A DNA stretch of 64,000 bases, taken from assembly GCA_947375135.1 (NCBI GenBank), contig CANCER010000013.1:1-64000 (forward strand), written 5' to 3'. Below are positions 1 through 64,000 of this stretch, one piece after another (positions within the stretch are counted from its first letter, which is position 1; each line of letters begins with the position of its first letter). The notes beneath the pieces are model-generated. The model had not been told where the DNA came from, did not search any database, and was given only the letters and a program-made list of their open reading frames with translations. The stretch is from Comamonadaceae bacterium (GTDB lineage Bacteria; Pseudomonadota; Gammaproteobacteria; Burkholderiales; Burkholderiaceae_C). Made by a program: the position numbers and the translations under genes.

Positions 1-130
1 TACTCTATTTAAAATACATAAAAGTACGCATTTGCAATGTAATTGAATGCCAAAAAAGTGAATTAAGACTTTATTTCAGACACTTACAGTCATACATACA
101 ATGATTTTGCGTACTATATTTTCGCCATAT
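1..130. other. AT-rich foreign flank abutting truncated dinB
   Basis: This stretch is visibly far more AT-rich than the rest of the window and carries no convincing gene. It contains an inverted repeat: AGTACGCA at 23-30 and TGCGTACT at 108-115. The similarity extends inward imperfectly (CAATGTA at 35-41 against TACAATG at 97-103). DNA homologous to dinB begins at about 131. The base composition and the repeat suggest the end of a small mobile or MITE-like element, or another recombination scar. Only the edge is visible, so its nature is inferred. Confidence 0.45.
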
Positions 131-952
131 GAGTTCTACATCGACTTCACCGACGTGCCCGGCGGCCAGCGCGAGGGCGGGCGCGTGCTGGCGCGGCTGA
201 TGCAAAAAGCGATTTTTGACGACACGGGCCTGACCTGCTCCGTCGGTGTCGCACCCAACAAGCTCCTGGCAAAAATGGCCAGCGAGTTCAACAAGCCCAA
301 CGGCATCTCCATCGTGCTGGAAGACGATCTGGAAGAAAAAATCTGGCCGCTGGCCTGCCGCAAGATCAATGGCATTGGCCCCAAGGCCGACGAAAAGCTC
401 AAAAGCCACGGCATCGAGACGATCGGCCAACTCGCCGCACGCGAGCAGCAGTGGCTGATGGACACCTTTGGCGAACGCACCGGCGCCTGGCTGCACGCCG
501 CCTCCCACGGCCAGGACGAACGCCCGGTAGTGACCGAAAGCGAACCCGTGAGCATGAGCCGCGAGACCACCTTTGAGCGCGACCTGCATGCCGTGCGCGA
601 CCGCGCCGAGCTGGGCGCCATCTTCACCAAACTGTGCGAGCAGGTGGCGGGCGACCTGCAGCGTAAGGGCTATGTGGGCAAGACCATTGGCATCAAGCTG
701 CGCTTTGACGATTTCCAGATCGTCACGCGCGACCAGACGATTGACCACTTCACTGCCGATGCGAAAGAGATACGCCAGTTTGCCGGGCAGTGCCTGAAGC
801 GGGCGCCGTTGCAAAAGCGGCTGCGGCTGTTGGGGGTGCGGGTGGGAGCGCTGTTGAAGGCGGAGGATGCGAAGGCAGCGGACCTATCGGCGCTTCGCAC
901 GGTGTCGGCGCAGGGCATGGATGCGGATGAACTGACGGGGCAACTTTTTTAA
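131..952 (+). pseudogene. dinB: DNA polymerase IV, N-terminally truncated
   Basis: The reading frame matches the C-terminal two thirds of Y-family polymerase DinB: the rest of the palm (FYIDFTDV, then GVAPNKLLAKMAS and NKPNG), the helix-hairpin-helix thumb (INGIGPKADEKL) and the little finger (KLRFDDFQ). Intact DinB proteins have about 350-390 residues, and roughly the first 100 are missing here. The break falls inside the catalytic S-[IL]-D-E motif: the Glu and following FYIDF remain, but the preceding S-I-D is replaced by unrelated SPY. The first catalytic Asp near residue 8 is also gone, so polymerase activity is not expected. An ATG at 101 lies in foreign AT-rich DNA and could start a 283-residue fragment. 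I call it a pseudogene created by replacement of the 5' end. Confidence 0.85.
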
Positions 953-1255
953 TCGTTCGTGTGGTGCATGATACCCAGGGGAAACCTCACGTCCCACGCT
1001 TGTGTCGTGCTCGAACTCCACGTCGTCCATTGCATGCAGCGGTGCAATCCTATAATTCATCGTCAATACCATGACGCGTTGGAGCCACTGGTATTGCGCC
1101 GCAACGGGCAATCTGCAATCTCACCGCAGCTTCGCTGGTCCTTGCGGCCCAACATATAAATCGCCGAAGGCCATTCCGGCCTTCCATCCCCACCCGCTTC
1201 AATCACCGAGCCGCCAATCCTTGGCCATTCGGTACAGCCTTTGGAATGTGCAGAT
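953..1255. other. intergenic region, no gene supported
   Basis: About 300 bases separate the dinB remnant from the immunity lipoprotein gene. A TATAAT hexamer at 1051-1056 with TTGCAT 15 bases upstream (1030-1035) could be a weak promoter. A perfect 7-bp stem hairpin (GAAGGCC, loop of 5, GGCCTTC) lies at 1166-1184 without a T-run. Small open frames here have no recognisable homology or good ribosome binding sites. Confidence 0.4.
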
Positions 1256-2374
1256 ATGTTTGGCATCTTTACCGCACCGCGCCCACGCCCCCTGGCACGT
1301 TGGGGCTTGGTCCTGCTTCTCTCAGGTTGTGCCTCTGCACAAACGACCTGGCCCACTCCCCCCAATCCACAAGACTCAGGAGCAAACATGAGCTGGAAAA
1401 CCCATTGCGTCGGTCGCGTCATGATGAGCATGCCGGAAGACCGGAAATTAACTTGGAGCACCGACTTCGATGATGCCATCGTCAAACGCCTTCCGCCGAT
1501 GTCTGAACCGGCGTTTTGGGATGGTGTAGAGTTGGTACGCAAGCGCTATCTTGCGCAGACCCATGACGACGCTCCATCCCGACTGGCGCATTTTGAGAAG
1601 GTGGGAAATAACGCTGTCTTTGTTTTCCACTACGACAACGAGGCATCGTTTTGGGGGCCGGTGCTGGAGCGCTACGTGTATCTGGACAGGGACCACGCCT
1701 ACGAACTGCGATTTGGCATGATCGACACGCCAAACGTAGCGCCGACGCCAGAATTATTCAAACCCTATGTCGCCCGGTACACCCCTATCCTTGAACGCAT
1801 TCACCCGCTGCAAGCAGGACAGTTTCCAAGTCGCGACGGCCTGTGTGTGGATGGCGCGGTGATCAGTGGCGATACCGGTAGGAATGCAAGAGCGGCACTG
1901 ATCTCTGAACTCGCGCATGGAACAGAGTTGGTTGTGGCATACAACGAAAACAACTACAAGGTTCTGCTTACCAATTCTTACGAAGAGCTCAAGTACGAAG
2001 AAGACCACGCCCACGCGCTTTTGGATTTCGATGCACCGAATGGCTTGAAGGAATACAAAGTAATACGCAAGCGCGAACGCAGCTTGTCTGGCATTGCTGG
2101 GCAGGAATACCTCACACGAGCCACTCGAAATGATGGTCATATCGTCTACAGCATGCAGTGGGCTATCAAAGGCCAATTGGATGGTGGCATCCTGAAGCCC
2201 GCGATTACGGTGAGTCTCAATACCCCACAGAATCCCGCCACGGCAAACGGCAAGCCCTATGCCACGCTACCACCCGAGGCCGAACTCATCAAGTTGTGGG
2301 ACTACGCACTATCCACCTTCAAATGGCGAGTCGGAGCCCTTCCCGACGGTCAACAAATTCAAGTGGTGAACTGA
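1256..2374 (+). CDS. Tli4-like immunity lipoprotein (putative T6SS phospholipase immunity)
   Basis: A 372-residue protein with an N-terminal lipoprotein signal (hydrophobic segment ending in lipobox LLSGC, Cys about 28 residues from the chosen start), so it should be anchored in the periplasm. The mature part begins with WKTHCVGRVMMSMP, as in Tli4-type immunity proteins that neutralise Tle4 phospholipase effectors. A long mixed alpha/beta region follows. The start at 1256 is preferred over an ATG at 1241 because it gives a compact signal peptide and has GGA about 9 bases upstream. The stop is one base before the ATG of a lipase gene, so the two are probably cotranscribed and translationally coupled. 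A periplasmic immunity protein beside a lipase fits protection against a phospholipase delivered to the periplasm. Family assignment is by recognition. Confidence 0.7.
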   Translation: MFGIFTAPRPRPLARWGLVLLLSGCASAQTTWPTPPNPQDSGANMSWKTHCVGRVMMSMPEDRKLTWSTDFDDAIVKRLPPMSEPAFWDGVELVRKRYLAQTHDDAPSRLAHFEKVGNNAVFVFHYDNEASFWGPVLERYVYLDRDHAYELRFGMIDTPNVAPTPELFKPYVARYTPILERIHPLQAGQFPSRDGLCVDGAVISGDTGRNARAALISELAHGTELVVAYNENNYKVLLTNSYEELKYEEDHAHALLDFDAPNGLKEYKVIRKRERSLSGIAGQEYLTRATRNDGHIVYSMQWAIKGQLDGGILKPAITVSLNTPQNPATANGKPYATLPPEAELIKLWDYALSTFKWRVGALPDGQQIQVVN

Positions 2375-2375
2375 T

Positions 2376-4100
2376 ATGACAGACCAGATAGTTTCCGACG
2401 ACAACAGCATGCACCAGCGTGAAGCCTTTGCCGAGGGCTGGCAGGCAGATGCAAAGTGCTTTCGCTTTCAAAGCTGCACTACGCCTGAGGGACGGACCAG
2501 CATCAGCATTGGATATTTGCCAGCGCTGCGGGTAGTGCCCGTCATCTTTGTGCCAGGCATTATGGGCAGCAATCTCAAAGCCAAAGTGGACATTCGAAAC
2601 GGCGCCAAGAAAATCGTTGTCAACGCAGACGAACCGGTCTGGCGCGTAGATGGCACCATTACGCTGGCCAAGGAGTGGGTAAACCGCAAACAAGACCAAT
2701 ACCAGTTGCGCTTCCAGCATGACAAGGTCGCAGTAGATGAGCGTGGCGAAATCGCCGTCGATGACAAGACCAAGACTACTCCGCTCGCAGGTCTGAGAGA
2801 ACAACAAGCCCGCGACCTGGGCTGGGGCACCGTAGCCGCAGCGTTTTATGGCGGCTTTCTGGATTGGCTGGATAGCCAATTGAATCGGCACAAGCGCGAG
2901 TTGAAGGGCGACGGCCTGCAAGACAACGCCACGCTGACGTCCATCAAACAAACGGCCACCAAAAATCCATTGGGCGTGGTGGAGGGCAAGCCCGGCAAGC
3001 CGCTCAGCCCGGATGATCTGGATATTCTGCTCAAGGCAGACAGCCCGGTACATGCCTTTGGCTACAACTGGCTGCAAAGCAACCTGGATTCCGGCAAGGC
3101 GCTTGCCACTTTCATTGACAAGACCATCCACTTCTATGCCGACACGGGGCGCAACTGCGACAAGGTCATTCTGGTAACGCACAGCATGGGCGGGCTGGTG
3201 GCGCGCGCGGCCTGCACGGTGGGCGGTGCTGGCGACAAAGTAGCGGGCGTGTTCCATGGTGTCATGCCAACGGACGGCGCAGCGGCCACCTACAAACGCA
3301 TGGTCAGTGGCTTTGGTGGCGAGCCGACACACGGCCTGGATGGCTGGATCAAGGACTGGATCGGCTCCAAGGCGCTGGGACCCACGGGCGATTACGTTAC
3401 CCCAGCCCTGGCGCTCAACGCCGGGCCACTGGAGTTGCTACCCAATGCCCGCTACAACGCAGGCAAACCGTGGTTGCGGGTGGTGGACGAGGGTGGCACG
3501 GTTTTAAAGGAGCTGCCCAAAGCGGGTGGCGATCCATATGCAGAAATCTACCTGGAACAGGACGGCTGGTGGCGCATGCTTAACGAAGAATGGTTGAATC
3601 CAGCAGGATTGAAGGATAAGGAGGCTCTTCTTGAATACCGCAAATCGGTTGGGTACGCACAAAAATTCCATACAAAAGTCCAAGCCGCCGGCGACTTCCA
3701 CCCCATCACCCACGCCCATTACGGCATGGACAGCGACCACCGGGCCTACGAAACTGTCAGCTGGAATCTGAGCAAAGCAGTGGATGCCGAGCGCAACACC
3801 AGGCTGCAGCGCGAGCGCCTGCCCGACATAGAGCCCATGACCGGCATGCAAATTTACTTGCGTAAAGGCGATTGGGGCGTGCACGCAAAACTGTCTGAAC
3901 CGGATGCCGCGGGGGACGGCACGGTGCCCGCGCAGGCATCGGCCATGGCGGTAGACACCGCCGTGAAAGACGGCCAACTGCTGGCGCGCGGAACCGGCTA
4001 TTCGCATGACGCCAGCTACGACCTCAGCGGCGAGTCAGAAGGCCCCCATGCCGCTTTGCAAGCCATCGTGCGCGTGCTCAAGCACACGCTCACGGCCTAA
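2376..4100 (+). CDS. alpha/beta-hydrolase lipase, putative T6SS effector (Tle-like)
   Basis: A 574-residue protein with no signal peptide. It has an LCAT/PGAP1-like oxyanion segment (FVPGIMGSNL, residues 58-67), then a nucleophile elbow THSMGG with Ser270 (G/T-x-S-x-G). A C-terminal GDGTVP motif near residue 515 and a late His (GPHAA) could complete the triad. Lack of a secretion signal together with a cognate periplasmic immunity lipoprotein one base upstream is the usual pattern of type VI lipase effectors. Such effectors are translocated by VgrG/PAAR and hydrolyse phospholipids of rival cells. No vgrG, hcp, PAAR or adaptor gene is visible in the window, so any delivery system must be elsewhere. 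The end overlaps the convergent restriction enzyme gene by four bases. An alternative is a cytoplasmic PGAP1-like esterase, but the partner gene argues for an effector. Confidence 0.68.
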   Translation: MTDQIVSDDNSMHQREAFAEGWQADAKCFRFQSCTTPEGRTSISIGYLPALRVVPVIFVPGIMGSNLKAKVDIRNGAKKIVVNADEPVWRVDGTITLAKEWVNRKQDQYQLRFQHDKVAVDERGEIAVDDKTKTTPLAGLREQQARDLGWGTVAAAFYGGFLDWLDSQLNRHKRELKGDGLQDNATLTSIKQTATKNPLGVVEGKPGKPLSPDDLDILLKADSPVHAFGYNWLQSNLDSGKALATFIDKTIHFYADTGRNCDKVILVTHSMGGLVARAACTVGGAGDKVAGVFHGVMPTDGAAATYKRMVSGFGGEPTHGLDGWIKDWIGSKALGPTGDYVTPALALNAGPLELLPNARYNAGKPWLRVVDEGGTVLKELPKAGGDPYAEIYLEQDGWWRMLNEEWLNPAGLKDKEALLEYRKSVGYAQKFHTKVQAAGDFHPITHAHYGMDSDHRAYETVSWNLSKAVDAERNTRLQRERLPDIEPMTGMQIYLRKGDWGVHAKLSEPDAAGDGTVPAQASAMAVDTAVKDGQLLARGTGYSHDASYDLSGESEGPHAALQAIVRVLKHTLTA

Positions 4101-7090
4101 GCCGCACGCTCCAGATTCAAAGCCAGCAGCCGCTTCAGGATTTCTTCATCAGTCATCGCGGCTGTGTAGTCGGCCCAGCCGTAGGCGGCGGCCACTGCAG
4201 CGTCCAGTGTTTTGTGGGCAGCATCCAACCAGGCGGGGCGCTGGTTGTAGAGCTTGGTGAGGGTGCGATCCGCCAGGTCTTTTTCGTGGCCGAGTTTGGG
4301 CAGGATGCGGTCGGGGTAGGGGCTGCGGGTCATGCCCAGCGGCACGACTTCGGGCACGCGGTCGGTCCACTCGGGCGGGTTGAGCCATTGTTCGCGCAGG
4401 TCGTTGAGCTTCTTGGCTGCGGTGGCTATGGCTATCGCGTGCTGCTTGAGCGTTTTGGTTTGGCGTGCGCCCGGTTGGTCGGCCAAGTCGGCGGGTATCC
4501 ATGCGCCGTCGGCTGTGGCCTCGGTGCGCTGGTGGGCGGTGTCGGCGGGGGTCAGGCCGGCGGGGAATGGGAATGTTTCGAAGCAGGTGGTGGGGGTGTA
4601 GCGCGGATCGTTGCCAACGCCGAGCCAAGTGCACATGCGCAGTGACCAGAGCTCGTGAAAGCGGCTGTGCAGGATGCCGAAGGTGGTGTCATCCGAGCGT
4701 GTAATGGCAACACATAGGTTCTCAGGAATCTGAATGGCGGGCATCCAGGCAAATACCCGGTGCTTGGCAACCATGGGAGTCACCACAAACCGCTGAAGGC
4801 ACATCAAGGCTTTACGCAAACCAGGCCGTGCATCACCGTAAAGCCACCAATTTTTGCGATGAAATTCGCGTCGAACCTCGGCGCGCGTGGGCTTGACGTA
4901 CCGCTCTACGTGTGAAAACGGTGCTTCGTACAGCATTGCCTCTGATAGCGCCATGTCACAGCCGAAGTCCACCACCCACCGATTTTGTGGCCTCCGCGTT
5001 ACGTCCAAACCATTGGCCCATGGCCGTACGACCAGTGCATTGGACTTGCCGTGCGGGTTGGGCGAAGTAAGCCAACCCACAGCGACTTCGCGTGAAACGT
5101 CAAACGGTCCGTTCTTTTGAGTACCAATGAAAGATGCGTCAGCACTCCCGGCCAGCTTGACAACCTTAGTGAGGTCTGTTGAGTCGCCGATTTGCTGCGC
5201 GCTAAGGTCCGCCGCAATGGAAGATACCGTACTGCCATCCAACATTGCATCTTGATGGGCCTGTCCAAAAGCGATGAGCGATACACGCACCGCCGCGCCA
5301 TCATTCACCCACCCTTCGTCACTCCACGCTTCATAGATGCGCGTGGTGTCGCAAATGGCTTCGAGCACCCTGCGGCTTTGACCGCCACGAATGGAGTTGG
5401 TTGAAACTAGTCCAGCAGCGCCGAGGCCATTCACTTCAATCGCTTTGCGTGCCTTCTCAAACCAATAGCAAACCAAATCGGCACCACCAGGAACTCGACC
5501 TTCGTATGTGCGTCGCAATGTGAAAGTGTATTCCTCGCCCAGCTCGCGGATCATTTTTCGATCACCCAAAAACGGCGGATTGCCAATCACCACACTGGCC
5601 TGGGGCCACGCGGCTTCTGTTACCTGCTCGCCAGCAAACGACAGCAGCGCATCGCGGCATTCGATGTGCTCCAGCGGCTCCAGCACCGGGTTGGTCTTGA
5701 ATGCGTAGCCGTGTTCTATGCGCCACTGCAGCTCACCAATCCAGACCGTCACGCGCGCCAGCTCGGCGGCGTATTCGTTGAGCTCTATGCCCAGCACGTT
5801 GTGCGGGCCGGTGACCAGATCGGCCTCGCGGTCCAGTCCGACGATGGCGGCATCCAGATGGCTTTTGTGCTCGATGTCCTTGAGCGCCTTGAGGCCCAGA
5901 AACAAAAAGTTGCCACTGCCGCAGGCAGGGTCCAGCACACGGTAATGCTTGAGCTGCTCCAGCCACAGCACAAACTGCCGCTGCGCCGCCTTGTGGTGTT
6001 TGTCGCCGCGCTTGAGGCTCTTGTCCATCAGCGTGCGTATGCTTTCAAACTGTGCCGCCCATTGCTGCGACAGGGGCCGCACCAGCACCGGTTCCACGAT
6101 GCGCATGATGGTGGCGGGGTCGGTGTAATGCGCACCCAACTGGCTGCGCTTGGAGGGGTCCAGCCCGCGTTCAAAGAGCGTGCCAAAAATGGATACGTCG
6201 ATGGCCGACCAGTTGAGTGCGGCGGCGTTGCGCAGCTCCGTCATTTCCATGATGGACAGGCTGGGCACATTCACTTTTTTGAACAGACCGCCGTTGAACC
6301 ACGGTATGTCGTCGTTGCCATACATGCCGCCGCTGCGCATGGTGACAAACAGATTCTTCAGCCCTTGCGTCAAGCGGTCGCTGGTCAAACTCTTGTTGCC
6401 CACCAGGCCTTCAAACATGCGCCCGGGCAGCAGGCCCACGTCTTCGGCAAAGAAGCAGAACAGGCATTGGGTCAGAAAGTGCGCCACTTCGTCGGCATGG
6501 GTTTGCCAGCCTTGGGGGTCGGCCGCGCGCTCGGGGCCGCGTTTGCGCAAGCCATCGGCCAGCGTGGCAAAGCTCTTGGCGGCGGCTTCGGTAATGTCGC
6601 GGCTGGTTTTCTTGGGGCGAAAGCTCTCTGGGTCGGTCCACAGCCTGCGCAGCAAGGCCTGCTTTTCGGGCTGATCCAACTCGTGCAAAGCCACTGCATG
6701 CACTTCGGAAGGATGTCCGTTGAACTGGGTGTGGACGCGGATGATCAGCCGGTCGCTCACCACCAGCAGCGGCGGGTTGTAGAGCGCTAGGCTGTAGCCC
6801 AGCAGCTGCTTGAGCGCATCGTCCAGGTTGCGGCCGGGGGCCTTGTTTTCCCAGGCAAAGTGGTCACGCATGAACACGTCCGCATAGCCACGTGCTGCGC
6901 CCAGAATCAGGGTGTCCTGCTCAAAGAGGTAGTCGCTGCTGCTGCCGGGGGTCGGCACACCGAGCAATTGGCACAGGTCGATAAAGTGAGGTTGCGCACC
7001 TTGGCGCTCATTCAGGGCATAGGCCGGTCCACCCGGACCCCATTTGGCAATGAATTCTTGTGGCGTCATGGACTGAGAATACAGCAGCAC
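4097..7090 (-). CDS. MmeI-like type IIG/IIL restriction-modification enzyme
   Basis: A 997-residue single-chain nuclease-methyltransferase. The N-terminal domain has the catalytic signature D71-x9-E81-N-K83, the spacing of the MmeI nuclease motif (D-x9-E-x-K). A helical spacer follows. The gamma-class N6-adenine methylase core has SAM motif I DPACGSGNF (residues 387-395) and catalytic motif IV NPPF (504-507). The remaining about 450 residues should contain the target recognition domain and C-terminal helices. MmeI itself is about 920 residues. The single protein methylates host DNA on one strand and cuts about 20 bp from unmodified sites, so no separate specificity subunit is needed and none is present. 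The predicted start is GTG at 7090; an internal ATG at 7069 (MTPQEF) is an alternative. It lies 16 bp downstream of the LysR gene on the same strand and converges on the lipase gene. Confidence 0.85.
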   Translation of the reverse strand: MLLYSQSMTPQEFIAKWGPGGPAYALNERQGAQPHFIDLCQLLGVPTPGSSSDYLFEQDTLILGAARGYADVFMRDHFAWENKAPGRNLDDALKQLLGYSLALYNPPLLVVSDRLIIRVHTQFNGHPSEVHAVALHELDQPEKQALLRRLWTDPESFRPKKTSRDITEAAAKSFATLADGLRKRGPERAADPQGWQTHADEVAHFLTQCLFCFFAEDVGLLPGRMFEGLVGNKSLTSDRLTQGLKNLFVTMRSGGMYGNDDIPWFNGGLFKKVNVPSLSIMEMTELRNAAALNWSAIDVSIFGTLFERGLDPSKRSQLGAHYTDPATIMRIVEPVLVRPLSQQWAAQFESIRTLMDKSLKRGDKHHKAAQRQFVLWLEQLKHYRVLDPACGSGNFLFLGLKALKDIEHKSHLDAAIVGLDREADLVTGPHNVLGIELNEYAAELARVTVWIGELQWRIEHGYAFKTNPVLEPLEHIECRDALLSFAGEQVTEAAWPQASVVIGNPPFLGDRKMIRELGEEYTFTLRRTYEGRVPGGADLVCYWFEKARKAIEVNGLGAAGLVSTNSIRGGQSRRVLEAICDTTRIYEAWSDEGWVNDGAAVRVSLIAFGQAHQDAMLDGSTVSSIAADLSAQQIGDSTDLTKVVKLAGSADASFIGTQKNGPFDVSREVAVGWLTSPNPHGKSNALVVRPWANGLDVTRRPQNRWVVDFGCDMALSEAMLYEAPFSHVERYVKPTRAEVRREFHRKNWWLYGDARPGLRKALMCLQRFVVTPMVAKHRVFAWMPAIQIPENLCVAITRSDDTTFGILHSRFHELWSLRMCTWLGVGNDPRYTPTTCFETFPFPAGLTPADTAHQRTEATADGAWIPADLADQPGARQTKTLKQHAIAIATAAKKLNDLREQWLNPPEWTDRVPEVVPLGMTRSPYPDRILPKLGHEKDLADRTLTKLYNQRPAWLDAAHKTLDAAVAAAYGWADYTAAMTDEEILKRLLALNLERAA

Positions 7091-7106
7091 CCGTCACCCA
7101 AAGCCA

Positions 7107-7994
7107 CTACCCCAAAAACACCGCCATCTCCCGCAGCAACCAGTCCTTGAACACCTTGCTGGCATGGCGCGTGCGGGTGCCTTCCGGGGCGATCAGGTAA
7201 TAGGCCTCTTTGAGCGGGATGGAAAAATCGAAGGGGCGCACCAACTCTCCCGAGGCCAGCAAATCGTTCGCGATGGTTTCATGCGCCAGCGCCACACCCA
7301 AGCCGCGCTTGGCCCACTCCACACTCAGCGCCCAGGTGCTGGCACGGTGCACCGTGGGCACAGGAACGGTGCCGCCGTCCGGATGGGCCTTGAACCACGC
7401 ACCCCAACTCTGGGCGGTGCCGGGCAGATCGAACAGGCGCTGTTTGCGCAAGTCGTCCAGCGACTTGATCTGCCGCGCCACCTTGGGGGTACACACAGGG
7501 AAGATGCTGTCGCGCGTCAGGCGCCGGCCATTGATGCCTTCGCGCTTGCCCAGGCCAAACACGATTTGCACGGACGCGGCATCGCTGGCACGCTCCTCGT
7601 GCCACACGGAGGTGGCCAGGTTGAGTTGCACACCGGGGTTCTCCTCCATGAACTGACTCAGGCGTGGCGTAAGCCAGTAGAGGGCAAACGACAGGTTGAC
7701 CTGCAGTTCCAGCACGTCGGGGTGGTTGCGGCTTTGCAAGACGGTGGTGCCCTCCTCCAGCATGGCAAACGCGGCCTGCACGGTGGGCAGGTAGCCACGC
7801 CCCTCGTCGGTGAGCTCCAGCCCGCGGGCGCGGCGCAAAAACAGGGCGCGGCCCATGGCGCTTTCCAGGCTCTTGATCTGCTGGCTGACGGCGGACTGCG
7901 TCATGCTCAGTTCTTCGGCCGCCGCGGTAAAGCTCAAGGCCCGCGCCGACGCTTCAAAGGCGCGCAGCCAGTTCAGGGGTGGGAGACGTGCCAT
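7107..7994 (-). CDS. LysR-family transcriptional regulator (GcvA-like), probable regulator of tmpAB
   Basis: A 295-residue LysR-type protein. The N-terminal winged helix-turn-helix (LNWLRAFEASARALSFTAAAEELSMTQSAVSQQIKSLE region, residues 8-46) is of the GcvA subgroup. A linker helix and a periplasmic-binding-protein-like effector domain follow. It is divergently transcribed from the phosphonate oxygenase genes with about 147 bp between start codons, the classic LysR arrangement. That interval contains ATTAG-N5-CTAAT, a GcvA-type LysR box close to its own start. It probably activates the divergent pair in response to the phosphonate or an intermediate while repressing itself; the ligand is inferred from context only. 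Confidence 0.85.
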   Translation of the reverse strand: MARLPPLNWLRAFEASARALSFTAAAEELSMTQSAVSQQIKSLESAMGRALFLRRARGLELTDEGRGYLPTVQAAFAMLEEGTTVLQSRNHPDVLELQVNLSFALYWLTPRLSQFMEENPGVQLNLATSVWHEERASDAASVQIVFGLGKREGINGRRLTRDSIFPVCTPKVARQIKSLDDLRKQRLFDLPGTAQSWGAWFKAHPDGGTVPVPTVHRASTWALSVEWAKRGLGVALAHETIANDLLASGELVRPFDFSIPLKEAYYLIAPEGTRTRHASKVFKDWLLREMAVFLG

Positions 7995-8014
7995 ACGGTA
8001 TCCATAAGTGAGCC

Positions 8015-8029
8015 ATTAGCGAAACTAAT
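8015..8029. promoter_or_regulatory. LysR box ATTAG-N5-CTAAT
   Basis: A perfect 5-bp inverted repeat ATTAG/CTAAT with a 5-bp centre, containing the T-N11-A core of LysR sites and matching the CTAAT half-site of GcvA-type regulators. It is 21 bp upstream of the LysR start and 113 bp upstream of the dioxygenase start, well placed for divergent control. Binding is inferred. Confidence 0.6.
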
Positions 8030-8141
8030 CTTATACCGGAAGTTTTTTCGTTTGAATCGTTGACCGACATCAAGCAGACTTCAGCCACCCGGTTCACGAC
8101 AGATTGTTTGGACCGGCCCCTGCCACCGGAGCCCTCACGCC

Positions 8142-9245
8142 ATGCCAGAAATTCTTGTTCACACCACAGCGGGTCAGGCCCGCGTTGTCATGCGTCGCGG
8201 CACGCAGGACACCGAGTTGCCGCCCTTGTGGTTGCGCGCCCGCAGCCCGGACCCGACGCAACGCGACACCGTCACCGGCCAGCGCCTGATGAACCCGCAT
8301 CTGCTGCCCGATGACTTGTACCTGCTGGACGCGCGCTTCGAAAACGAGCTGGTGCACCTGTCCTTCAGCGACGGCTTTGCCGGCCACTTTGATCCGACCG
8401 AACTGCTGCAAGGCACGGTGCTGACCACCGGCTGCCCCGCCGCACGGCCCTGGCGCGCCGACCTGCAACCCCTGCCGGTCTACCTGTGGGCTGATTTGCA
8501 AGATGAAGCGGTACTTTTTCGTGCCCTGCGGGACTTCATTGAACGCGGCTTTCTGCTGGTGAACGAGACGCCCACGCAGGCCGACTCGATCTTGCACATC
8601 GCCCAGCGCTTTGGCCATGTGCGCACCACCAATTTCGGCAGCTTCTTCGAGGTTTATTCGCGGCCTGACTCTACCGATCTGGCCTACCGCCCGGTCGCCC
8701 TGGGGCCGCATACCGACAACCCCTATCGCACGCCGGTACCCGGCATTCAAATCCTGCAATGCCTGCAAAACGAAACCTCGGGCGGCCTGTCCACCCTGGT
8801 CGACAGCCTGGCCGTGGCCGAACAACTGCGCGCCGAAGACCCGGAGGGTTTTGCCCTGCTGAGCCGCATTCCGGTGCGCTTTGAGTACCGCGATGCCACC
8901 ACCCACCTGGTGTCGGTCAAGCCCATGATTGAGCTGGATGGCGAAGGACAGATGACGGGTGTGCACTACAGCCCGCGCCTGGATGACATTCCGCTGATGT
9001 CCTTGGAGGACACACGCCGCTACCACGCCGCCCGCAAGCGCCTGGGCACATTGTTTGAAGACCCGCAGTACGAGCTGCGTTTTCGCCTCAATTCCGGTGA
9101 GATGATGATGTTTGACAACAACCGCGTGCTGCACGGCCGCACTTCCTTTGACCCGTCCGAGGGCCACCGCCAGCTGCAGGGCTGCTATGTGGACCGTGAC
9201 GGCCCCCGTAGCGAGTACTTGGTGCTACAACGAAAATTCGGCTGA
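8142..9245 (+). CDS. tmpA: TauD-like Fe(II)/2-oxoglutarate dioxygenase, probable 2-trimethylaminoethylphosphonate hydroxylase
   Basis: A 367-residue protein of the gamma-butyrobetaine-hydroxylase-like group: an N-terminal DUF971-type domain (residues 1-105) and a jelly-roll oxygenase domain. Iron ligands are visible as H190-x-D192 (GPHTDNPY) and H331 (RVLHGRTSF); the nearby Arg can bind 2-oxoglutarate. The Cys residues that hold zinc in the N-terminal domain of true butyrobetaine hydroxylases are absent (WLRARSPDPT in their place), which argues against carnitine synthesis. The next gene encodes an HD-domain oxygenase, and this exact pairing is TmpA/TmpB. TmpA hydroxylates 2-trimethylaminoethylphosphonate at C1 and TmpB cleaves the product to glycine betaine and phosphate. 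The start has GGAG about 10 bases upstream. Confidence 0.78.
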   Translation: MPEILVHTTAGQARVVMRRGTQDTELPPLWLRARSPDPTQRDTVTGQRLMNPHLLPDDLYLLDARFENELVHLSFSDGFAGHFDPTELLQGTVLTTGCPAARPWRADLQPLPVYLWADLQDEAVLFRALRDFIERGFLLVNETPTQADSILHIAQRFGHVRTTNFGSFFEVYSRPDSTDLAYRPVALGPHTDNPYRTPVPGIQILQCLQNETSGGLSTLVDSLAVAEQLRAEDPEGFALLSRIPVRFEYRDATTHLVSVKPMIELDGEGQMTGVHYSPRLDDIPLMSLEDTRRYHAARKRLGTLFEDPQYELRFRLNSGEMMMFDNNRVLHGRTSFDPSEGHRQLQGCYVDRDGPRSEYLVLQRKFG

Positions 9246-9285
9246 GCACCACGCCAAAGCCACCCCACACCTACAGGACAAGCAC

Positions 9286-9858
9286 ATGGAATCCGTTTCC
9301 TTTACCCAGATGAAAGACGGCACGCAGGAGGAATACGTATTCCTGCAAAAGCTGGAGCACGACTACATCCGCGCCCTGCCGGACAGGCTGCTGCTCGCAC
9401 TGGAGCGCCTGGGCGGCTCGCTGCAGGGCTACAAGCTTTCGCGCCTGGAGCATTCTCTGCAAAGCGCCTCGCGCGCCGAGGACGATGGCGCCGATATCGA
9501 GATGGTTGTGGCCGCACTGGTGCACGACCTGGGCGACGAGTTGGCACCGGACAACCACTCCCAGTTTGCCGCCAGCCTTCTCAAGCCCTATGTGCGGCCG
9601 GAAGTGACCTGGGTGATTGAGATGCACGGCTTGTTCCAGATGCAGTACTACGCCCACCACTATGGCAAGGACGCGGCCGGCCATCTGGCCTACAAAGACC
9701 ACCCCTGGTTTGACTCCGCACAGCGCTTTGTGGAGAAGTACGACCAGGCCGCGTTTGATCCCGCCTATCCAACCCGGCCGCTTGGCCACTTTGAGCCGAT
9801 GCTGCGCGAGGTGTTCAGCCGGAAACCCTTTGCGCAGGCCGCGCTTACTGCGGCGTAG
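9286..9858 (+). CDS. tmpB: HD-domain mixed-valent diiron oxygenase, probable C-P bond-cleaving partner of TmpA
   Basis: A 190-residue HD-domain protein related to PhnZ and myo-inositol oxygenase. Candidate diiron ligands are H56 (EHSLQ), H80-D81 (VHDLGD), H91, H114 (IEMHG) and an Asp in the C-terminal EKYDQAAFDP segment. H56 and H80 have the 24-residue spacing of PhnZ. The family uses an Fe(II)/Fe(III) centre and O2 to cleave 1-hydroxyphosphonates oxidatively. The start at ATG 9286 is chosen for an AGGA sequence just upstream; the same frame stays open further 5' inside tmpA, but that part reads as noise. It lies 40 bp after tmpA, so the two form an operon. It converges with a methyltransferase gene and overlaps its 3' end by 14 bp. 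Confidence 0.78.
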   Translation: MESVSFTQMKDGTQEEYVFLQKLEHDYIRALPDRLLLALERLGGSLQGYKLSRLEHSLQSASRAEDDGADIEMVVAALVHDLGDELAPDNHSQFAASLLKPYVRPEVTWVIEMHGLFQMQYYAHHYGKDAAGHLAYKDHPWFDSAQRFVEKYDQAAFDPAYPTRPLGHFEPMLREVFSRKPFAQAALTAA

Positions 9859-11095
9859 CCTTTTCGACGGCGGACAGGCGCCATAGCGACGTGATCTCCG
9901 CGCTGCGCGCCGCGTGCAACGGATCGGTGGCGTCCGCAGCCTTGGCGTGCACCGGCTTCACATCCATATGCGCTTTGACGCGCAAGCCCGCAGACGCGAT
10001 GGCCGCCAGCAGTTCGGCGCGGGTGCGCAGCCCCAGGTGTTCGGCCAGGTTGGACAAAATCAGCCAGCCCTCGCCCTTGGGGGTCAGGTGGGCGACCAGG
10101 CCGTTGAGAAAACCCAGCAACATGGCGCTGCCTTCGTCGTACACCGCATGCTCTATGGGTGAGCTGGCACGTGCTGGCAGCCAGGGCGGGTTGCAGACAA
10201 TGATATCGGCCAGTCCTTCGGGAAACAGATTGGCCTTTTGCAGCTCCACGCTGGCACTGACTTCCAGCCGGGCGAAATTGTCCGCGGCGCAGGCCAGCGC
10301 ACGGTCATCCAGGTCGGTGGCCACCACATGGCCGATACCACGGCGCACCAGCACGGCAGCCAGCACGCCGGTGCCGGTGCCGATGTCGAATGCCGTCAGC
10401 GCAGCCGGGTTCTTGGCCAGCGGCGCGGTGGCCACCAGGCCGACGTACTCGCCGCGCAGGGGGGAGTACACGCCATAGTAAGGGTGGATGCGGTTGTGGG
10501 GTGCCTCGCCCAGTGCGGGAACTTCGACGCCGTTCTTGCGCCACTCAAAGGCGCTGATCAGGCCCAGCAACTCGCGCATGGAGGCGACGCTGGTGCCCTC
10601 GCCTTCTGCAGCCATGCCCCAGGCCTGGGCACAGGCCAGGCGCGCATCCGGGCTGCGGCGCAGGGCCAGACCGTAATCCCCCTCAAACGACAGCAGCACC
10701 ATGCCCAGCACGCGGGCGCGCTGCGCCTGGGCCTGGCGGTGCACATGGAAGCCCTTGGCGGCAGCGGCAGCCGCTTCTTCGGGTGTGTGGCGCACATCCT
10801 TGAAGCCGGTCTGGCGGGGCCGGCGGCCGCGCTTGTCGGTGCTGGCGCTCTGGTCGATGCGGCGGCCCAGGGCCTGCAGCATCTGGCGCGCGTTCTGGAA
10901 GTCGCCGCGCCACAACAGGGCCGTGCCTTCGCAGGCCAGGCGGTAGGCGGTGTCGGCACTCATGGTGTCATCAGCCAGGATTACTTTTTTGGGCGCTGCT
11001 GCGCCGCGTTCGGAGCGCCAGCGGGCGCTGCACTCCACGCCGCCCTCCTGCCAGTGAATCGTGGGGATGGAGGTGACTTGGTTGAAAGATGTCAT
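9845..11095 (-). CDS. class I SAM-dependent methyltransferase (small-domain MTase type)
   Basis: A 416-residue protein. Residues 1-200 form an N-terminal extension with no motif I recognise. The C-terminal half is a Rossmann methyltransferase with motif I FDIGTGTG (236-243), an acidic ribose-binding Asp (VATDLDD) and catalytic NPPW (302-305). NPPW/NPPY motifs methylate exocyclic or glutamine nitrogens in RNA, DNA or release factors, as in PrmC and RsmC relatives. The substrate cannot be named from sequence. It is 18 bp downstream of queF on the same strand, hinting at RNA modification. Confidence 0.72.
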   Translation of the reverse strand: MTSFNQVTSIPTIHWQEGGVECSARWRSERGAAAPKKVILADDTMSADTAYRLACEGTALLWRGDFQNARQMLQALGRRIDQSASTDKRGRRPRQTGFKDVRHTPEEAAAAAAKGFHVHRQAQAQRARVLGMVLLSFEGDYGLALRRSPDARLACAQAWGMAAEGEGTSVASMRELLGLISAFEWRKNGVEVPALGEAPHNRIHPYYGVYSPLRGEYVGLVATAPLAKNPAALTAFDIGTGTGVLAAVLVRRGIGHVVATDLDDRALACAADNFARLEVSASVELQKANLFPEGLADIIVCNPPWLPARASSPIEHAVYDEGSAMLLGFLNGLVAHLTPKGEGWLILSNLAEHLGLRTRAELLAAIASAGLRVKAHMDVKPVHAKAADATDPLHAARSAEITSLWRLSAVEKATPQ

Positions 11096-11113
11096 GGATT
11101 GCGGCCTGTTGGC

Positions 11114-11962
11114 CTATTGCCTCGCGTTGCGGGAGTTGACAGGCAAAGCCTGCGGATGGCTGGTGCGGAAGGGGTTGATGTCGAGCCCGCCGCGCCGGGT
11201 GTAACGCGCATAGACGGTGAGCCGGCTCGGTTTGCAGCGGGTCCAGATGTCCATGAAAATCCGCTCCACGCATTGCTCGTGGAACTCGTTGTGGTTTCTG
11301 AAACTGACGATGTATTGCAGCAGGCCTTCGTGCGCCATCTGAGGGCCGGTGTAGCTGATCTGCACCGTGCCCCAGTCGGGCTGGCCGGTGACCAGGCAAT
11401 TGCTTTTGAGCAGGTTGCTGACTAGCACTTCGTGCACCGGCGATTCGTCTGCGGTGTTGGCCGTGAGCAGATCGGGCGCGGGCTGGTAGCGCGTGCAGTC
11501 AATGTCCAGGCGGTCCAGGCTCAGGCCGTCGAGTTCGTAAATGGGCTCGCGGTCAAACAGCTCGGGAGCGATCATGCGCACGCCCACGGACGACTGCACC
11601 ACCGCACCGCGCCACACCGCTTCGTTGATGTCGGCACGCAGGCGGGCCAGCACCTCGGAGGCGTCGGCAAAACGGCTGTTGTTGAAGCTGTTGAGGTAGA
11701 GCTTGAAGGACTTGCTCTCGACGATGTTGACCGACTCGCAGGGGATGGTGAAGTGCACCAGGGCGAGCTGCGGCTTGCCGCGCAGGTTGAGCCAGCTCAG
11801 CTCGTAGGCGGTCCAGATATCGGCACCAAAAAACGGGCAGGCAGCGGTGATGCCGATCTCGGCGCGTTTGACGGCACGGGGAATGGGAAACAGCAGGGAG
11901 GCGTCGTACTGGTCCATGTAGGCGGAGGCCTTGCCGAGTTGCGATTGTTCAGGTGTATTCAT
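11114..11962 (-). CDS. queF: NADPH-dependent 7-cyano-7-deazaguanine reductase
   Basis: A 282-residue long-form (YqcD/QueF type II) reductase of the tunnelling fold. It reduces preQ0 to preQ1 in queuosine biosynthesis, the last soluble step before insertion at position 34 of GUN-anticodon tRNAs. Visible signatures are the NADPH motif region [13 protein letters not shown], a catalytic Cys in [14 protein letters not shown] with the following Asp, and a C-terminal HEQCVERIF segment. The length matches the E. coli enzyme (282). It precedes the methyltransferase gene by 18 bp and follows an alpha/beta hydrolase gene on the same strand. Confidence is high. Confidence 0.95.
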
Positions 11963-11993
11963 GGGGAGTTCGGATGGATGAGCGCGTGGCAGA

Positions 11994-12920
11994 TCATGCG
12001 CCTGTGGCGGTGCGCAATTGCGCTGCCTGCAGATGGGGAATCAGGGCTTGCAGCATGAGTTGCACGCCTTGGGGCGCCAGGTCGTGGCCCATGCCGTCTA
12101 TGCCTTTGAGTGTGGCACCGGGGATGCGGCGGGCTGTGTCTTCGGCATTGGCAAAGGGCACCAGCGGGTCGGCACGGCCATGCAGCACCAGCGTCGGACA
12201 TGTGATGCGGGACAACAGTGCCGCGCGCTCACTATCCGTCATCACGGCCAGCATCTGGCGCTTGGTGCCAATGGGGCGGTAGCTGCGGCGGTAGGCTAGC
12301 CGCAGTTGCGCACGCATCACGTCGACAGGAATGGGAAATGCCGGGCCGGCAACGGTTTGCAAGAATTTCTGGAAGTGCGCCACCACTGACTCTTCGTCAT
12401 GCCCGGCCGGTCGGGTCATCATCACCTTGAGCACATGGGGTAGCGGGCCGGGCAAGCCCTTGGCTCCGCTGCTGCTCATGATGCTGGTGAGGCTGAGCAC
12501 ACGCCCGGGCGCGGCAATGGCCACGCGCTGCGCGATCATGCCGCCCATGCTCAGGCCCACCACATGGGCGCGGGCTATGCCCAGCGCATCCAGCACGCCG
12601 ATGGCGTCAGCCGCCATGTCGCGCAAGGGGTAAGGCGGCTGGGGGTGCATGCCCAGTTGCAGCCTGACCATGGTCCAGGTCACCTTCGGGTTGCCCAGGT
12701 GGTCCAGAGCGGCGCTCAGGCCAATGTCGCGGTTATCAAAGCGCACCACGCGGTAACCCGTAGCCAGCAGCGCCTGCACAAAGGCGTCCGGCCAGTCCAC
12801 CAACTGCCCGCCCAGGCCCATGATCAGCAGGACGACAGGACGCTGTTTGTGTGCCGGATCGGCGACGGTGCTGGCCGAGTCTTCGACTTCGATGTGAAGT
12901 CCGTTGGCTTGGACCTTCAT
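11994..12920 (-). CDS. alpha/beta-fold hydrolase
   Basis: A 308-residue cytoplasmic hydrolase with oxyanion region IMGLGGQ (33-39), nucleophile elbow GLSMG with Ser124, late Asp in [11 protein letters not shown] and catalytic His in GMGHDL. It resembles the epoxide hydrolase/lactonase/esterase branch (including EstB- and aclacinomycin methylesterase-like proteins), for which substrate cannot be inferred. Its ATG overlaps the yaaA stop by four bases (ATGA), so the two are translationally coupled. Confidence 0.8.
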
Positions 12921-13687
12921 GCGGCGCGCCTGAACACGAGCTTGAGCGGTGTCGAGGCCTTGGCGTCAAAGGCGTAGCCCTCGCTGTCAAAGGCCTTGAG
13001 CTGGTCGGTATGCGTGAGCTTGTTGACGGTGGCGTAGCGTGCCATCAGGCCGCGTGCGCGCTTGGCAAAAAAGCTGACGATCTTGTATTGCCCGGCCTTG
13101 TACTCCTGGAACACGCAGTCCACCACCTGCGCCTTCAGGGCCCTGGTATCGACCGCCTTGAAATATTCCTGCGACGCGAGGTTGACAACGACGGGGCTGG
13201 CGTCTTTGCGCAGGCGTGTGTTCAGGTATTCAGAAATCCGGCTGCCCCAAAAGGCGTACAGGTTGTTGCCAACCGGGTTGGGCAGCTGTGTACCCATCTC
13301 CAGGCGATAGGGCTGCATCAAGTCCAGGGGGCGCAGCACGCCATACAAGCCGCTCAGAATGCACACATGGTCCTGCGCCCAGGCCAGGTCGTCGGCAGCC
13401 AGGCTGCGCGCGTCCAATCCGCCATAGACATCGCCATCAAAGGCCAGCGCAGCCTGCCGGGCGTTCTTCTCAGAAGCGCGGGTAGACCAGGCCTGGTAAC
13501 GCGCCACATTGAGCGCACTGAGCTTGTCACTGAGGTCCATGAGTTCGGCAATCTGCTGCGGCGACTGGGTGCGCAGTACGTCGATCAGGACTTTGGACTC
13601 TTTGACGAACAGCGGCGCAGTGTGCGGCTGACCCTGCAACGGCGTCTCGTAATCCAGGGATTTGGCGGGGGATAGAAGGAACAGCAT
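12917..13687 (-). CDS. yaaA: peroxide stress protein YaaA
   Basis: A 256-residue DUF328/UPF0246 protein starting MLFLLSPAKSLDYE, the family signature. YaaA lowers intracellular free iron and DNA/protein damage during hydrogen peroxide stress; the E. coli protein has 258 residues. The frame is open a further 63 codons upstream, but that part is low-quality sequence and the family always starts at MLFLLSPAK. It overlaps the downstream hydrolase by ATGA. No OxyR site was recognised upstream. Confidence 0.93.
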   Translation of the reverse strand: MLFLLSPAKSLDYETPLQGQPHTAPLFVKESKVLIDVLRTQSPQQIAELMDLSDKLSALNVARYQAWSTRASEKNARQAALAFDGDVYGGLDARSLAADDLAWAQDHVCILSGLYGVLRPLDLMQPYRLEMGTQLPNPVGNNLYAFWGSRISEYLNTRLRKDASPVVVNLASQEYFKAVDTRALKAQVVDCVFQEYKAGQYKIVSFFAKRARGLMARYATVNKLTHTDQLKAFDSEGYAFDAKASTPLKLVFRRAA

Positions 13688-13824
13688 GTGCCCATTATCC
13701 CGCTTGGGCGCAGCGGGGAGCGTGGGGGCAACAATCCTGCGCCGGGCCGTCCCAAGCAGGATTAGCCCCCTCGGGGGGGCAGCGAACCACGCGCAGCGGG
13801 GAGCGTGGGGGCTCTTGCTCCTAT

Positions 13825-14190
13825 CTAGACCCAATGCCAGCGTGTGAGCTCCATGGTGCCGTCCGGTTTGACCCAAACCGTTGCAACCACCAGCTGGCGC
13901 TTGCCTTCGCCTTGCACCATCAGGTTCATGCTGTAGTTGGTGCCGGCCACCACTTGCCGGCGCGCATGTTTGATAGACAGCAGTTTGAGTTCGCTGCGCA
14001 TCCGCCTGGACTGCTCAGCAATCGCAAACCTGGCGGACCTCACCACCAGGTCCTCCTGCAGGGCCACGGATACCCACCCACCGGGAACGGGTTGAGTTTG
14101 CAGCTCGGTCGCATGGGCCGCACCGGGTAGAAAAGCCATGGCAGAAGCCACAGCCAGCGCCACAAGGACGCGACAAGACGCATTACGCAA
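13825..14190 (-). CDS. secreted cystatin-like protein
   Basis: A 121-residue protein with a Sec signal peptide (cleavage likely after AHA, residue 27) and a mature part of about 94 residues. The mature domain carries the cystatin inhibitor signature Q-V-V-A-G followed by TNY, preceded by an N-terminal Gly (VPGGW) and followed by a late Trp (RWHW). These are the three wedge elements of cystatins that block papain-like cysteine proteases. Bacterial cystatins are uncommon and usually periplasmic. No protease gene is adjacent, so the target is unknown. Confidence 0.68.
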   Translation of the reverse strand: MRNASCRVLVALAVASAMAFLPGAAHATELQTQPVPGGWVSVALQEDLVVRSARFAIAEQSRRMRSELKLLSIKHARRQVVAGTNYSMNLMVQGEGKRQLVVATVWVKPDGTMELTRWHWV

Positions 14191-14316
14191 TTTGGTTACT
14201 CTTTATTGGATGAATTATTGGTAACCAGGGAAATCGCGCGACTTCAATGGCCATCCATGCAACGAAGAGTCAGCCCTTTGCGTTGACAAGCGCACAGGGG
14301 CGCCGCCCGAGACTTT

Positions 14317-14619
14317 TTAGTGCGGCTCGGCTTCGTGCGGCATTTGCACGAAAATAAAGGTCACTTTGCGCACCACAGGCAGCACCACCAACAGAGTGGG
14401 AAAGGCAATGACCCACGACAAAGCCCACGAACCCAGCCACAGCGGCAAAAAACCCGGAGCCGGGCCGGCACTGCGCAAGGTGCTCACCAGCGAGATCACG
14501 CAAGTCATGATGATGGACAGAAAAAACGGCATCACAAAGGCAGAGTAGCGTGTATGCAGCAGTGCCATACCCCAGGGGCCGGTACGCAGTTTACGTTGCG
14601 TGGTTTCGGATGGTGTCAT
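14317..14619 (-). CDS. DUF2798 family small membrane protein
   Basis: A 100-residue protein with two predicted transmembrane helices: FVMPFFLSIIMTCVISLVST and a second in LPLWLGSWALSWVIAFPTLL with VVLPVVRKV. This two-helix layout, with Pro-rich turns and a basic cytoplasmic end, is that of DUF2798 proteins, whose function is unknown. The start at 14619 (MTPSETT) is preferred because the frame upstream reads as noise. It is divergent from valS. Confidence 0.7.
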   Translation of the reverse strand: MTPSETTQRKLRTGPWGMALLHTRYSAFVMPFFLSIIMTCVISLVSTLRSAGPAPGFLPLWLGSWALSWVIAFPTLLVVLPVVRKVTFIFVQMPHEAEPH

Positions 14620-14728
14620 GGGGCAAGATGGTAGCGCAGGCACCAATTCACTGCCGTGGCGGGGCCTTGTTCTGCGCAAACCAGCCATCCATGGGCCGGC
14701 CGGTAAAATCGATACTCGCTCTAATTGA

Positions 14729-17656
14729 ATGACCATGTCCGACCAAGCCACTCCCAGCCCCACAACTCCCTCCCCCGCCACCAGCACGCCCGAGCAACCG
14801 GGCCTGCAATCGCTGTCCAAATCGTTTGAACCGGCTGCGCTGGAAGCGCACTGGGGCCCCGAATGGGAAAAGCGCGGCTATGGCATTGCCGGCTACCGTG
14901 GCACGCAAAACCCCCTGGCCAGCGCCGCTTCGTTTGCCATCCAGCTGCCGCCCCCGAATGTGACCGGCACGCTGCACATGGGACACGCGTTCAACCAGAC
15001 CATCATGGACAGCCTGACGCGCTACCACCGCATGTCCGGCTTCAACACCGCCTGGATTCCCGGCACCGACCACGCAGGTATTGCCACGCAAATCGTGGTG
15101 GAGCGCCAGCTCGCCGACCAGAAGGTCAGCCGCCACGACCTGGGCCGCACCGACTTTGTGAAAAAAGTCTGGGAATGGAAAGAAAAGAGTGGCAACACCA
15201 TCACCACCCAGATGCGCCGCATGGGCGACAGCGTGGACTGGAGCCGCGAGTACTTCACCATGGACCCAAAACTGTCCAAAACGGTGACCGAGACCTTTGT
15301 GCAGCTCTATGAGCAGGGCCTTATCTACCGTGGCAAGCGCCTGGTCAACTGGGACCCGGTGCTGATGAGCGCGGTGAGCGATCTGGAAGTGGAGAGCGAG
15401 GAAGAAGACGGCTCCATGTGGCACATCCGCTACCCGTTGGCCGATGGCAGCGGCGACATCACTGTCGCTACCACCCGCCCCGAGACCATGCTGGGCGACG
15501 TGGCCGTGATGGTGCACCCCGAAGACGAGCGCTACATGGCCCTGATCGGCAAAATGGTGAGGCTGCCCTTGTGCGACCGCGAGATCCCGGTCATTGCCGA
15601 CGATTACGTGGACAAGGCCTTCGGCACCGGTGTGGTCAAGGTCACGCCCGCGCACGACCAGAACGACTACGCCGTCGGCCAGCGCCATAAGCTGCCCATG
15701 ATTTGCGTGCTGACGCTGGACGCCAAGATCAACGCAAACGCCCCTGCCGCCTACCAGGGCCTGGACCGTTTTGTTGCCCGCAAGAAAGTGGTGGCCGATC
15801 TGGAAGCCGGCGGCTTCCTGGTCGAAGTGAAGAAGCACAAGCTGATGGTGCCGCGCTGCGCCCGCACCGGCCAGGTGATCGAGCCCATGCTGACCGACCA
15901 GTGGTTTGTCGCCATGAACCAGATCGGCCAGGGCGATGCCACCGGCAAATCCATCGCGCAAAAAGCGATTGATGCCGTGCAGTCCGGCGAAGTGCGCTTT
16001 GTGCCCGAGAACTGGGTCAACACCTACAACCAGTGGATGAACAACATCACCGACTGGTGCATCAGCCGCCAACTCTGGTGGGGCCACCAGATCCCGGCCT
16101 GGTACGACGAAGACGGCAATGTGATCGTCGCCCGCAACGAAGAAGAAGCCCAGGCCAAGGCCCCGGGCAAGACCCTGCGTCGCGATGAGGATGTGCTCGA
16201 CACCTGGTACTCCAGCGCGCTGGTGCCATTCAGCACCATGGGGTGGCCCGAGAAGACTGAGGACTACGACCTGTATCTGCCCAGCAGCACCCTGGTCACC
16301 GGCTACGACATCATCTTCTTCTGGGTCGCCCGGATGATCATGATGACCACGCACTTCACCGGCAAAGTACCCTTCAAACACGTCTACATCCATGGCCTGG
16401 TGCGCGACGCGCAGGGCAAGAAGATGAGCAAGTCCGAAGGCAATGTGCTCGACCCGGTGGACCTGATCGACGGCATCTCCCTGGAGCCTCTGCTCGACAA
16501 ACGCACCACCGGTCTGCGCAAGCCCGAGACAGCGCCCGCCGTGCGCAAAAACACGCAAAAGGAATTCCCAGAAGGCATTCCGGCCTATGGTGCCGATGCC
16601 CTGCGCTTCACCTTTGCCGCACTGGCGTCCCTGGGCCGCAGCATCAACTTCGACAGCAAGCGCTGCGAGGGCTACCGCAACTTCTGCAACAAGCTGTGGA
16701 ACGCCACCCGCTTTGTGCTGATGAACTGCGAAGGCCAGGACTGCGGCCTGCTGGAGCACACCAAGGAGCAATGCTCCGTGGGTGGCCCGGCCCATGGCTA
16801 CCTGCGCTTTACGGCGGCCGACCGCTGGATCGTCTCACTGCTGCAAAAGACTGAAAGCCAAGTGGCCCAGGGCTTTGAAGAGTACCGCTTGGACAACGTG
16901 GCCAACACGATTTACGACTTTGTCTGGAACGAGTTCTGCGACTGGTACCTGGAAATCGCCAAGGTGCAAATCCAGACCGGCGACGACGCGCAAAAGCGCG
17001 GCACCCGCCGCACGCTGATCCGCACACTCGAAACCATTCTGCGTCTGGCCCATCCGGTGATCCCGTTTATCTCCGAAGAGCTGTGGCAAAAAGTGGCGCC
17101 CGTGGCAGGTCGCGCGGGCCCCTCGGTCAGCATCGCAGCCTATCCCGTGAGCCAGCCTGAGCGCATTGACGAAGCGGCCATTGCACAGATCGTCAAACTC
17201 AAGCTGCTGGTGGATGCCTGCCGCAACCTGCGTGGCGAGATGAGCGTGCCGCCCAGCACCCGCCTGCCGCTGTATGTTGTGGCGCAAAACGCGGCCGAAG
17301 CCGCCTTCCTGCAAACCTCCGCGCCGATTCTGCAAGCATTGGCCAAACTCAACGAGGTCAAGCTGTTTGCCGACGAAGCCTCTTGGCAAGCTGCGGCGCA
17401 GGCCGCCCCCGTGGCCGTGGTGGGCGACGCGCGCATCTGCCTGCACATGGAAGTGGACGTAGCAGCAGAGAAGCTGCGTCTGGGCAAGGAAGTGGCGCGA
17501 CTCGAAGGCGAAATCGCCAGGGCCCATGGCAAGCTCTCCAACGAGGCTTTCGTGGCCAAGGCCCCGCCGGCCGTGATTGAGCAGGAACGCAAGCGCGTGG
17601 CGGGCTTCTCCGACACCGTGGTCAAGATGCGCGATCAGTTAGCGCGTCTGGGCTAA
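14729..17656 (+). CDS. valS: valine--tRNA ligase
   Basis: A 975-residue class I aminoacyl-tRNA synthetase. It has the HIGH signature as [11 protein letters not shown] after PPNVTG, a long CP1 editing insertion, the KMSKS signature as KKMSKSEGN, an anticodon-binding domain and a C-terminal coiled coil ([21 protein letters not shown] region) that contacts tRNA. It charges tRNA-Val and edits mischarged threonine. Two nearby ATGs (14729 and 14735) are possible starts; neither has a strong ribosome binding site. It is transcribed alone and converges on the TusA-like gene. Confidence 0.97.
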
Positions 17657-17687
17657 GTCCGGGCAGCGGTCTGTGCGACCGCTGTGT

Positions 17688-17722
17688 AAAAAAAAAGGAA
17701 GCGGGCTCTCGGGCCCGCTTCT
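17688..17722 (-). terminator. Rho-independent terminator of the tusA-like gene
   Basis: On the minus strand a 9-bp stem (GAAGCGGGC with GCCCGCTTC) is followed by a run of nine T. It lies just beyond the stop of the TusA-like gene and in the convergent gap with valS. On the plus strand the same hairpin lacks a T-run of comparable quality. Confidence 0.8.
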
Positions 17723-17727
17723 GCGTT

Positions 17728-17955
17728 TTAACGCCGGCGCAAAACGTGGATGTAATCCGTACCCAGCGTCTGCTGGTCCAGCAACTCGTTGCCGGTTTGT
17801 TTGGCAAAGGCCTGGAAATCACGCAGTGAGCCGGCATCGGTCGACACCACCTGAAGGACCTGGCCGCTTTGCAACTCCGCCAAAGCCTTTTTAGCCTTCA
17901 GTATGGGCAAGGGGCAGTTCAGGCCACGGGTGTCAATTTCTTTGTCGATCTGCAT
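17728..17955 (-). CDS. TusA/SirA-family sulfur carrier protein
   Basis: A 75-residue protein of the TusA fold. It contains the invariant CPxP motif (NCPLPILKAKKAL) with the active Cys at residue 14, preceded by DTRGL. Family members relay persulfide sulfur for tRNA 2-thiouridine or for sulfur metabolism. The start at 17955 gives the typical length; longer frames are not family-like. It lies 53 bp downstream of cysM on the same strand, which fits a sulfur-handling role. Which pathway it serves cannot be told from sequence. Confidence 0.9.
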   Translation of the reverse strand: MQIDKEIDTRGLNCPLPILKAKKALAELQSGQVLQVVSTDAGSLRDFQAFAKQTGNELLDQQTLGTDYIHVLRRR

Positions 17956-18008
17956 ATGTTTTCCTAGGTCCGTCGCATTGTAGGGTCGTGCAAGGCATGC
18001 GATGCCCT

Positions 18009-18911
18009 TCAGGCAGGGAAGACGCCGGTGGACAGGTAGCGATCGCCCCGGTCGCACACCACAAACACAATGGTGGCATCGGTTTCGCGTGCCGCAATCT
18101 GTTGCGCCACCCAGCAGGCACCGGCCGCGGAAATGCCGGCAAAAATGCCTTCCTCCCTGGCAAGGCGCCGGCACATATTTTCGGCGTCAGCTTGGCTGAC
18201 ATACACCAGTTCATCCACATTCGCCGGGTTGAAAATCTTGGGCAAATACGCTTGCGGCCACTTGCGAATGCCGGGGATGCGCGAGCCCTCGGACGGCTGC
18301 GCACCGATGATGCGGATGGCCGGATTTTTCTCTTTCAAAAACTGGGACACGCCGGTAATCGTTCCGGTGGTGCCCATGGCGCTCACAAAGTGCGTGACCC
18401 GGCCGTGGGTGTCGGCCCAGATCTCGGGGCCGGTGGTTTCGTAATGGGCGCGCGGATTATCGGCATTGGCAAACTGGTCAAGCACCACGCCCTGCCCTTC
18501 GCGCACCATCTTGTCGGCCAGGTCGCGGGCGTATTCCATGCCGCCGCTCTTGGGTGTGAGGATGAGTTCGGCACCAAAGGCCTTCATGGTCTGCACACGT
18601 TCGATCGACAAATCCTCCGGCATGATGAGGATCATGCGATAGCCCTTGATGGCGGCCGCCATGGCCAGGGCAATGCCGGTGTTGCCGGAGGTGGCCTCAA
18701 TGAGCGTGTCGCCGGGTTTGATTTCACCGCGCTCCTGTGCCCGCTGAATCATGCTGAGCGCGGGCCGGTCTTTCACCGAGCCGGCCGGATTATTTCCCTC
18801 CAGCTTGCCCAGCACCACGTTGTTGCGTTGGGCATTTTCCTGTGCGCCTATGCGCTGCAGGGCAGCCAAGGGAGTTTTTCCGATTGCGTCTTCGATGGTG
18901 GGATAGTTCAT
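18009..18911 (-). CDS. cysM: cysteine synthase B
   Basis: A 300-residue fold-type II PLP enzyme. The PLP lysine is K47 in NPAGSVKDRP. The substrate-binding loop (EATSGNTGIALA) and phosphate-binding Gly loop (SAMGTTGTITG) are present. The CysM-type start (IEDAIGKTPL) and length distinguish it from CysK. It makes cysteine from O-acetylserine and sulfide or thiosulfate. It is followed by the TusA-like gene, and tRNA-Leu is divergent 40 bp upstream. Confidence 0.95.
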   Translation of the reverse strand: MNYPTIEDAIGKTPLAALQRIGAQENAQRNNVVLGKLEGNNPAGSVKDRPALSMIQRAQERGEIKPGDTLIEATSGNTGIALAMAAAIKGYRMILIMPEDLSIERVQTMKAFGAELILTPKSGGMEYARDLADKMVREGQGVVLDQFANADNPRAHYETTGPEIWADTHGRVTHFVSAMGTTGTITGVSQFLKEKNPAIRIIGAQPSEGSRIPGIRKWPQAYLPKIFNPANVDELVYVSQADAENMCRRLAREEGIFAGISAAGACWVAQQIAARETDATIVFVVCDRGDRYLSTGVFPA

Positions 18912-18951
18912 GCCCTTAAATGTGCCATAATTTGATTAGTTTCTCATTCCA

Positions 18952-19036
18952 GCCCGGGTGGTGAAATTGGTAGACGCAGGGGACTCAAAATCCCCCGCCG
19001 CAAGGCGTGCCGGTTCGATTCCGGCCCCGGGCACCA
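18952..19036 (+). tRNA. tRNA-Leu (anticodon CAA)
   Basis: An 85-nt class II tRNA with acceptor stem GCCCGGG/CCCGGGC, discriminator A and an encoded CCA at 19034-19036. The D-arm begins TGGTGAAATTGGTAGACGC, typical of tRNA-Leu. The anticodon stem GGGGA/TCCCC encloses loop CTCAAAA, giving anticodon CAA for UUG codons. A long variable arm (GCCGCAAGGCGT) and T-arm GGTTCGATTCC follow. It sits at the junction between core genes and the mtr-type cluster. Confidence 0.97.
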
Positions 19037-19070
19037 TCTGACGATTTCAGACGGTAGCAAGTAATGTAAA

Positions 19071-19106
19071 AACCCGCAACGCCGAGCCGGCGTTGCGGGT
19101 TTTTTG
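19071..19106 (+). terminator. Rho-independent terminator after tRNA-Leu
   Basis: A strong GC-rich hairpin (ACCCGCAACGCC paired with GGCGTTGCGGGT, short loop GAGCC) is followed by T6. It is about 35 bp downstream of the tRNA 3' end and should end its transcript. Confidence 0.88.
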
Positions 19107-19110
19107 TTGT

Positions 19111-19240
19111 TTTACGCACATTTGACCTTGGCAGCAGCCTTCGTTGCCTTTGGGCAGTTCGGGTATTCCGGTCGATAGCGGACGATGTCGAAATACACGT
19201 TCAAGTATCCTTGGTCAGATGGGCTCAGAACCATGGGCCT
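19111..19240 (-). pseudogene. possible C-terminal relic of an unidentified gene
   Basis: The minus strand reads as an open frame ending in stop 19112-19114, with a coding-like sequence (YLNVYFDIVRYRPEYPNCPK) and a Lys/Ala-rich tail KATKAAAKVKCA. A Met at 19234 could start a 40-residue ORF, but there is no clear ribosome binding site. The frame loses coherence at about 19240, exactly where a plus-strand IS66-like coding remnant begins. I read it as the tail of a gene cut by an insertion; the protein is not recognised. Confidence 0.35.
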
Positions 19241-19322
19241 ATTGAGGGACGTGCTGGCAGTACTGCCTGCTCACATGAACAGCCGCATTGACGAACTGCG
19301 ACCCCTCCGCTGGCAATCCTGA
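19239..19322 (+). mobile_element. IS66-family transposase C-terminal remnant
   Basis: The plus-strand frame ending TGA at 19320-19322 encodes LLRDVLAVLPAHMNSRIDEL then RPLRWQS. This matches the conserved IS66 TnpC tail (consensus about YLRDVL..LP.HPNSRIDELLPHRW). No upstream transposase sequence or accessory tnpA/tnpB remains in this window. It marks a past insertion and deletion between tRNA-Leu and the electron-transfer cluster. Confidence 0.6.
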
Positions 19323-19373
19323 TGCGGAATCGGCTAGGGTCAAGGTGGAGAGCCAAGTCGCTTTTGGCGCGGC

Positions 19374-19406
19374 TAAAAAAACCCGGCCACCTTTACAGGT
19401 GCCGGG
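19374..19406 (-). terminator. Rho-independent terminator of the mtr-type operon
   Basis: On the minus strand, CCCGGCACCT and AGGTGGCCGGG pair with one bulged base around a TGTAA-type loop. They are followed by seven T. It is 24 bp after the mtrB stop and should end the operon transcript. Confidence 0.85.
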
Positions 19407-19429
19407 CCAGGAAAGTTTATCCTTGTTAC

Positions 19430-21802
19430 TTAAAATTTCCGGACATAAGAAACACCGACAAAGGTGACGGACTGGTTGGGGTTACTGACGGTTGTATTGT
19501 CAGAATATACAAACGGTACACCGTTGTATGACCACTGCCAATCATCGGACTTCAACTCTTGATAAGCCATATTGACCTTCACCGACGACTTCTTGTCCAA
19601 GTCATACACACCGTACAGGTTCAGCTTAACCGAGTTGTACGTAATGGTCGGCAGATAGTTCCCACCCGGACTTCTCGTACCGTTATATCCGCCAATATTT
19701 CCGGCCAGATTTGCGTTGGTAAGCGTTCCTTGTGCTGCCAGACCTGCAACAGTTGGAGCAACAAAATTCTGCAAAGTAGTTACGTCGTCGGCTGCTAATA
19801 CATCGAAGCCAACCAAGAAGCCAGGAGATACCTTGCCTTTTACGGACAAACCAAATGTGTTCGTCAAATTCTTGGTGTCATCGCCAAGTCCACTCTTATT
19901 GACACTCCAACGACTTTCACTGTGAGTCCAGTAACCGCCGATTTGCCAAACTTCTGACACCTTGTAACTGGCATCCAAAGTTACCGAATCATTGGAGACT
20001 GTTCGGGCACCCGGTTGTATCGCAATCACTTGCGTAGTCACCGGTGTCCATGCTCTTTTGTAGTCATCCTGAGCGTGCTCCAGCACTGCTTGCACCGAAA
20101 GGTTTTCGCTAGGATCCCAGTCCATATTTGCACGTAACTTCGTCCTGTCACGATCCATATACATATCGGGCAACACATAAGCACCATCGGCAGCCTTGAC
20201 AACAACCGTATTACCCTTCGCGTTGTCTCCGCTTTTCCAATCATCCCCGCTACGACGCACCTTGTACTCCATGCTTAACGCACCACTGAGGTCTTCGGCC
20301 ATGGCCTTTCGGAAACCCAAATGCAGGCCACTCTCATCCGTAGTCTCGCGAACTAACAGACCACCTGTTCCATAAATCGCCGTGTTATTAGGTAACACGG
20401 GATTCTTTTTACGTTCCCACTCAGCACCAGCAAGTACTGAGTAACCTGCTGCTAACCGATAGGTAGCATCAAACTTGGCGTCAGTACGTTGTTGCGAACC
20501 TGATGCCCAGTTGTTTGTGGCATCCAAGGCAGCACCGGTCTTACCGTAGTTATAAACACGCACTGCGGTCATGTCATTACGGTCTTCATAGCGCAGGCTG
20601 GCATTGACCGAGAGATCTTTCACCGGCCGCATGGCCAAGCCGAACTGCAGAAGAGTCGTGTCGAGCGCACCGCCCAAGCTTGCAGGGGCTGTAATGGATG
20701 GCGACAAACCTATTCCGGCAAAGCCTTCATCCTGGGTGGCATGGGTATAAGACAACTTGAAGTTGGTGCGCGTGGTGTCCGAATACGCATAGGTGCCACT
20801 GAAGTACAACTGGTGCGCTTGATTATCTGCAGGTAGTGCGACCGCAGATGATGCAATCTGCTGAATCGTACATGCACCAGTCAAATTAGCACATCCAAGC
20901 AGAGTTGCGCCACCATCCCACAATGCACCACGGTTGAGTGTACCCGGCACGACAGGTGTGAGACTGCCCATATTATTGGTATAGAAAGAGCCGTAATAGC
21001 CACCAGTAACAGCTAATTTGTCATGGCTGAAATTTAACTTGGTGTCGATCGTACGGATGTTCGAATCAATCGGTTCCGGTGTCAGCAAAAGTGCCACGTT
21101 GCCGCCAAGAGCACCTGCACCTTGTGTGGGGCTGTAAATCATGTCACTGGAAGTGATGCCCACGCGACCAAACATGCGTGCACCCTTCTTGTCTTCGTTC
21201 CGGAAATTGACTTCCAGTTGCAGACCAGGTGATATCCACTTGTCACCACCGATGCCAAGGGCCGTACGCTTGAGCTTCAAATTCTCATCATGGCCAGCAA
21301 CTCCATTGCTGGCGGCTAATCCTGTTGCTGCAGCATATCCGGCAGGCATAGCTGGCGTCTTGATCAGATTGATAACTGGGCTGGAAGTCCCAATTCCGGT
21401 CATACCGGTATTAATGACATAAGGATCGTTACGAACAATCTCGTTGTAATCAACACCAAACTTCCAGTCGCCCTGCACTTGACGGGAGAAATTCAAGTCC
21501 CTTGTGTCCAGACCTAAATTACGGCCTGAAATATTGGTCCACGTGCCAGTCGCGTCGTCGCGCGTGACCGACTCGAAGTCAAGTAAGACGGCGCCGTCTT
21601 TGTTCAGGCCGGTGTATTGGCCAAAGCGCCTGGCATTGCTTTCGCCACTGATAGCGCCGGCACCGACCGATACCGAACTCCCATTAGGCGAGATCAGCGC
21701 TTGCACCTCCTCCGTTTGCTGGGCGTACGAGTTTCCGAACGCCACCAAAAGTGCAGCGGCAAGTGGAGCCAGTTTCAATTCAAAAAAGTGATTCTTAGAC
21801 AT
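19430..21802 (-). CDS. mtrB: MtrB/PioB-family outer-membrane beta-barrel of a porin-cytochrome conduit
   Basis: A 790-residue protein with a Sec signal peptide (cleavage about SYA-QQ, residue 27) and alternating amphipathic strands throughout. It ends in the aromatic YVRKF typical of outer-membrane barrels. Size and strand pattern fit the MtrB/MtoB/PioB barrel that sheathes decaheme MtrA so that electrons cross the outer membrane. The N-terminal CxxC of Shewanella MtrB is absent; the only Cys pair lies in an internal loop (LLGCANLTGAC). It has AGGAG 6 bases before its start and begins 12 bp after mtrA, so the two are coupled. Base composition is visibly lower in GC than flanking core genes, consistent with acquisition. 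Symbol by homology type, not proven orthology. Confidence 0.88.
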   Translation of the reverse strand: MSKNHFFELKLAPLAAALLVAFGNSYAQQTEEVQALISPNGSSVSVGAGAISGESNARRFGQYTGLNKDGAVLLDFESVTRDDATGTWTNISGRNLGLDTRDLNFSRQVQGDWKFGVDYNEIVRNDPYVINTGMTGIGTSSPVINLIKTPAMPAGYAAATGLAASNGVAGHDENLKLKRTALGIGGDKWISPGLQLEVNFRNEDKKGARMFGRVGITSSDMIYSPTQGAGALGGNVALLLTPEPIDSNIRTIDTKLNFSHDKLAVTGGYYGSFYTNNMGSLTPVVPGTLNRGALWDGGATLLGCANLTGACTIQQIASSAVALPADNQAHQLYFSGTYAYSDTTRTNFKLSYTHATQDEGFAGIGLSPSITAPASLGGALDTTLLQFGLAMRPVKDLSVNASLRYEDRNDMTAVRVYNYGKTGAALDATNNWASGSQQRTDAKFDATYRLAAGYSVLAGAEWERKKNPVLPNNTAIYGTGGLLVRETTDESGLHLGFRKAMAEDLSGALSMEYKVRRSGDDWKSGDNAKGNTVVVKAADGAYVLPDMYMDRDRTKLRANMDWDPSENLSVQAVLEHAQDDYKRAWTPVTTQVIAIQPGARTVSNDSVTLDASYKVSEVWQIGGYWTHSESRWSVNKSGLGDDTKNLTNTFGLSVKGKVSPGFLVGFDVLAADDVTTLQNFVAPTVAGLAAQGTLTNANLAGNIGGYNGTRSPGGNYLPTITYNSVKLNLYGVYDLDKKSSVKVNMAYQELKSDDWQWSYNGVPFVYSDNTTVSNPNQSVTFVGVSYVRKF

Positions 21803-21814
21803 GTTCTGCTCCTA

Positions 21815-22786
21815 TTAACGCAAGAAGAAGGCTGGTGGCAGAAGGTTCTGACCGCCATTGGGGTTGTTGCTGCCGTGAATTTCGGTGTGGCAGTTCAAGC
21901 ATCCACGTGCCTGTTCGATGTAGGTATTGGCTTTACCAATCGTTGTGGCAGCAGGCGCGATACCAGCAACACCAGGTGTTCCGTGACCGCTGTGGCATTG
22001 GTAGCACACCATAGGTGGGCGAGCCTTCAACAGATTGTCGGCAGTTGCACCGTGTGGCTGGTGGCAATTACTGCAATCATCAGTTACAGGCCGATGGTTG
22101 TGCACGAACGGGCCGCGCTTTTCCATGTGGCAGGTGTAGCAGGTTTCAACTACGCTATCGCGTTTCATCAGCTTGGGGCCAGCAGAGCCGTGGGCATTGT
22201 GGCAATCCGAGCAGGACACTTTGCCTTCAGGTGTCGGGTGGTGAGACTGCTTATTGAACTGTGCGCGCTGCTCTTTGTGGCATGCGTAGCAGACTTCAGG
22301 CTGGGTGCGTTTGTCACGCACCTTGTCATGGGCTGCATGCACTTCGTGGCAGGATGTGCAAGACACATCTGCTGCTTCGTGTGCGCTACCAACCCACAAG
22401 TGACGCTTGGAGTCATTCTGGTGGCATGTGGTGCAAGCCACATTTTTCTCAGCCGCAGTGTTCTTGCTCTTCTTGCCAAAAGTGCGATCCGGAGCTGGCG
22501 GCTTGGCGCTGCCCTTGTAGCCGATGTGTGCGGCACTGTCGCCGTGGCAGCTGGTACAGCTTGGGGTACGTCCGTCAGCACGGGTGCCATGCTTGGTTTT
22601 ACCGATTGCCAGGACTCCAGGGGAGTCGGACTCGTCGTGGCAGGCGGTGCACTTGGCATCGCCGTTCAGCACCAGGTCTTTGGGTGCATCGGCAGCATAT
22701 GCCGCCCCACCCAGCAACGCCGTTCCCAGCGTGACGCATTGCAATGCACGCACGATCACTTGCTTGATTCTTGATAATTTTGTCAT
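21815..22786 (-). CDS. mtrA: periplasmic decaheme c-type cytochrome, MtrA/MtoA/PioA/DmsE family
   Basis: About 323 residues with a signal peptide (cleavage near AYA-AD) and exactly ten CxxCH heme motifs, the first at C47 and the last ending at His301 (numbered from an ATG one codon upstream). The number of hemes and the length match MtrA-family decahemes, which form a linear heme wire inserted in the MtrB barrel. Two adjacent ATG codons occur (22789 and 22786). The second is preferred because AGAGG then lies at 6-base spacing. It is followed by mtrB after 12 bp and preceded by the nine-heme/cytochrome b gene. Direction of electron flow (Fe(II) oxidation or Fe(III)/electrode reduction) cannot be read from the sequence. 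Confidence 0.93.
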   Translation of the reverse strand: MTKLSRIKQVIVRALQCVTLGTALLGGAAYAADAPKDLVLNGDAKCTACHDESDSPGVLAIGKTKHGTRADGRTPSCTSCHGDSAAHIGYKGSAKPPAPDRTFGKKSKNTAAEKNVACTTCHQNDSKRHLWVGSAHEAADVSCTSCHEVHAAHDKVRDKRTQPEVCYACHKEQRAQFNKQSHHPTPEGKVSCSDCHNAHGSAGPKLMKRDSVVETCYTCHMEKRGPFVHNHRPVTDDCSNCHQPHGATADNLLKARPPMVCYQCHSGHGTPGVAGIAPAATTIGKANTYIEQARGCLNCHTEIHGSNNPNGGQNLLPPAFFLR

Positions 22787-22837
22787 CATTTACCTCTGTT
22801 CTTTCAATTGAACAACTTACTCTTTATCGAACTCTCT

Positions 22838-24847
22838 TTAGCCCACATGCAGGCTGGTCACAAACCCGTTGACGACCAGCACCAACAAAGTCAAACCAGC
22901 AGCAATCAGTACCAGGCCCAGGATCTTGGATCGACGGGTCATGGGTTGTGATGGACCATCCACCAGCAACTTCTCCAGTTCACCCGAGTCCAGCAGGCGC
23001 TGGTATTGGGCCGGGTGGTCTGCGCGGAACTCTTCCAGGGACTGCAGGCCGGTGAACATGACGATGTCAGGCGGTGGCAGCTTGTCCGGGCGGAAGTGGT
23101 TGTTGAAGAAGTGCACGGTGAACAGGAACACTGCCGCAAGGAAGGCCTCTTCGCCGTGCACCACGGTTGCGATGTTGAAGATCCAGCCTGGCAGGAACTT
23201 GGCCGTGATGGTCGGGAAGGCCAGCATGATGCCGCTGCTACCAATGATGGACACACCCCAGAACACGGCCCAGTAGTCGAACTTCTCAAAGTAGGTCCAG
23301 CGCTCAAAGCGGGGCTTGGGGCCCATGCCCAGGAACCACTTGAACATACCGATGCAATCAGCCAGATCTTTCCAGTTGGGGATCAGCGAGTTGGGGCCGA
23401 ACCAGCGGAAGGTCTTGTCGCGCAGCAGGCTTTGCATCACATACACAAAGTGGATGGCAAAGATGCCGATGAACAGAGACGCTGCCACCCGGTGGATGAT
23501 GGCCAGGCCATGGGTGCCACCCAGCATGGACGCCACCACAGGTGCCCACTTGGTCTGCGAGAACAGCGCCGAGGTTCCCGTCAACACCAGGGTCATGGTG
23601 ATCAGGGCGAAGGCCAGGTGGGCAATGCGCCAGCCCACCGGGAAGCGTTGGAAGAATTTCTGTTCCTGGACGATGCCGTCAGTGCGTACATGCGGCACGG
23701 CGACGTGTGACTTGCGGTCCTGCCATTCGCGGTAGTACCACAGGCCGGAGTGTGCCCAGAAGAAGGCAAACACCAGAATCAGCAGGCCTTGCATGAACTT
23801 GGTGACGATCCACATTTGCGGGTACTTGGCAAAGTCGTGTGCGTTGGCGTGGGGCCCAAAGCTCACAAAGCCTTCGGTGGCCAGCTCACGCTTTTTGCCG
23901 TCATGGCAAGCCTGGCAAGTCTTGAGGCGGTTGGCCACATTGATCTTGGACTTGGGGTCGCTGGCGGGCAGGATGTCATGGCTACCGTGGCAGTTGTAGC
24001 ACTTGGCCGTGTCCGCACCGCCGAGCTTGTTGGCCTGACCGTGGTAGGTGTCGCGATACGAAGCCAGGTTGTCCTTGTGGCAGCTGCCGCACTCTTCCGT
24101 CACCAGCAGCTTGAAGCTGTTGAGCGAGGTGTTGGTGATCTCGTGCGTGGTGTGGCAGTTGATGCACACCGGGGCTTTGTCGTTCTTCTTGTCCAGCAAT
24201 TCGGTGCCGTGGATCGACGCGGAATAGGTCTCCAGTTGGTCGTCGTGGCAGCTGCCGCACAGTTGCGGCACATCACGACGCCATTCTGCATATTGCGCGC
24301 TCTTCTTGTCAGCGGGCACATTGAAGGCATGGGTGTCATGGCACTGGGTGCAACTGGCCTTGGGCAAGGACGGTGTGTCTTTGTCCGGCTGCGCGTGGAA
24401 TGACTTCTTATAAGCCTCTATGTTTTTAGCGACCGTTTCCAAGCGCGGCTTGTCTCCAGCAGCGCCTGCCTTCTTGGCCTCTTCCCAGAGCCCTTCATGG
24501 CAGCTTGCGCAGTCAGGCGACTTGGCAGTGCTTCTTTGGTGGGGAGCGGCGCTGTCCACGATGTCGGTATGGCAAGCCACGCACTGCATCTTGGCATGCA
24601 CGCTCTTGCCAAACTTGTCGTTGCTGACGCCCTTGACGGTGTGCTTGTCGCCACCGATGCCAGGCATTTCAATCTTGCCTTTTTTGCTGTCGTGGCAAGT
24701 CAGGCAAGTCGCGTTGTCGAGCTTGGGTTCAGGTGCAGTGACCTTTGCAGCACTGCTGCCGGCTGCAAAAGCCGGCAACGCCGTCAGCACCCCGGACAGA
24801 CTGATGAGGGATGCCAGGATCCAGAGTAGTAAACGACTTTTATGCAT
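22838..24847 (-). CDS. nine-heme cytochrome c fused to b-type membrane cytochrome (CbcL-like quinone oxidoreductase)
   Basis: A 669-residue protein with a signal peptide (to about residue 28). A periplasmic domain to about residue 330 carries nine CxxCH motifs. The C-terminal half has about six transmembrane helices including candidate b-heme His residues (WRIAHLAF, IIHRVAAS, FAIHFVYV, FTVHFFNNH). This domain order and heme count resemble CbcL of Geobacter, an inner-membrane quinol:cytochrome c oxidoreductase used for low-potential Fe(III) reduction. It would take the place of CymA in linking the quinone pool to MtrA. It lies between the monoheme cytochrome and mtrA genes on one strand with short gaps and no terminators. 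Orthology to CbcL is inferred from architecture. Confidence 0.85.
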   Translation of the reverse strand: MHKSRLLLWILASLISLSGVLTALPAFAAGSSAAKVTAPEPKLDNATCLTCHDSKKGKIEMPGIGGDKHTVKGVSNDKFGKSVHAKMQCVACHTDIVDSAAPHQRSTAKSPDCASCHEGLWEEAKKAGAAGDKPRLETVAKNIEAYKKSFHAQPDKDTPSLPKASCTQCHDTHAFNVPADKKSAQYAEWRRDVPQLCGSCHDDQLETYSASIHGTELLDKKNDKAPVCINCHTTHEITNTSLNSFKLLVTEECGSCHKDNLASYRDTYHGQANKLGGADTAKCYNCHGSHDILPASDPKSKINVANRLKTCQACHDGKKRELATEGFVSFGPHANAHDFAKYPQMWIVTKFMQGLLILVFAFFWAHSGLWYYREWQDRKSHVAVPHVRTDGIVQEQKFFQRFPVGWRIAHLAFALITMTLVLTGTSALFSQTKWAPVVASMLGGTHGLAIIHRVAASLFIGIFAIHFVYVMQSLLRDKTFRWFGPNSLIPNWKDLADCIGMFKWFLGMGPKPRFERWTYFEKFDYWAVFWGVSIIGSSGIMLAFPTITAKFLPGWIFNIATVVHGEEAFLAAVFLFTVHFFNNHFRPDKLPPPDIVMFTGLQSLEEFRADHPAQYQRLLDSGELEKLLVDGPSQPMTRRSKILGLVLIAAGLTLLVLVVNGFVTSLHVG

Positions 24848-24906
24848 GTTGTTGAACTTTTGTTACCAAGCTAGGCAGTTAAACCAAAGGTGTTTTGCTG
24901 CAAGAA

Positions 24907-25275
24907 CTATTGCGACAGAATCCACTGGGCCAGGTTCTTCAGCGCCTTGGCGTCTTTGGTATCAATGATCTTGTGGTCTTCTTCGGTGCCGTCTTCGAGC
25001 TTGACCTTGTTGCCGCTGGTGATGTTGTGGATGATTTTTTCTTCACCCTCAGCTTTGCCCTTGTATTTGGCGGCTACCTTTTTGTAGGAAGGGCCTTTCT
25101 TGGTCTTGTCGATGGCGTGGCATTTGAAGCAATCGTTCTTCTTTGCCAAAGCCATGGCGCCGTCTGCGTCGATGTCTGCAGCCATCGCAGAGCCGGACAG
25201 ACCCAGGAATGCGGCCATGGCCAGGGGAGCCAAGATGGCGGATAGTTTGAATGAGGTAGGAGCAGTGAAGGTCAT
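24907..25275 (-). CDS. periplasmic monoheme class I-like cytochrome c without a Met ligand
   Basis: A 122-residue protein with a signal peptide (cleavage at AMA-AD, about residue 33), one CFKCH motif and a C-terminal helix ending AQWILSQ, as in c5/c551-type cytochromes. There is no Met anywhere after the heme motif. Where family members have the axial Met loop, this one has DGTEEDHKII, so His (from DHK, or from IIHN) probably ligates the heme. That would lower its potential. The start at 25275 is chosen for GGAAAG about 8 bases upstream; a longer frame begins at 25296. It is the first gene of the cluster and is probably the periplasmic shuttle between the nine-heme quinone oxidoreductase and MtrA. 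Confidence 0.85.
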   Translation of the reverse strand: MTFTAPTSFKLSAILAPLAMAAFLGLSGSAMAADIDADGAMALAKKNDCFKCHAIDKTKKGPSYKKVAAKYKGKAEGEEKIIHNITSGNKVKLEDGTEEDHKIIDTKDAKALKNLAQWILSQ

Positions 25276-25541
25276 GAGCAGGTCTTTCCGAAGCAAGCTT
25301 CCAGATAGGGTTTACGGATATTTACAGTTGGGACATTGTCGCGACGGGAAATGCCGAAACTCATAGGAACGCGCCGAATCTGACCATAGGAAAATTCCTA
25401 TTCAAACTCGGGCATTGCCTCAATTCATAAACATTGATCTGCGACAAGTCCCTGAAACGGGAGGTCGCGTAGGCTTGCTGTTTCGCTTGCCAATTTCCTG
25501 CAGCCATTGCGGCGCGCAGGACGACATGCAACCCTGGCGGG
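25276..25541. other. upstream control region of the mtr-type cluster
   Basis: A 266-bp gap between the response regulator stop and the monoheme cytochrome start, both on the minus strand. It holds a perfect 7-2-7 inverted repeat (25386-25401), a second ATAGGAA half-site at 25363-25369 and no credible gene. I see no obvious terminator for the regulator gene and no clear sigma-70 hexamers at consensus. Confidence 0.5.
25386..25401. promoter_or_regulatory. 7-2-7 palindrome, candidate NarL-type response regulator site
   Basis: ATAGGAA-AA-TTCCTAT is a perfect inverted repeat of two 7-base arms with a 2-base spacer, the geometry of NarL-family dimer sites. A third ATAGGAA lies 23 bp closer to the gene (25363-25369). 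The palindrome is about 110 bp upstream of the first gene of the cytochrome operon and directly downstream of a NarL-family regulator gene. That this regulator binds here is inference. Confidence 0.55.
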
Positions 25542-26180
25542 CTACAGGTCGGTTAAGTTCTGATCGATCGCGTAGCGGACCAAATCCACCTGTGTCGACA
25601 TATTCATCTTGGCGAGGATGTGGGTTTTGTGTGTGCTGACCGTTTTCACACTCAGGGATAATTCTTCGGCGATGGCCGTCAACGCTTCGCCGCGCACGAT
25701 GTGGCGGAACACCTCAAACTCACGATCGGTCAGCAGCGTGTGGGGCAGGTTCTGGCTGTGCGGGGATATATCACCCGCTAGCAGTTCAGCCACCTTGGGG
25801 CTGATGTACATGCCGCCTGCAGCCACCCGGCGCATGGCCGGTAGCAGCAGGTCGGTGTCGCCTTCCTTGGAGATATAGCCCGAGGCGCCCGCCCGGATGG
25901 CGCGCACAGCGTATTGCTCTTCCGGGTGCATGCTGAATATCAGAATGGGCAGTTTGGGCCGCTCGGCCTTGACCAGCTTGACCAGCTCCAGCCCGTTGCG
26001 CCCCGGCATGGAGATGTCCAGCACCAGCAAATCCCAGTCTCTGGCGCGCACCTGCTCCATCACTGCGATGCCGTTAGCGGCTTCACCGGCAACTACCAGG
26101 TCGTAGGTGTCGGCCAGGATTTTGCGCAAGCCGTCACGAATAATGGCGTGGTCGTCCGCAATCAATACGTCTGCCGTCAT
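25542..26180 (-). CDS. NarL/FixJ-family response regulator
   Basis: A 212-residue regulator. The receiver domain has the acidic pocket DD (residues 9-10), phosphoacceptor D55 (LVLDISMPG) and K105 (GYISKEG). A C-terminal LuxR-type helix-turn-helix (about 145-205, LTDREFEVFRHIVRGEALTAIA region) follows. It overlaps the upstream histidine kinase gene by four bases (ATGA), so they form a cognate pair. The next gene cluster on the same strand, 266 bp downstream, encodes the cytochrome conduit, and a 7-2-7 palindrome sits in between. It is the natural candidate to control that cluster, though the signal is not identifiable from sequence. Confidence 0.92.
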   Translation of the reverse strand: MTADVLIADDHAIIRDGLRKILADTYDLVVAGEAANGIAVMEQVRARDWDLLVLDISMPGRNGLELVKLVKAERPKLPILIFSMHPEEQYAVRAIRAGASGYISKEGDTDLLLPAMRRVAAGGMYISPKVAELLAGDISPHSQNLPHTLLTDREFEVFRHIVRGEALTAIAEELSLSVKTVSTHKTHILAKMNMSTQVDLVRYAIDQNLTDL

Positions 26181-28201
26181 GTCTGCACCTCGTTGGCTGC
26201 AATGTCTTTCATGGGTACGGTTACCTCTACGCGTGTTCCAACGCCGATATGGCTGCTGACAGAAAACGAAGCGCCAATCGCCCCGCAGCGTTCGCGCATG
26301 CTGACCAGCCCGACGCCACCCACAGTGCCCTCGCGATCAAAGCCGCGACCGTTGTCGCTGATCAGCAGAAGCAATTGCTCGTCTGCGTAGTGCAGGCAGA
26401 CCAGTACCTTGCTGGCTTGCGCATGGCGCACCACGTTGGTCAGGGCTTCCTGCACGATGCGAAACAGTGCGGTGGCCAGGCCGTCTTCCGTCACCCGATT
26501 GGCCGCTTGCAAGTCCAGTTCAATCTGAATGCCGCTGTGTTTGAAAAACTCCTGGGTCTGCCAGGTGAGCGCCTCACGGAAGTCCACATCATCCAGCACG
26601 CGCGGGCGCAATTCCGCAGCGATGCGGCGCACCGAGCCAATCGCCGCATCCATTTGGTGGCGCATCTCGTCCACATCCGAGACGGCCGTCGGTTTGCCTT
26701 CCTTCAGCCGGCTGCCCAACCACGACAGGCTCAGCTTGAGGCCGGTGAGGCGCTGACCCAGGTCGTCGTGCAACTCGCGGGAGAAGCGCTTGCGCTCCTC
26801 TTCGCGCACGTTTTGCAGGCTGGCGGATAACTCGCGCAGTTGGGTGTTGACGGTGCGCAGGGCGGACTCGGTCTTGCGGCGTTCGGTCACATCGCGCAGC
26901 ACCGCCGTCATCTGCATCTTGCCGCCGATCAGGGAATGCGAAATGGTGGACTCCAGCGGGAACTCAATGCCGTTGGAGCGCAAGCCGAAAATCTCCAGCT
27001 GCGGCGCCATGGAGCGCGATACGGTCTCGCTGGCAGAAAAACCCTCCATATGCTGGTGGTGAACGGCACGCAGCCGCTCGGGCATCAGGATTTCCAGCGG
27101 CTGGCCTAGGGCCTGCGCTGCGTTCAGACCAAACATGGCTTCAGCCGACGGGTTGAACATGATGATGTGCCTGTGTTCGTCCACCGCAACAATCGCATCC
27201 ATGACCGAATTGACGGTGTGCTGGTAGCGCTCGTCGGCAGCACTCAAGGCCATGGAAAGTACCCTCTTGCCCTGCAGCTTGCTCACCAGGTAAGTGGCCA
27301 TCAGGGCCGTGAAGATACACACCAGCACCGCACCCAAGGCAATCGGAATGGCCGTGTCGCGCCAGGAGGCCAGGCTGAGGTTTTCCACGTCCGTCACGCT
27401 GATCAACAAAGGGAAGCTGGAGAGCTTGCCGATCGCAATCGATTCCCTGCCGGTACGCTCGTTGGTCTGGTTGATCACCCGGATTTGCTGGGACTTGGTG
27501 GGCAGGGTCCCGCTTTGCAGTTCCGGAACCTGCGCCCCGATCAGGGTATCGCGGTGCGGCAGGCTGGCTACCAGCGTGCCATCCATCATGTAGATACCAA
27601 TCGGGCGCGGGTAGTCGATTTGCACGGTGCTGAGCGTGCGTTCAAAGTCATCGATATGGATTGCGGCCACCACGATGCCACGCCACTGGCCGCCCGCCCC
27701 CTTGAGCTTGCGCGCCAGTGTCAACGTCCAGGTGTTGTCGATGCGGCTGCGCACCGGCTTGGCCAGGTACATGAAGTCCGGCCGCCCCTGCGCAAATGCT
27801 TTGAAGTAATCCCGATCCGCCACAGAAAAGGGCAGCCCGGTGATGTCGCGAGAGGAGTTAACCACCAAGCCGTTGACATCGACCACAAAGAGCGCGCTCA
27901 GTTGCTTGAGTCCGGAAACCCGGGAGCTGAGCAATAAACGCACAGGGTCACTGTCCAGGGGCAGTTTGACGCCAAACGGTGTGAGCAACCGCTCTTGAAC
28001 GCTCTGCATCAGCAGGTCGGTGCTTTCCAGGTTTTTCTCGGTCTGCTCCATCAGCATGCGCGTGAGGCTGATGGTCTCCAGATGGGCATGGTTGAGCTCG
28101 CGGTCGCGCAGGCCCCACAGCAGAAAGCCGACCGAGAAAATGATGGCGACGATGGTCAGCAAAGCCAGCAATCCCACGTACCTGACGGGTTTGAATTCCA
28201 T
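26177..28201 (-). CDS. membrane sensor histidine kinase with Cache and PAS domains
   Basis: About 674 residues. TM1 is at residues 8-30. An extracytoplasmic dCache-like domain follows (DRDYFKAF motif, DNTWTLTLARKL strand), then TM2 at roughly 283-305. A cytoplasmic PAS domain (VNSVMDAIVAVDEHRHIIMFN) leads to a HisKA_3 dimerisation helix with phosphoacceptor His in RELHDDLGQ, and a HATPase domain with N box (QEALTNVVRHA) and G boxes (DNGRGFD, GVGLVSMRER). This is the NarX/UhpB-type kinase class that pairs with NarL regulators. The start at 28201 (MEFKPVRY) directly precedes TM1; the frame is open further upstream but would overlap tlpA. Cache domains usually bind small extracellular ligands, so a periplasmic signal is likely; the PAS domain could add a redox or heme input. 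Confidence 0.9.
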   Translation of the reverse strand: MEFKPVRYVGLLALLTIVAIIFSVGFLLWGLRDRELNHAHLETISLTRMLMEQTEKNLESTDLLMQSVQERLLTPFGVKLPLDSDPVRLLLSSRVSGLKQLSALFVVDVNGLVVNSSRDITGLPFSVADRDYFKAFAQGRPDFMYLAKPVRSRIDNTWTLTLARKLKGAGGQWRGIVVAAIHIDDFERTLSTVQIDYPRPIGIYMMDGTLVASLPHRDTLIGAQVPELQSGTLPTKSQQIRVINQTNERTGRESIAIGKLSSFPLLISVTDVENLSLASWRDTAIPIALGAVLVCIFTALMATYLVSKLQGKRVLSMALSAADERYQHTVNSVMDAIVAVDEHRHIIMFNPSAEAMFGLNAAQALGQPLEILMPERLRAVHHQHMEGFSASETVSRSMAPQLEIFGLRSNGIEFPLESTISHSLIGGKMQMTAVLRDVTERRKTESALRTVNTQLRELSASLQNVREEERKRFSRELHDDLGQRLTGLKLSLSWLGSRLKEGKPTAVSDVDEMRHQMDAAIGSVRRIAAELRPRVLDDVDFREALTWQTQEFFKHSGIQIELDLQAANRVTEDGLATALFRIVQEALTNVVRHAQASKVLVCLHYADEQLLLLISDNGRGFDREGTVGGVGLVSMRERCGAIGASFSVSSHIGVGTRVEVTVPMKDIAANEVQT

Positions 28202-28218
28202 GCGTAGTTGCGGGGCCG

Positions 28219-28746
28219 TTATTTCTTGTTGCGCAGCGTGGCGTCGATCCACTGGGCTGCTTCTGCATTGTCCCACTCCCTGGCGCCGTAATAGCGTGCC
28301 AACACCCGCCCCTGGGCATCCACCAGCAAGGTTAACGGAAGGCGCTCGGCGCCCAGCATGTTCTCCAGTTCCAGCGCACGGTCCCTGTAGTGGTTGATCG
28401 TGGCATTGGCGCTTTGCAGATAGCGCTTGGCGGCAGCCTCGCTGTCGTCGGTGGAGATGCCAATCAGGTTGAAGCGCTTGCCCTGGTCTTTCCAGGCCAG
28501 GCGCTCCAGCGAACCCATCTCGGCGCGGCAGGGGCCGCACCAGCTTGCCCACACATTGATGAGCAAGGGCTTGCCGCGGTAATGCGAGAGCAGCCGGTCC
28601 GGGCCGTTGAGTCCGTGCATCGTGGCCTCGCGCAGCGGGGCGCCCACGGCTACCTCACCGGGTGTCTTGGCCAGGGCATTGCCGCAAAACTGCAGTGCAC
28701 ACAGGCCCAGCCAGGCCGCAACCACCCGCAAACGTGTATTTTTCAT
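28219..28746 (-). CDS. TlpA-family periplasmic thioredoxin-like protein
   Basis: A 175-residue protein with a signal peptide (to about residue 26, NALA-KT) and a thioredoxin fold with active site WASWCGPC (C70, C73). A cis-Pro motif follows (RLPLTLLVDAQG). TlpA/ResA-type proteins reduce apocytochrome CxxCH cysteines before heme attachment, or act as general periplasmic thiol reductases. It lies 17 bp upstream of the kinase gene on the same strand and 3.5 kb from a locus encoding twenty CxxCH motifs, so a role in cytochrome maturation is plausible. Confidence 0.88.
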   Translation of the reverse strand: MKNTRLRVVAAWLGLCALQFCGNALAKTPGEVAVGAPLREATMHGLNGPDRLLSHYRGKPLLINVWASWCGPCRAEMGSLERLAWKDQGKRFNLIGISTDDSEAAAKRYLQSANATINHYRDRALELENMLGAERLPLTLLVDAQGRVLARYYGAREWDNAEAAQWIDATLRNKK

Positions 28747-28798
28747 AAGGCTTGAACATAGCAGAAGCGGCGCGCGCCAAATTCGCCGCCCATAAGCA

Positions 28799-28829
28799 AA
28801 AAGCCCTGGAGCAGAACGCCAGGGCTTTT
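28799..28829 (-). terminator. Rho-independent terminator between scoAB and tlpA
   Basis: An 11-bp perfect stem, AAAAGCCCTGG and CCAGGGCTTTT, with a 9-base loop. On the minus strand the hairpin ends in TTTTT... scoB ends 29 bp upstream, so it terminates the CoA-transferase operon. The A/T-flanked stem could also act on the plus strand, but no gene reads into it from that side. Confidence 0.8.
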
Positions 28830-28857
28830 GGTCATCTCAGCAAACCAGGGAGCGCTG

Positions 28858-29496
28858 TCAGATCAGCGTCACACCCGTTTTGCTTTGCAGCAGTTCCAGC
28901 GTCACGCCGGGTGCCATCTCCACCACTTTCAGGCCTTCGGGCGTGACGTCCATCACGGCCAGGTCGGTGATGATGCGGTCCACCACGCCCACGCCAGTCA
29001 GAGGCAGGGTGCAATGCGGCAATATCTTCAAGTCTTCCGTGCCGTCTTTCTTCTTGGCCACGTGCTCCATCAGGATGATCACGCGCTTGACACCCGCCAC
29101 CAGGTCCATCGCGCCGCCCATGCCCTTGACCATCTTGCCGGGGATCATCCAGTTGGCCAGATCGCCCTTCTCGCTCACCTGCATGGCGCCCAGGATGGAC
29201 AAATTGATCTTGCCGCCGCGGATCATGGCGAAGCTGTCGTGGCTGCCAAAAATACTGGAGCCCTTGATGGTGGTGACGGTCTGCTTGCCGGCGTTGATCA
29301 GATCGGCGTCCACCTCGTCTTCGTACGGAAAGGGGCCGATGCCCAGCATGCCGTTCTCGCTTTGCAGCCAGACTTCCACATGGTCGGGCACAAAGTTGGC
29401 CACCAGGGTCGGGATGCCGATTCCGAGGTTTACATAGAAACCGTCTTGCAGTTCGGAGGCCGCACGGGCGGCCATTTGGTCTTGGGTCCAGGGCAT
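28858..29496 (-). CDS. scoB: 3-oxoacid CoA-transferase subunit B
   Basis: A 212-residue class I CoA-transferase beta subunit. Signatures are the N-terminal [12 protein letters not shown] and catalytic Glu47 in QSENGMLG, followed by ITDLAV and a C-terminal LELLQSKTG. With subunit A it transfers CoA from succinyl-CoA to acetoacetate, or to 3-oxoadipate in the related Pca enzymes. The start at 29496 (MPWTQDQ) is the family start; upstream frame is noise. It lies 10 bp after scoA. Substrate choice (acetoacetate or 3-oxoadipate) is not certain. Confidence 0.92.
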
Positions 29497-29506
29497 ATCG
29501 TTCTCC

Positions 29507-30214
29507 TCAAACTTTGCGTGCGCGGGTGGTGCGCTTTTCGATGCGCTTTTCGGGGGTCGGGTTGACCACAATGCGGTGCACATAGATGCCCGCCAGGTGC
29601 ACGTCGTCCGGTGCAATCTCACCGGTGGCGACGATACGCTCCACTTCCACCACGCAAATTTTTCCGGCCATGGCCACAGCGGGGTTGAAGTTGCGTGCGG
29701 TCAGGTTAAAGCGCAGGTTGCCCGACATGTCGGCCACATCGGCCTTGACCAGGGACACCTCCGGCAGCAGCGCGCGCTCCATCACATAGGTCTCGCCGTC
29801 AAAGTCGCGCAGTTCCTTGCCCTCGGCCACCAGCGTGCCCACACCGGTCTTGGTGAAGAAGGCGGGGATGCCGGCACCACCGGCACGCAGTTTCTCGGCC
29901 AGCGTGCCCTGGGGTGTGAACTCCAGTTCCAGTTCGCCCGCCAGGTACTGGCGCTCGAACTCCTTGTTCTCGCCCACATAGGAAGACACCATCTTCCTGA
30001 TCTGGCGCGTATCGAGCAGTTTGCCCAGGCCGAAGCCGTCCACGCCGGCGTTGTTGGCGATGACGGTCAGGTCTTTCACGCCGCTATCGCGCAGCGCGTC
30101 GATCAGCGCCTCGGGAATGCCGCACAGACCAAAACCGCCGACTGCCAGTGTCTGGCCATCGCGGACGATGCCTTCAAGCGCCGCCGCGGCGCTGGGATAT
30201 ACCTTGTTCACCAC
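29507..30214 (-). CDS. scoA: 3-oxoacid CoA-transferase subunit A
   Basis: A 235-residue class I CoA-transferase alpha subunit with the glycine-rich CoA loop [14 protein letters not shown], an IANNAG segment and a C-terminal [12 protein letters not shown]. It is the first gene of a two-gene operon ending at the hairpin 28799-28829. It is divergent from a PAS-LuxR regulator, with an inverted-repeat operator in the 108-bp gap. In many betaproteobacteria the pair serves ketone-body or PHB-derived acetoacetate use. Confidence 0.92.
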
Positions 30215-30247
30215 ACGTTTCTCCTGTATTGACTGTGCACATACGAT

Positions 30248-30269
30248 ACTACGTAATCACATACGTAGT
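30248..30269. promoter_or_regulatory. inverted-repeat operator ACTACGTA-N6-TACGTAGT
   Basis: A perfect 8-6-8 inverted repeat centred between the divergent scoA and PAS-LuxR starts. A further half-site, TTTCGTAGTG, follows directly (30271-30280), and CATACGAT precedes it. The symmetry and place fit a LuxR-type dimer site that controls scoAB and perhaps the regulator itself. Binding is inferred. Confidence 0.65.
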
Positions 30270-30322
30270 GTTTCGTAGTGTCCAACCCTTGGTTTGCTTC
30301 AACGCCCTTGAGAAACTGCCCC

Positions 30323-30877
30323 ATGGATACCGATTACCGCCTCGCTTTCGATCTGGCCCCGGTGGGCCTGGCACTCTCCAGCAACCGCAGCATCACAGAC
30401 TGCAACCAGCACCTGTGCGACATGTTCGGCGTGGAGCGCAAGCAGTTGGTGGGCCAGTCTTTTCAACTGCTGTACCCCAGCGCCGACGAGTACGAGCGCA
30501 CCGGCGCGCGCATCGCGCCCATCCTCAACCGCAACGGCACCTATGCCGATAACCGCATCATGAAGCGCCTGGGGGGTCGCACTGCGGGCGAACCGTTCTG
30601 GTGCCACGTGACCGGGCGCGCACTCAACCAGTCGGCACCGCACGAAGCCGGCATCTGGTGCTTTGAAGATTTGAGCGCCAGCCGCCCGGTCAAGGCCGAG
30701 TTGACCGCGCGCGAACGCGAGGTAGCCGCCTACCTGTTGCAAGGCATGACCAGCAAGCTGATCGGCAAGGCTCTGGACATCAGCCACCGCACGGTAGAGA
30801 TATACCGCTCCAGGCTCATGCGCAAATACCGGGCCAGCACCACGGCGGATCTGGTGCACAAGCTGACCGCCGGCTAA
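30323..30877 (+). CDS. PAS domain LuxR-type transcriptional regulator
   Basis: About 184 residues: an N-terminal PAS domain (FDLAPVGLALSSNRSITDCN; residues 5-120) and a C-terminal LuxR helix-turn-helix (LTAREREVAAYLLQGMTSKL, 135-180). There is no receiver domain, so it senses its signal through PAS directly and does not belong to a phosphorelay. The ATG at 30323 is preferred (GAGAAA about 8 bases upstream) over 30278, which lies in the operator region. It is divergent from scoAB and probably its activator. Confidence 0.85.
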   Translation: MDTDYRLAFDLAPVGLALSSNRSITDCNQHLCDMFGVERKQLVGQSFQLLYPSADEYERTGARIAPILNRNGTYADNRIMKRLGGRTAGEPFWCHVTGRALNQSAPHEAGIWCFEDLSASRPVKAELTAREREVAAYLLQGMTSKLIGKALDISHRTVEIYRSRLMRKYRASTTADLVHKLTAG

Positions 30878-30943
30878 GCCCTGCAGCAATAGCCCCCCGC
30901 GCCAGTCCGGGCCGGTGAAGAAGTTAAGCTTCGCACCTTTGAA

Positions 30944-32398
30944 ATGATGCCGTCCAAGGACTCCCTTTTGAAACCACTACACCGTCTGGCCCGTCTTGGT
31001 GCCGCCCTGGGCTTGGGCCTGTTGGCGGGCGGCTGCGCCCTGCTGACCGCCCGGAACGAACCCAACGACCTTGTAACGCGGGTGCCACCCCATTGGAACG
31101 CGCCGCTGCCCCATGGCGGCAGCGGCACGGATCTGGCGCTGTGGTGGCAGGAACTGGATGACCCGCTGCTGCTGCAACTGATTGCCGCCAGCCAGAAAGA
31201 AAGCCCCACGCTGGCCGGCGCCGCCTCGCGTCTGGCGCAGGCCCGCGCTGCACTCGGCAGCGCGCGCGGCGCCAACCAGCCCAGCCTGAGCGCAACCGCC
31301 AGCGCCCAGCGTGGCGTCTCCAGTGTCAGCCCGACGGTAGGCACCGGTTTGCAGTCCAGCCTGGACGCCTCCTGGGAGTTGGACTTGTTCGGTGCCAACC
31401 GCAACACCGCGCAGGCCGCTGAAGCGCGCCTGCAGGGCTCCGGGGCGCAATGGCACGAGGCGCGGGTATCCGTGGCAGCAGAGACCGCCACCGTGTATTT
31501 TGGCTGGCATTCCTGCACGCAGGTGCTGGCCCTGGTGCAGGCCGACACCGCCTCGCGCAGCGAGACGGCACGTCTGGCCGAACTGAGCGTGCGTGCCGGC
31601 TTCACCGCGCCCGCCGTGGCCGCGCTGGCCCAGGCAGGCGCAGCCGAGGGGCGCACGCGCAGCGCGCAGCAGAGCCTGCAATGTGACAGCAGCGTCAAAG
31701 CGCTGGTGGCCCTGACCGCCCTGGAAGAGTCCGACCTGCGCCAGCGCCTGAACAGCGCGACCCGGCAAGCGTCGCCCGCCAGCCTGCCAGGGGTGGCCAG
31801 TGTGCCGGCCGACGCACTGTCACAGCGCCCGGACCTGTACAACGCCGAGCGCGAGGTGGCTGCGGCCAGCGCCGACCTGGGTGCAGCCCAGGCCCAGCGG
31901 TATCCCCGTCTGGCGCTGAATGGCTCCATCGGCACCCTGAACTACAGCAGCGCGCAGGGCACGACCGATCTGAGCACCTGGTCCATCGGACCGCTCAGCG
32001 TCAGCCTGCCCCTGCTCGACGGGGGACGACGCGCCGCCAATGTGGAAGTGGCACAGGCCCGCTACACCGAGGCCGTCGCCCTGTACCAGGCCAGGGTGCG
32101 GCAAGCCGTACGCGAGGTGGAAGACGCCTTGCTCAGCCTGGCCAGCACGGACGCGCAAAAGCACGACGCCGCACGGGCCGCCCAGGGCTACAGCACCTCC
32201 TTCAAGGCCACCCAGGCACGCTACCAGGCCGGTGCAGCCAGCCTGCCTGAGCTGGAAGACGCCCGACGCATCACCCTGGCGGCGCAAACCACCCTGTTGC
32301 AACTGGACCTGCAGCGCACGCAGGCCTGGATCGCGCTGTACCGCGCTTTAGGCGGCGGCTGGAAGCGCGATGCCGCAGTACCGCAAGACAAATCCTGA
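30944..32398 (+). CDS. RND efflux outer-membrane lipoprotein, NodT/OprM family
   Basis: A 484-residue TolC-like channel with a lipoprotein signal (LLAGGC, Cys near residue 27). The two homologous outer-membrane efflux repeats of the family are visible (ASRLAQARAALGSARGANQP, and TQARYQAGAASLPELEDARR). It forms the trimeric duct across the outer membrane for the RND pump encoded downstream. Two ATGs are adjacent at the start. It is the first gene of a three-gene operon; the next start is 19 bp after its stop. Confidence 0.9.
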   Translation: MMPSKDSLLKPLHRLARLGAALGLGLLAGGCALLTARNEPNDLVTRVPPHWNAPLPHGGSGTDLALWWQELDDPLLLQLIAASQKESPTLAGAASRLAQARAALGSARGANQPSLSATASAQRGVSSVSPTVGTGLQSSLDASWELDLFGANRNTAQAAEARLQGSGAQWHEARVSVAAETATVYFGWHSCTQVLALVQADTASRSETARLAELSVRAGFTAPAVAALAQAGAAEGRTRSAQQSLQCDSSVKALVALTALEESDLRQRLNSATRQASPASLPGVASVPADALSQRPDLYNAEREVAAASADLGAAQAQRYPRLALNGSIGTLNYSSAQGTTDLSTWSIGPLSVSLPLLDGGRRAANVEVAQARYTEAVALYQARVRQAVREVEDALLSLASTDAQKHDAARAAQGYSTSFKATQARYQAGAASLPELEDARRITLAAQTTLLQLDLQRTQAWIALYRALGGGWKRDAAVPQDKS

Positions 32399-32417
32399 CC
32401 CAAGCCCCCACAGACCC

Positions 32418-33542
32418 ATGAAGAACCTCCGCACACCCACCGCCGCCGCCGCCCGCACCCTGGGCCTCTGCGCCCTGCTGTTTCTGCTGGCCGGCACCGA
32501 CGGCCGCGCCCAAAGCGCCAATGCACCCAAGACCGCCGCCACACCCAAGGCCTCCATGACGGTCACCACCACCCGGCCCGGCCAGAGCGCCCTGCCCGTG
32601 CGGCTGGCGGCCAACGGCAATATTGCAGCCTGGCAGGAAGCCAGCGTGGGCTCGGAGTCCGGCGGTCTCAAACTGCTGGAAGTGCGCGCCAATGTGGGCG
32701 ACCTGGTCAAGCGCGACCAGGTGCTGGCCGTGTTTGCGTCCGAGAGCGTGCAGGCCGATCTGGCCCTGGCCCGTGCCAATGTGGCGGAAGCCCAGGCCCA
32801 GGCAGCGGATGCCGCCGCCAATGCCGAACGCGCCCGCAGCCTGCAGGCGTCCGGTGCTTTGAGTACGCAGCAGATCAGCCAATACAGCACGGCTGACTTG
32901 ACAGCCCAAGCGCGCGTGCAAAGTGCCCAGGCCGCGTTGGTGCAACAAGAGTTGCGCCTGAAACACACGCAGGTGCTGGCGCCGGACAGCGGCATCATTT
33001 CGGCGCGCAGCGCCACGGTGGGTGCGGTCACGGGGGCCGGCGCCGAGCTATTCCGTCTAATCCGCCAGGGCCGCCTGGAATGGCGCGCCGAAGTCACGGC
33101 GGCCGAGCTGGGCCGCATCAAGGCGGGCACCGCCGTGCACCTCACCAGCGCCAGTGGCAGCACGGTGCAAGGCCGGGTGCGCATGGTGGCACCCACGGTC
33201 GATGCACAGACGCGCAACGCCCTGGTGTACGTGGACTTGCAGGCAACACCCGCCAGCACGGCCGTCAAGGCCGGCATGTACGCGCGGGGTGAATTTGCCC
33301 TGGGGCAATCCAACGCCATGACGGTGCCGCAACAGGCCGTGGTGGTGCGTGACGGCTTTAACTACGTGTTTACCGTGGGCAAGGAGAACAAAGTGGCGCA
33401 GCAAAAAGTGGAAGCCGGGCGGCGCGTGGGCGATCAGGTGGAAATCCTCAAGGGCCTGAGCGCCGATGCGACGGTGGCCGTGGCCGGTGCCGGGTTTTTG
33501 AACGATGGCGACACGGTGCGTATCAGCACCGCCGCCCAGTAA
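32418..33542 (+). CDS. RND efflux periplasmic adaptor (membrane fusion protein)
   Basis: About 374 residues with a Sec signal (LLFLLAGTDGRAQ). A barrel-sandwich/lipoyl half (GLKLLEVRANVGDLVKRDQV) is followed by an alpha-helical hairpin rich in Ala/Gln (residues about 110-170), the second lipoyl half (VLAPDSGIISARSATVG) and a beta-barrel domain. It couples the inner-membrane pump to the outer-membrane channel. The start at 32418 (MKNLRTPT) is chosen over 32370, which would overlap the preceding gene. It is 12 bp upstream of the permease gene. Confidence 0.9.
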   Translation: MKNLRTPTAAAARTLGLCALLFLLAGTDGRAQSANAPKTAATPKASMTVTTTRPGQSALPVRLAANGNIAAWQEASVGSESGGLKLLEVRANVGDLVKRDQVLAVFASESVQADLALARANVAEAQAQAADAAANAERARSLQASGALSTQQISQYSTADLTAQARVQSAQAALVQQELRLKHTQVLAPDSGIISARSATVGAVTGAGAELFRLIRQGRLEWRAEVTAAELGRIKAGTAVHLTSASGSTVQGRVRMVAPTVDAQTRNALVYVDLQATPASTAVKAGMYARGEFALGQSNAMTVPQQAVVVRDGFNYVFTVGKENKVAQQKVEAGRRVGDQVEILKGLSADATVAVAGAGFLNDGDTVRISTAAQ

Positions 33543-33554
33543 GGACGCCACGCC

Positions 33555-36500
33555 ATGAACGTTTCGGCCTGGTCGATCAAGAACCCGATTGCGGGCGTGA
33601 TGCTGTTTGTCATGCTCACGTTTGCCGGGCTTATCGCCTTCAACAGCATGAAGGTACAGCAGTTCCCCGATCTGGATCTGCCCACGGTGGTCATTTCTGC
33701 CTCCCTGCCCGGCGCGGCACCGGCCCAACTGGAAACCGAGGTCGCGCGCAAGATGGAAAACGCCATCGCCAGCCTGCAGGGCCTCAAGCACATCTACACC
33801 AAGGTGCAGGACGGCGGCGTGACGATTACCGCCGAGTTCCGGCTGGAAAAACCGGGCCAGGAAGCCGTGGACGATGTGCGTTCGGCCATTGCCCAGATCC
33901 GCTCCGACCTGCCGTCTGACCTGCGCGACCCGGCGGTCAGCAAGATCAACCTGGCCGGCTCGCCGGTGCTGGCCTACACCGTGAGCTCGGCTCAGATGGA
34001 CGATGAGGGCCTGAGCTGGTTTGTAGACAACACGATCACGCGCAAGCTGCTGTCGGTGCGCGGTGTGGGTGCCATCAACCGCGTGGGTGGGGTCAACCGC
34101 GAGATCGATGTGGCGCTGGACCCGGCACGTCTACAGGCCCTGGGCGCCACCGCAGCCGATATCTCGCGCCAGCTCAAAGCCATGCAACAGGAGTCCGCCG
34201 GCGGGCGCACCGACATTGGCGGCAGCGAGCAGCCCGTGCGCACCCTGGCCACGGTGGCCTCGGCGCGTGCGCTGGAAGCCATGGAGCTCAGCCTGGCCGA
34301 CGGCCGCCATATCCGGCTGGACCAGGTGGCCACCATCCGGGACACGGTCGCGGAACCGCGCTCGGCGGCCCTGCTCAATGGCAAGTCGGTGGTGGGTTTT
34401 GAAGTGGCGCGCAGCAAGGGTGCCAGCGAAGTGGAAGTGGGCGCCGGTGTACGCAAGGCCTTGGAAGAGCTGCGCCTGCAGCACCCCGATATGCAGATCA
34501 CCGAGGCGTTTGACTTTGTGACCCCGGTGCAGGAGGAATACGACGGCTCCATGCACCTGCTGTACGAGGGCGCGGCCCTGGCCGTGCTGGTGGTCTGGCT
34601 GTTCCTGCGCGACTGGCGCGCCACCTTTGTCTCGGCCGTGGCGCTGCCGCTGTCGGCCATTCCGGCCTTTGTCGGCATGCAGCAACTGGGCTTCTCCATC
34701 AATGTGGTGACCCTGCTGGCGCTCTCGCTGGTGATCGGCATCCTGGTGGACGACGCCATCGTGGAGGTGGAAAACATCGTGCGCCACCTGCGCATGGGCA
34801 AGTCGCCGTACCAGGCGGCCATGGAAGCGGCCGACGAAATTGGCCTCGCCGTGATCGCCACCACGTTTACGCTGATTGCCGTGTTTCTGCCCACGGCCTT
34901 CATGGCCGGCATACCCGGCAAGTTCTTCAAGCAGTTCGGCTGGACGGCCTCCCTTGCGGTGGCGGCTTCGCTCCTGGTGGCACGCGTGCTCACGCCCATG
35001 ATGGCGGCCTACCTGCTCAAGCCCATCGTCACCGCGCACGCCGAGCCGGGCTGGATGCGCATCTACATGCGCTGGGCCCGTTGGTGCGTCAGCCACCGGT
35101 TGATCACTTTCCTCGCGGCCTGCGCCTTCTTTGTCGGCTCGCTGATGCTGATCCCGCTGCTGCCCAAGGGCTTTATTCCGCCGGACGACAACTCGCAAAC
35201 CCAGGCCTATCTGGAACTACCGCCCGGCTCCACCCTGGCCCAGACCCGGGCCGTGGCTGAAGACGCGCGGCTGCGCCTGATGCAGGTGCCGCATGTGAAG
35301 AGCATTTACACCACCATAGGCGGCGGTGCCGCCGGCAGCGACCCGTTTGCCCCCCAAGGCGTGGGCGAGGCACGCAAGGCCACGCTCACCATCCTGCTGG
35401 ACGAACGCAAGGCGCGCCCGCGCAAGCAGGGCATTGAGCAGCACATCCGCGACGCACTGGAACCCATTGCCGGCATCCGCAGCAAGGTCGGGCTGGGTGG
35501 TTCGGGCGAGAAATACGTGCTGGTGCTCAGCGGCGAAGACCCCTCAGCACTCAATGCCGCCGCCCACGCCGTGGAGCGCGACCTGCGCACCATTGCCGGC
35601 CTGGGCAATGTGGCGTCCACCGCCAGCCTGGTGCGCCCTGAGATTGCCGTGCGCCCCGACTTTGCCCGCGCCGCTGACAGGGGCGTGACCAGTGCGGCCA
35701 TTGGCGAGACCCTGCGCATTGCCACCCTGGGCGACTTCGATGCCGCCCTGCCCAAGCTCAACCTCAGCCAGCGGCAGATCCCCATCGTCGTCAAGCTCGA
35801 CAGCGCGGCCCGCACCGACCTCGACCTGCTGGGCCGCCTGAGCGTGCCCGGCACGCATGGCCCTGTGATGCTGAGCCAGGTGGCCACGCTGGAAGTGGCC
35901 GGCGGGCCGGCGGTGATTGACCGCTACGACCGCTCGCGCAACATCAACTTCGACATCGAGCTCTCCGGCCTGCCGCTGGGGGACGTGGCACTGGCCGTGC
36001 AGAACCTGCCTTCTATCAAAAACCTGCCGCCCGGCGTGGCGGTGCGCGAGGTGGGCGATGCCGAGGTCATGGGCGAGTTGTTTGCCAGCTTCGGGCTGGC
36101 CATGCTGACGGGGGTGCTGTGCATCTACATCGTGCTGGTGCTGCTGTTCAAGAGCCTGCTGCATCCGGTGACGATTCTGTTTGCCCTGCCCCTGTCCCTG
36201 GGCGGGGCCTTTGTCGGCCTGTTGCTGGCAGACAAAAGCTTTTCCATGCCGTCCCTCATCGGCCTGATCATGCTGATGGGCGTGGCCACCAAGAACTCGA
36301 TCCTGCTGGTGGAGTACGCCATCCTGGCCCGGCGCGAACACGGCATGACGCGCTGGGAAGCGCTGATGGACGCCTGCCGCAAGCGCGCCCGCCCCATCAT
36401 CATGACCACGCTGGCCATGGGCGCCGGCATGATGCCGATTGCCATCGGCCTGGGCGCGGCCGACACCAGCTTCCGTGCGCCCATGGCGATTGCCGTGATC

Positions 36501-36614
36501 GGCGGGCTGATCACCTCTACTTTTTTAAGTCTGCTGATCATTCCGGCGGTGTTCACCTATATCGATGACCTGGGCCAGTGGACGGCGCGCAAGTTCGCAA
36601 AAAGGAAGGCCTGA
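33555..36614 (+). CDS. RND efflux transporter permease (HAE1 type)
   Basis: A 1019-residue inner-membrane pump with the two-fold RND layout: TM1, a large periplasmic loop, TM2-6, TM7, a second loop and TM8-12. The proton relay Asp pair is present in TM4 (GILVDDAIVEVENI), and TM10 carries the conserved Lys (GVATKNSILLVEYA). The Asp pair and length favour drug/hydrophobe export (HAE1) over heavy-metal CusA-type pumps, and no Met-rich metal relay is seen. Substrate is unknown. No regulator gene is directly adjacent; the PAS-LuxR gene 70 bp upstream of the operon is on the same strand but faces scoAB. Confidence 0.92.
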   Translation: MNVSAWSIKNPIAGVMLFVMLTFAGLIAFNSMKVQQFPDLDLPTVVISASLPGAAPAQLETEVARKMENAIASLQGLKHIYTKVQDGGVTITAEFRLEKPGQEAVDDVRSAIAQIRSDLPSDLRDPAVSKINLAGSPVLAYTVSSAQMDDEGLSWFVDNTITRKLLSVRGVGAINRVGGVNREIDVALDPARLQALGATAADISRQLKAMQQESAGGRTDIGGSEQPVRTLATVASARALEAMELSLADGRHIRLDQVATIRDTVAEPRSAALLNGKSVVGFEVARSKGASEVEVGAGVRKALEELRLQHPDMQITEAFDFVTPVQEEYDGSMHLLYEGAALAVLVVWLFLRDWRATFVSAVALPLSAIPAFVGMQQLGFSINVVTLLALSLVIGILVDDAIVEVENIVRHLRMGKSPYQAAMEAADEIGLAVIATTFTLIAVFLPTAFMAGIPGKFFKQFGWTASLAVAASLLVARVLTPMMAAYLLKPIVTAHAEPGWMRIYMRWARWCVSHRLITFLAACAFFVGSLMLIPLLPKGFIPPDDNSQTQAYLELPPGSTLAQTRAVAEDARLRLMQVPHVKSIYTTIGGGAAGSDPFAPQGVGEARKATLTILLDERKARPRKQGIEQHIRDALEPIAGIRSKVGLGGSGEKYVLVLSGEDPSALNAAAHAVERDLRTIAGLGNVASTASLVRPEIAVRPDFARAADRGVTSAAIGETLRIATLGDFDAALPKLNLSQRQIPIVVKLDSAARTDLDLLGRLSVPGTHGPVMLSQVATLEVAGGPAVIDRYDRSRNINFDIELSGLPLGDVALAVQNLPSIKNLPPGVAVREVGDAEVMGELFASFGLAMLTGVLCIYIVLVLLFKSLLHPVTILFALPLSLGGAFVGLLLADKSFSMPSLIGLIMLMGVATKNSILLVEYAILARREHGMTRWEALMDACRKRARPIIMTTLAMGAGMMPIAIGLGAADTSFRAPMAIAVIGGLITSTFLSLLIIPAVFTYIDDLGQWTARKFAKRKA

Positions 36615-36790
36615 AGCTGCGAGGCAGGTGAATCCAAGTAACATCGACGCGAATTCATTCACGAGGGGGGCTGCTCCGTGCCGATACGTGGCATTCGGCG
36701 CTCCGTTCTTCCGCGTCAACCCCTGCACCGCGTTACCGACCTGCCATGCCGCACCCATCCATTCCTGCAGAAACCCGGGGGACACCGCCC
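36615..36790. other. short intergenic region, nothing recognised
   Basis: About 175 bases between the RND permease and the GGDEF-EAL gene. I see no terminator, repeat or small gene. The GGDEF-EAL frame is open back to an ATG at 36746. Confidence 0.4.
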
Positions 36791-39646
36791 ATGCCGCCCG
36801 ATCAGGAAAATCCGTGGGAGCTGGCGCTGGACGGTACGGGCTTGGGCGTTTGGGACTGGAACGTGGTCACCGGCGCGCAAAGGCACTCGGCGCGCTGGGA
36901 AGAAATGCTGGGCTACAGCCCTGGTGAACTGAAACAGGGCTACCAGGAGTTCTCCAGCCGCGTTCACCCGGACGATTTGCCGACCCAAGCGCGCGCCACT
37001 GCCGACTATGTGGCCGGGAACATCCCCAGCTACGCCGTCGATTTGCGCATTCGCTGTAAGGACGGCAGTTGGCGCTGGATCGCCTCGCGCGGGATGGTGG
37101 TGCAGCGCGATGCCCAGGGCAAACCCCTGCGCATGATAGGCACGCACACCGACATCCAGGAACGCAAGGCTGCCGAATCCGATCTGCTGGAGCGTTCGCA
37201 TCTGTTGCGTGACACGCTGGGCAGCATCAGCCAGGGCATTTTTTTGCTGGATGCCCAAAAGCGCGTCATTTCCTATAACGCACGTGCCTGCGAACTGCTG
37301 GATTTGAGCCCGGAACTCCTGAGCCGCCAGCCCGCTCTGGAAGAAGTACACCGGCTGCAACTCGGCCGTGGCGACTTTGGTCCTGACTTGCAGGGCGTGG
37401 AGGAATCTGCACGCGCCTATATCCGCAGCCATGGCCAGGCAGCGCTACCCCAGCGCTATCTGCGCGTCACGCCCAAGGGCCGCACGCTGGAGGTCAAGTC
37501 GCAACTGCTGCCTGAGGGCGGGATGGTGCGTACGTTTTCAGATGTGACGGACTATGTCCGGGTGGAAACCGACCGTGCCCGGTTGGACAAACTGCTGCTG
37601 GCTATGCAGTCCTTGGCCCAGGTCGGTGGATGGGAAGTGGACATGCTGAGCGATCAGGTGTACTGGACCGAAGGGGTGTACCGCATTTTCCAGACCTCCC
37701 CGCAGGAGTTCACACCCGGTACGGCCCTGGCCACTGCCGGGCGTTTCCTGACGCCACGCTCCATGGCGTTGGTCAGTGCAACGTATTCCGACGCCGTCAA
37801 CCAGCCCGCCACGCACGACTTTGAACTCGAAGCCATCACGGCCAAAGGCCAGCGCATCTGGATCCATGCCATGGGAACAGCGCTGTGGAAGAACGGGCAG
37901 TTGATTTCCCGGACCACGGTGGTGCAAAACATCACGGACGCCAAACTGGCGCAGGTGGCCCTGCTGGACGCGGAAAACCGTTGGAAGCTGGCGCTGGAAA
38001 GCACCGGTGACGGCGTGTGGGATTGGCACGTGCCCAGCGGGGTGGAGTTTTATTCGAAGCGCCTGATCGAGATGTACGGTTTCGAAGACGGGGAAGTCGC
38101 CAGCGAGGCCATGGAACTGGACCATCGCACCCATCCGGAAGACCGGGCAGAAATGGAGCGTGCGCGCAACGCCCATTTCAACGGACACACACCGACCTAC
38201 TTCAACGAGCACCGCATACGCTGCAAAGACGGCAGCTGGAAATGGGTCTTGAGCCGCGGCATGCTGATCAGCCGCGACGCTGATGGCCGCCCGCTGCGCA
38301 TGATTGGCACGCACACGGACATCACGGAGCGCAAGAGCGCCGAAGCCCTGATTCGCCAGCAAGCTTTTTTTGACACGCTCACAGGCCTGCCAAACCGGCG
38401 CATGCTGCGGGAGCGCCTGGAGCAGGAAATCAGGCACTCGCGGCGCAACGGCCAGCGGTTAGCGGTTCTGTTTATCGACCTGGACCACTTCAAGGAAGTC
38501 AATGACACCCTGGGGCACAACAGTGGCGACCAGTTGCTCGTGGAAGCGGGCAGGCGCATCAAACACTGTGTGCGGGAGTCAGACACCGTGGCCCGCATGG
38601 GAGGTGATGAGTTCACCGTGATCCTGACGGACATCTCCATCGCCGACACGCTGGAGCCGGTGCTGCAGAAAATTCTGCGCTCCATGGACGGGCTGTTCCA
38701 GATCGGCAATGAACAGGTCTTCGTCTCGGCCAGCATAGGCATCACCCTGTTCCCGACAGATGCCACAGAGATCGAAGACCTGTACAAAAATGCCGATCAG
38801 GCCCTGTACGTCGCCAAGGGCGAGGGGCGCAACCGCTTCAGCTTTTTTACCCCGGCCTTGCAGGAGGCCGCTCAAACCAGGGTCCGGCTGGCCAGCGATT
38901 TGCGCACCGCGCTCAACGACAACCAGTTCCGTGTGCTCTACCAGCCCATTGTGGAGCTGGCCACCGGCTCCATCCGCAAGGCCGAAGCCCTGATACGCTG
39001 GCAGCACCCCAAGCGCGGCCTGGTCAGCCCGGCCGCTTTTATCCCGATTGCCGAATCCAGCGGGCTGATTGTGGACATTGGCGATTGGGTGTTCCGGCAG
39101 GCGGCAGCCCAGGTGCAGAAATGGCGCAGCACCCTGCACCCCGACTTCCAGATCAGCGTGAACCGCTCGCCGGTGCAATTCCGCCACCACGACAGCAGCC
39201 AGGCCTCCTGGGGCCTGCAAATGCACGCACTGGGCCTGCCCGGCGATGCTTTGGTGGTGGAAATTACCGAAGGGCTGCTGCTGGACACCAGCGATGTGGT
39301 GGGCAATCAATTGCTGGCGCTGGGCGACGCCGGGGTCAAGGTGTCGCTGGACGACTTTGGCACCGGTTACTCGTCGCTGGCCTATCTGCAGAAGTTCGAT
39401 ATCGACTTCCTCAAGATCGACCAGTCCTTTGTGCGCAACCTGGTCCCCGGCTCCACCGATCTGGCCCTGTGCAAGGCCATCATTGTGATGGCCCATGCCC
39501 TGGGCATGCAGGTGATTGCCGAAGGTGTGGAAACGGCACAGCAGTGCGCCTTGCTGACCGAGGCGGGTTGCGACTACGGCCAGGGCTACCTGTTCGCCCG
39601 CCCCATCAGCCCCGGCGAATTCGAGGCCCTGCTGAACCAGCCGTAG
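36791..39646 (+). CDS. cytosolic four-PAS GGDEF-EAL cyclic-di-GMP enzyme
   Basis: About 951 residues without transmembrane segments: four tandem PAS/PAC units (roughly 1-120, 125-255, 260-395, 400-520), a GGDEF domain and an EAL domain. The cyclase site is intact (RMGGDEFTV) with an inhibitory RxxD I-site (RESD) five residues before it. The phosphodiesterase site has EALIRW, DDFGTGYSSLAYL and AEGVET, so both activities look possible. PAS1 and PAS4 share a near-identical stretch (RCKDGSW.W, then SRGM and LRMIGTHTDI), a sign of internal duplication. The start at 36791 is preferred as the PAS begins soon after; 36746 is an alternative. Confidence 0.9.
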   Translation: MPPDQENPWELALDGTGLGVWDWNVVTGAQRHSARWEEMLGYSPGELKQGYQEFSSRVHPDDLPTQARATADYVAGNIPSYAVDLRIRCKDGSWRWIASRGMVVQRDAQGKPLRMIGTHTDIQERKAAESDLLERSHLLRDTLGSISQGIFLLDAQKRVISYNARACELLDLSPELLSRQPALEEVHRLQLGRGDFGPDLQGVEESARAYIRSHGQAALPQRYLRVTPKGRTLEVKSQLLPEGGMVRTFSDVTDYVRVETDRARLDKLLLAMQSLAQVGGWEVDMLSDQVYWTEGVYRIFQTSPQEFTPGTALATAGRFLTPRSMALVSATYSDAVNQPATHDFELEAITAKGQRIWIHAMGTALWKNGQLISRTTVVQNITDAKLAQVALLDAENRWKLALESTGDGVWDWHVPSGVEFYSKRLIEMYGFEDGEVASEAMELDHRTHPEDRAEMERARNAHFNGHTPTYFNEHRIRCKDGSWKWVLSRGMLISRDADGRPLRMIGTHTDITERKSAEALIRQQAFFDTLTGLPNRRMLRERLEQEIRHSRRNGQRLAVLFIDLDHFKEVNDTLGHNSGDQLLVEAGRRIKHCVRESDTVARMGGDEFTVILTDISIADTLEPVLQKILRSMDGLFQIGNEQVFVSASIGITLFPTDATEIEDLYKNADQALYVAKGEGRNRFSFFTPALQEAAQTRVRLASDLRTALNDNQFRVLYQPIVELATGSIRKAEALIRWQHPKRGLVSPAAFIPIAESSGLIVDIGDWVFRQAAAQVQKWRSTLHPDFQISVNRSPVQFRHHDSSQASWGLQMHALGLPGDALVVEITEGLLLDTSDVVGNQLLALGDAGVKVSLDDFGTGYSSLAYLQKFDIDFLKIDQSFVRNLVPGSTDLALCKAIIVMAHALGMQVIAEGVETAQQCALLTEAGCDYGQGYLFARPISPGEFEALLNQP

Positions 39647-39683
39647 GCACCGCAGGGGCCCGGCATCTGTTCCAATCCACGCT

Positions 39684-39905
39684 ATGAACCCACTTAGCGA
39701 CATGGAACAGCGCCTGGAAGCGCTGGAAATCAAGGCCAGTTTTACCGAAGATCTGGTGGACAAGCTCGACCAGATCATCATTCGCCAGCAGCGCACCCTC
39801 GATGCCCTGGTGAATGAACTGCGCCTGCTGCGCGACCAGGCCACCACGGCCGGCGAGGGCGGCACGCAGCGCAACCTGCGCGACGACTTGCCGCCGCATT
39901 ACTGA
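39684..39905 (+). CDS. slyX: SlyX family protein
   Basis: A 73-residue coiled-coil protein with the SlyX pattern: MEQRLEALEIKASF, then DKLDQIIIRQQ and a Leu-heptad stretch ending with the family tail DLPPHY. SlyX is a small conserved proteobacterial protein of unknown function, often near slyD. Here it lies between the c-di-GMP gene and the AhpD-like gene. Confidence 0.9.
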   Translation: MNPLSDMEQRLEALEIKASFTEDLVDKLDQIIIRQQRTLDALVNELRLLRDQATTAGEGGTQRNLRDDLPPHY

Positions 39906-39925
39906 TACCCACCAAGGAGACCTCC

Positions 39926-40498
39926 ATGCGCTTCCCCCTGCCCGACCTCAATACCCTGCCCGCCGACATCCAGGCCAAGATTCTGGAAGTACAGGAAAAA
40001 TCCGGCTTCATTCCCAATGTTTTTCTGGCCCTGGCGCGCCGCCCGGCCGAATGGCGGGCCTTTTTCGCCTACCACGACGCGCTGATGCTGCGCGAGGAGT
40101 CCAGCCTGACCAAAGGCGACCGGGAAATGATCGTCACGGCCACCAGTGCCGCCAACCAGTGCCTGTATTGCGTGGTCGCCCATGGTGCGCTCTTGCGTAT
40201 TTACGAGAAGAAGCCCTTGGTGGCCGACCAGGTGGCGGTGAACTACCGCAAGGCCGACATCACGCCGCGCCAGCGCGCCATGCTGGACTTCGCCCTGAAG
40301 GTCTGCCAAAACAGCCAGGCCGTGGACGAAGCCGACTTTGCGGCCTTGCAGGCCCACGGCTTTAACGATGAAGACATCTGGGACATCACCGGCATCACCG
40401 CCTTTTTCGGCCTGTCCAACCGCGTGGCCAGCGTCACCGGCATGCTGCCCAACCCGGAGTTCTACCTGCTGGGCCGCCTGCCCAAGGTCAAAAAGTAG
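39926..40498 (+). CDS. AhpD-like peroxidase-related protein (carboxymuconolactone decarboxylase family)
   Basis: A 190-residue CMD-fold protein with the AhpD-type redox motif C79-L-Y-C82 followed by H86 (NQCLYCVVAH), in the peroxidase-related subgroup. The motif supports thiol-dependent peroxide or alkyl hydroperoxide handling, with the His and an upstream Glu/Ser as the proton relay. It has AAGGAG upstream of the ATG (39914-39919). It is 20 bp after slyX and 3 bp before the gamma-glutamyltransferase gene, so probably cotranscribed with both. Confidence 0.85.
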   Translation: MRFPLPDLNTLPADIQAKILEVQEKSGFIPNVFLALARRPAEWRAFFAYHDALMLREESSLTKGDREMIVTATSAANQCLYCVVAHGALLRIYEKKPLVADQVAVNYRKADITPRQRAMLDFALKVCQNSQAVDEADFAALQAHGFNDEDIWDITGITAFFGLSNRVASVTGMLPNPEFYLLGRLPKVKK

Positions 40499-40501
40499 CC
40501 T

Positions 40502-42340
40502 ATGCGCCTTGACACCCTGCCCGCAGCCGTGGCCCGGTGGCTGGCGCCCGGCCGCAGTGCCCTGCTGCTGGCCGCGCTGCTTGGCGTGGCCCTGCAGGGC
40601 CACGCCTGGGAACTGGCACAACCGGAACGCTCCAGCGGCGTGGTCGAGAAACCCGGCTGGACCACGCACAGCTATGCCGTTGCCGCCGCCAACCCGCTGG
40701 CAACGCAGGCCGGCCTGGAGATTTTGCAGGCTGGTGGCAGCGCGGTGGATGCGGCCATCGCCGTGCAAATGGTGCTGGCGCTGGTGGAGCCACAGTCCAG
40801 CGGCATCGGTGGCGGTGCGTTCCTGGTCCACCACGACGGCCAGGTGACCCGGGCCTATGACGGGCGCGAAACCGCACCCGCACGGGCCACGCCCCAACTG
40901 TTTCTGGACGCCGGCGGCAAGGCCTTGCCCTTCATGGCCGCGGTGGTGGGTGGCCGCTCGGTCGGGGTCCCCGGTGTTTTGCGCATGTTGTTTCTGGCGC
41001 ACCAACAGCACGGCAAACTGACCTGGAGGGCCCTGTTCCAGCCGGCCATCCGGCTGGCCACAGCGGGCTTTGCCATCAGCCCGCGCATGGCCGCCCTGCT
41101 TGCAGCCGAGGTGGCACTCAAGTCCGATCCGGATGCGCTGGCCTACTTTTTCGATCCCCAAGGAAGGCCCTGGCCTGCCGGCCACCTGTTGCGCAATCCC
41201 GAACTGGCCGAGGTGATGCAAGCCATCGCAGACCAGGGGCCGGATGCGCTGATGAAGGGCGAGGTCGCCCAGGCGCTGGTGCACAAGGTGCAAGCGCATC
41301 CCAATGCCGGCACGCTGTCGCTGGAAGATCTGGCCGCCTACCAAGCCGTGCTGCGAGAGCCTCTGTGTTTTGACTATGCAGTCGCCGCCACCGTGCGGAC
41401 CTACCGCATCTGCGGCATGCCGCCCCCCGGCTCCGGCACGCTGGCCCTGGGCCAAATACTGGGTATCTTGAATGCCACGCCGGGCGCCGACCTGCCACTG
41501 GTGCAAGGCCAGCCCGGCGCGCCATGGCTGCACCGCTACACCGAGGCCGCGCGCCTGGCCTTTGCCGACAGGGCCCGGTATGTGGCGGACCCGGCCTTTG
41601 TGGCCGCACCGGCGGGCCACTGGGAAAGCCTGCTGGCCCCCGCCTACCTGACGGAACGGGCCCGCGCGATCGCGCCCGACGGCCCCGGCATGAAAGCGGT
41701 ACTGCCCGGCGTTCCGGGGCCACTCCAGGTCAGCTACGCCGCCATGCCGGACCAAACGGAGCACGGCACATCCCATATTTCCATCATCGATGCCTATGGC
41801 AACGCGCTGGCCATGACCAGCACGATCGAAGACGGCTGGGGCGCGCGGCTGATGGTCAATCGTGGCAAGGGGCTGCGCGGCGGCTTTTTGCTCAACAACC
41901 AGCTAACCGACTTCAGCTTTGAGCCCACGGGTGCCGACGGCCAACCCGTGGCCAACCGCGTGGAGGCGGGCAAGCGCCCGCGCTCGTCCATGTCGCCGGT
42001 GCTGGTTTTCGACAAGACTACGGGCCAGTTGCGCATCAGCGCCGGCAGCCCGGGCGGCGCCTTCATCATCCACTTCACCGCCAAAACGCTGCTGGGCCTG
42101 CTGAACTGGGACTTGACACCGCAACAGGCCATTGCATTGCCGAATTTCGGCACCCTGGGTGGCCCGCTTTTTCTGGAACAGGACCGTTTCAGCGCTGCCA
42201 CCCTCACCGACTTGCGCGCGCGCGGGCACACGGTGGTGGAGACACCGCTGCCCAGCGGCCTGCAGGCCTTGCAACGACAGCCCGGTTATTTACAGGGCGG
42301 TGCCGACCCGCGCCGGGAAGGGCTGGTCCTGGGCGATTAA
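40502..42340 (+). CDS. ggt: gamma-glutamyltransferase
   Basis: A 612-residue periplasmic Ntn-hydrolase precursor with a signal peptide (LLLAALLGVALQGHAWE). The N-terminal large-subunit core is GGSAVDAAIAVQMVLALVEPQSSGIGGG. The autoprocessing site is in HGTSHISI, whose Thr (about residue 423) becomes the catalytic N-terminus of the small subunit. The small-subunit loop (NRVEAGKRPRSSMSP, SAGSPGG) is present. It hydrolyses gamma-glutamyl bonds of periplasmic glutathione. It starts 3 bp after the AhpD-like gene, which may link it to glutathione/thiol stress. Confidence 0.93.
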   Translation: MRLDTLPAAVARWLAPGRSALLLAALLGVALQGHAWELAQPERSSGVVEKPGWTTHSYAVAAANPLATQAGLEILQAGGSAVDAAIAVQMVLALVEPQSSGIGGGAFLVHHDGQVTRAYDGRETAPARATPQLFLDAGGKALPFMAAVVGGRSVGVPGVLRMLFLAHQQHGKLTWRALFQPAIRLATAGFAISPRMAALLAAEVALKSDPDALAYFFDPQGRPWPAGHLLRNPELAEVMQAIADQGPDALMKGEVAQALVHKVQAHPNAGTLSLEDLAAYQAVLREPLCFDYAVAATVRTYRICGMPPPGSGTLALGQILGILNATPGADLPLVQGQPGAPWLHRYTEAARLAFADRARYVADPAFVAAPAGHWESLLAPAYLTERARAIAPDGPGMKAVLPGVPGPLQVSYAAMPDQTEHGTSHISIIDAYGNALAMTSTIEDGWGARLMVNRGKGLRGGFLLNNQLTDFSFEPTGADGQPVANRVEAGKRPRSSMSPVLVFDKTTGQLRISAGSPGGAFIIHFTAKTLLGLLNWDLTPQQAIALPNFGTLGGPLFLEQDRFSAATLTDLRARGHTVVETPLPSGLQALQRQPGYLQGGADPRREGLVLGD

Positions 42341-42356
42341 GCTCTCGCGTTCAATC

Positions 42357-44261
42357 ATGGCAATTCCCCAAACATTTATTCAGGAACTGGTCGCACGTGC
42401 CGACGTGGTGGAGATCGTCGGCCGCTATGTGCCCTTGAAGAAGGCCGGCGCCAACTTCATGGGCCTGTGCCCCTTCCACGGCGAGAAGTCGCCCTCGTTC
42501 TCCGTCAGTCCCACCAAACAGTTCTACCACTGCTTTGGCTGCGGCAAAAACGGCAACGCCATCAGCTTTTTGATGGACCACGCCGGTATGAGCTTCATCG
42601 AAGCCGTCAAAGACCTGGCCCAGCAATACGGCATGCAAGTGCCGGAAGAAGAAGGCACGCCGCAGGACCGGGCCCGCGCCCAGGAGCAGCGCGAGAAGCA
42701 GCACACCTTGACCAGCGTACTGGAGCAGGCTGGTGATGCCTACCGCAAGGCGCTGAAAGATTCGCCCCGCGCCATTGCCTACTTCAAGGGCCGGGGCCTT
42801 TCGGGCGAGGTTGCCAAGCAGTTTGGTCTGGGCTATGCGCCCGAGGGCTGGCGCAGCCTGGCCAGCGTGTTTCCGCACTACGACGACCCGCTGCTGGTCG
42901 AAAGTGGGCTGGTCATCAGCAATGTGGAAGAGGACGGCGGCGAGGAGAAGCGCTACGACCGTTTCCGCGATCGTGTCATGTTCCCGATCCGCAACATCAA
43001 GGGCGAGTGCATCGGTTTTGGCGGCCGTGTTCTGGGTGACGACAAGCCCAAGTACCTGAACTCACCGGAAACCCCGGTATTCAGCAAGGGCCGCGAACTC
43101 TACGGCCTGTTTGAAGCCCGCTCCGCCCTGCGCGACCAGGGCTATGTGCTGGTCACCGAGGGCTATATGGACGTGGTCGCCCTGGCGCAGCTGGGCTTTC
43201 CCAACGCGGTAGCCACGCTGGGCACCGCCTGCACGGCCGAGCATGTGCAAAAGCTGTTCCGCTTTACCGATGCGGTGGTGTTCAGTTTTGATGGCGACGC
43301 CGCCGGCCAGCGCGCCGCGCGCAAGGCGCTGGACGGCGCCCTGCCCTACGCCACAGACGTGCGCAGCATCAAGTTCCTGTTTTTGCCCACGGAGCACGAT
43401 CCCGACAGCTTTATCCGTGCCAATGGCCGCGAAGCCTTTGCCCGCTATGTGTCCGAGGCCACACCCTTGAGCCGCTTTCTGATCGAGTCCGCGCGCGAGG
43501 GCCTGGACCTCAACAGCGCCGAGGGCCGTGCGCACCTCTCCAGCAACGCCAAGCCACTGTGGTCCGCCATGCCCGATGGTGCCCTCAAGATGCAGCTGCT
43601 GGGCGAAATTGCCGACCTGGTGCAGCTCACCGGACGCGAACTGTCCGCGCTGTGGAATCCGGCCGCCGCCGCCGCGACCAAACCGGCGCGCGATGGCGGC
43701 TGGCGCAAGAACAAAGGCGACTTTGGCCAAAGCAACGCAGACCGCAGCGGTTGGGGCCAGGCAAGCTCCTATGGTGCGTTTGGCGGCCGCTCCGCCCGAC
43801 CCGGCGGGCGCTCCCAGCCGGCCAGCCGGGCCGACCATGCGACGCGCATTCTGATGGGTCAGTCGGTTTTGTGGAACACCCTGAGCAATGAAGACCATGC
43901 CCTTTTGTGCGAACTGCCCGAGCCCCACGGCCCCCTGCTGGCCTGGCTGGAAGGGCAATTACACGAACACGGCGCCCTGCCCTGGGAGGCCTTGCGCGAG
44001 GCCTTGACGGGACACGCGGGCGAAGAATTGGCACTGCGGCTGATGTCCGGCCCGGCCATTCCGGTGCAACCCGAAAGCGAATCGGCGCCCGAACTGCGCG
44101 ACCTGCTCCACCGCATGCTGATAGACCGCCTCAAGCAGCAGGAAACCGAGGCCATCGAGGCTTCCAAGGCCGATCCGCAGGCTTTGCTGCGCTACCGTGA
44201 ACTCCAGACACGCCGGCTGCAACTGGAAAAAGTGCAATCCGAAGGTATAATCCAAGGCTGA
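42357..44261 (+). CDS. dnaG: DNA primase
   Basis: A 634-residue primase. The N-terminal zinc finger has ligands C38, H41, C59 and C62 (CPFH, CFGC). The RNA-polymerase core has a TOPRIM fold (TEGYMDVVALAQ, with the acidic FDGDAAGQRA). A Gly/Ala/Arg-rich linker (about 470-510) leads to the C-terminal DnaB-binding helical domain. The true start is ATG 42357 (MAIPQTFIQEL); the frame is open upstream within ggt but is noise there. It lies 17 bp after ggt and 215 bp before rpoD, so it keeps the dnaG-rpoD pairing but without rpsU directly upstream. Confidence 0.97.
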   Translation: MAIPQTFIQELVARADVVEIVGRYVPLKKAGANFMGLCPFHGEKSPSFSVSPTKQFYHCFGCGKNGNAISFLMDHAGMSFIEAVKDLAQQYGMQVPEEEGTPQDRARAQEQREKQHTLTSVLEQAGDAYRKALKDSPRAIAYFKGRGLSGEVAKQFGLGYAPEGWRSLASVFPHYDDPLLVESGLVISNVEEDGGEEKRYDRFRDRVMFPIRNIKGECIGFGGRVLGDDKPKYLNSPETPVFSKGRELYGLFEARSALRDQGYVLVTEGYMDVVALAQLGFPNAVATLGTACTAEHVQKLFRFTDAVVFSFDGDAAGQRAARKALDGALPYATDVRSIKFLFLPTEHDPDSFIRANGREAFARYVSEATPLSRFLIESAREGLDLNSAEGRAHLSSNAKPLWSAMPDGALKMQLLGEIADLVQLTGRELSALWNPAAAAATKPARDGGWRKNKGDFGQSNADRSGWGQASSYGAFGGRSARPGGRSQPASRADHATRILMGQSVLWNTLSNEDHALLCELPEPHGPLLAWLEGQLHEHGALPWEALREALTGHAGEELALRLMSGPAIPVQPESESAPELRDLLHRMLIDRLKQQETEAIEASKADPQALLRYRELQTRRLQLEKVQSEGIIQG

Positions 44262-44475
44262 TCAGGCAAGAGCGACAGCAACACCTCCGGGCCAGGCCAT
44301 ATGCAGACACCGTTCGCAGCAGGCCACCTCACCGCAAGGATTGCATTCCAAATGTTCGCCCTCACATCTTGCCGTGGGACTTTCCTTCCCTACCCTGCCA
44401 CCTGAGGCGCCTGAGGCGACCGGGTTGGCGTTTGACCCGTCTGCTCGAATTGTTTTGATGTCCTGAGGTTTTCGC

Positions 44476-46776
44476 ATGCCCGTTCAAAAATCAGCCAAGC
44501 CAGCCACCAACGCCGTCCCGTCCGCCAGCAAAGCGCCGACCAAGACCGAAAAGAAAGCCGCACCTGTGTCCACATCCAAAGCCGCTCTGAAAGCCGCAGC
44601 CGACGAACTTCTGGCAAAGAAAAAGCCGGGTCGCCCGCCCAAAGCCGCCGCCACTGAATCCAGCGATACAGCCACCGGTGCCAAGCGCGGTCGCAAGCCA
44701 AAGGCTGCCACTGCCGCAGCCAAGAGCGGTGGAGACGGTGAAGACATGGATATGTCCGACATCGAAGCGGACCTGGCCGGTGAGCCCGAAGCCGCAACCA
44801 CCGTCACCGCAACCGGTGAAAAGGTCAAGCCGCTGCGCATGAAAATCAGCAAGGCCAAAGAACGCGCCTTGATGAAAGAGTTTGGTCTGGACGAGACCGT
44901 GCTGTCCGAAGAAGACATGGCCAAGCGCCGCGCGCGCCTGAAGGCCCTGATCACCCTGGGCAAGACCCGCGGCTACCTGACGCACGGCGAAATTTCCGAC
45001 CATCTGCCCGACAAGCTGGTCGATGCCGAAACGCTGGAAGTCGTGATCTCCATGTTGAACGACATGGGTGTCGCGGTCTACGAACAGACCCCGGATGCGG
45101 AAACCCTGTTGCTCAACAACAATGTGTCCACCGCCGCCACGGTAGAAGAAGCCGAAGAAGAAGCCGAAGCCGCCCTGTCCACCGTGGACAGCGAGTTCGG
45201 CCGCACCACCGACCCGGTGCGCATGTATATGCGTGAAATGGGCACGGTTGAACTGCTGACCCGCGAAGGCGAAATTGAAATCGCCAAGCGCATCGAAGGC
45301 GGCCTGATGGCCATGATGGAGGCGATCAGCAAGTCGCCCGCCACCATCGCCGAAATCCTGCGCCTGGGCGAAGACATCCGCGAAGGCAAGGTGGTCATCA
45401 CCACCATCGTCGACGGTTTCTCCAACCCCAACGAGGCCGATGACTATGTGGCCGAAGAAGACTTCGACGAGTTCGACGAGAACGATGACGACGACGGCAA
45501 GGGCGGCTCCAAGGCGCTGACCAAGAAGCTCGAAGAGTTAAAGAAACAGGCGCTGGAACGCTTCGACAAGCTGCGCGAACTGTTCGAAAAAATCCACAAG
45601 ATCTATGACAAGGAAGGCTACGGCACGCCTGCCTACGTCAAGACCCAGAATGCGCTGAGCGAAGAGCTGATGACCATCCGCTTCACCGCCAAGGCGATTG
45701 AGAAGCTGTGCGACATGGTGCGCGGCCAGGTGGATGATGTGCGCAAGATGGAGCGCGAACTGCGTCGCATCATCGTCGACAAGTGCGGCTACTCCCAGGA
45801 AAACTTCATTGCCGAATTCAGCGGCCGCGACAAAAACAACCAGCCGGTTGCCAGCAACCTGCTGAACCTGAAGTGGATCGAAAAGCAAGCCGCCGCCGGC
45901 AAACCCTGGTCTGCCGTCATGGGTCGCAACATTCCGCCGGTGCAGGATCTGCAGCAAAAGCTGACCGATCTGCAGTCCCGCGTGGTCGTGCCCCTGGCCC
46001 AGCTGAAAGACATCAACAAGCGCATGAACTCGGGCGAATCGTCCAGCCGTGCGGCCAAGAAAGAGATGATCGAGGCCAATCTGCGCCTGGTGATCTCGAT
46101 TGCCAAGAAGTACACCAACCGCGGCCTGCAGTTCCTGGATCTGATCCAGGAAGGCAACATCGGTCTGATGAAGGCCGTGGACAAGTTCGAATACCGCCGC
46201 GGCTACAAGTTCTCGACCTACGCCACCTGGTGGATTCGCCAGGCCATTACCCGCTCGATTGCGGACCAGGCGCGCACCATCCGGATTCCGGTGCACATGA
46301 TCGAAACCATCAACAAGATGAACCGCATCAGCCGCCAGCACCTGCAGGAGTTCGGCTTTGAGCCCGATGCCTCCGTGTTGGCCGAGAAGATGGAGATCCC
46401 GGAAGACAAGATCCGCAAGATCATGAAGATCGCCAAAGAGCCGATCTCCATGGAAACCCCCATCGGTGACGATGACGACAGCCACCTGGGTGACTTCATT
46501 GAGGACGGTGCCAACACCGCCCCCATGGAAGCCGCCATGCAGGCCGGTCTGCGCGATGTGGTCAAGGACATCCTCGACAGCCTGACGCCGCGCGAAGCCA
46601 AGGTGCTGCGCATGCGCTTCGGTATCGAAATGACGTCCGACCACACGCTGGAAGAAGTGGGCAAGCAGTTTGACGTGACGCGTGAGCGCATCCGCCAGAT
46701 TGAAGCCAAGGCTTTGCGCAAACTGAAACATCCAAGTCGCTCCGACAAACTGCGTAGCTTCACCGACACGCTGTAA
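44476..46776 (+). CDS. rpoD: RNA polymerase primary sigma factor (sigma-70)
   Basis: A 766-residue housekeeping sigma factor. It has a long Lys/Ala/Pro-rich N-terminal extension (residues 1-100), typical of betaproteobacteria. Region 1.1, the non-conserved region with an acidic stretch ([11 protein letters not shown]), and regions 1.2-2.4 ([35 protein letters not shown]), 3 and 4.2 ([17 protein letters not shown]) follow. It directs transcription of most genes. It has a GAGG ribosome binding site upstream and ends at a strong terminator. The 214-bp gap after dnaG holds no recognisable gene. Confidence 0.97.
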
Positions 46777-46780
46777 TAGG

Positions 46781-46814
46781 AAACCAAGTGGGCTGTCAGC
46801 CCACTTTGGTTTTT
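46781..46814 (+). terminator. Rho-independent terminator of rpoD
   Basis: A long hairpin (AAACCAA-GTGGGCT paired with AGCCCAC-TTTGGTTT, loop GTC) followed by T5. It starts 5 bp after the rpoD stop. The end of its T-run abuts the Shine-Dalgarno sequence of the next gene. Confidence 0.85.
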
Positions 46815-46825
46815 AGGAGCTTGAT

Positions 46826-48709
46826 TTGGACGATGTCTTTGTCCTGCTGGACGACTGCCACGCCACTGCGGCTGCGCCCAGCAGCAGGCTGTACAGCGGC
46901 TTTGTGCGCGAACACCGTTGCACCGATCCGCACACGCTGGATGCGCTCTGGCAGGCCGTCGCGGCCGACCAGCGCAAGGGGCTGCACGCCGCCATCTTCG
47001 CGGACTACGAATGGGGCTGCAAGCTGCAACAGGCCGGGCTGGCACAGGTCACCGCGCGGGACCGCAGCGCCTTGCGCGTGTTCATGTTTGAGAGGCTGCA
47101 GACGCTGGGCGCCGGGGCGGTGGCGCAATGGCTGGCGCAACAGGACGGCAGCGACACCCCCTCGCCTGCCGGCATCTGCGATTTGCAAGCCGAAATCGAC
47201 CAGGGGCAATTTGAAGCTGCCATCGCGCACATCCATGCGCTGATCCGCCGGGGCGAAACCTACCAGGTCAACTACACCTTGCGCATGCGCGGCTCGCAAT
47301 ACGGCACACCCCTGGGGCTGTACCGGCGCCTGCGCGCCATGCAGCCGGTGGCCTTTGGCGCGCTGGCCTTGCTGCCCGGCATTTCCAGTGAATCCGCAAG
47401 CGCTGCAGACCAGTGGGTTTTGTCTTCATCGCCCGAACTGTTTGTGCGCAACACCGCAGGCCAACTCACGGCCCGCCCGATGAAGGGCACGGCCGCACGG
47501 CTTGCCGATCCGGAACGGGACCTTCAGCGCGCGCACTGGCTGGCCCACGACGCCAAGAACCGCTCCGAAAACGTGATGATCGTGGACCTGCTGCGCAACG
47601 ACCTGGGCCGCATTTCAGAAACCGGTTCGGTCCAGGTGCCCACGCTGTTCGCCGTGGAAACGTACAAGACGGTGCACCAGATGACCTCCACGGTCACGTC
47701 CCGCTTGCGCACCGGTGTTCCATTCCCCGAGGTGCTGCGCGCCCTGTTCCCCTGTGGTTCGATTACCGGCGCACCCAAGCTGCACACCATGGATTTGATT
47801 GCTGCCCTGGAATCCGGAGCCCGCGGCCTGTATTGCGGTGCGATAGGTTGGGTGGATGCCCCCACTGCCGGATCCCCTGCCGGCGACTTTTGCCTGTCGG
47901 TGGCCATTCGCACCATCGTTCTGGGTGCAGAACAATCCGGGCGGCGTGCGGCCCTGCTCGGCGTGGGCAACGGCATCGTGATGGATTCGGATGCCGCAGA
48001 AGAATTTGCCGAAGTCCAGGCCAAGACGCGTTACCTGCGGGAAATGGAGCCCGGCTTAACGCTGTTTGAAACCCTGCGTGTGCAGCATGGACGCGCGGTG
48101 CGGCTGCCGCAGCATCTGCAGCGACTGCAAGCCAGCGCCCGGGCGTTGGGCTTTGCCTGCGATGCAGCAACGGTTGCCAACACATTGGCGGCGTACTTGC
48201 AGACTCTGGACCCGGCGCAGTCGTATCGCCTGCGCCTCGATCTGCAGCACAACGGTGACGTCCGTTTGCAGCACAGCGTCCTCGGTGCCCGGGCCGTCGG
48301 CCCGGCCGGTTTGGTGCTCTCGGCCACCCCCGTGCCCGCACAGGAGGCGGCCCTGCTGAACCACAAGACCTCACTGCGCAGCGCCTATGACGCAGCCATC
48401 CAGAAGGCAATCGCCTGCGAGGCCTTTGATGCTGTTTTTCTCAACGACCGGGGCGAGGTGTGCGAAGGTGCCCGCAGCAGCCTGTTCGTTCAATTGGACG
48501 GCCGCTGGTGGACACCACCGTTGCGGTGCGGCGTGCTGGCAGCGGTCATGCGCCAGCGTCTGCTGCAGCGCCACCCGCAGATCGGTGAAAAAGCGCTCGG
48601 TCTGGACGACGTGCTGTCGGCGCAGGCGCTGGTGGTGTGCAGTTCGCTGCGTGGGCTGCAGCGTGCGCGGTGGCTCAGGGATGCGCACGGAAATGTGCTG
48701 CGCGTGTAA
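46826..48709 (+). CDS. pabB: fused aminodeoxychorismate synthase component I and aminodeoxychorismate lyase (PabB-PabC)
   Basis: A 627-residue fusion. Residues 1 to about 400 are a chorismate-binding PabB domain (GETYQVNYTLRMRG, RPMKGTAAR, DLLRNDLGRISETGSV, PCGSITGAPK). From about residue 410 there is a class IV PLP aminotransferase-fold PabC domain (LTLFETLRV, PLP Lys in NHKTSLRSAYD, GEVCEGARSSLF). Together with a PabA glutaminase elsewhere it makes p-aminobenzoate for folate. The start is TTG at 46826, with AGGAG six bases upstream (46815-46819); no suitable ATG is nearby. Its ribosome binding site sits directly after the rpoD terminator, so expression depends on read-through or a promoter within rpoD. 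Confidence 0.92.
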   Translation: MDDVFVLLDDCHATAAAPSSRLYSGFVREHRCTDPHTLDALWQAVAADQRKGLHAAIFADYEWGCKLQQAGLAQVTARDRSALRVFMFERLQTLGAGAVAQWLAQQDGSDTPSPAGICDLQAEIDQGQFEAAIAHIHALIRRGETYQVNYTLRMRGSQYGTPLGLYRRLRAMQPVAFGALALLPGISSESASAADQWVLSSSPELFVRNTAGQLTARPMKGTAARLADPERDLQRAHWLAHDAKNRSENVMIVDLLRNDLGRISETGSVQVPTLFAVETYKTVHQMTSTVTSRLRTGVPFPEVLRALFPCGSITGAPKLHTMDLIAALESGARGLYCGAIGWVDAPTAGSPAGDFCLSVAIRTIVLGAEQSGRRAALLGVGNGIVMDSDAAEEFAEVQAKTRYLREMEPGLTLFETLRVQHGRAVRLPQHLQRLQASARALGFACDAATVANTLAAYLQTLDPAQSYRLRLDLQHNGDVRLQHSVLGARAVGPAGLVLSATPVPAQEAALLNHKTSLRSAYDAAIQKAIACEAFDAVFLNDRGEVCEGARSSLFVQLDGRWWTPPLRCGVLAAVMRQRLLQRHPQIGEKALGLDDVLSAQALVVCSSLRGLQRARWLRDAHGNVLRV

Positions 48710-48755
48710 TTGCGATAAGCTGGCGCACGAACGGTTGCGAACAGGGGGTGCGTGC

Positions 48756-49067
48756 ATGGGTACCAAAGAATTGCTGGCCATGGGGCAGTTGCTCAGCCTG
48801 CTGGAGGCCCGCTACGCCATGCGGGTGCTCTGGGCGCTCAAAGACGGCCGTGCGCAAACCTTCCGTCTTTTGCAGGACAGTGTGGGCGGCATCACGCCCA
48901 ACACCCTGAACACCCGCATCAAGGAGTTGCGTGAAGCCGGCCTGCTGACGCACGTCAGCGAAGGCTATTGCCTGACGCCGGTCGGTACCGAGTTCAGCAA
49001 GCGCCTGAGCGAATGGCCCGCCTTCGCGGCCCGCTGGGCTGGCGGCCAGCCCAAGCCACCCCAGTAG
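48756..49067 (+). CDS. HxlR-like winged-helix transcriptional regulator
   Basis: A 103-residue protein with an HxlR-type winged helix: LLSLLEARYAMRVLWALKDG, then recognition region GGITPNTLNTRIKELREAGL and wing residues with GYCLTPVGTEF. HxlR proteins are small dimeric regulators of varied, often redox or aldehyde, stress genes. This one lacks the usual conserved N-terminal Cys. It follows pabB by 46 bp on the same strand; no divergent target is apparent. Confidence 0.8.
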   Translation: MGTKELLAMGQLLSLLEARYAMRVLWALKDGRAQTFRLLQDSVGGITPNTLNTRIKELREAGLLTHVSEGYCLTPVGTEFSKRLSEWPAFAARWAGGQPKPPQ

Positions 49068-49164
49068 CCGGTCTTGCCAGGCCTATGCGGCATAATTTAG
49101 GGTTGGCCCGTACCCGGTACTTCGCCGCGCGATAACGGACTCGCAACAACCCCAAGGAATATTC

Positions 49165-49512
49165 ATGCAAACCACAGCAAGCGGACTTCAATATCTGGAC
49201 ACAGTAGAGGGCAGCGGAGCCCAGGCAGTAGCCGGCAACAGCGTCAAGGTGCATTACACCGGCTGGCTGTTTAACGACGGCGTTCAGGGCGCCAAGTTCG
49301 ACTCCAGCAAAGACCGCGGCGATCCGTTCGTGTTCAGCCTGGGCGCCGGCATGGTGATCAAGGGTTGGGACGAAGGCGTGGCCGGCATGAAGGTGGGCGG
49401 TGCGCGCACCCTGATCATCCCTGCAGCCCTGGGCTACGGTGCGCGTGGCGCAGGCGGCGTGATCCCCCCGAACGCCACACTCAAGTTTGACGTGGAACTG
49501 CTGGCCGTCTAG
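49165..49512 (+). CDS. FKBP-type peptidyl-prolyl cis-trans isomerase
   Basis: A 115-residue single-domain FKBP without a signal peptide, so cytoplasmic. Family residues are visible in [45 protein letters not shown] and IPAALGYG. It catalyses prolyl isomerisation in protein folding. It has an AAGGAA ribosome binding site upstream and precedes the grpE-dnaK-dnaJ cluster, whose heat-shock promoter starts 44 bp after its stop. Confidence 0.93.
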
Positions 49513-49556
49513 GAAGCATCCCTGCCCCGGCCTTGCCCTTGCTGCAGGGAGGGGCT

Positions 49557-49584
49557 CTTGAAACCGGTTCGATTGCCCCCAACT
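49557..49584 (+). promoter_or_regulatory. sigma-32-type heat-shock promoter of grpE
   Basis: CTTGAAA (49557-49563), a 13-bp spacer and CCCCAACT (49577-49584). This is close to the RpoH consensus CTTGAAA-N11-16-CCCCATnT. It lies 45 bp upstream of the grpE start. Confidence 0.8.
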
Positions 49585-49628
49585 GCGGGGCATCGTTTTA
49601 TTTGCAGCCTTCATTGCGACCCACCAGC

Positions 49629-50195
49629 ATGTCTGAACCAACCCACCCTACCGCCCCCGACCAAGACCAAGCCCCCGGCCAACCCAGTGCCGAAGAACTG
49701 GCCGCAGCCCTGAACGCCACCGAAGCCGATGCCATGGCCGCACTGCAGGCAGAGCTGGCCACACTCAAGGCCAAGAGCGCCGAGATGGCCGACCAGTACC
49801 TGCGCGCCAAGGCCGATGCAGAGAACGCCCGCCGCCGGGCCGAAGAAGAAATTTCCAAGGCACGCAAGTTTGCCGTGGAAGGCTTTGCGGATAGCCTGCT
49901 GCCCGTCGCTGACAGCCTGGAAGCGGGCCTGCTCATCAAGGACGCCAGCGCCGACCAGATCCGCGAAGGCGCCCAGGCCACGCTGCGCCAGTTGCTTGCT
50001 GCGCTGGAGCGCAACAAGGTGATCGCCATCAACCCCGAGCCCGGCGCCAAGTTTGACCCGCACCAACACCAGGCCATCAGCGTGGTGCCTTCCGAACTGG
50101 AAGCCAACACGGTGGTCAGCGTGCTGCAAAAAGGCTACTCCATCGTCGAGCGCGTTCTGCGCCCGGCGCTGGTGACAGTGGCAGCCGCCAAGTAA
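49629..50195 (+). CDS. grpE: nucleotide exchange factor GrpE
   Basis: A 188-residue GrpE: an acidic disordered N-terminus, a long coiled coil (residues 35-90, ending [17 protein letters not shown]) and a C-terminal beta domain with [11 protein letters not shown] and [16 protein letters not shown]. It releases ADP from DnaK. The start at 49629 (MSEPTHP) fits the promoter at 49557-49584; the longer frame includes that promoter. It is followed by dnaK after 111 bp. Confidence 0.96.
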
Positions 50196-50202
50196 GCACA
50201 GC

Positions 50203-50221
50203 GTGCGCTGAATCAGCGCAC
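50203..50221 (+). other. grpE-dnaK intercistronic hairpin
   Basis: GTGCGCTG-AAT-CAGCGCAC is a perfect 8-bp stem with a 3-base loop, 8 bp after the grpE stop. No T-run follows, so it is not a classic intrinsic terminator. It may stabilise the grpE 3' end or attenuate read-through into dnaK. Confidence 0.5.
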
Positions 50222-50240
50222 GAAAGAAGGGGCCGGTGGG

Positions 50241-50266
50241 CTTGAAAGCCGGCCATCAGCCCACAC
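50241..50266 (+). promoter_or_regulatory. second sigma-32-type promoter, upstream of dnaK
   Basis: CTTGAAA (50241-50247), a 12-bp spacer and CCCACAC (50260-50266). The -35 is perfect and the -10 partly matches the RpoH consensus. It would start transcription about 35 bp upstream of dnaK, giving dnaK its own heat-shock promoter. Confidence 0.6.
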
Positions 50267-50306
50267 CTCGTAAACATCTGAATTTTGAATCAAGCAGGAG
50301 TACATC

Positions 50307-52256
<1,950 letters not shown>

Positions 52257-52285
52257 ACGCCGACGGCGAACGTTCGCCCCTGCGC

Positions 52286-52324
52286 GCCGCGTTGAACACC
52301 TTGGGTGGCTCAACGCGGCTTTTG
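52286..52324 (+). terminator. hairpin terminator or attenuator between dnaK and dnaJ
   Basis: A 10-bp perfect stem, GCCGCGTTGA with TCAACGCGGC, followed by TTTTG. It lies 29 bp after dnaK and 26 bp before dnaJ. The short T-run suggests partial termination, which would keep DnaJ below DnaK in amount. Confidence 0.65.
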
Positions 52325-52349
52325 TGTTGTAAACAGACCCCGATTGAAC

Positions 52350-53495
52350 ATGGCCAAAAGAGACTATTACGAAACCCTCGGCGTTGCCAAGAATGCCAGC
52401 GAAGAGGACATCAAGAAGGCCTACCGCAAGCTGGCCATGAAGCACCACCCGGACCGCAACCAGGGTGACGCCACCAAGGCGGCCGAAGAGAAATTCAAGG
52501 AGGCCAAAGAGGCCTATGAGATGCTGTCGGACGCGCAGAAGCGCGCCGCCTATGACCAGTACGGCCACGCCGGCGTCGACCCGAACCGCGGTGGTGGCGG
52601 TGCAGGCGCAGAAGGCTATGGCGGTTTCGCCGAAGCCTTTGGCGATATCTTCGGTGACATGTTCGGCCAGCAGCGCGGCGGGCGTCCCGGCGCCGGCGGC
52701 GGTCGTCAGGTCTACCGTGGCAGCGACCTGAGCTACGCCATGGAAGTCACCCTGGAAGAAGCGGCCCGTGGCAAGGACGCGCAAATCCGCATTCCCAGCT
52801 GGGACAGCTGCGACACCTGCAAGGGCACCGGCGCCAAACCCGGCACCCAGGTCAAGACCTGCGGTACCTGCAGCGGTGCCGGTACCGTGCAGATGCGCCA
52901 GGGCTTTTTCAGCGTGCAACAAACCTGCCCCACCTGCCGCGGCAATGGCAAGGTGATTCCCGAGCCTTGCACGGCTTGCCATGGACAGGGCAAGATCAAG
53001 CGCCAGAAGACCCTGGAAGTCAAAATCCCGGCAGGTATCGACGGTGGCATGCGCATCCGCAGTGCCGGCAACGGCGAGCCTGGAACCAACGGCGGCCCGG
53101 CAGGGGACCTGTACATCGAGATCCGCCTCAAGAAGCACGACATCTTTGAGCGCGACGGCGATGACATCCACTGCTCGGTGCCCATCAGCATGGCCACGGC
53201 CGCGCTGGGTGGCGAGATCGATGTACCCACGCTGGCCGGCAAGGCTGCCATCGACATCCCTGAAGGCACGCAGACCGGCAAGCAATTCCGCCTGCGGGGA
53301 AAAGGCATCAAGGGCGTGCGCGGCAGCTACCCCGGGGACCTGTACTGCCACATCGTGGTGGAAACGCCGGTCAAGTTGAGCGAGCACCAGCGCAAACTGC
53401 TGCGGGAGCTGGACGATTCGTTCAAAAAGGGCGGTAGCAAGCACTCTCCTTCCGGTGACAGCTGGACGGACCGCTTGAAGAGCTTCTTCAGCTAG
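52350..53495 (+). CDS. dnaJ: co-chaperone DnaJ (Hsp40)
   Basis: A 381-residue class A J-protein. The J domain (residues 1-70) has the HPD motif in KHHPDRNQ. The Gly/Phe-rich segment (about 75-130) is followed by four zinc motifs [24 protein letters not shown] and CTACHGQG. The C-terminal substrate-binding domains complete it. It delivers clients to DnaK and stimulates its ATPase. The start at 52350 ([12 protein letters not shown]) is the family start. It ends 57 bp before a terminator. Confidence 0.98.
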
Positions 53496-53552
53496 CGCCG
53501 AAAAAAGGCGCCCCCGTAACGCGATTTCCTTGCGTTATTCGATGGGCAAGCG

Positions 53553-53590
53553 ATGCCGCCAGGTCTATAAAGGCCTGGTGGCATTTTTTA
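53553..53590 (+). terminator. Rho-independent terminator of the dnaK operon
   Basis: An 11-bp stem with one G-T wobble (ATGCCGCCAGG with CCTGGTGGCAT), loop about 10, followed by T6. It lies 57 bp after dnaJ and ends just before the ribosome binding region of the beta-CASP gene. Confidence 0.85.
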
Positions 53591-53603
53591 TTGGGGGTTT
53601 GAT

Positions 53604-54968
53604 ATGGGTGTGCGCATTACCTTTCTGGGTGGAGCCGATACGGTCACCGGCTCCAAGTACCTGGTGCGGCACCAGGATGAAAGCCTGCTCGTGGACTGCG
53701 GGCTGTTCCAGGGCTTCAAGCAGCTGCGCTTGCGCAATTGGAATCCGCTGCCGGTGTTGCCGCAATCCATCCATGCCGTCTTGCTGACCCATGCCCATCT
53801 GGACCACAGCGGCTACCTGCCGCTGCTGGCCAGGGAAGGTTTTAACGGCCATGTGTTCGCGTCCACGGGCACACGCGATCTGTGCAAAATTCTGCTGCCC
53901 GACAGCGGCCATATTCAGGAAGAGGATGCCGAGTTTGCCAACCGCAAAGGCTTCTCCAAACACGCACCGGCATTGCCTCTCTACACCCGCCAGGACGCCT
54001 TGGACTGCCTGCCGCTGATCAAGACCGTAGACATGGGCACTGCCTTCCAACCCATTCCCGGCTGGCGCGCCACCTTCCAGAGTGCGGGACATATCCTGGG
54101 CGCAAGCAGCGTACTGCTGGAAGTGGCGGGCCGGCGCATTCTGTTCTCCGGCGACCTGGGCCGCCCGGATGACAGCCTCATGAACCCGCCCGACCGACCG
54201 CCCGCTGCCGACACGGTGCTGATCGAATCCACGTATGGCGACCGCAGCCACCCCGTCGACAACCTGCTGGCAGAACTTGGGCCCGCCCTGCACCGTCTGG
54301 CAGCGCGCGGCGGCGTCGCGGTGGTGCCGGTGTTTGCGGTAGGTCGCGCGCAGGCCCTGCTGCATGCCATCAACCAACTGAAAGCCCGCGGCGACATTCC
54401 GACGGCGCTGCCGGTGTTTCTGGACAGCCCGATGGCGGTACACACCACCAACCTGTTTGAACACCATGCCGGCGAGCACCGGCTCAACCAGAGTGAAGTG
54501 CGCGCCTTGACACACAGCGCCACCATGGTCAGCAGCACCGATGAGAGCAAAGCACTGGCCTCACGCCACGGCCCCATGGTGATCCTGTCGGCCAGCGGCA
54601 TGGCTACCGGCGGGCGCGTACTGCACCATCTGGAACAGCACGCAGGCAAGCACCGCAACATGGTCATACTGACCGGTTTTCAGGCGCCCGGCACCCGGGG
54701 CGCCACACTGGCCGGCGGTGCGCGCAGTGTGCGCATCCACGGGCACGATGTGGCGGTGGAGGCGGAAATCGTGAACCTGCAATCGGCTTCCGCCCATGCC
54801 GACGGCAACCAGTTGCTGGACTGGCTGCGCGCTATGCCCGCAGCACCGGCGCAGGTGTATGTGGTGCACGGCGAGCGGCAGGCATCCGACACCTTGCGGG
54901 CACGCATCCAGCGCGAACTGGGCTGGCGCGCCATGGTGCCGGAGCACGGATCGACCTGGCCGAGTTAG
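53604..54968 (+). CDS. beta-CASP metallo-beta-lactamase-fold hydrolase (RNase-type)
   Basis: A 454-residue MBL/beta-CASP protein. Motif 2 is H63-A-H65-L-D67-H68 (THAHLDHSGYLP), with later His in QSAGHILGASS and Asp in FSGDLGRPD. The beta-CASP insert contains VPVFAVGRAQALLH and MATGGRVLHHL, followed by C-terminal HADGNQLLDW. This is the YSH1/CPSF-73-like bacterial group (COG1236), predicted RNA endo/exonucleases. The ATG follows GGGGGTTTGAT. Its exact substrate is unknown. It sits alone after the dnaK operon terminator. Confidence 0.88.
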   Translation: MGVRITFLGGADTVTGSKYLVRHQDESLLVDCGLFQGFKQLRLRNWNPLPVLPQSIHAVLLTHAHLDHSGYLPLLAREGFNGHVFASTGTRDLCKILLPDSGHIQEEDAEFANRKGFSKHAPALPLYTRQDALDCLPLIKTVDMGTAFQPIPGWRATFQSAGHILGASSVLLEVAGRRILFSGDLGRPDDSLMNPPDRPPAADTVLIESTYGDRSHPVDNLLAELGPALHRLAARGGVAVVPVFAVGRAQALLHAINQLKARGDIPTALPVFLDSPMAVHTTNLFEHHAGEHRLNQSEVRALTHSATMVSSTDESKALASRHGPMVILSASGMATGGRVLHHLEQHAGKHRNMVILTGFQAPGTRGATLAGGARSVRIHGHDVAVEAEIVNLQSASAHADGNQLLDWLRAMPAAPAQVYVVHGERQASDTLRARIQRELGWRAMVPEHGSTWPS

Positions 54969-54987
54969 GCACCATGCGCCCCAAGGT

Positions 54988-55095
54988 TCAAATCACATTG
55001 GATATCGCTTTATCCTGATAGCGATCCAGCGCGCCTCTGGCTTCACCGACTCCGTTCAGAAAGTCGATCAGGACGTTGGTGTCAAAAATGCGGCT
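54988..55095 (-). pseudogene. truncated PIN-domain (VapC-type) toxin remnant
   Basis: Directly after the antitoxin stop, in the same frame, the minus strand reads SRIFDTNVLIDFLNGVGEA then RGALDRYQDKAISNVI and a stop. DTNVLIDFLNG is the hallmark N-terminus of PIN toxins, with the first catalytic Asp. The remaining about 95 residues, including the other acidic residues, are gone, and no normal start codon precedes the fragment. The toxin is therefore dead, leaving the antitoxin. Confidence 0.8.
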
Positions 55096-55335
55096 TCACC
55101 ATTCGTCTCGCAGTTTGGACTGGTAGGCCAGACCGTCAACCCGGGTGCCTTTCCACAGGCCGAAAGCCGCATTGGCATCTTCTGCAGGCTTGAACTGGGC
55201 CAGATACATGGATACCGCCTGACGAATCAGTTCGGCTCTGGACACGTTCTGCACCTGTGACAGCGCATCCAGCGACTGCAAATCAGCCTCCGGAATACCC
55301 ACAAGGGCGCGGCGCATCGTGGATTCCACGGGCAA
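55096..55335 (-). CDS. ribbon-helix-helix antitoxin of a decayed VapBC-type module
   Basis: A 79-residue protein with a ribbon-helix-helix fold (residues about 7-45: RALVGIPEADLQSLDALSQ, then VSRAELIRQAVSMYLAQF) and a C-terminal toxin-wrapping tail (AFGLWKGTRVDGLAYQ). It would dimerise, bind its own promoter and neutralise a PIN toxin; the toxin frame downstream is truncated. A Met at residue 7 (55317) is an alternative start. The start codon is only 9 bp from the divergent trhO start, so the two promoters must lie inside each other's genes or trhO expression must be shared. Confidence 0.82.
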   Translation of the reverse strand: MPVESTMRRALVGIPEADLQSLDALSQVQNVSRAELIRQAVSMYLAQFKPAEDANAAFGLWKGTRVDGLAYQSKLRDEW

Positions 55336-55344
55336 AATGGCCCC

Positions 55345-56271
55345 ATGCCCGCCCCCTATCTCACCGCCGCCTTTTACCTATTCGTCACCCTGCCCGACTT
55401 CGAGGCGCGCAAAGCGCCGCTGCTGGCCCTGTGTGCGCAGCGCCAGGTCAAAGGCCTGATTCTGCTGGCCAACGAGGGCATCAACAGCACCATTGCCGGC
55501 GCCGAGGGCGATGTGCGCGCCGTGCTGGCCTATTTGCGCGCCGACCCGCTGTTGGCCGACCTGCAGCACAAGGAATCCTGGTCCGACAAACCGCCGTTTC
55601 ACCGCATGAAGGTGCGATTAAAGAAGGAAATCGTCACCATGCATGTGCCGGACATCAGCCCCACGTTGATGGCCGGCACCTATGTCCAACCGGCCGACTG
55701 GAACGCCCTGATTGCTGACCCCGACGTGGTGGTGGTGGACACGCGCAATGACTACGAGGTGGAGATCGGCAGCTTCGCCCATGCCATCAACCCGAAGCTC
55801 AAAACTTTTGCCGAACTGCCGGCCTGGCTGGACGCCCAACCGCAACTAGCCGCAGCCCCGTCCGGCAAGAAGCCCCGGGTCGCCATGTTCTGTACCGGCG
55901 GCATACGCTGCGAAAAGTCCACCGCCTATCTGCGCGCGCGCGGCTTTGAAGAAGTGTTCCATCTGGAAGGCGGCATCCTGAAATACCTGGAGACGGTGGC
56001 GCCGGAGCAGAGCCTGTGGCAGGGCGAATGCTTTGTATTTGACGAGCGCGTGTCCGTGGGCCACGGGCTGGTACCCGGGCCGCACGCACTGTGCCGCGCC
56101 TGCCGCCAACCACTGGAACCGGGTGCGACGGAGTCCGCGCTGTATGAGGCCGGCGTCAGTTGCCCGCGCTGCCATGGCACCACCTCCAAGGCGCAAAAGA
56201 GCGGCGCACGCGAACGCCAGCGCCAATGGGAGCGCGCCAAGGCGCGCCAGGCCTTGCAGGAAGACCTGTAA
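55345..56271 (+). CDS. trhO: tRNA uridine(34) hydroxylase, rhodanese family
   Basis: A 308-residue YceA/TrhO protein: an N-terminal ferredoxin-like domain (KGLILLANEGINSTIAGAE) and a rhodanese domain (DTRNDYEVEIGSF) with active Cys in FCTGGIRCEKS (about residue 183). TrhO makes 5-hydroxyuridine at tRNA position 34 using O2, the precursor of mo5U/cmo5U. A C-terminal zinc-type segment is visible (CRACRQPL...CPRCHG). The next gene's ATG follows immediately after its stop, so the two are coupled. Confidence 0.92.
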   Translation: MPAPYLTAAFYLFVTLPDFEARKAPLLALCAQRQVKGLILLANEGINSTIAGAEGDVRAVLAYLRADPLLADLQHKESWSDKPPFHRMKVRLKKEIVTMHVPDISPTLMAGTYVQPADWNALIADPDVVVVDTRNDYEVEIGSFAHAINPKLKTFAELPAWLDAQPQLAAAPSGKKPRVAMFCTGGIRCEKSTAYLRARGFEEVFHLEGGILKYLETVAPEQSLWQGECFVFDERVSVGHGLVPGPHALCRACRQPLEPGATESALYEAGVSCPRCHGTTSKAQKSGARERQRQWERAKARQALQEDL

Positions 56272-56994
56272 ATGAGCGAACAGGGCGCCTCCACGGCGGC
56301 TGCAACGGGCACAGGCACGCGGCCACAGGAATATGTAGCGACATCTGCGCCGGTGCTGTATTCCTTTCGCCGCTGCCCCTATGCCATGCGAGCGCGTCTG
56401 GCAGTGCAGGCTGCGGGTGTGGCAGTGGAACTGCGTGAGATCACGCTCAAAGCCAAACCGGCCGAGTTGCTGCAAGCCTCACCCAAGGGCACGGTGCCGG
56501 TGCTGGCCTTGCCCAACGGGGCGGTGATCGAACAAAGCCTGGACATCATGCACTGGGCCTTGCAGCAGCAAGATCCGCCGGGCTGGCTGCCTGCAGGAAC
56601 TGCCACCCTGGACGAGGCGCTGGCCTGCATCGCGCTCAATGACGGCCCGTTCAAGCAGGCACTGGACCGCTACAAATACCCGGCCCGCTTTGCCCTGGCC
56701 GATGGCTTGGACCACCGCACACAAGGTGCCGCCACGCTGCAGCAATGGGAAGAACGATTGATTGCGCAGCCCTTTTTGCAGGGCAGGCACTGGGGCTTTC
56801 TGGACGCCGCCATCGCCCCCTTTGTGCGCCAGTTTGCGCACACCGACCAGGCTTGGTTCGCGGCGCAACCCTGGCCGCAATTGCAGCGCTGGCTGGCAGG
56901 GTTCGAGGCCTCGCCCACTTTCGCTGCCGTGATGGAAAAAGTGCCGGCATGGAAGGCCGGAGACGCGCCGCACCTGACCCGCTTCACTGCATAG
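56272..56994 (+). CDS. glutathione S-transferase family protein
   Basis: A 240-residue protein with an N-terminal thioredoxin-fold GST domain beginning LYSFRRCPYAMRARLAVQAAG (the Cys-Pro-Tyr redox site of the Grx2/omega-like type), then GTVPVLALPNGAVIEQSLDI (cis-Pro and glutathione-binding Ser). An alpha-helical C-terminal domain follows. The CPYA active site suggests glutaredoxin-like or dehydroascorbate/deglutathionylase activity rather than conjugation. It begins at the base after the trhO stop. A Ser/Thr/Gly-rich stretch precedes the domain. Confidence 0.88.
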   Translation: MSEQGASTAAATGTGTRPQEYVATSAPVLYSFRRCPYAMRARLAVQAAGVAVELREITLKAKPAELLQASPKGTVPVLALPNGAVIEQSLDIMHWALQQQDPPGWLPAGTATLDEALACIALNDGPFKQALDRYKYPARFALADGLDHRTQGAATLQQWEERLIAQPFLQGRHWGFLDAAIAPFVRQFAHTDQAWFAAQPWPQLQRWLAGFEASPTFAAVMEKVPAWKAGDAPHLTRFTA

Positions 56995-57077
56995 GGGCGT
57001 AAAACGACAGGTTCCGCGAACGCCAGCAGTGCGCAAACACTGCCCGGCACCAGAAAACGCATGGATGGCTTCACCGC

Positions 57078-58034
57078 TCAAACGCCCAATAATCGCGCCT
57101 TGGCAGCCGCGTATTCGCGTTTGAGTTGCGCAATGTAGGCAGCGGCCGGCTGCACTTGCGTGACCGCACCGATGCCCTGGCCGCAGCCCCAGATTTCCTT
57201 CCAGGCCTTGGCCTTGTCGCCGCCAAAGTCCATCGCCGTGGGGTCACTCACCGGCAGTTTGTCCGGGTCCATGCCGGCGGCGCGGATGCTGGGTGCCAGG
57301 TAGTTACCGTGCACACCGGTAAACAGGTTGCTGTAGACAATATCGTCCGAGGTGCTCTCCACAATGCACTGCTTGTAGCCCTCGGCCGCCCGGGCTTCTT
57401 CGGTGGCAATAAAGGCCGAGCCGATGTAAGCAAAGTCGGCACCCATGGCCTGCGCTGCCAGCACGGCGTCGCCGGTCGCGATGGAGCCGCTCAGCGCCAC
57501 CGGGCCGTCAAACCACTGGCGGATTTCCTGGATCAGGGCAAACGGGCTCTTCACACCCGCATGGCCACCTGCCCCTGCGGCCACCGCGATCAGGCCATCG
57601 GCGCCCTTCTCGATCGCCTTGTGTGCATGCTTGTTGTTGATGATGTCGTGCAACACCACACCGCCGTAGGAATGCGCGGCCGCATTCACGTCCTCACGCG
57701 CACCCAGCGAGGTGATGATGATGGGCACCTTGTACTTCACGCACAGCGCCATGTCGTGCGCCAGGCGTGCATTGCTTTTGTGCACGATCTGGTTAATGGC
57801 AAAAGGCGCTGCCGGCTGTTGCGGATGCGCGGCATTGTGGGCTGCCAGCGCCCCGGTGATCTCGATGAGCCACTCTTCGAGTTGCTCGGCAGGCCGGGCA
57901 TTGAGTGCCGGCATGGAGCCCACCACGCCAGCGATGCACTGGGCGATCACCAACTTCGGGTTGCTAATGATGAACAGCGGTGAGCCGATCACCGGAAAGG
58001 GCAAACGGTCCAGGGGCGGTGGCAGTTTCGACAT
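57078..58034 (-). CDS. nitronate monooxygenase (2-nitropropane dioxygenase family)
   Basis: A 318-residue FMN-dependent TIM-barrel protein. Motifs include the N-terminal FPVIGSPLFIISNPKLVIAQC, the flavin phosphate loop AAGAGGHAG, SGSIATGDAVLAAQAMGADF and a YIGSAFIATEEA strand. The family oxidises alkyl nitronates such as propionate 3-nitronate; some members are enoyl reductase-like (FabK). It is 15 bp downstream of an acyl-CoA dehydrogenase on the same strand. Confidence 0.9.
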   Translation of the reverse strand: MSKLPPPLDRLPFPVIGSPLFIISNPKLVIAQCIAGVVGSMPALNARPAEQLEEWLIEITGALAAHNAAHPQQPAAPFAINQIVHKSNARLAHDMALCVKYKVPIIITSLGAREDVNAAAHSYGGVVLHDIINNKHAHKAIEKGADGLIAVAAGAGGHAGVKSPFALIQEIRQWFDGPVALSGSIATGDAVLAAQAMGADFAYIGSAFIATEEARAAEGYKQCIVESTSDDIVYSNLFTGVHGNYLAPSIRAAGMDPDKLPVSDPTAMDFGGDKAKAWKEIWGCGQGIGAVTQVQPAAAYIAQLKREYAAAKARLLGV

Positions 58035-58049
58035 GCGGGGCCTTTCGAT

Positions 58050-59840
58050 TTAGAACGCGTCCAGCGCCATGGCGATGACGCTGTCCGCGCCTTCAACAAT
58101 GGCATCGCGCACGCCGGGTGCCTGGCTCAGGATGTGGTCGGCGTAGAAGCGCGCGGTGGTGACCTTGGCCTGCATGAAGGCCACATCAGTGCCCGCAGCC
58201 ACGGCCTTTTCAGCCACCAGCAAAGCGCGCGCCATCTGCCAGCCGGCCATGAGGTTGCCTGCCAGCATCAGGTAAGGCACGCTGCCGGCAAACACGGCGT
58301 TCGGGTGGGCCTTGGTGTTGCCGGCCACAAAATCCACCACGTCCAGGAAGGCCAGACGGGCGGCCTTCAGGCGCTTGGCCACGGCCAAGGCGTGCGGGGT
58401 GCCGCTGGCGGTCAACTCCGCTTCGGTGGTTTCGATTTGACCGGCAATGCCCTTGGCCGTCTGGCCACCATCGCGCGCGGTCTTGCGCCCGACCAGATCG
58501 TTGGACTGGATGGCGGTGGTGCCTTCGTAAATAGTCAGGATCTTGGCATCGCGGTAGTACTGGGCAGCACCCGTCTCTTCGATAAAGCCCATGCCGCCAT
58601 GTACCTGCACACCCAGCGAGGTGACGGTCAGGCTCATCTCGGTGCTGTAACCCTTGATCAGCGGCACCATGAATTCATAGAAGGCCTGATTGGCCTTGCG
58701 CGTGTCGGCATCGGGGTGGTGGTGGGCCGCGTCATAGGCGCTGGCCGCCGTGGTGGCCATGGCGCGGCAGCCTTCGGTGTAGGCACGCATGGTCATCAGC
58801 ATGCGGCGCACATCGGGGTGGTTGATGATGGGGCCGGCGCCCGGCAGTGAGCCATCGACCGGGCGGCTCTGGATGCGGTCGCGCGAGAAGGTCACGGCCT
58901 TCTGGTAGGCGCGCTCGGCAATCGCGATGCCCTGCACACCCACGGCGTAGCGGGCGGCGTTCATCATGATGAACATGTATTCCAGGCCGCGGTTTTCCTG
59001 GCCGACCAGGTAGCCGATCGCGCCGCCGTTGTCGCCGTATTGCAAAACAGCGGTGGGGCTGGCCTTGATGCCCATCTTGTGTTCGATGCTGACGCAGTGC
59101 ACGTCGTTGCGCGCACCCAGGCTGCCATCGCCATTGACCATGAACTTGGGCACCACAAACAGGCTGATGCCCTTCACGCCTTCGGGCGCGCCCTGCACGC
59201 GGGCCAAGACCAGGTGAACGATGTTTCCGGCCATATCGTGCTCACCCCAGGTGATGTAGATCTTGGTGCCGAACACCTTGTAGGTGCCGTCCGGCAGCGG
59301 CTCGGCGCGGGTGCGCACTGCCGCCAGGTCGGAGCCGGCCTGCGGTTCGGTCAGGTTCATGGTGCCGGTCCACTCGCCGCTGATCAGCTTTTCCAGATAG
59401 ACGGCGTTGAGCTCGTCGGAGCCGGCGGTCAGCAGCGCTTCAATGGCGCCGTCGCTCAGCAGCGGGCATAGGGCAAAGCTCAGGTTGGCGCTGTTGCACA
59501 TCTCGATGCAGGCCGCACCAATGGTCTTGGGCAGGCCCTGACCGCCGAAGTCGGCCGGGTGCTGCAGGCCTTGCCAGCCTGCCTCGGCAAATTGTTTGAA
59601 GGCTTCCTTGAAGCCCGGCGTGGCAGTCACCACGCCGTCCTTGAAGCTGGTGGGATTCTGGTCACCGGCCCAGTTCAGTGGAGCCAGCACCCCCTCGTTG
59701 AATTTGGCAGCTTCTTCCAGCACGGCCTGGGCGGTGTCCAAACCGGCATCGGCAAAGGCCGGGATCTGCGCGATTTGTTCGATGTGGGCCAGGTGCTCGA
59801 TGTTGAACAGCATGTCTTTGACGGGGGCGATGTAACTCAT
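58050..59840 (-). CDS. acyl-CoA dehydrogenase with C-terminal extension (DmdC/AcdA-like)
   Basis: A 596-residue FAD acyl-CoA dehydrogenase, longer than the usual about 390 because of a C-terminal helical domain. Core motifs are TMNLTEPQAGSDLAAVRTRA, the flavin-binding IYITWGEHDMAGNIVHLVLARV and the catalytic Glu loop IYEGTTAIQSNDLVGRK. It oxidises acyl-CoAs and passes electrons to the electron-transfer flavoprotein encoded immediately upstream. The start at 59840 (MSYIAPVKD) follows the etfA terminator. The acyl chain specificity is unknown. Confidence 0.93.
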   Translation of the reverse strand: MSYIAPVKDMLFNIEHLAHIEQIAQIPAFADAGLDTAQAVLEEAAKFNEGVLAPLNWAGDQNPTSFKDGVVTATPGFKEAFKQFAEAGWQGLQHPADFGGQGLPKTIGAACIEMCNSANLSFALCPLLSDGAIEALLTAGSDELNAVYLEKLISGEWTGTMNLTEPQAGSDLAAVRTRAEPLPDGTYKVFGTKIYITWGEHDMAGNIVHLVLARVQGAPEGVKGISLFVVPKFMVNGDGSLGARNDVHCVSIEHKMGIKASPTAVLQYGDNGGAIGYLVGQENRGLEYMFIMMNAARYAVGVQGIAIAERAYQKAVTFSRDRIQSRPVDGSLPGAGPIINHPDVRRMLMTMRAYTEGCRAMATTAASAYDAAHHHPDADTRKANQAFYEFMVPLIKGYSTEMSLTVTSLGVQVHGGMGFIEETGAAQYYRDAKILTIYEGTTAIQSNDLVGRKTARDGGQTAKGIAGQIETTEAELTASGTPHALAVAKRLKAARLAFLDVVDFVAGNTKAHPNAVFAGSVPYLMLAGNLMAGWQMARALLVAEKAVAAGTDVAFMQAKVTTARFYADHILSQAPGVRDAIVEGADSVIAMALDAF

Positions 59841-59870
59841 GACGAACTCCACTGATGTATTAAAAAACGA

Positions 59871-59897
59871 AAAAAAAGGGCACCCCATGGATGCCCT
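59871..59897 (-). terminator. Rho-independent terminator of etfBA
   Basis: On the minus strand, GGGCATCC pairs with GGTGCCC (one U-G) around a short AT-containing loop and is followed by seven T. It lies just after the etfA stop and before the acyl-CoA dehydrogenase start, so the two units are at least partly separate. Confidence 0.82.
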
Positions 59898-59912
59898 GTT
59901 GAACTGACTGGC

Positions 59913-60845
59913 CTATAGCGCGGCCACCAGTTCAGGCACAGAGACAAACAGATCCGACACCAGGCCATAGTCGGCCACGGAGAAGATCGGTGCCTCGGCA
60001 TCCTTGTTGATGGCCACAATCACCTTGCTGTCCTTCATGCCGGCCAGATGCTGGATGGCGCCGCTGATACCGCACGCGACATACAGCTGCGGGGCCACGA
60101 TCTTGCCGGTCTGGCCCACTTGCCAGTCGTTGGGTGCATAACCCGCATCCACCGCAGCGCGGGATGCGCCCATCGCGGCATTGAGCTTGTCGGCCAGGGG
60201 GGTGATGATCTCGGTGAACTTTTCGGCACTGCCTAGGGCACGGCCGCCGGAAACGATGATCTTGGCGGATGTCAGTTCGGGACGGTCGTTCTTGGCGATC
60301 TCGGAACCCAGGAAGCTGACGCTGGCGCTGGCGGCCACCGCAGCCAGGGCTTCCACAGCGGCACTGCCACCGGTGGCGGCGACCGGGTCGAAGCCCGTGG
60401 TACGCACGGTCAGGACCTTGGTCGCGTCGGTGGCTTGCACGGTGGCTACGGCGTTGCCCGCATAGATGGGGCGCTCGAAGGTATCGGGGCTGATCACCTT
60501 GGTGATGTCTGACACCTGGCCGACATCGAGCTTGGCGGCCACGCGCGGGGCAATGTTCTTGCCGGACGCGGTGGCTGCAAAAGCGATATGGCTGTATGCG
60601 GCTGCAATAGCCAACACCTGGGCCGTGACGTTTTCCGCCAGGCCATGGGCCAGACCGGCTTCATCGGCATGGATGACCTTGGAGACACCGGCGATCTGGG
60701 CTGCTGCTGCAGCTGCGGCGGCGGCGTTGAAGCCGGCAACCAGCACATGCACATCACCACCGCATTGGGCGGCTGCGGCGACCACATTCAGGGTGGCAGG
60801 CTTGATGGAGGCGTTGTCGTGTTCAGCAATGACGAGTACGGTCAT
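59913..60845 (-). CDS. etfA: electron transfer flavoprotein alpha subunit
   Basis: A 310-residue FixB/EtfA protein: an N-terminal AlphaETF domain and a C-terminal FAD-binding domain with [15 protein letters not shown], the stacking region [32 protein letters not shown] and [13 protein letters not shown]. With EtfB it carries electrons from acyl-CoA dehydrogenases to ETF-ubiquinone oxidoreductase. It starts 2 bp after etfB, so the subunits are translationally coupled. Confidence 0.97.
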
Positions 60846-60847
60846 GA

Positions 60848-61597
60848 TCAGATTACCTTTGCTTCGTTCTTCAATTTATCGACGAGTGCGGCCACATCGG
60901 CCACCTTGATACCGGCGCTGCGTTGTGCAGGCTCGACGACCTTGAGGGTCTTGATGCGCGGCGTAACGTCCACGCCCAGGTCTTCGGGCTTGAAGGTTTC
61001 CATCGGCTTCTTCTTGGCCTTCATGATGTTGGGCAGCGTCACATAACGCGGCTCGTTCAGGCGCAGATCGGTGGTGATGATGGCGGGCAGGGTCAGGCTC
61101 AGGTTTTCCGAGCCGCCGTCCACTTCGCGCGTGGCCTGCAGCTTGCCGTCCACGATGGCAACCTTGCTGGCAAACGTGGCCTGGGGCCAGTCGCCCAGCG
61201 CGGCCAGCATCTGGCCGGTCTGGTTGCAGTCATCATCAATGGCTTGCTTGCCCAGGATCACCAGGCCGGGCTGCTCCTTGTCGACCAGGGCCTTCAAGAG
61301 CTTGGCAACCGCCAGGGGCTGCAGGTCGGCGGAGGTTTCCACCAGAATGGCGCGGTCTGCGCCAATGGCCATGGCGGTACGCAGGGTCTCCGCACACTGT
61401 GCCACGCCACAGGAGACAGCGATGATCTCGGTGACTACGCCCTTTTCCTTCAGGCGCACGGCTTCTTCCACCGCGATTTCGTCAAAGGGGTTCATGCTCA
61501 TCTTCACGTTGGCAATGTCTACACCGCTGCCGTCCGACTTGACGCGGACCTTGACGTTGTAGTCCACCACGCGTTTGACGGGTACCAGGACTTTCAT
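60848..61597 (-). CDS. etfB: electron transfer flavoprotein beta subunit
   Basis: A 249-residue EtfB with the start [22 protein letters not shown]-binding segments ([20 protein letters not shown]) and the recognition loop ([20 protein letters not shown]) that docks on dehydrogenases. The start at 61597 is the family start. A TTGACG-N4-CGTCAA palindrome lies 39 bp upstream. It heads the etfB-etfA operon. Confidence 0.97.
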
Positions 61598-61635
61598 GCT
61601 TTCTGCTCCAGAGGGTTGTTTGTACTTGCTTCTAA

Positions 61636-61651
61636 TTGACGTGCGCGTCAA
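61636..61651. promoter_or_regulatory. palindromic operator TTGACG-TGCG-CGTCAA upstream of etfBA
   Basis: A perfect 6-4-6 inverted repeat 39 bp upstream of etfB, in the promoter region. The shape suits a TetR- or MerR-type regulator of fatty-acid or branched-chain acyl-CoA catabolism, which often controls etf genes in betaproteobacteria. The specific regulator is not identified. Confidence 0.6.
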
Positions 61652-61753
61652 CTCTTTTCATTGTATGCGGGTCGCCTTGTCGGCGACTTGCAGAGGCGAA
61701 GGTCTGCATAAATATAAATAGAACGATCGTGCTTTTTTGCATTGTAGTCCGCT

Positions 61754-63025
61754 TTAAAGCTGATGAACCACGCGTTGCGGGTACGGTATATCGATTTGGT
61801 GGGCGCGCAGTGCCGCCAGAATGGCCAGGTTGATATCGGACTTCAGCCCACCCTGCCCCACCTCGGGATCGTTGATCCAGAAACCCACGGTGAACTCCAG
61901 GCCATCGGCACCAAAGTTGGACAACTGAATGACCGGAGCCGGCTCGCGCAGCACGCGCGGCTGGTCCAGCGCCGCCTGCAGCAGCAGCCCTTGCACCTGG
62001 GTCACATCGCTCGCATAACCCACCGACACCACGGTGGACTGGTAGACGCGCGAATCGGCGAGCGACAGGTTCTCCACCCGGTTGATGATCAGCATCTCGT
62101 TGGGCACGATGGACTCGCGCCCCGTGAGCGAGCGGATCACGGTGTAACGCGCATTGATCTGGGTGATGATGCCCTCAAAGCCATCCACCCGCACGTTGTC
62201 GCCAATGCGCATGCTGCGCTCGGCCAGAATCACGAAGCCTGACACATAGTTGGCAGCCAGCTTTTGCAGGCCCAGCCCGATACCCACGCCGACCGCGCCC
62301 CCCAGCACCGACAAGGCGGTCAGGTCAATGCCGACCGAAGACAGCGCGACGATCAGGCCCACAAACATCAGGATGGCGCGCGCCGCATTGCTAATGGCCT
62401 TGCGCAGGGACAGCTCACCGCCGGTGGCATTGCGCAATACGCGGGCCTCGATGCCGGCTGAGAGCCACAGCGTGAAGATCAGCACCGCACCGGCAGTGAC
62501 CGCGCCTTCGAGCATATTGCGCAGAGTCAGGTGGCTGTTGCCCACCTTCCAGCCAATTTGATCGAGTTCATTCAGGACCACCGGCAGCAGGCCGCTCACC
62601 CACAACACCATGATCAGCCAGGCCAGCCAGGAGATGGTCTGCTCCAAGGGCCGCACCCATTTCGACTGGGGGAAAGCCGCCTGCAACACCTTGACGCCCA
62701 CGCGGATTACCAGCAAAGACACCAGGACCGGGATCGCCACTTTGAGCAGCGCCACCGACACAAACCGGTTGAGTACGTCACGCGCCAGAAAAGCCAGGCA
62801 CAACAGCACCAGCGGGAACAGCACACCGTCCACATTGCGCCGGCCAAACCAGATGGAACGCGCATCGTCCTGCCCCAGGGCCCGCCGCAAGCCGCGCACC
62901 AGCGCCCAGGCCAGCAACGCGCAGCCCGCCAATGCAGCCAGTTCCGTCAGGACCGAAATCTGGGAAAGCGCGGTGAGCCAGCCTGCAAAGTCGTCAATCG
63001 GCTCGGGAGCGGGAACCTTTTGCAT
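61754..63025 (-). CDS. MscS-family mechanosensitive ion channel
   Basis: A 423-residue membrane protein with N-terminal transmembrane helices (residues about 15-45, 60-95, 120-145, 165-190) and the MscS pore helix and beta domain (ALSVLGGAVGVGIGLGLQKL, then GFVILAERSMRIGDNVRVDG and GIITQINARYTVIRSL with REXXXVPN). It should open under membrane tension to release solutes on hypo-osmotic shock. Its ATG shares one base with the stop of the preceding deacetylase gene (TGATG), so the pair is translationally coupled. Confidence 0.9.
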   Translation of the reverse strand: MQKVPAPEPIDDFAGWLTALSQISVLTELAALAGCALLAWALVRGLRRALGQDDARSIWFGRRNVDGVLFPLVLLCLAFLARDVLNRFVSVALLKVAIPVLVSLLVIRVGVKVLQAAFPQSKWVRPLEQTISWLAWLIMVLWVSGLLPVVLNELDQIGWKVGNSHLTLRNMLEGAVTAGAVLIFTLWLSAGIEARVLRNATGGELSLRKAISNAARAILMFVGLIVALSSVGIDLTALSVLGGAVGVGIGLGLQKLAANYVSGFVILAERSMRIGDNVRVDGFEGIITQINARYTVIRSLTGRESIVPNEMLIINRVENLSLADSRVYQSTVVSVGYASDVTQVQGLLLQAALDQPRVLREPAPVIQLSNFGADGLEFTVGFWINDPEVGQGGLKSDINLAILAALRAHQIDIPYPQRVVHQL

Positions 63026-63978
63026 CAGATGCCCGCCAACACACGCACATGGGCTTCCACGCTACGGGCCAGCGCGTCCAGGTTGTAGCCACCCTCCAGA
63101 CAGGAAACCATACGGCCCTTGGCATGGCGCGCGGCCAGTTCCTTGAGTTGCAGGGTGATCCAGGCGTAGTCGTCCTCCACCAGCCCCATCTGCCCCAGGT
63201 CGTCTTCGCGGTGCGCGTCAAAGCCGGCACTGATCAGAATCAGCTCGGGTTTGAATGCATCCAGCCTTGGCAGCCAAACCCTGGTTACCAATTCGCGGAT
63301 GGCATCGCCCTTGGTGTAGGCCGGCACCGGCATGTTCAGCAGGTTGGTGGCCGTAGAAGCCGCACCGCCATAAGGGTAAAACGGGTGCTGGAAAAAGCTG
63401 GCCATCAGAATGCGTTCGTCGCCGGACACAATGTCTTCGGTGCCGTTGCCGTGGTGCACGTCAAAGTCGATGATGGCCACACGCTTCAGGCCATGCCGGT
63501 CCAGCGCATAGCGCGCCGCCACCGCCACATTGTTGAAAAAACAAAAGCCCATGGCCTTGTCGCGGCAGGCGTGGTGGCCGGGCGGGCGCACCGCGCAAAA
63601 AGCATTGTCCAGCTCACCGGCCATCACAGCATCGGTGGCGGCAAGGGCCGCTCCGGCGGCACGCAGCGCCGCGTCCCAGGTGTGGATATTGATGCAGGTA
63701 TCGGGGTCGATTTGCGCATGGGACGGGCCACCCGCCTGCACCTCGTCCCGCAGACCATCGGTCAGGCCGCGCAGCGCAGCAATATGCATGCGGCCATGCG
63801 CCAACTCCAGATCCGCAATCGGGGCCAGCGGCGCCTCACGCCATTCCAGTTGATCGGCCACGCCGGTGGTGCGCAGGCGCTTGTCTATGGCAGCCAGGCG
63901 CTGCGGGCATTCGGGGTGGCCCGCGCCCATGTCGTGTCGACTGCAGTCGCTGTGGGAGAAGTATCCGGTCTTACTCAC
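63025..63978 (-). CDS. histone deacetylase-like amidohydrolase
   Basis: A 317-residue class II HDAC-like protein. The active-site region RPPGHHA (tandem His), metal ligands in IIDFDVHHGNGTEDIV and ISAGFDAHREDDLG, and the Tyr/Gly-rich GGYNLDALA tail are present. Bacterial members hydrolyse acetylated polyamines or other acetyl-amines, and their substrate varies. The start is GTG at 63978 (SKTGYFSH), the normal family start. It overlaps the MscS gene by one base. Confidence 0.92.
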   Translation of the reverse strand: MSKTGYFSHSDCSRHDMGAGHPECPQRLAAIDKRLRTTGVADQLEWREAPLAPIADLELAHGRMHIAALRGLTDGLRDEVQAGGPSHAQIDPDTCINIHTWDAALRAAGAALAATDAVMAGELDNAFCAVRPPGHHACRDKAMGFCFFNNVAVAARYALDRHGLKRVAIIDFDVHHGNGTEDIVSGDERILMASFFQHPFYPYGGAASTATNLLNMPVPAYTKGDAIRELVTRVWLPRLDAFKPELILISAGFDAHREDDLGQMGLVEDDYAWITLQLKELAARHAKGRMVSCLEGGYNLDALARSVEAHVRVLAGI

Positions 63979-64000
63979 GGGGAACTCGCATTTCAGAAAA

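Follow-up and report, generated by a model that had tools for sequence, protein, structure and literature searches.

Several described systems resemble the locus discussed here. The published mtoABCD set shares with the locus the decaheme cytochrome MtoA, the barrel MtoB, the nonaheme MtoC and the monoheme MtoD (PMC5566968, PMC6295460). In contrast to that set, a kinase and a regulator adjoin our locus, and mtrAB and mtoC differ in their nearest relatives; this comparison is one of gene content. The mtr cluster of Rhodoferax ferrireducens also combines a CbcL-type protein, MtrH, with MtrA and MtrB, but it contains two cymA genes and mtrC, which our locus lacks (PMC6295460). CbcL of Geobacter sulfurreducens has the same nine c-hemes and b-type membrane part, and its published identity to MtoC/MtrH proteins is 35.4-35.7% (PMC6295460). 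Geobacter uses Pcc porin-cytochrome complexes, unlike the locus here. In Sideroxydans lithotrophicus ES-1, homologues of MtoA, MtoB and MtoD are present, but the inner-membrane cytochrome is the tetraheme ImoA/CymA and not MtoC (PMC13390432, PMC5566968). Finally, the PioAB proteins of Rhodopseudomonas palustris TIE-1, compared with our locus by description, are an MtrA/MtrB-type pair for electron uptake (PMC8805035); the recipient of their electrons is PioC, an iron-sulfur protein (PMC5566968).

The locus lies in a stretch of 64,000 nucleotides from a Comamonadaceae genome (GCA_947375135.1, contig CANCER010000013.1), referred to below as the window. Its features are:

18952..19036, plus strand: tRNA-Leu(CAA), left edge of the locus
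19068..19104, plus strand: terminator-like hairpin of 17 pairs, between tRNA-Leu and the mtrB end
19430..21802, minus strand: mtrB/mtoB, outer-membrane barrel of the MtrB/PioB family, 790 aa, C-terminal Phe
21815..22789, minus strand: mtrA/mtoA, decaheme cytochrome, 324 aa, 10 CxxCH
22782..22818, minus strand: 37-nt run in the mtoC-mtrA leader, identical in congener G331
22838..24847, minus strand: mtoC (CbcL/MtrH/MtoC type), 669 aa, with signal peptide, nine CxxCH and a C-terminal b-type cytochrome part with conserved His
22951..24150, minus strand: 3' part of mtoC, DNA 94-100% identical to congener G313 in 150-base steps, with its end close to the homology break
24907..25275, minus strand: mtoD, monoheme cytochrome c, 122 aa, 1 CxxCH
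25542..26180, minus strand: LuxR-type response regulator (PF00072 and PF00196)
26177..28201, minus strand: sensor histidine kinase (dCache, PAS, HisKA_3, HATPase) that starts with the ATG at 28199-28201
28219..28746, minus strand: TlpA/ResA-like thioredoxin, which adjoins the kinase in G313 too

The gene order is thus HK-RR-mtoD-mtoC-mtrA-mtrB. Since the gaps between the four conduit genes are only 59, 48 and 12 nt, mtoD-mtoC-mtrA-mtrB is likely to be one operon. A preliminary description of the region had listed four minus-strand genes, coding for a cytochrome with one heme, a nine-heme/cytochrome b fusion, MtrA and MtrB, and the 20 CxxCH motifs (1 + 9 + 10) counted in the open reading frames agree with it. 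Of the extent given there (19430..25401), the lower limit coincides with the end of mtrB, but coding stops at 25275 (mtoD ATG) or 25296 (TTG) at the other side. That description did not include the two-component system, the additional conduits and mtoD-mtoC pair of the genome, or the different outer half found in G313. The kinase and regulator are likely to control the operon, and homologues of the response regulator also precede certain Mto loci of other families. The start of the kinase is supported by its G313 homologue, and the thioredoxin beside the kinase might have a part in the conduit. Promoter and terminator scans found no excess of sites over shuffled sequences (10 hairpin-type sites in the region versus 9.9 in shuffles).

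In profile searches, MtrB scored 337.1 bits with PF11854 (cut-off 23) and 280.9 bits with TIGR03509 (cut-off 240.05), and the adjacent MtrA scored 274.1 bits with TIGR03508 (cut-off 192.2). With scores this high, chance is not a realistic explanation. MtrB has no CXXC motif. MtrA matches the PDB chain 6r2q_A (E 2.2e-64), which we take to be from an MtrCAB structure, even though the listing shows an unrelated molecule name. A plasmid search for MtrA returned a single distant Photobacterium record, which is unannotated and does not serve as a DmsE reference. The best PDB match of MtoD is 4xxl_A (E 1.4e-33), the crystallised MtoD of Sideroxydans (PMC4412085). MtoD has no Met after its CxxCH motif; an aligned His in EEDHK is a candidate ligand for a possible bis-His heme. 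A loose form of this His pattern is present in 94 of 98 MtoD-like frames, but in 61 a Met is within range as well.

MtoC is assigned to the MtoC/CbcL type by its nine CxxCH motifs and by five His residues of the b part (410, 452, 564, 579 and 584) that are invariant across 50 aligned homologues. Six helices had been proposed for its b-type part, as is also stated for MtoC homologues (PMC6295460). The hydropathy scan supports this count in part: besides a signal peptide, it detected five membrane stretches, but a sixth, near 563-580, stayed under the threshold. A single-sequence search of the PDB with MtoC gave no match, and a profile search gave only weak matches to heme motifs. The C2 paralogue, which is distinct from the MtoC of this locus, gave a weak match to formate dehydrogenase gamma, at 34.5 bits against a cut-off of 115.85. 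The earlier view that the MtrAB conduit is complete and accompanied by a CbcL-like quinone module is upheld. The claim that this is an unusual mix does not hold, as the combination is that of the published mtoABCD set (PMC6295460, PMC5566968). Among 300 genomes of the order, 18 carry MtoC, and, judged from coordinates, 10 of these have an MtrB match no more than 10 kb away from it. Moreover, no MtrC was found within the sequence stretch examined at 27 of 35 loci with MtrA, MtrB and MtoC.

The absence of MtrC/OmcA from our locus, reported earlier, extends to the rest of the genome, which is 89.9% complete with 3.5% contamination, so that absences are provisional. No OmcA/MtrC protein scored over cut-off in the genome, and hence none beside mtrAB; the two weak TIGR03507 matches lie on MtoC, and all six PF22113 matches belong to the two MtoC proteins or to the C21 MtrA. 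The reported lack of CymA is likewise supported: the sole PF03264 (NapC/NirT tetraheme) match in the genome, on contig C44, was rejected as a CymA candidate, since it is located inside a decaheme MtrA. Elsewhere, the genome encodes two further MtrAB conduits and one mtoD-mtoC pair.

NCBIfam names the MtrA family 'DmsE family', which could hint at a DmsEF-type extracellular reductase system. However, the C21 and C44 MtrA proteins score over the cut-off of this model as well, and the label is therefore an umbrella. In addition, Pfam scans of 22 window proteins, including the immediate neighbours on either side, showed no molybdopterin oxidoreductase, and a linked DMSO-reductase-type enzyme is thus missing among them. 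We regard a DmsEF-type function as highly improbable.

From gene content and families, we infer a path for the electrons. MtrA in the MtrB barrel would form a heme wire spanning the outer membrane. Electrons would then hop via periplasmic monoheme cytochromes to the nine c-hemes of MtoC, pass from there to its b-hemes, and be exchanged with quinone. The role of MtoD as a shuttle is doubtful, because no interaction of ES-1 MtoD with MtoA or ImoA was seen (PMC13390432). The chain would be reversible in principle, and possible donors include Fe(II), minerals and electrodes. Genes for CbbX and fructose-bisphosphatase lie near that of a form I-type RuBisCO large subunit, and the genome also encodes subunit I of aa3 (CtaD) and cbb3 (CcoN) oxidases. 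We take PRK04208 together with CbbX to indicate form I RuBisCO. There is no menD over cut-off in the genome. As RuBisCO and both oxidases are present and menD was not detected, uptake appears the likelier direction. Menaquinone genes have also been reported missing from the iron oxidiser ES-1 (PMC13390432). On balance, the locus probably encodes a reversible, Mto-type trans-envelope conduit whose main use is to take up electrons from an extracellular donor.

In the opposite direction, MtoC would oxidise quinol, and MtrAB would reduce Fe(III), humics or an electrode via an unlinked or missed surface cytochrome. The Fe(III) reducer R. ferrireducens has mtrH, the MtoC homologue, clustered with mtrABC and cymA (PMC6295460). 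At other loci, mtoD-mtoC is found beside NrfA-like proteins, which suggests quinol oxidation there. Moreover, in the congeners G313 and G317, OmcA/MtrC-family genes are located behind mtoC of the same type, and in G389 an MtrC-like frame is cut by the contig end. The MtrC-family genes of these close relatives speak against uptake and are compatible with reduction. For the genome at hand, the lack of OmcA/MtrC and menD over cut-off, and the presence of RuBisCO and oxygen reductases, argue against an outward conduit, and we consider it doubtful.

Comparison with G313, which belongs to the same genus, reveals what is new about the locus; the conduit type itself is published. The kinase, regulator, MtoD and MtoC are 90-98% identical to their G313 counterparts at the protein level, but identity breaks off at the mtoC/mtrA junction. 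MtrA and MtrB are only 64% and 40% identical, and in G313 an MtrC-family gene then follows. The trees agree with different nearest relatives for mtoC and mtrAB: MtoC pairs with G313, whereas MtrA and MtrB are sisters to a Gallionella MAG (support 99 and 100, respectively). The Gallionella link is no proof of oxidation, since MtoA/PioA and MtoB/PioB form no function-specific clade (PMC8805035). Relative to G313, the outer half appears to have been swapped for a version that lacks a surface cytochrome, with little change in the inner half.

The near-identical 1.2 kb of mtoC is the type of shared stretch where assemblers can cross, and the swap could in principle be a chimera of two strains rather than biology. 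However, the separate assembly of G331 aligns without a break over the mtoC-mtrA junction and has the same 37-nt leader, which differs from that of G313, G317 and G389. Furthermore, both flanks fit one species, with 90.4% identity to G313 on the mtrB side (valS-cysM-tRNA) and 80-95% on the opposite side. An assembly chimera is thus quite unlikely. The near-identical mtoC part is less clearly special in view of the C44 mtrAB region, which also exceeds its flanks (96.4% identity between the two genomes versus 88-92%). The GC3 of mtrB, at 0.52, is the lowest among 34 long open reading frames in the window (median 0.78), some of which are probably spurious. This would fit a foreign origin, but the argument is weakened by the low values for mtrAB of congeners (0.66-0.79). 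No direct repeats of tRNA-Leu of at least 18 nt that could serve as island borders were found within 18800-31000. An integrase or transposase follows tRNA-Leu in three of the five congeners examined.

The exchange in the outer half may tentatively be generalised, at slightly less than even chances in our estimate. The locus would then act as a socket: at the mtoC/mtrA junction, mtrAB alone and mtrAB accompanied by MtrC would take each other's place, next to a constant set of kinase, regulator, mtoD and mtoC. If so, otherwise alike species would differ in whether their conduit has a surface cytochrome, and perhaps in the preferred electron direction. Baker et al. debate whether MtrC confers reductive capacity on the MtrAB core (PMC8805035). 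Species that are alike in the regulators and the inner-membrane module, and unlike in mtrAB/MtrC, are a natural test pair for this question. The adjoining sensor kinase, present at part of the Mto loci, may offer a handle on the signal that switches the conduit on.

The conduit in the window is real and complete and belongs to the already known Mto type; the part that deserves renewed attention is the apparent exchange of its outer half (mtrAB with or without MtrC) relative to congeners. A head-to-tail run of four minus-strand genes, from 25275 down to 19430, encodes the monoheme cytochrome, nine-heme/b-type protein, ten-CxxCH MtrA and MtrB barrel of the preliminary description, as borne out by CxxCH counts of 1, 9 and 10 and by the MtrA (TIGR03508) and MtrB (TIGR03509) models. 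The intergenic gaps are 59, 48 and 12 nt. The best solved relative of MtoD is 4xxl (E 1.4e-33), which is Sideroxydans MtoD according to passages of PMC4412085. From upstream to downstream, the locus reads:

upstream, beyond the sensor kinase: TlpA-like protein, two CoA-transferase genes next
26177-28201, minus strand: dCache/PAS sensor kinase, upstream of mtoD
25542-26180, minus strand: response regulator, upstream of mtoD
minus strand: mtoD, 1 CxxCH, 122 aa
minus strand: mtoC, 9 CxxCH and a b-type part, 669 aa
minus strand: mtrA, 10 CxxCH, 324 aa, over the curated cut-off of TIGR03508
minus strand: mtrB, 790 aa, over the curated cut-off of TIGR03509
downstream of mtrB: tRNA-Leu, cysM, valS

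A CbcL-like protein joined to MtrAB had been taken for an unusual mix. This is refuted by published mtoABCD operons and by recurrence in the surveyed genomes. According to passages of PMC6295460, Dechloromonas aromatica and G. capsiferriformans carry mtoC together with mtoA, mtoB and mtoD, and mtrH/mtoC clusters with mtrAB/mtoAB in seven surveyed species; the D. aromatica operon is named mtoABCD in passages of PMC5566968. MtoC is matched in 18 of 300 genomes of the order and TIGR03509 in 30 (26 over cut-off); going by coordinates, 10 of the former 18 carry MtoC no more than 10 kb from MtrB. The fetched loci were not drawn at random: those with names are the top 80 among 573 MtoC relatives. After prior removal of six duplicate contigs, they include 80 with MtrA. 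MtrA, MtrB and MtoC are all present in 35 of these 80, with MtrA and MtoC on one strand within 6 kb in 33. MtrC is absent from the stretch examined, which often ends at a contig border, in 27 of the 35; since a call required a BLAST match to a single MtrC sequence and six or more CxxCH, divergent MtrC proteins may be overlooked.

MtoC also occurs apart from the conduit. MtrA or MtrB is found at 38 of 97 MtoC-bearing loci, and for many mtoD-mtoC pairs the stretch examined contains neither; some of these pairs lie beside NrfA-like or PdsA-like cytochromes. The lone pair recurs, including in a two-contig genome (G243, locus L092) without any TIGR03509 match. Proteins with seven CxxCH adjoin mtoD-mtoC in loci L156, L188, L190 and L192; the two scanned (L156, L192) match PF02335, the cytochrome c nitrite reductase family, so MtoC may deliver to periplasmic reductases.

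Homologues of the window or C21 kinase/regulator (>200 bits, same strand, within 3.8 kb upstream) were counted at those fetched loci whose upstream sequence spans 3.3 kb or more. They are present at 14 of 40 mtoD-mtrA loci vs 2 of 42 loci with mtoD-mtoC and no mtrA within 3 kb. Seven of the 14, the window included, belong to the window's genus and hence cannot count as independent; among the remainder are Dechloromonas hankyongensis, Aromatoleum, Azoarcus and Pseudothauera. The association is therefore a trait of a subset of Mto loci. No paper in the literature collection searched joins mtoA and mtoB with a histidine kinase and response regulator, and the terms 'two-component' and 'sensor histidine' are absent from the main text of PMC8805035. 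In congener G317, regulator and mtoD are separated by a gene of opposite orientation (L233:2518-3948) for a 476-aa cytochrome with nine CxxCH. The protein has just general heme domains over cut-off, and similar frames occur in L081 and L155.

The window's genome assembly (4.22 Mb, 89 contigs, 89.9% complete, 3.5% contaminated) holds three MtrAB loci. The window's own is on contig C13. At the one on contig C21 (L026:3528-12405), MtoC's place is taken by a cytochrome b561 (PF01292), followed by an MtoD 89% identical to that of the window and by MtrA and MtrB; another copy of b561 and a kinase/regulator are present too. Cytochrome b561 occurs at 3 of the 80 MtrA loci (L026, L113, L239). Contig C44 (L027:6485-10290) has MtrA and a long MtrB-like barrel of about 940-950 aa (start not fixed), below the TIGR03509 cut-off at 181.7 bits, and no inner-membrane cytochrome was recognised beside the pair. 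Similar pairs occur in congener loci L244-L247. An mtoD-mtoC pair on contig C2 (L025:6832-9385) has no MtrAB within the 19 kb examined. The reported lack of a surface cytochrome and of CymA probably extends to the whole genome, given 89.9% completeness: no OmcA/MtrC protein is over cut-off, and the sole NapC/CymA match falls inside an MtrA.

Comparison with congener G313 splits the conduit. Protein identities are 89.7% (kinase), 97.6% (regulator), 96.7% (MtoD) and 97.3% (MtoC) vs 64.3% for MtrA and 39.8% for MtrB. DNA identity, computed in steps of 150 bases, is 80-95% across 29850 to 24301 and 92-100% within mtoC from 24300 to 22951 (94-100% from 24150), then 83% in the step holding the junction and 24-79% from 22800 on. 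After mtrB, G313 has a 1050-aa protein scoring 406.7 bits to the OmcA/MtrC model and G317 one scoring 388.1 bits (cut-off 209.3 for both); G389 has an MtrC-like frame broken off by the contig end. Gene order in G331 is that of the window, and its 19 kb examined contain no MtrC. G338 (L287) has kinase, regulator, mtoD, mtrA and mtrB without mtoC, so the inner-membrane module is variable as well.

In the MtoC tree, the window pairs with G313 (100/100), and the pair is united at 100/100 with G389, G317 and G331 in a clade whose branching order is only partly settled. On this tree, MtrC presence requires at least three changes across eight labelled rows. In the MtrA and MtrB trees, the window joins a Gallionella MAG locus, L089 (support 99 and 100). 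Forced grouping with G313 is rejected (p-AU 1.2e-50 for MtrA, p 5.4e-8 for MtrB), p values that are descriptive because the groups were picked after the identities were seen. Overall, the nearest MtrA (96% identity) is encoded on a metagenome contig of 1322 bases. Among the matches listed when window 17000-25300 was searched against 103 genomes of the genus, none but the window's own covers mtrB, a weak negative since only two candidates per genome were scored; direct BLASTN against congener loci L232, L233, L234 and L236 gave no mtrB match.

A chimeric assembly is a possible source of the difference from G313, because assemblers may cross in the near-identical part of mtoC. However, G331 aligns unbroken over the mtrA-mtoC junction (window 21991-24722, 80.7%) and shares an identical run of 37 nt there, vs 15 nt with G313. 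The exchange is thus probably not simply an assembly effect. At the other end, tRNA-Leu(CAA) (18952-19036) is directly followed by an integrase or transposase in three of five congeners examined: G331 and G338 have phage-type integrases (L283, L289), G365 has an IS66 transposase (L288). The frames listed after it in G313 and G317, not family-searched, include neither. Within the genus, the tRNA thus resembles a place where islands insert, and the left border of the locus may stem from island traffic.

Electrons would follow a path, usable in either direction, that joins the cell exterior to quinone by way of MtrA in MtrB, periplasmic monoheme cytochromes and the MtoC hemes. For Sideroxydans lithotrophicus ES-1, passages of PMC13390432 report that PmcA interacts with MtoA and ImoA, and MtoD with neither of the two; MtoD may thus belong to another branch, such as one to an oxidase. 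The genome encodes a RuBisCO large subunit with CbbX and subunit I of aa3 and cbb3 oxidases, and the best of three menD matches scores 65.8 bits vs a cut-off of 244.2. Electron uptake is favoured by RuBisCO, the oxidases, and the missing menD and MtrC. As a counterpoint, oxidising and reducing MtrAB proteins form no separate clades, according to passages of PMC8805035. Rhodoferax sp. MIZ03, which both oxidises and reduces iron, has mtrABC and foxEY (passages of PMC8552755). Both electron directions are thus plausible in this group; the window would be placed in or near Rhodoferax.
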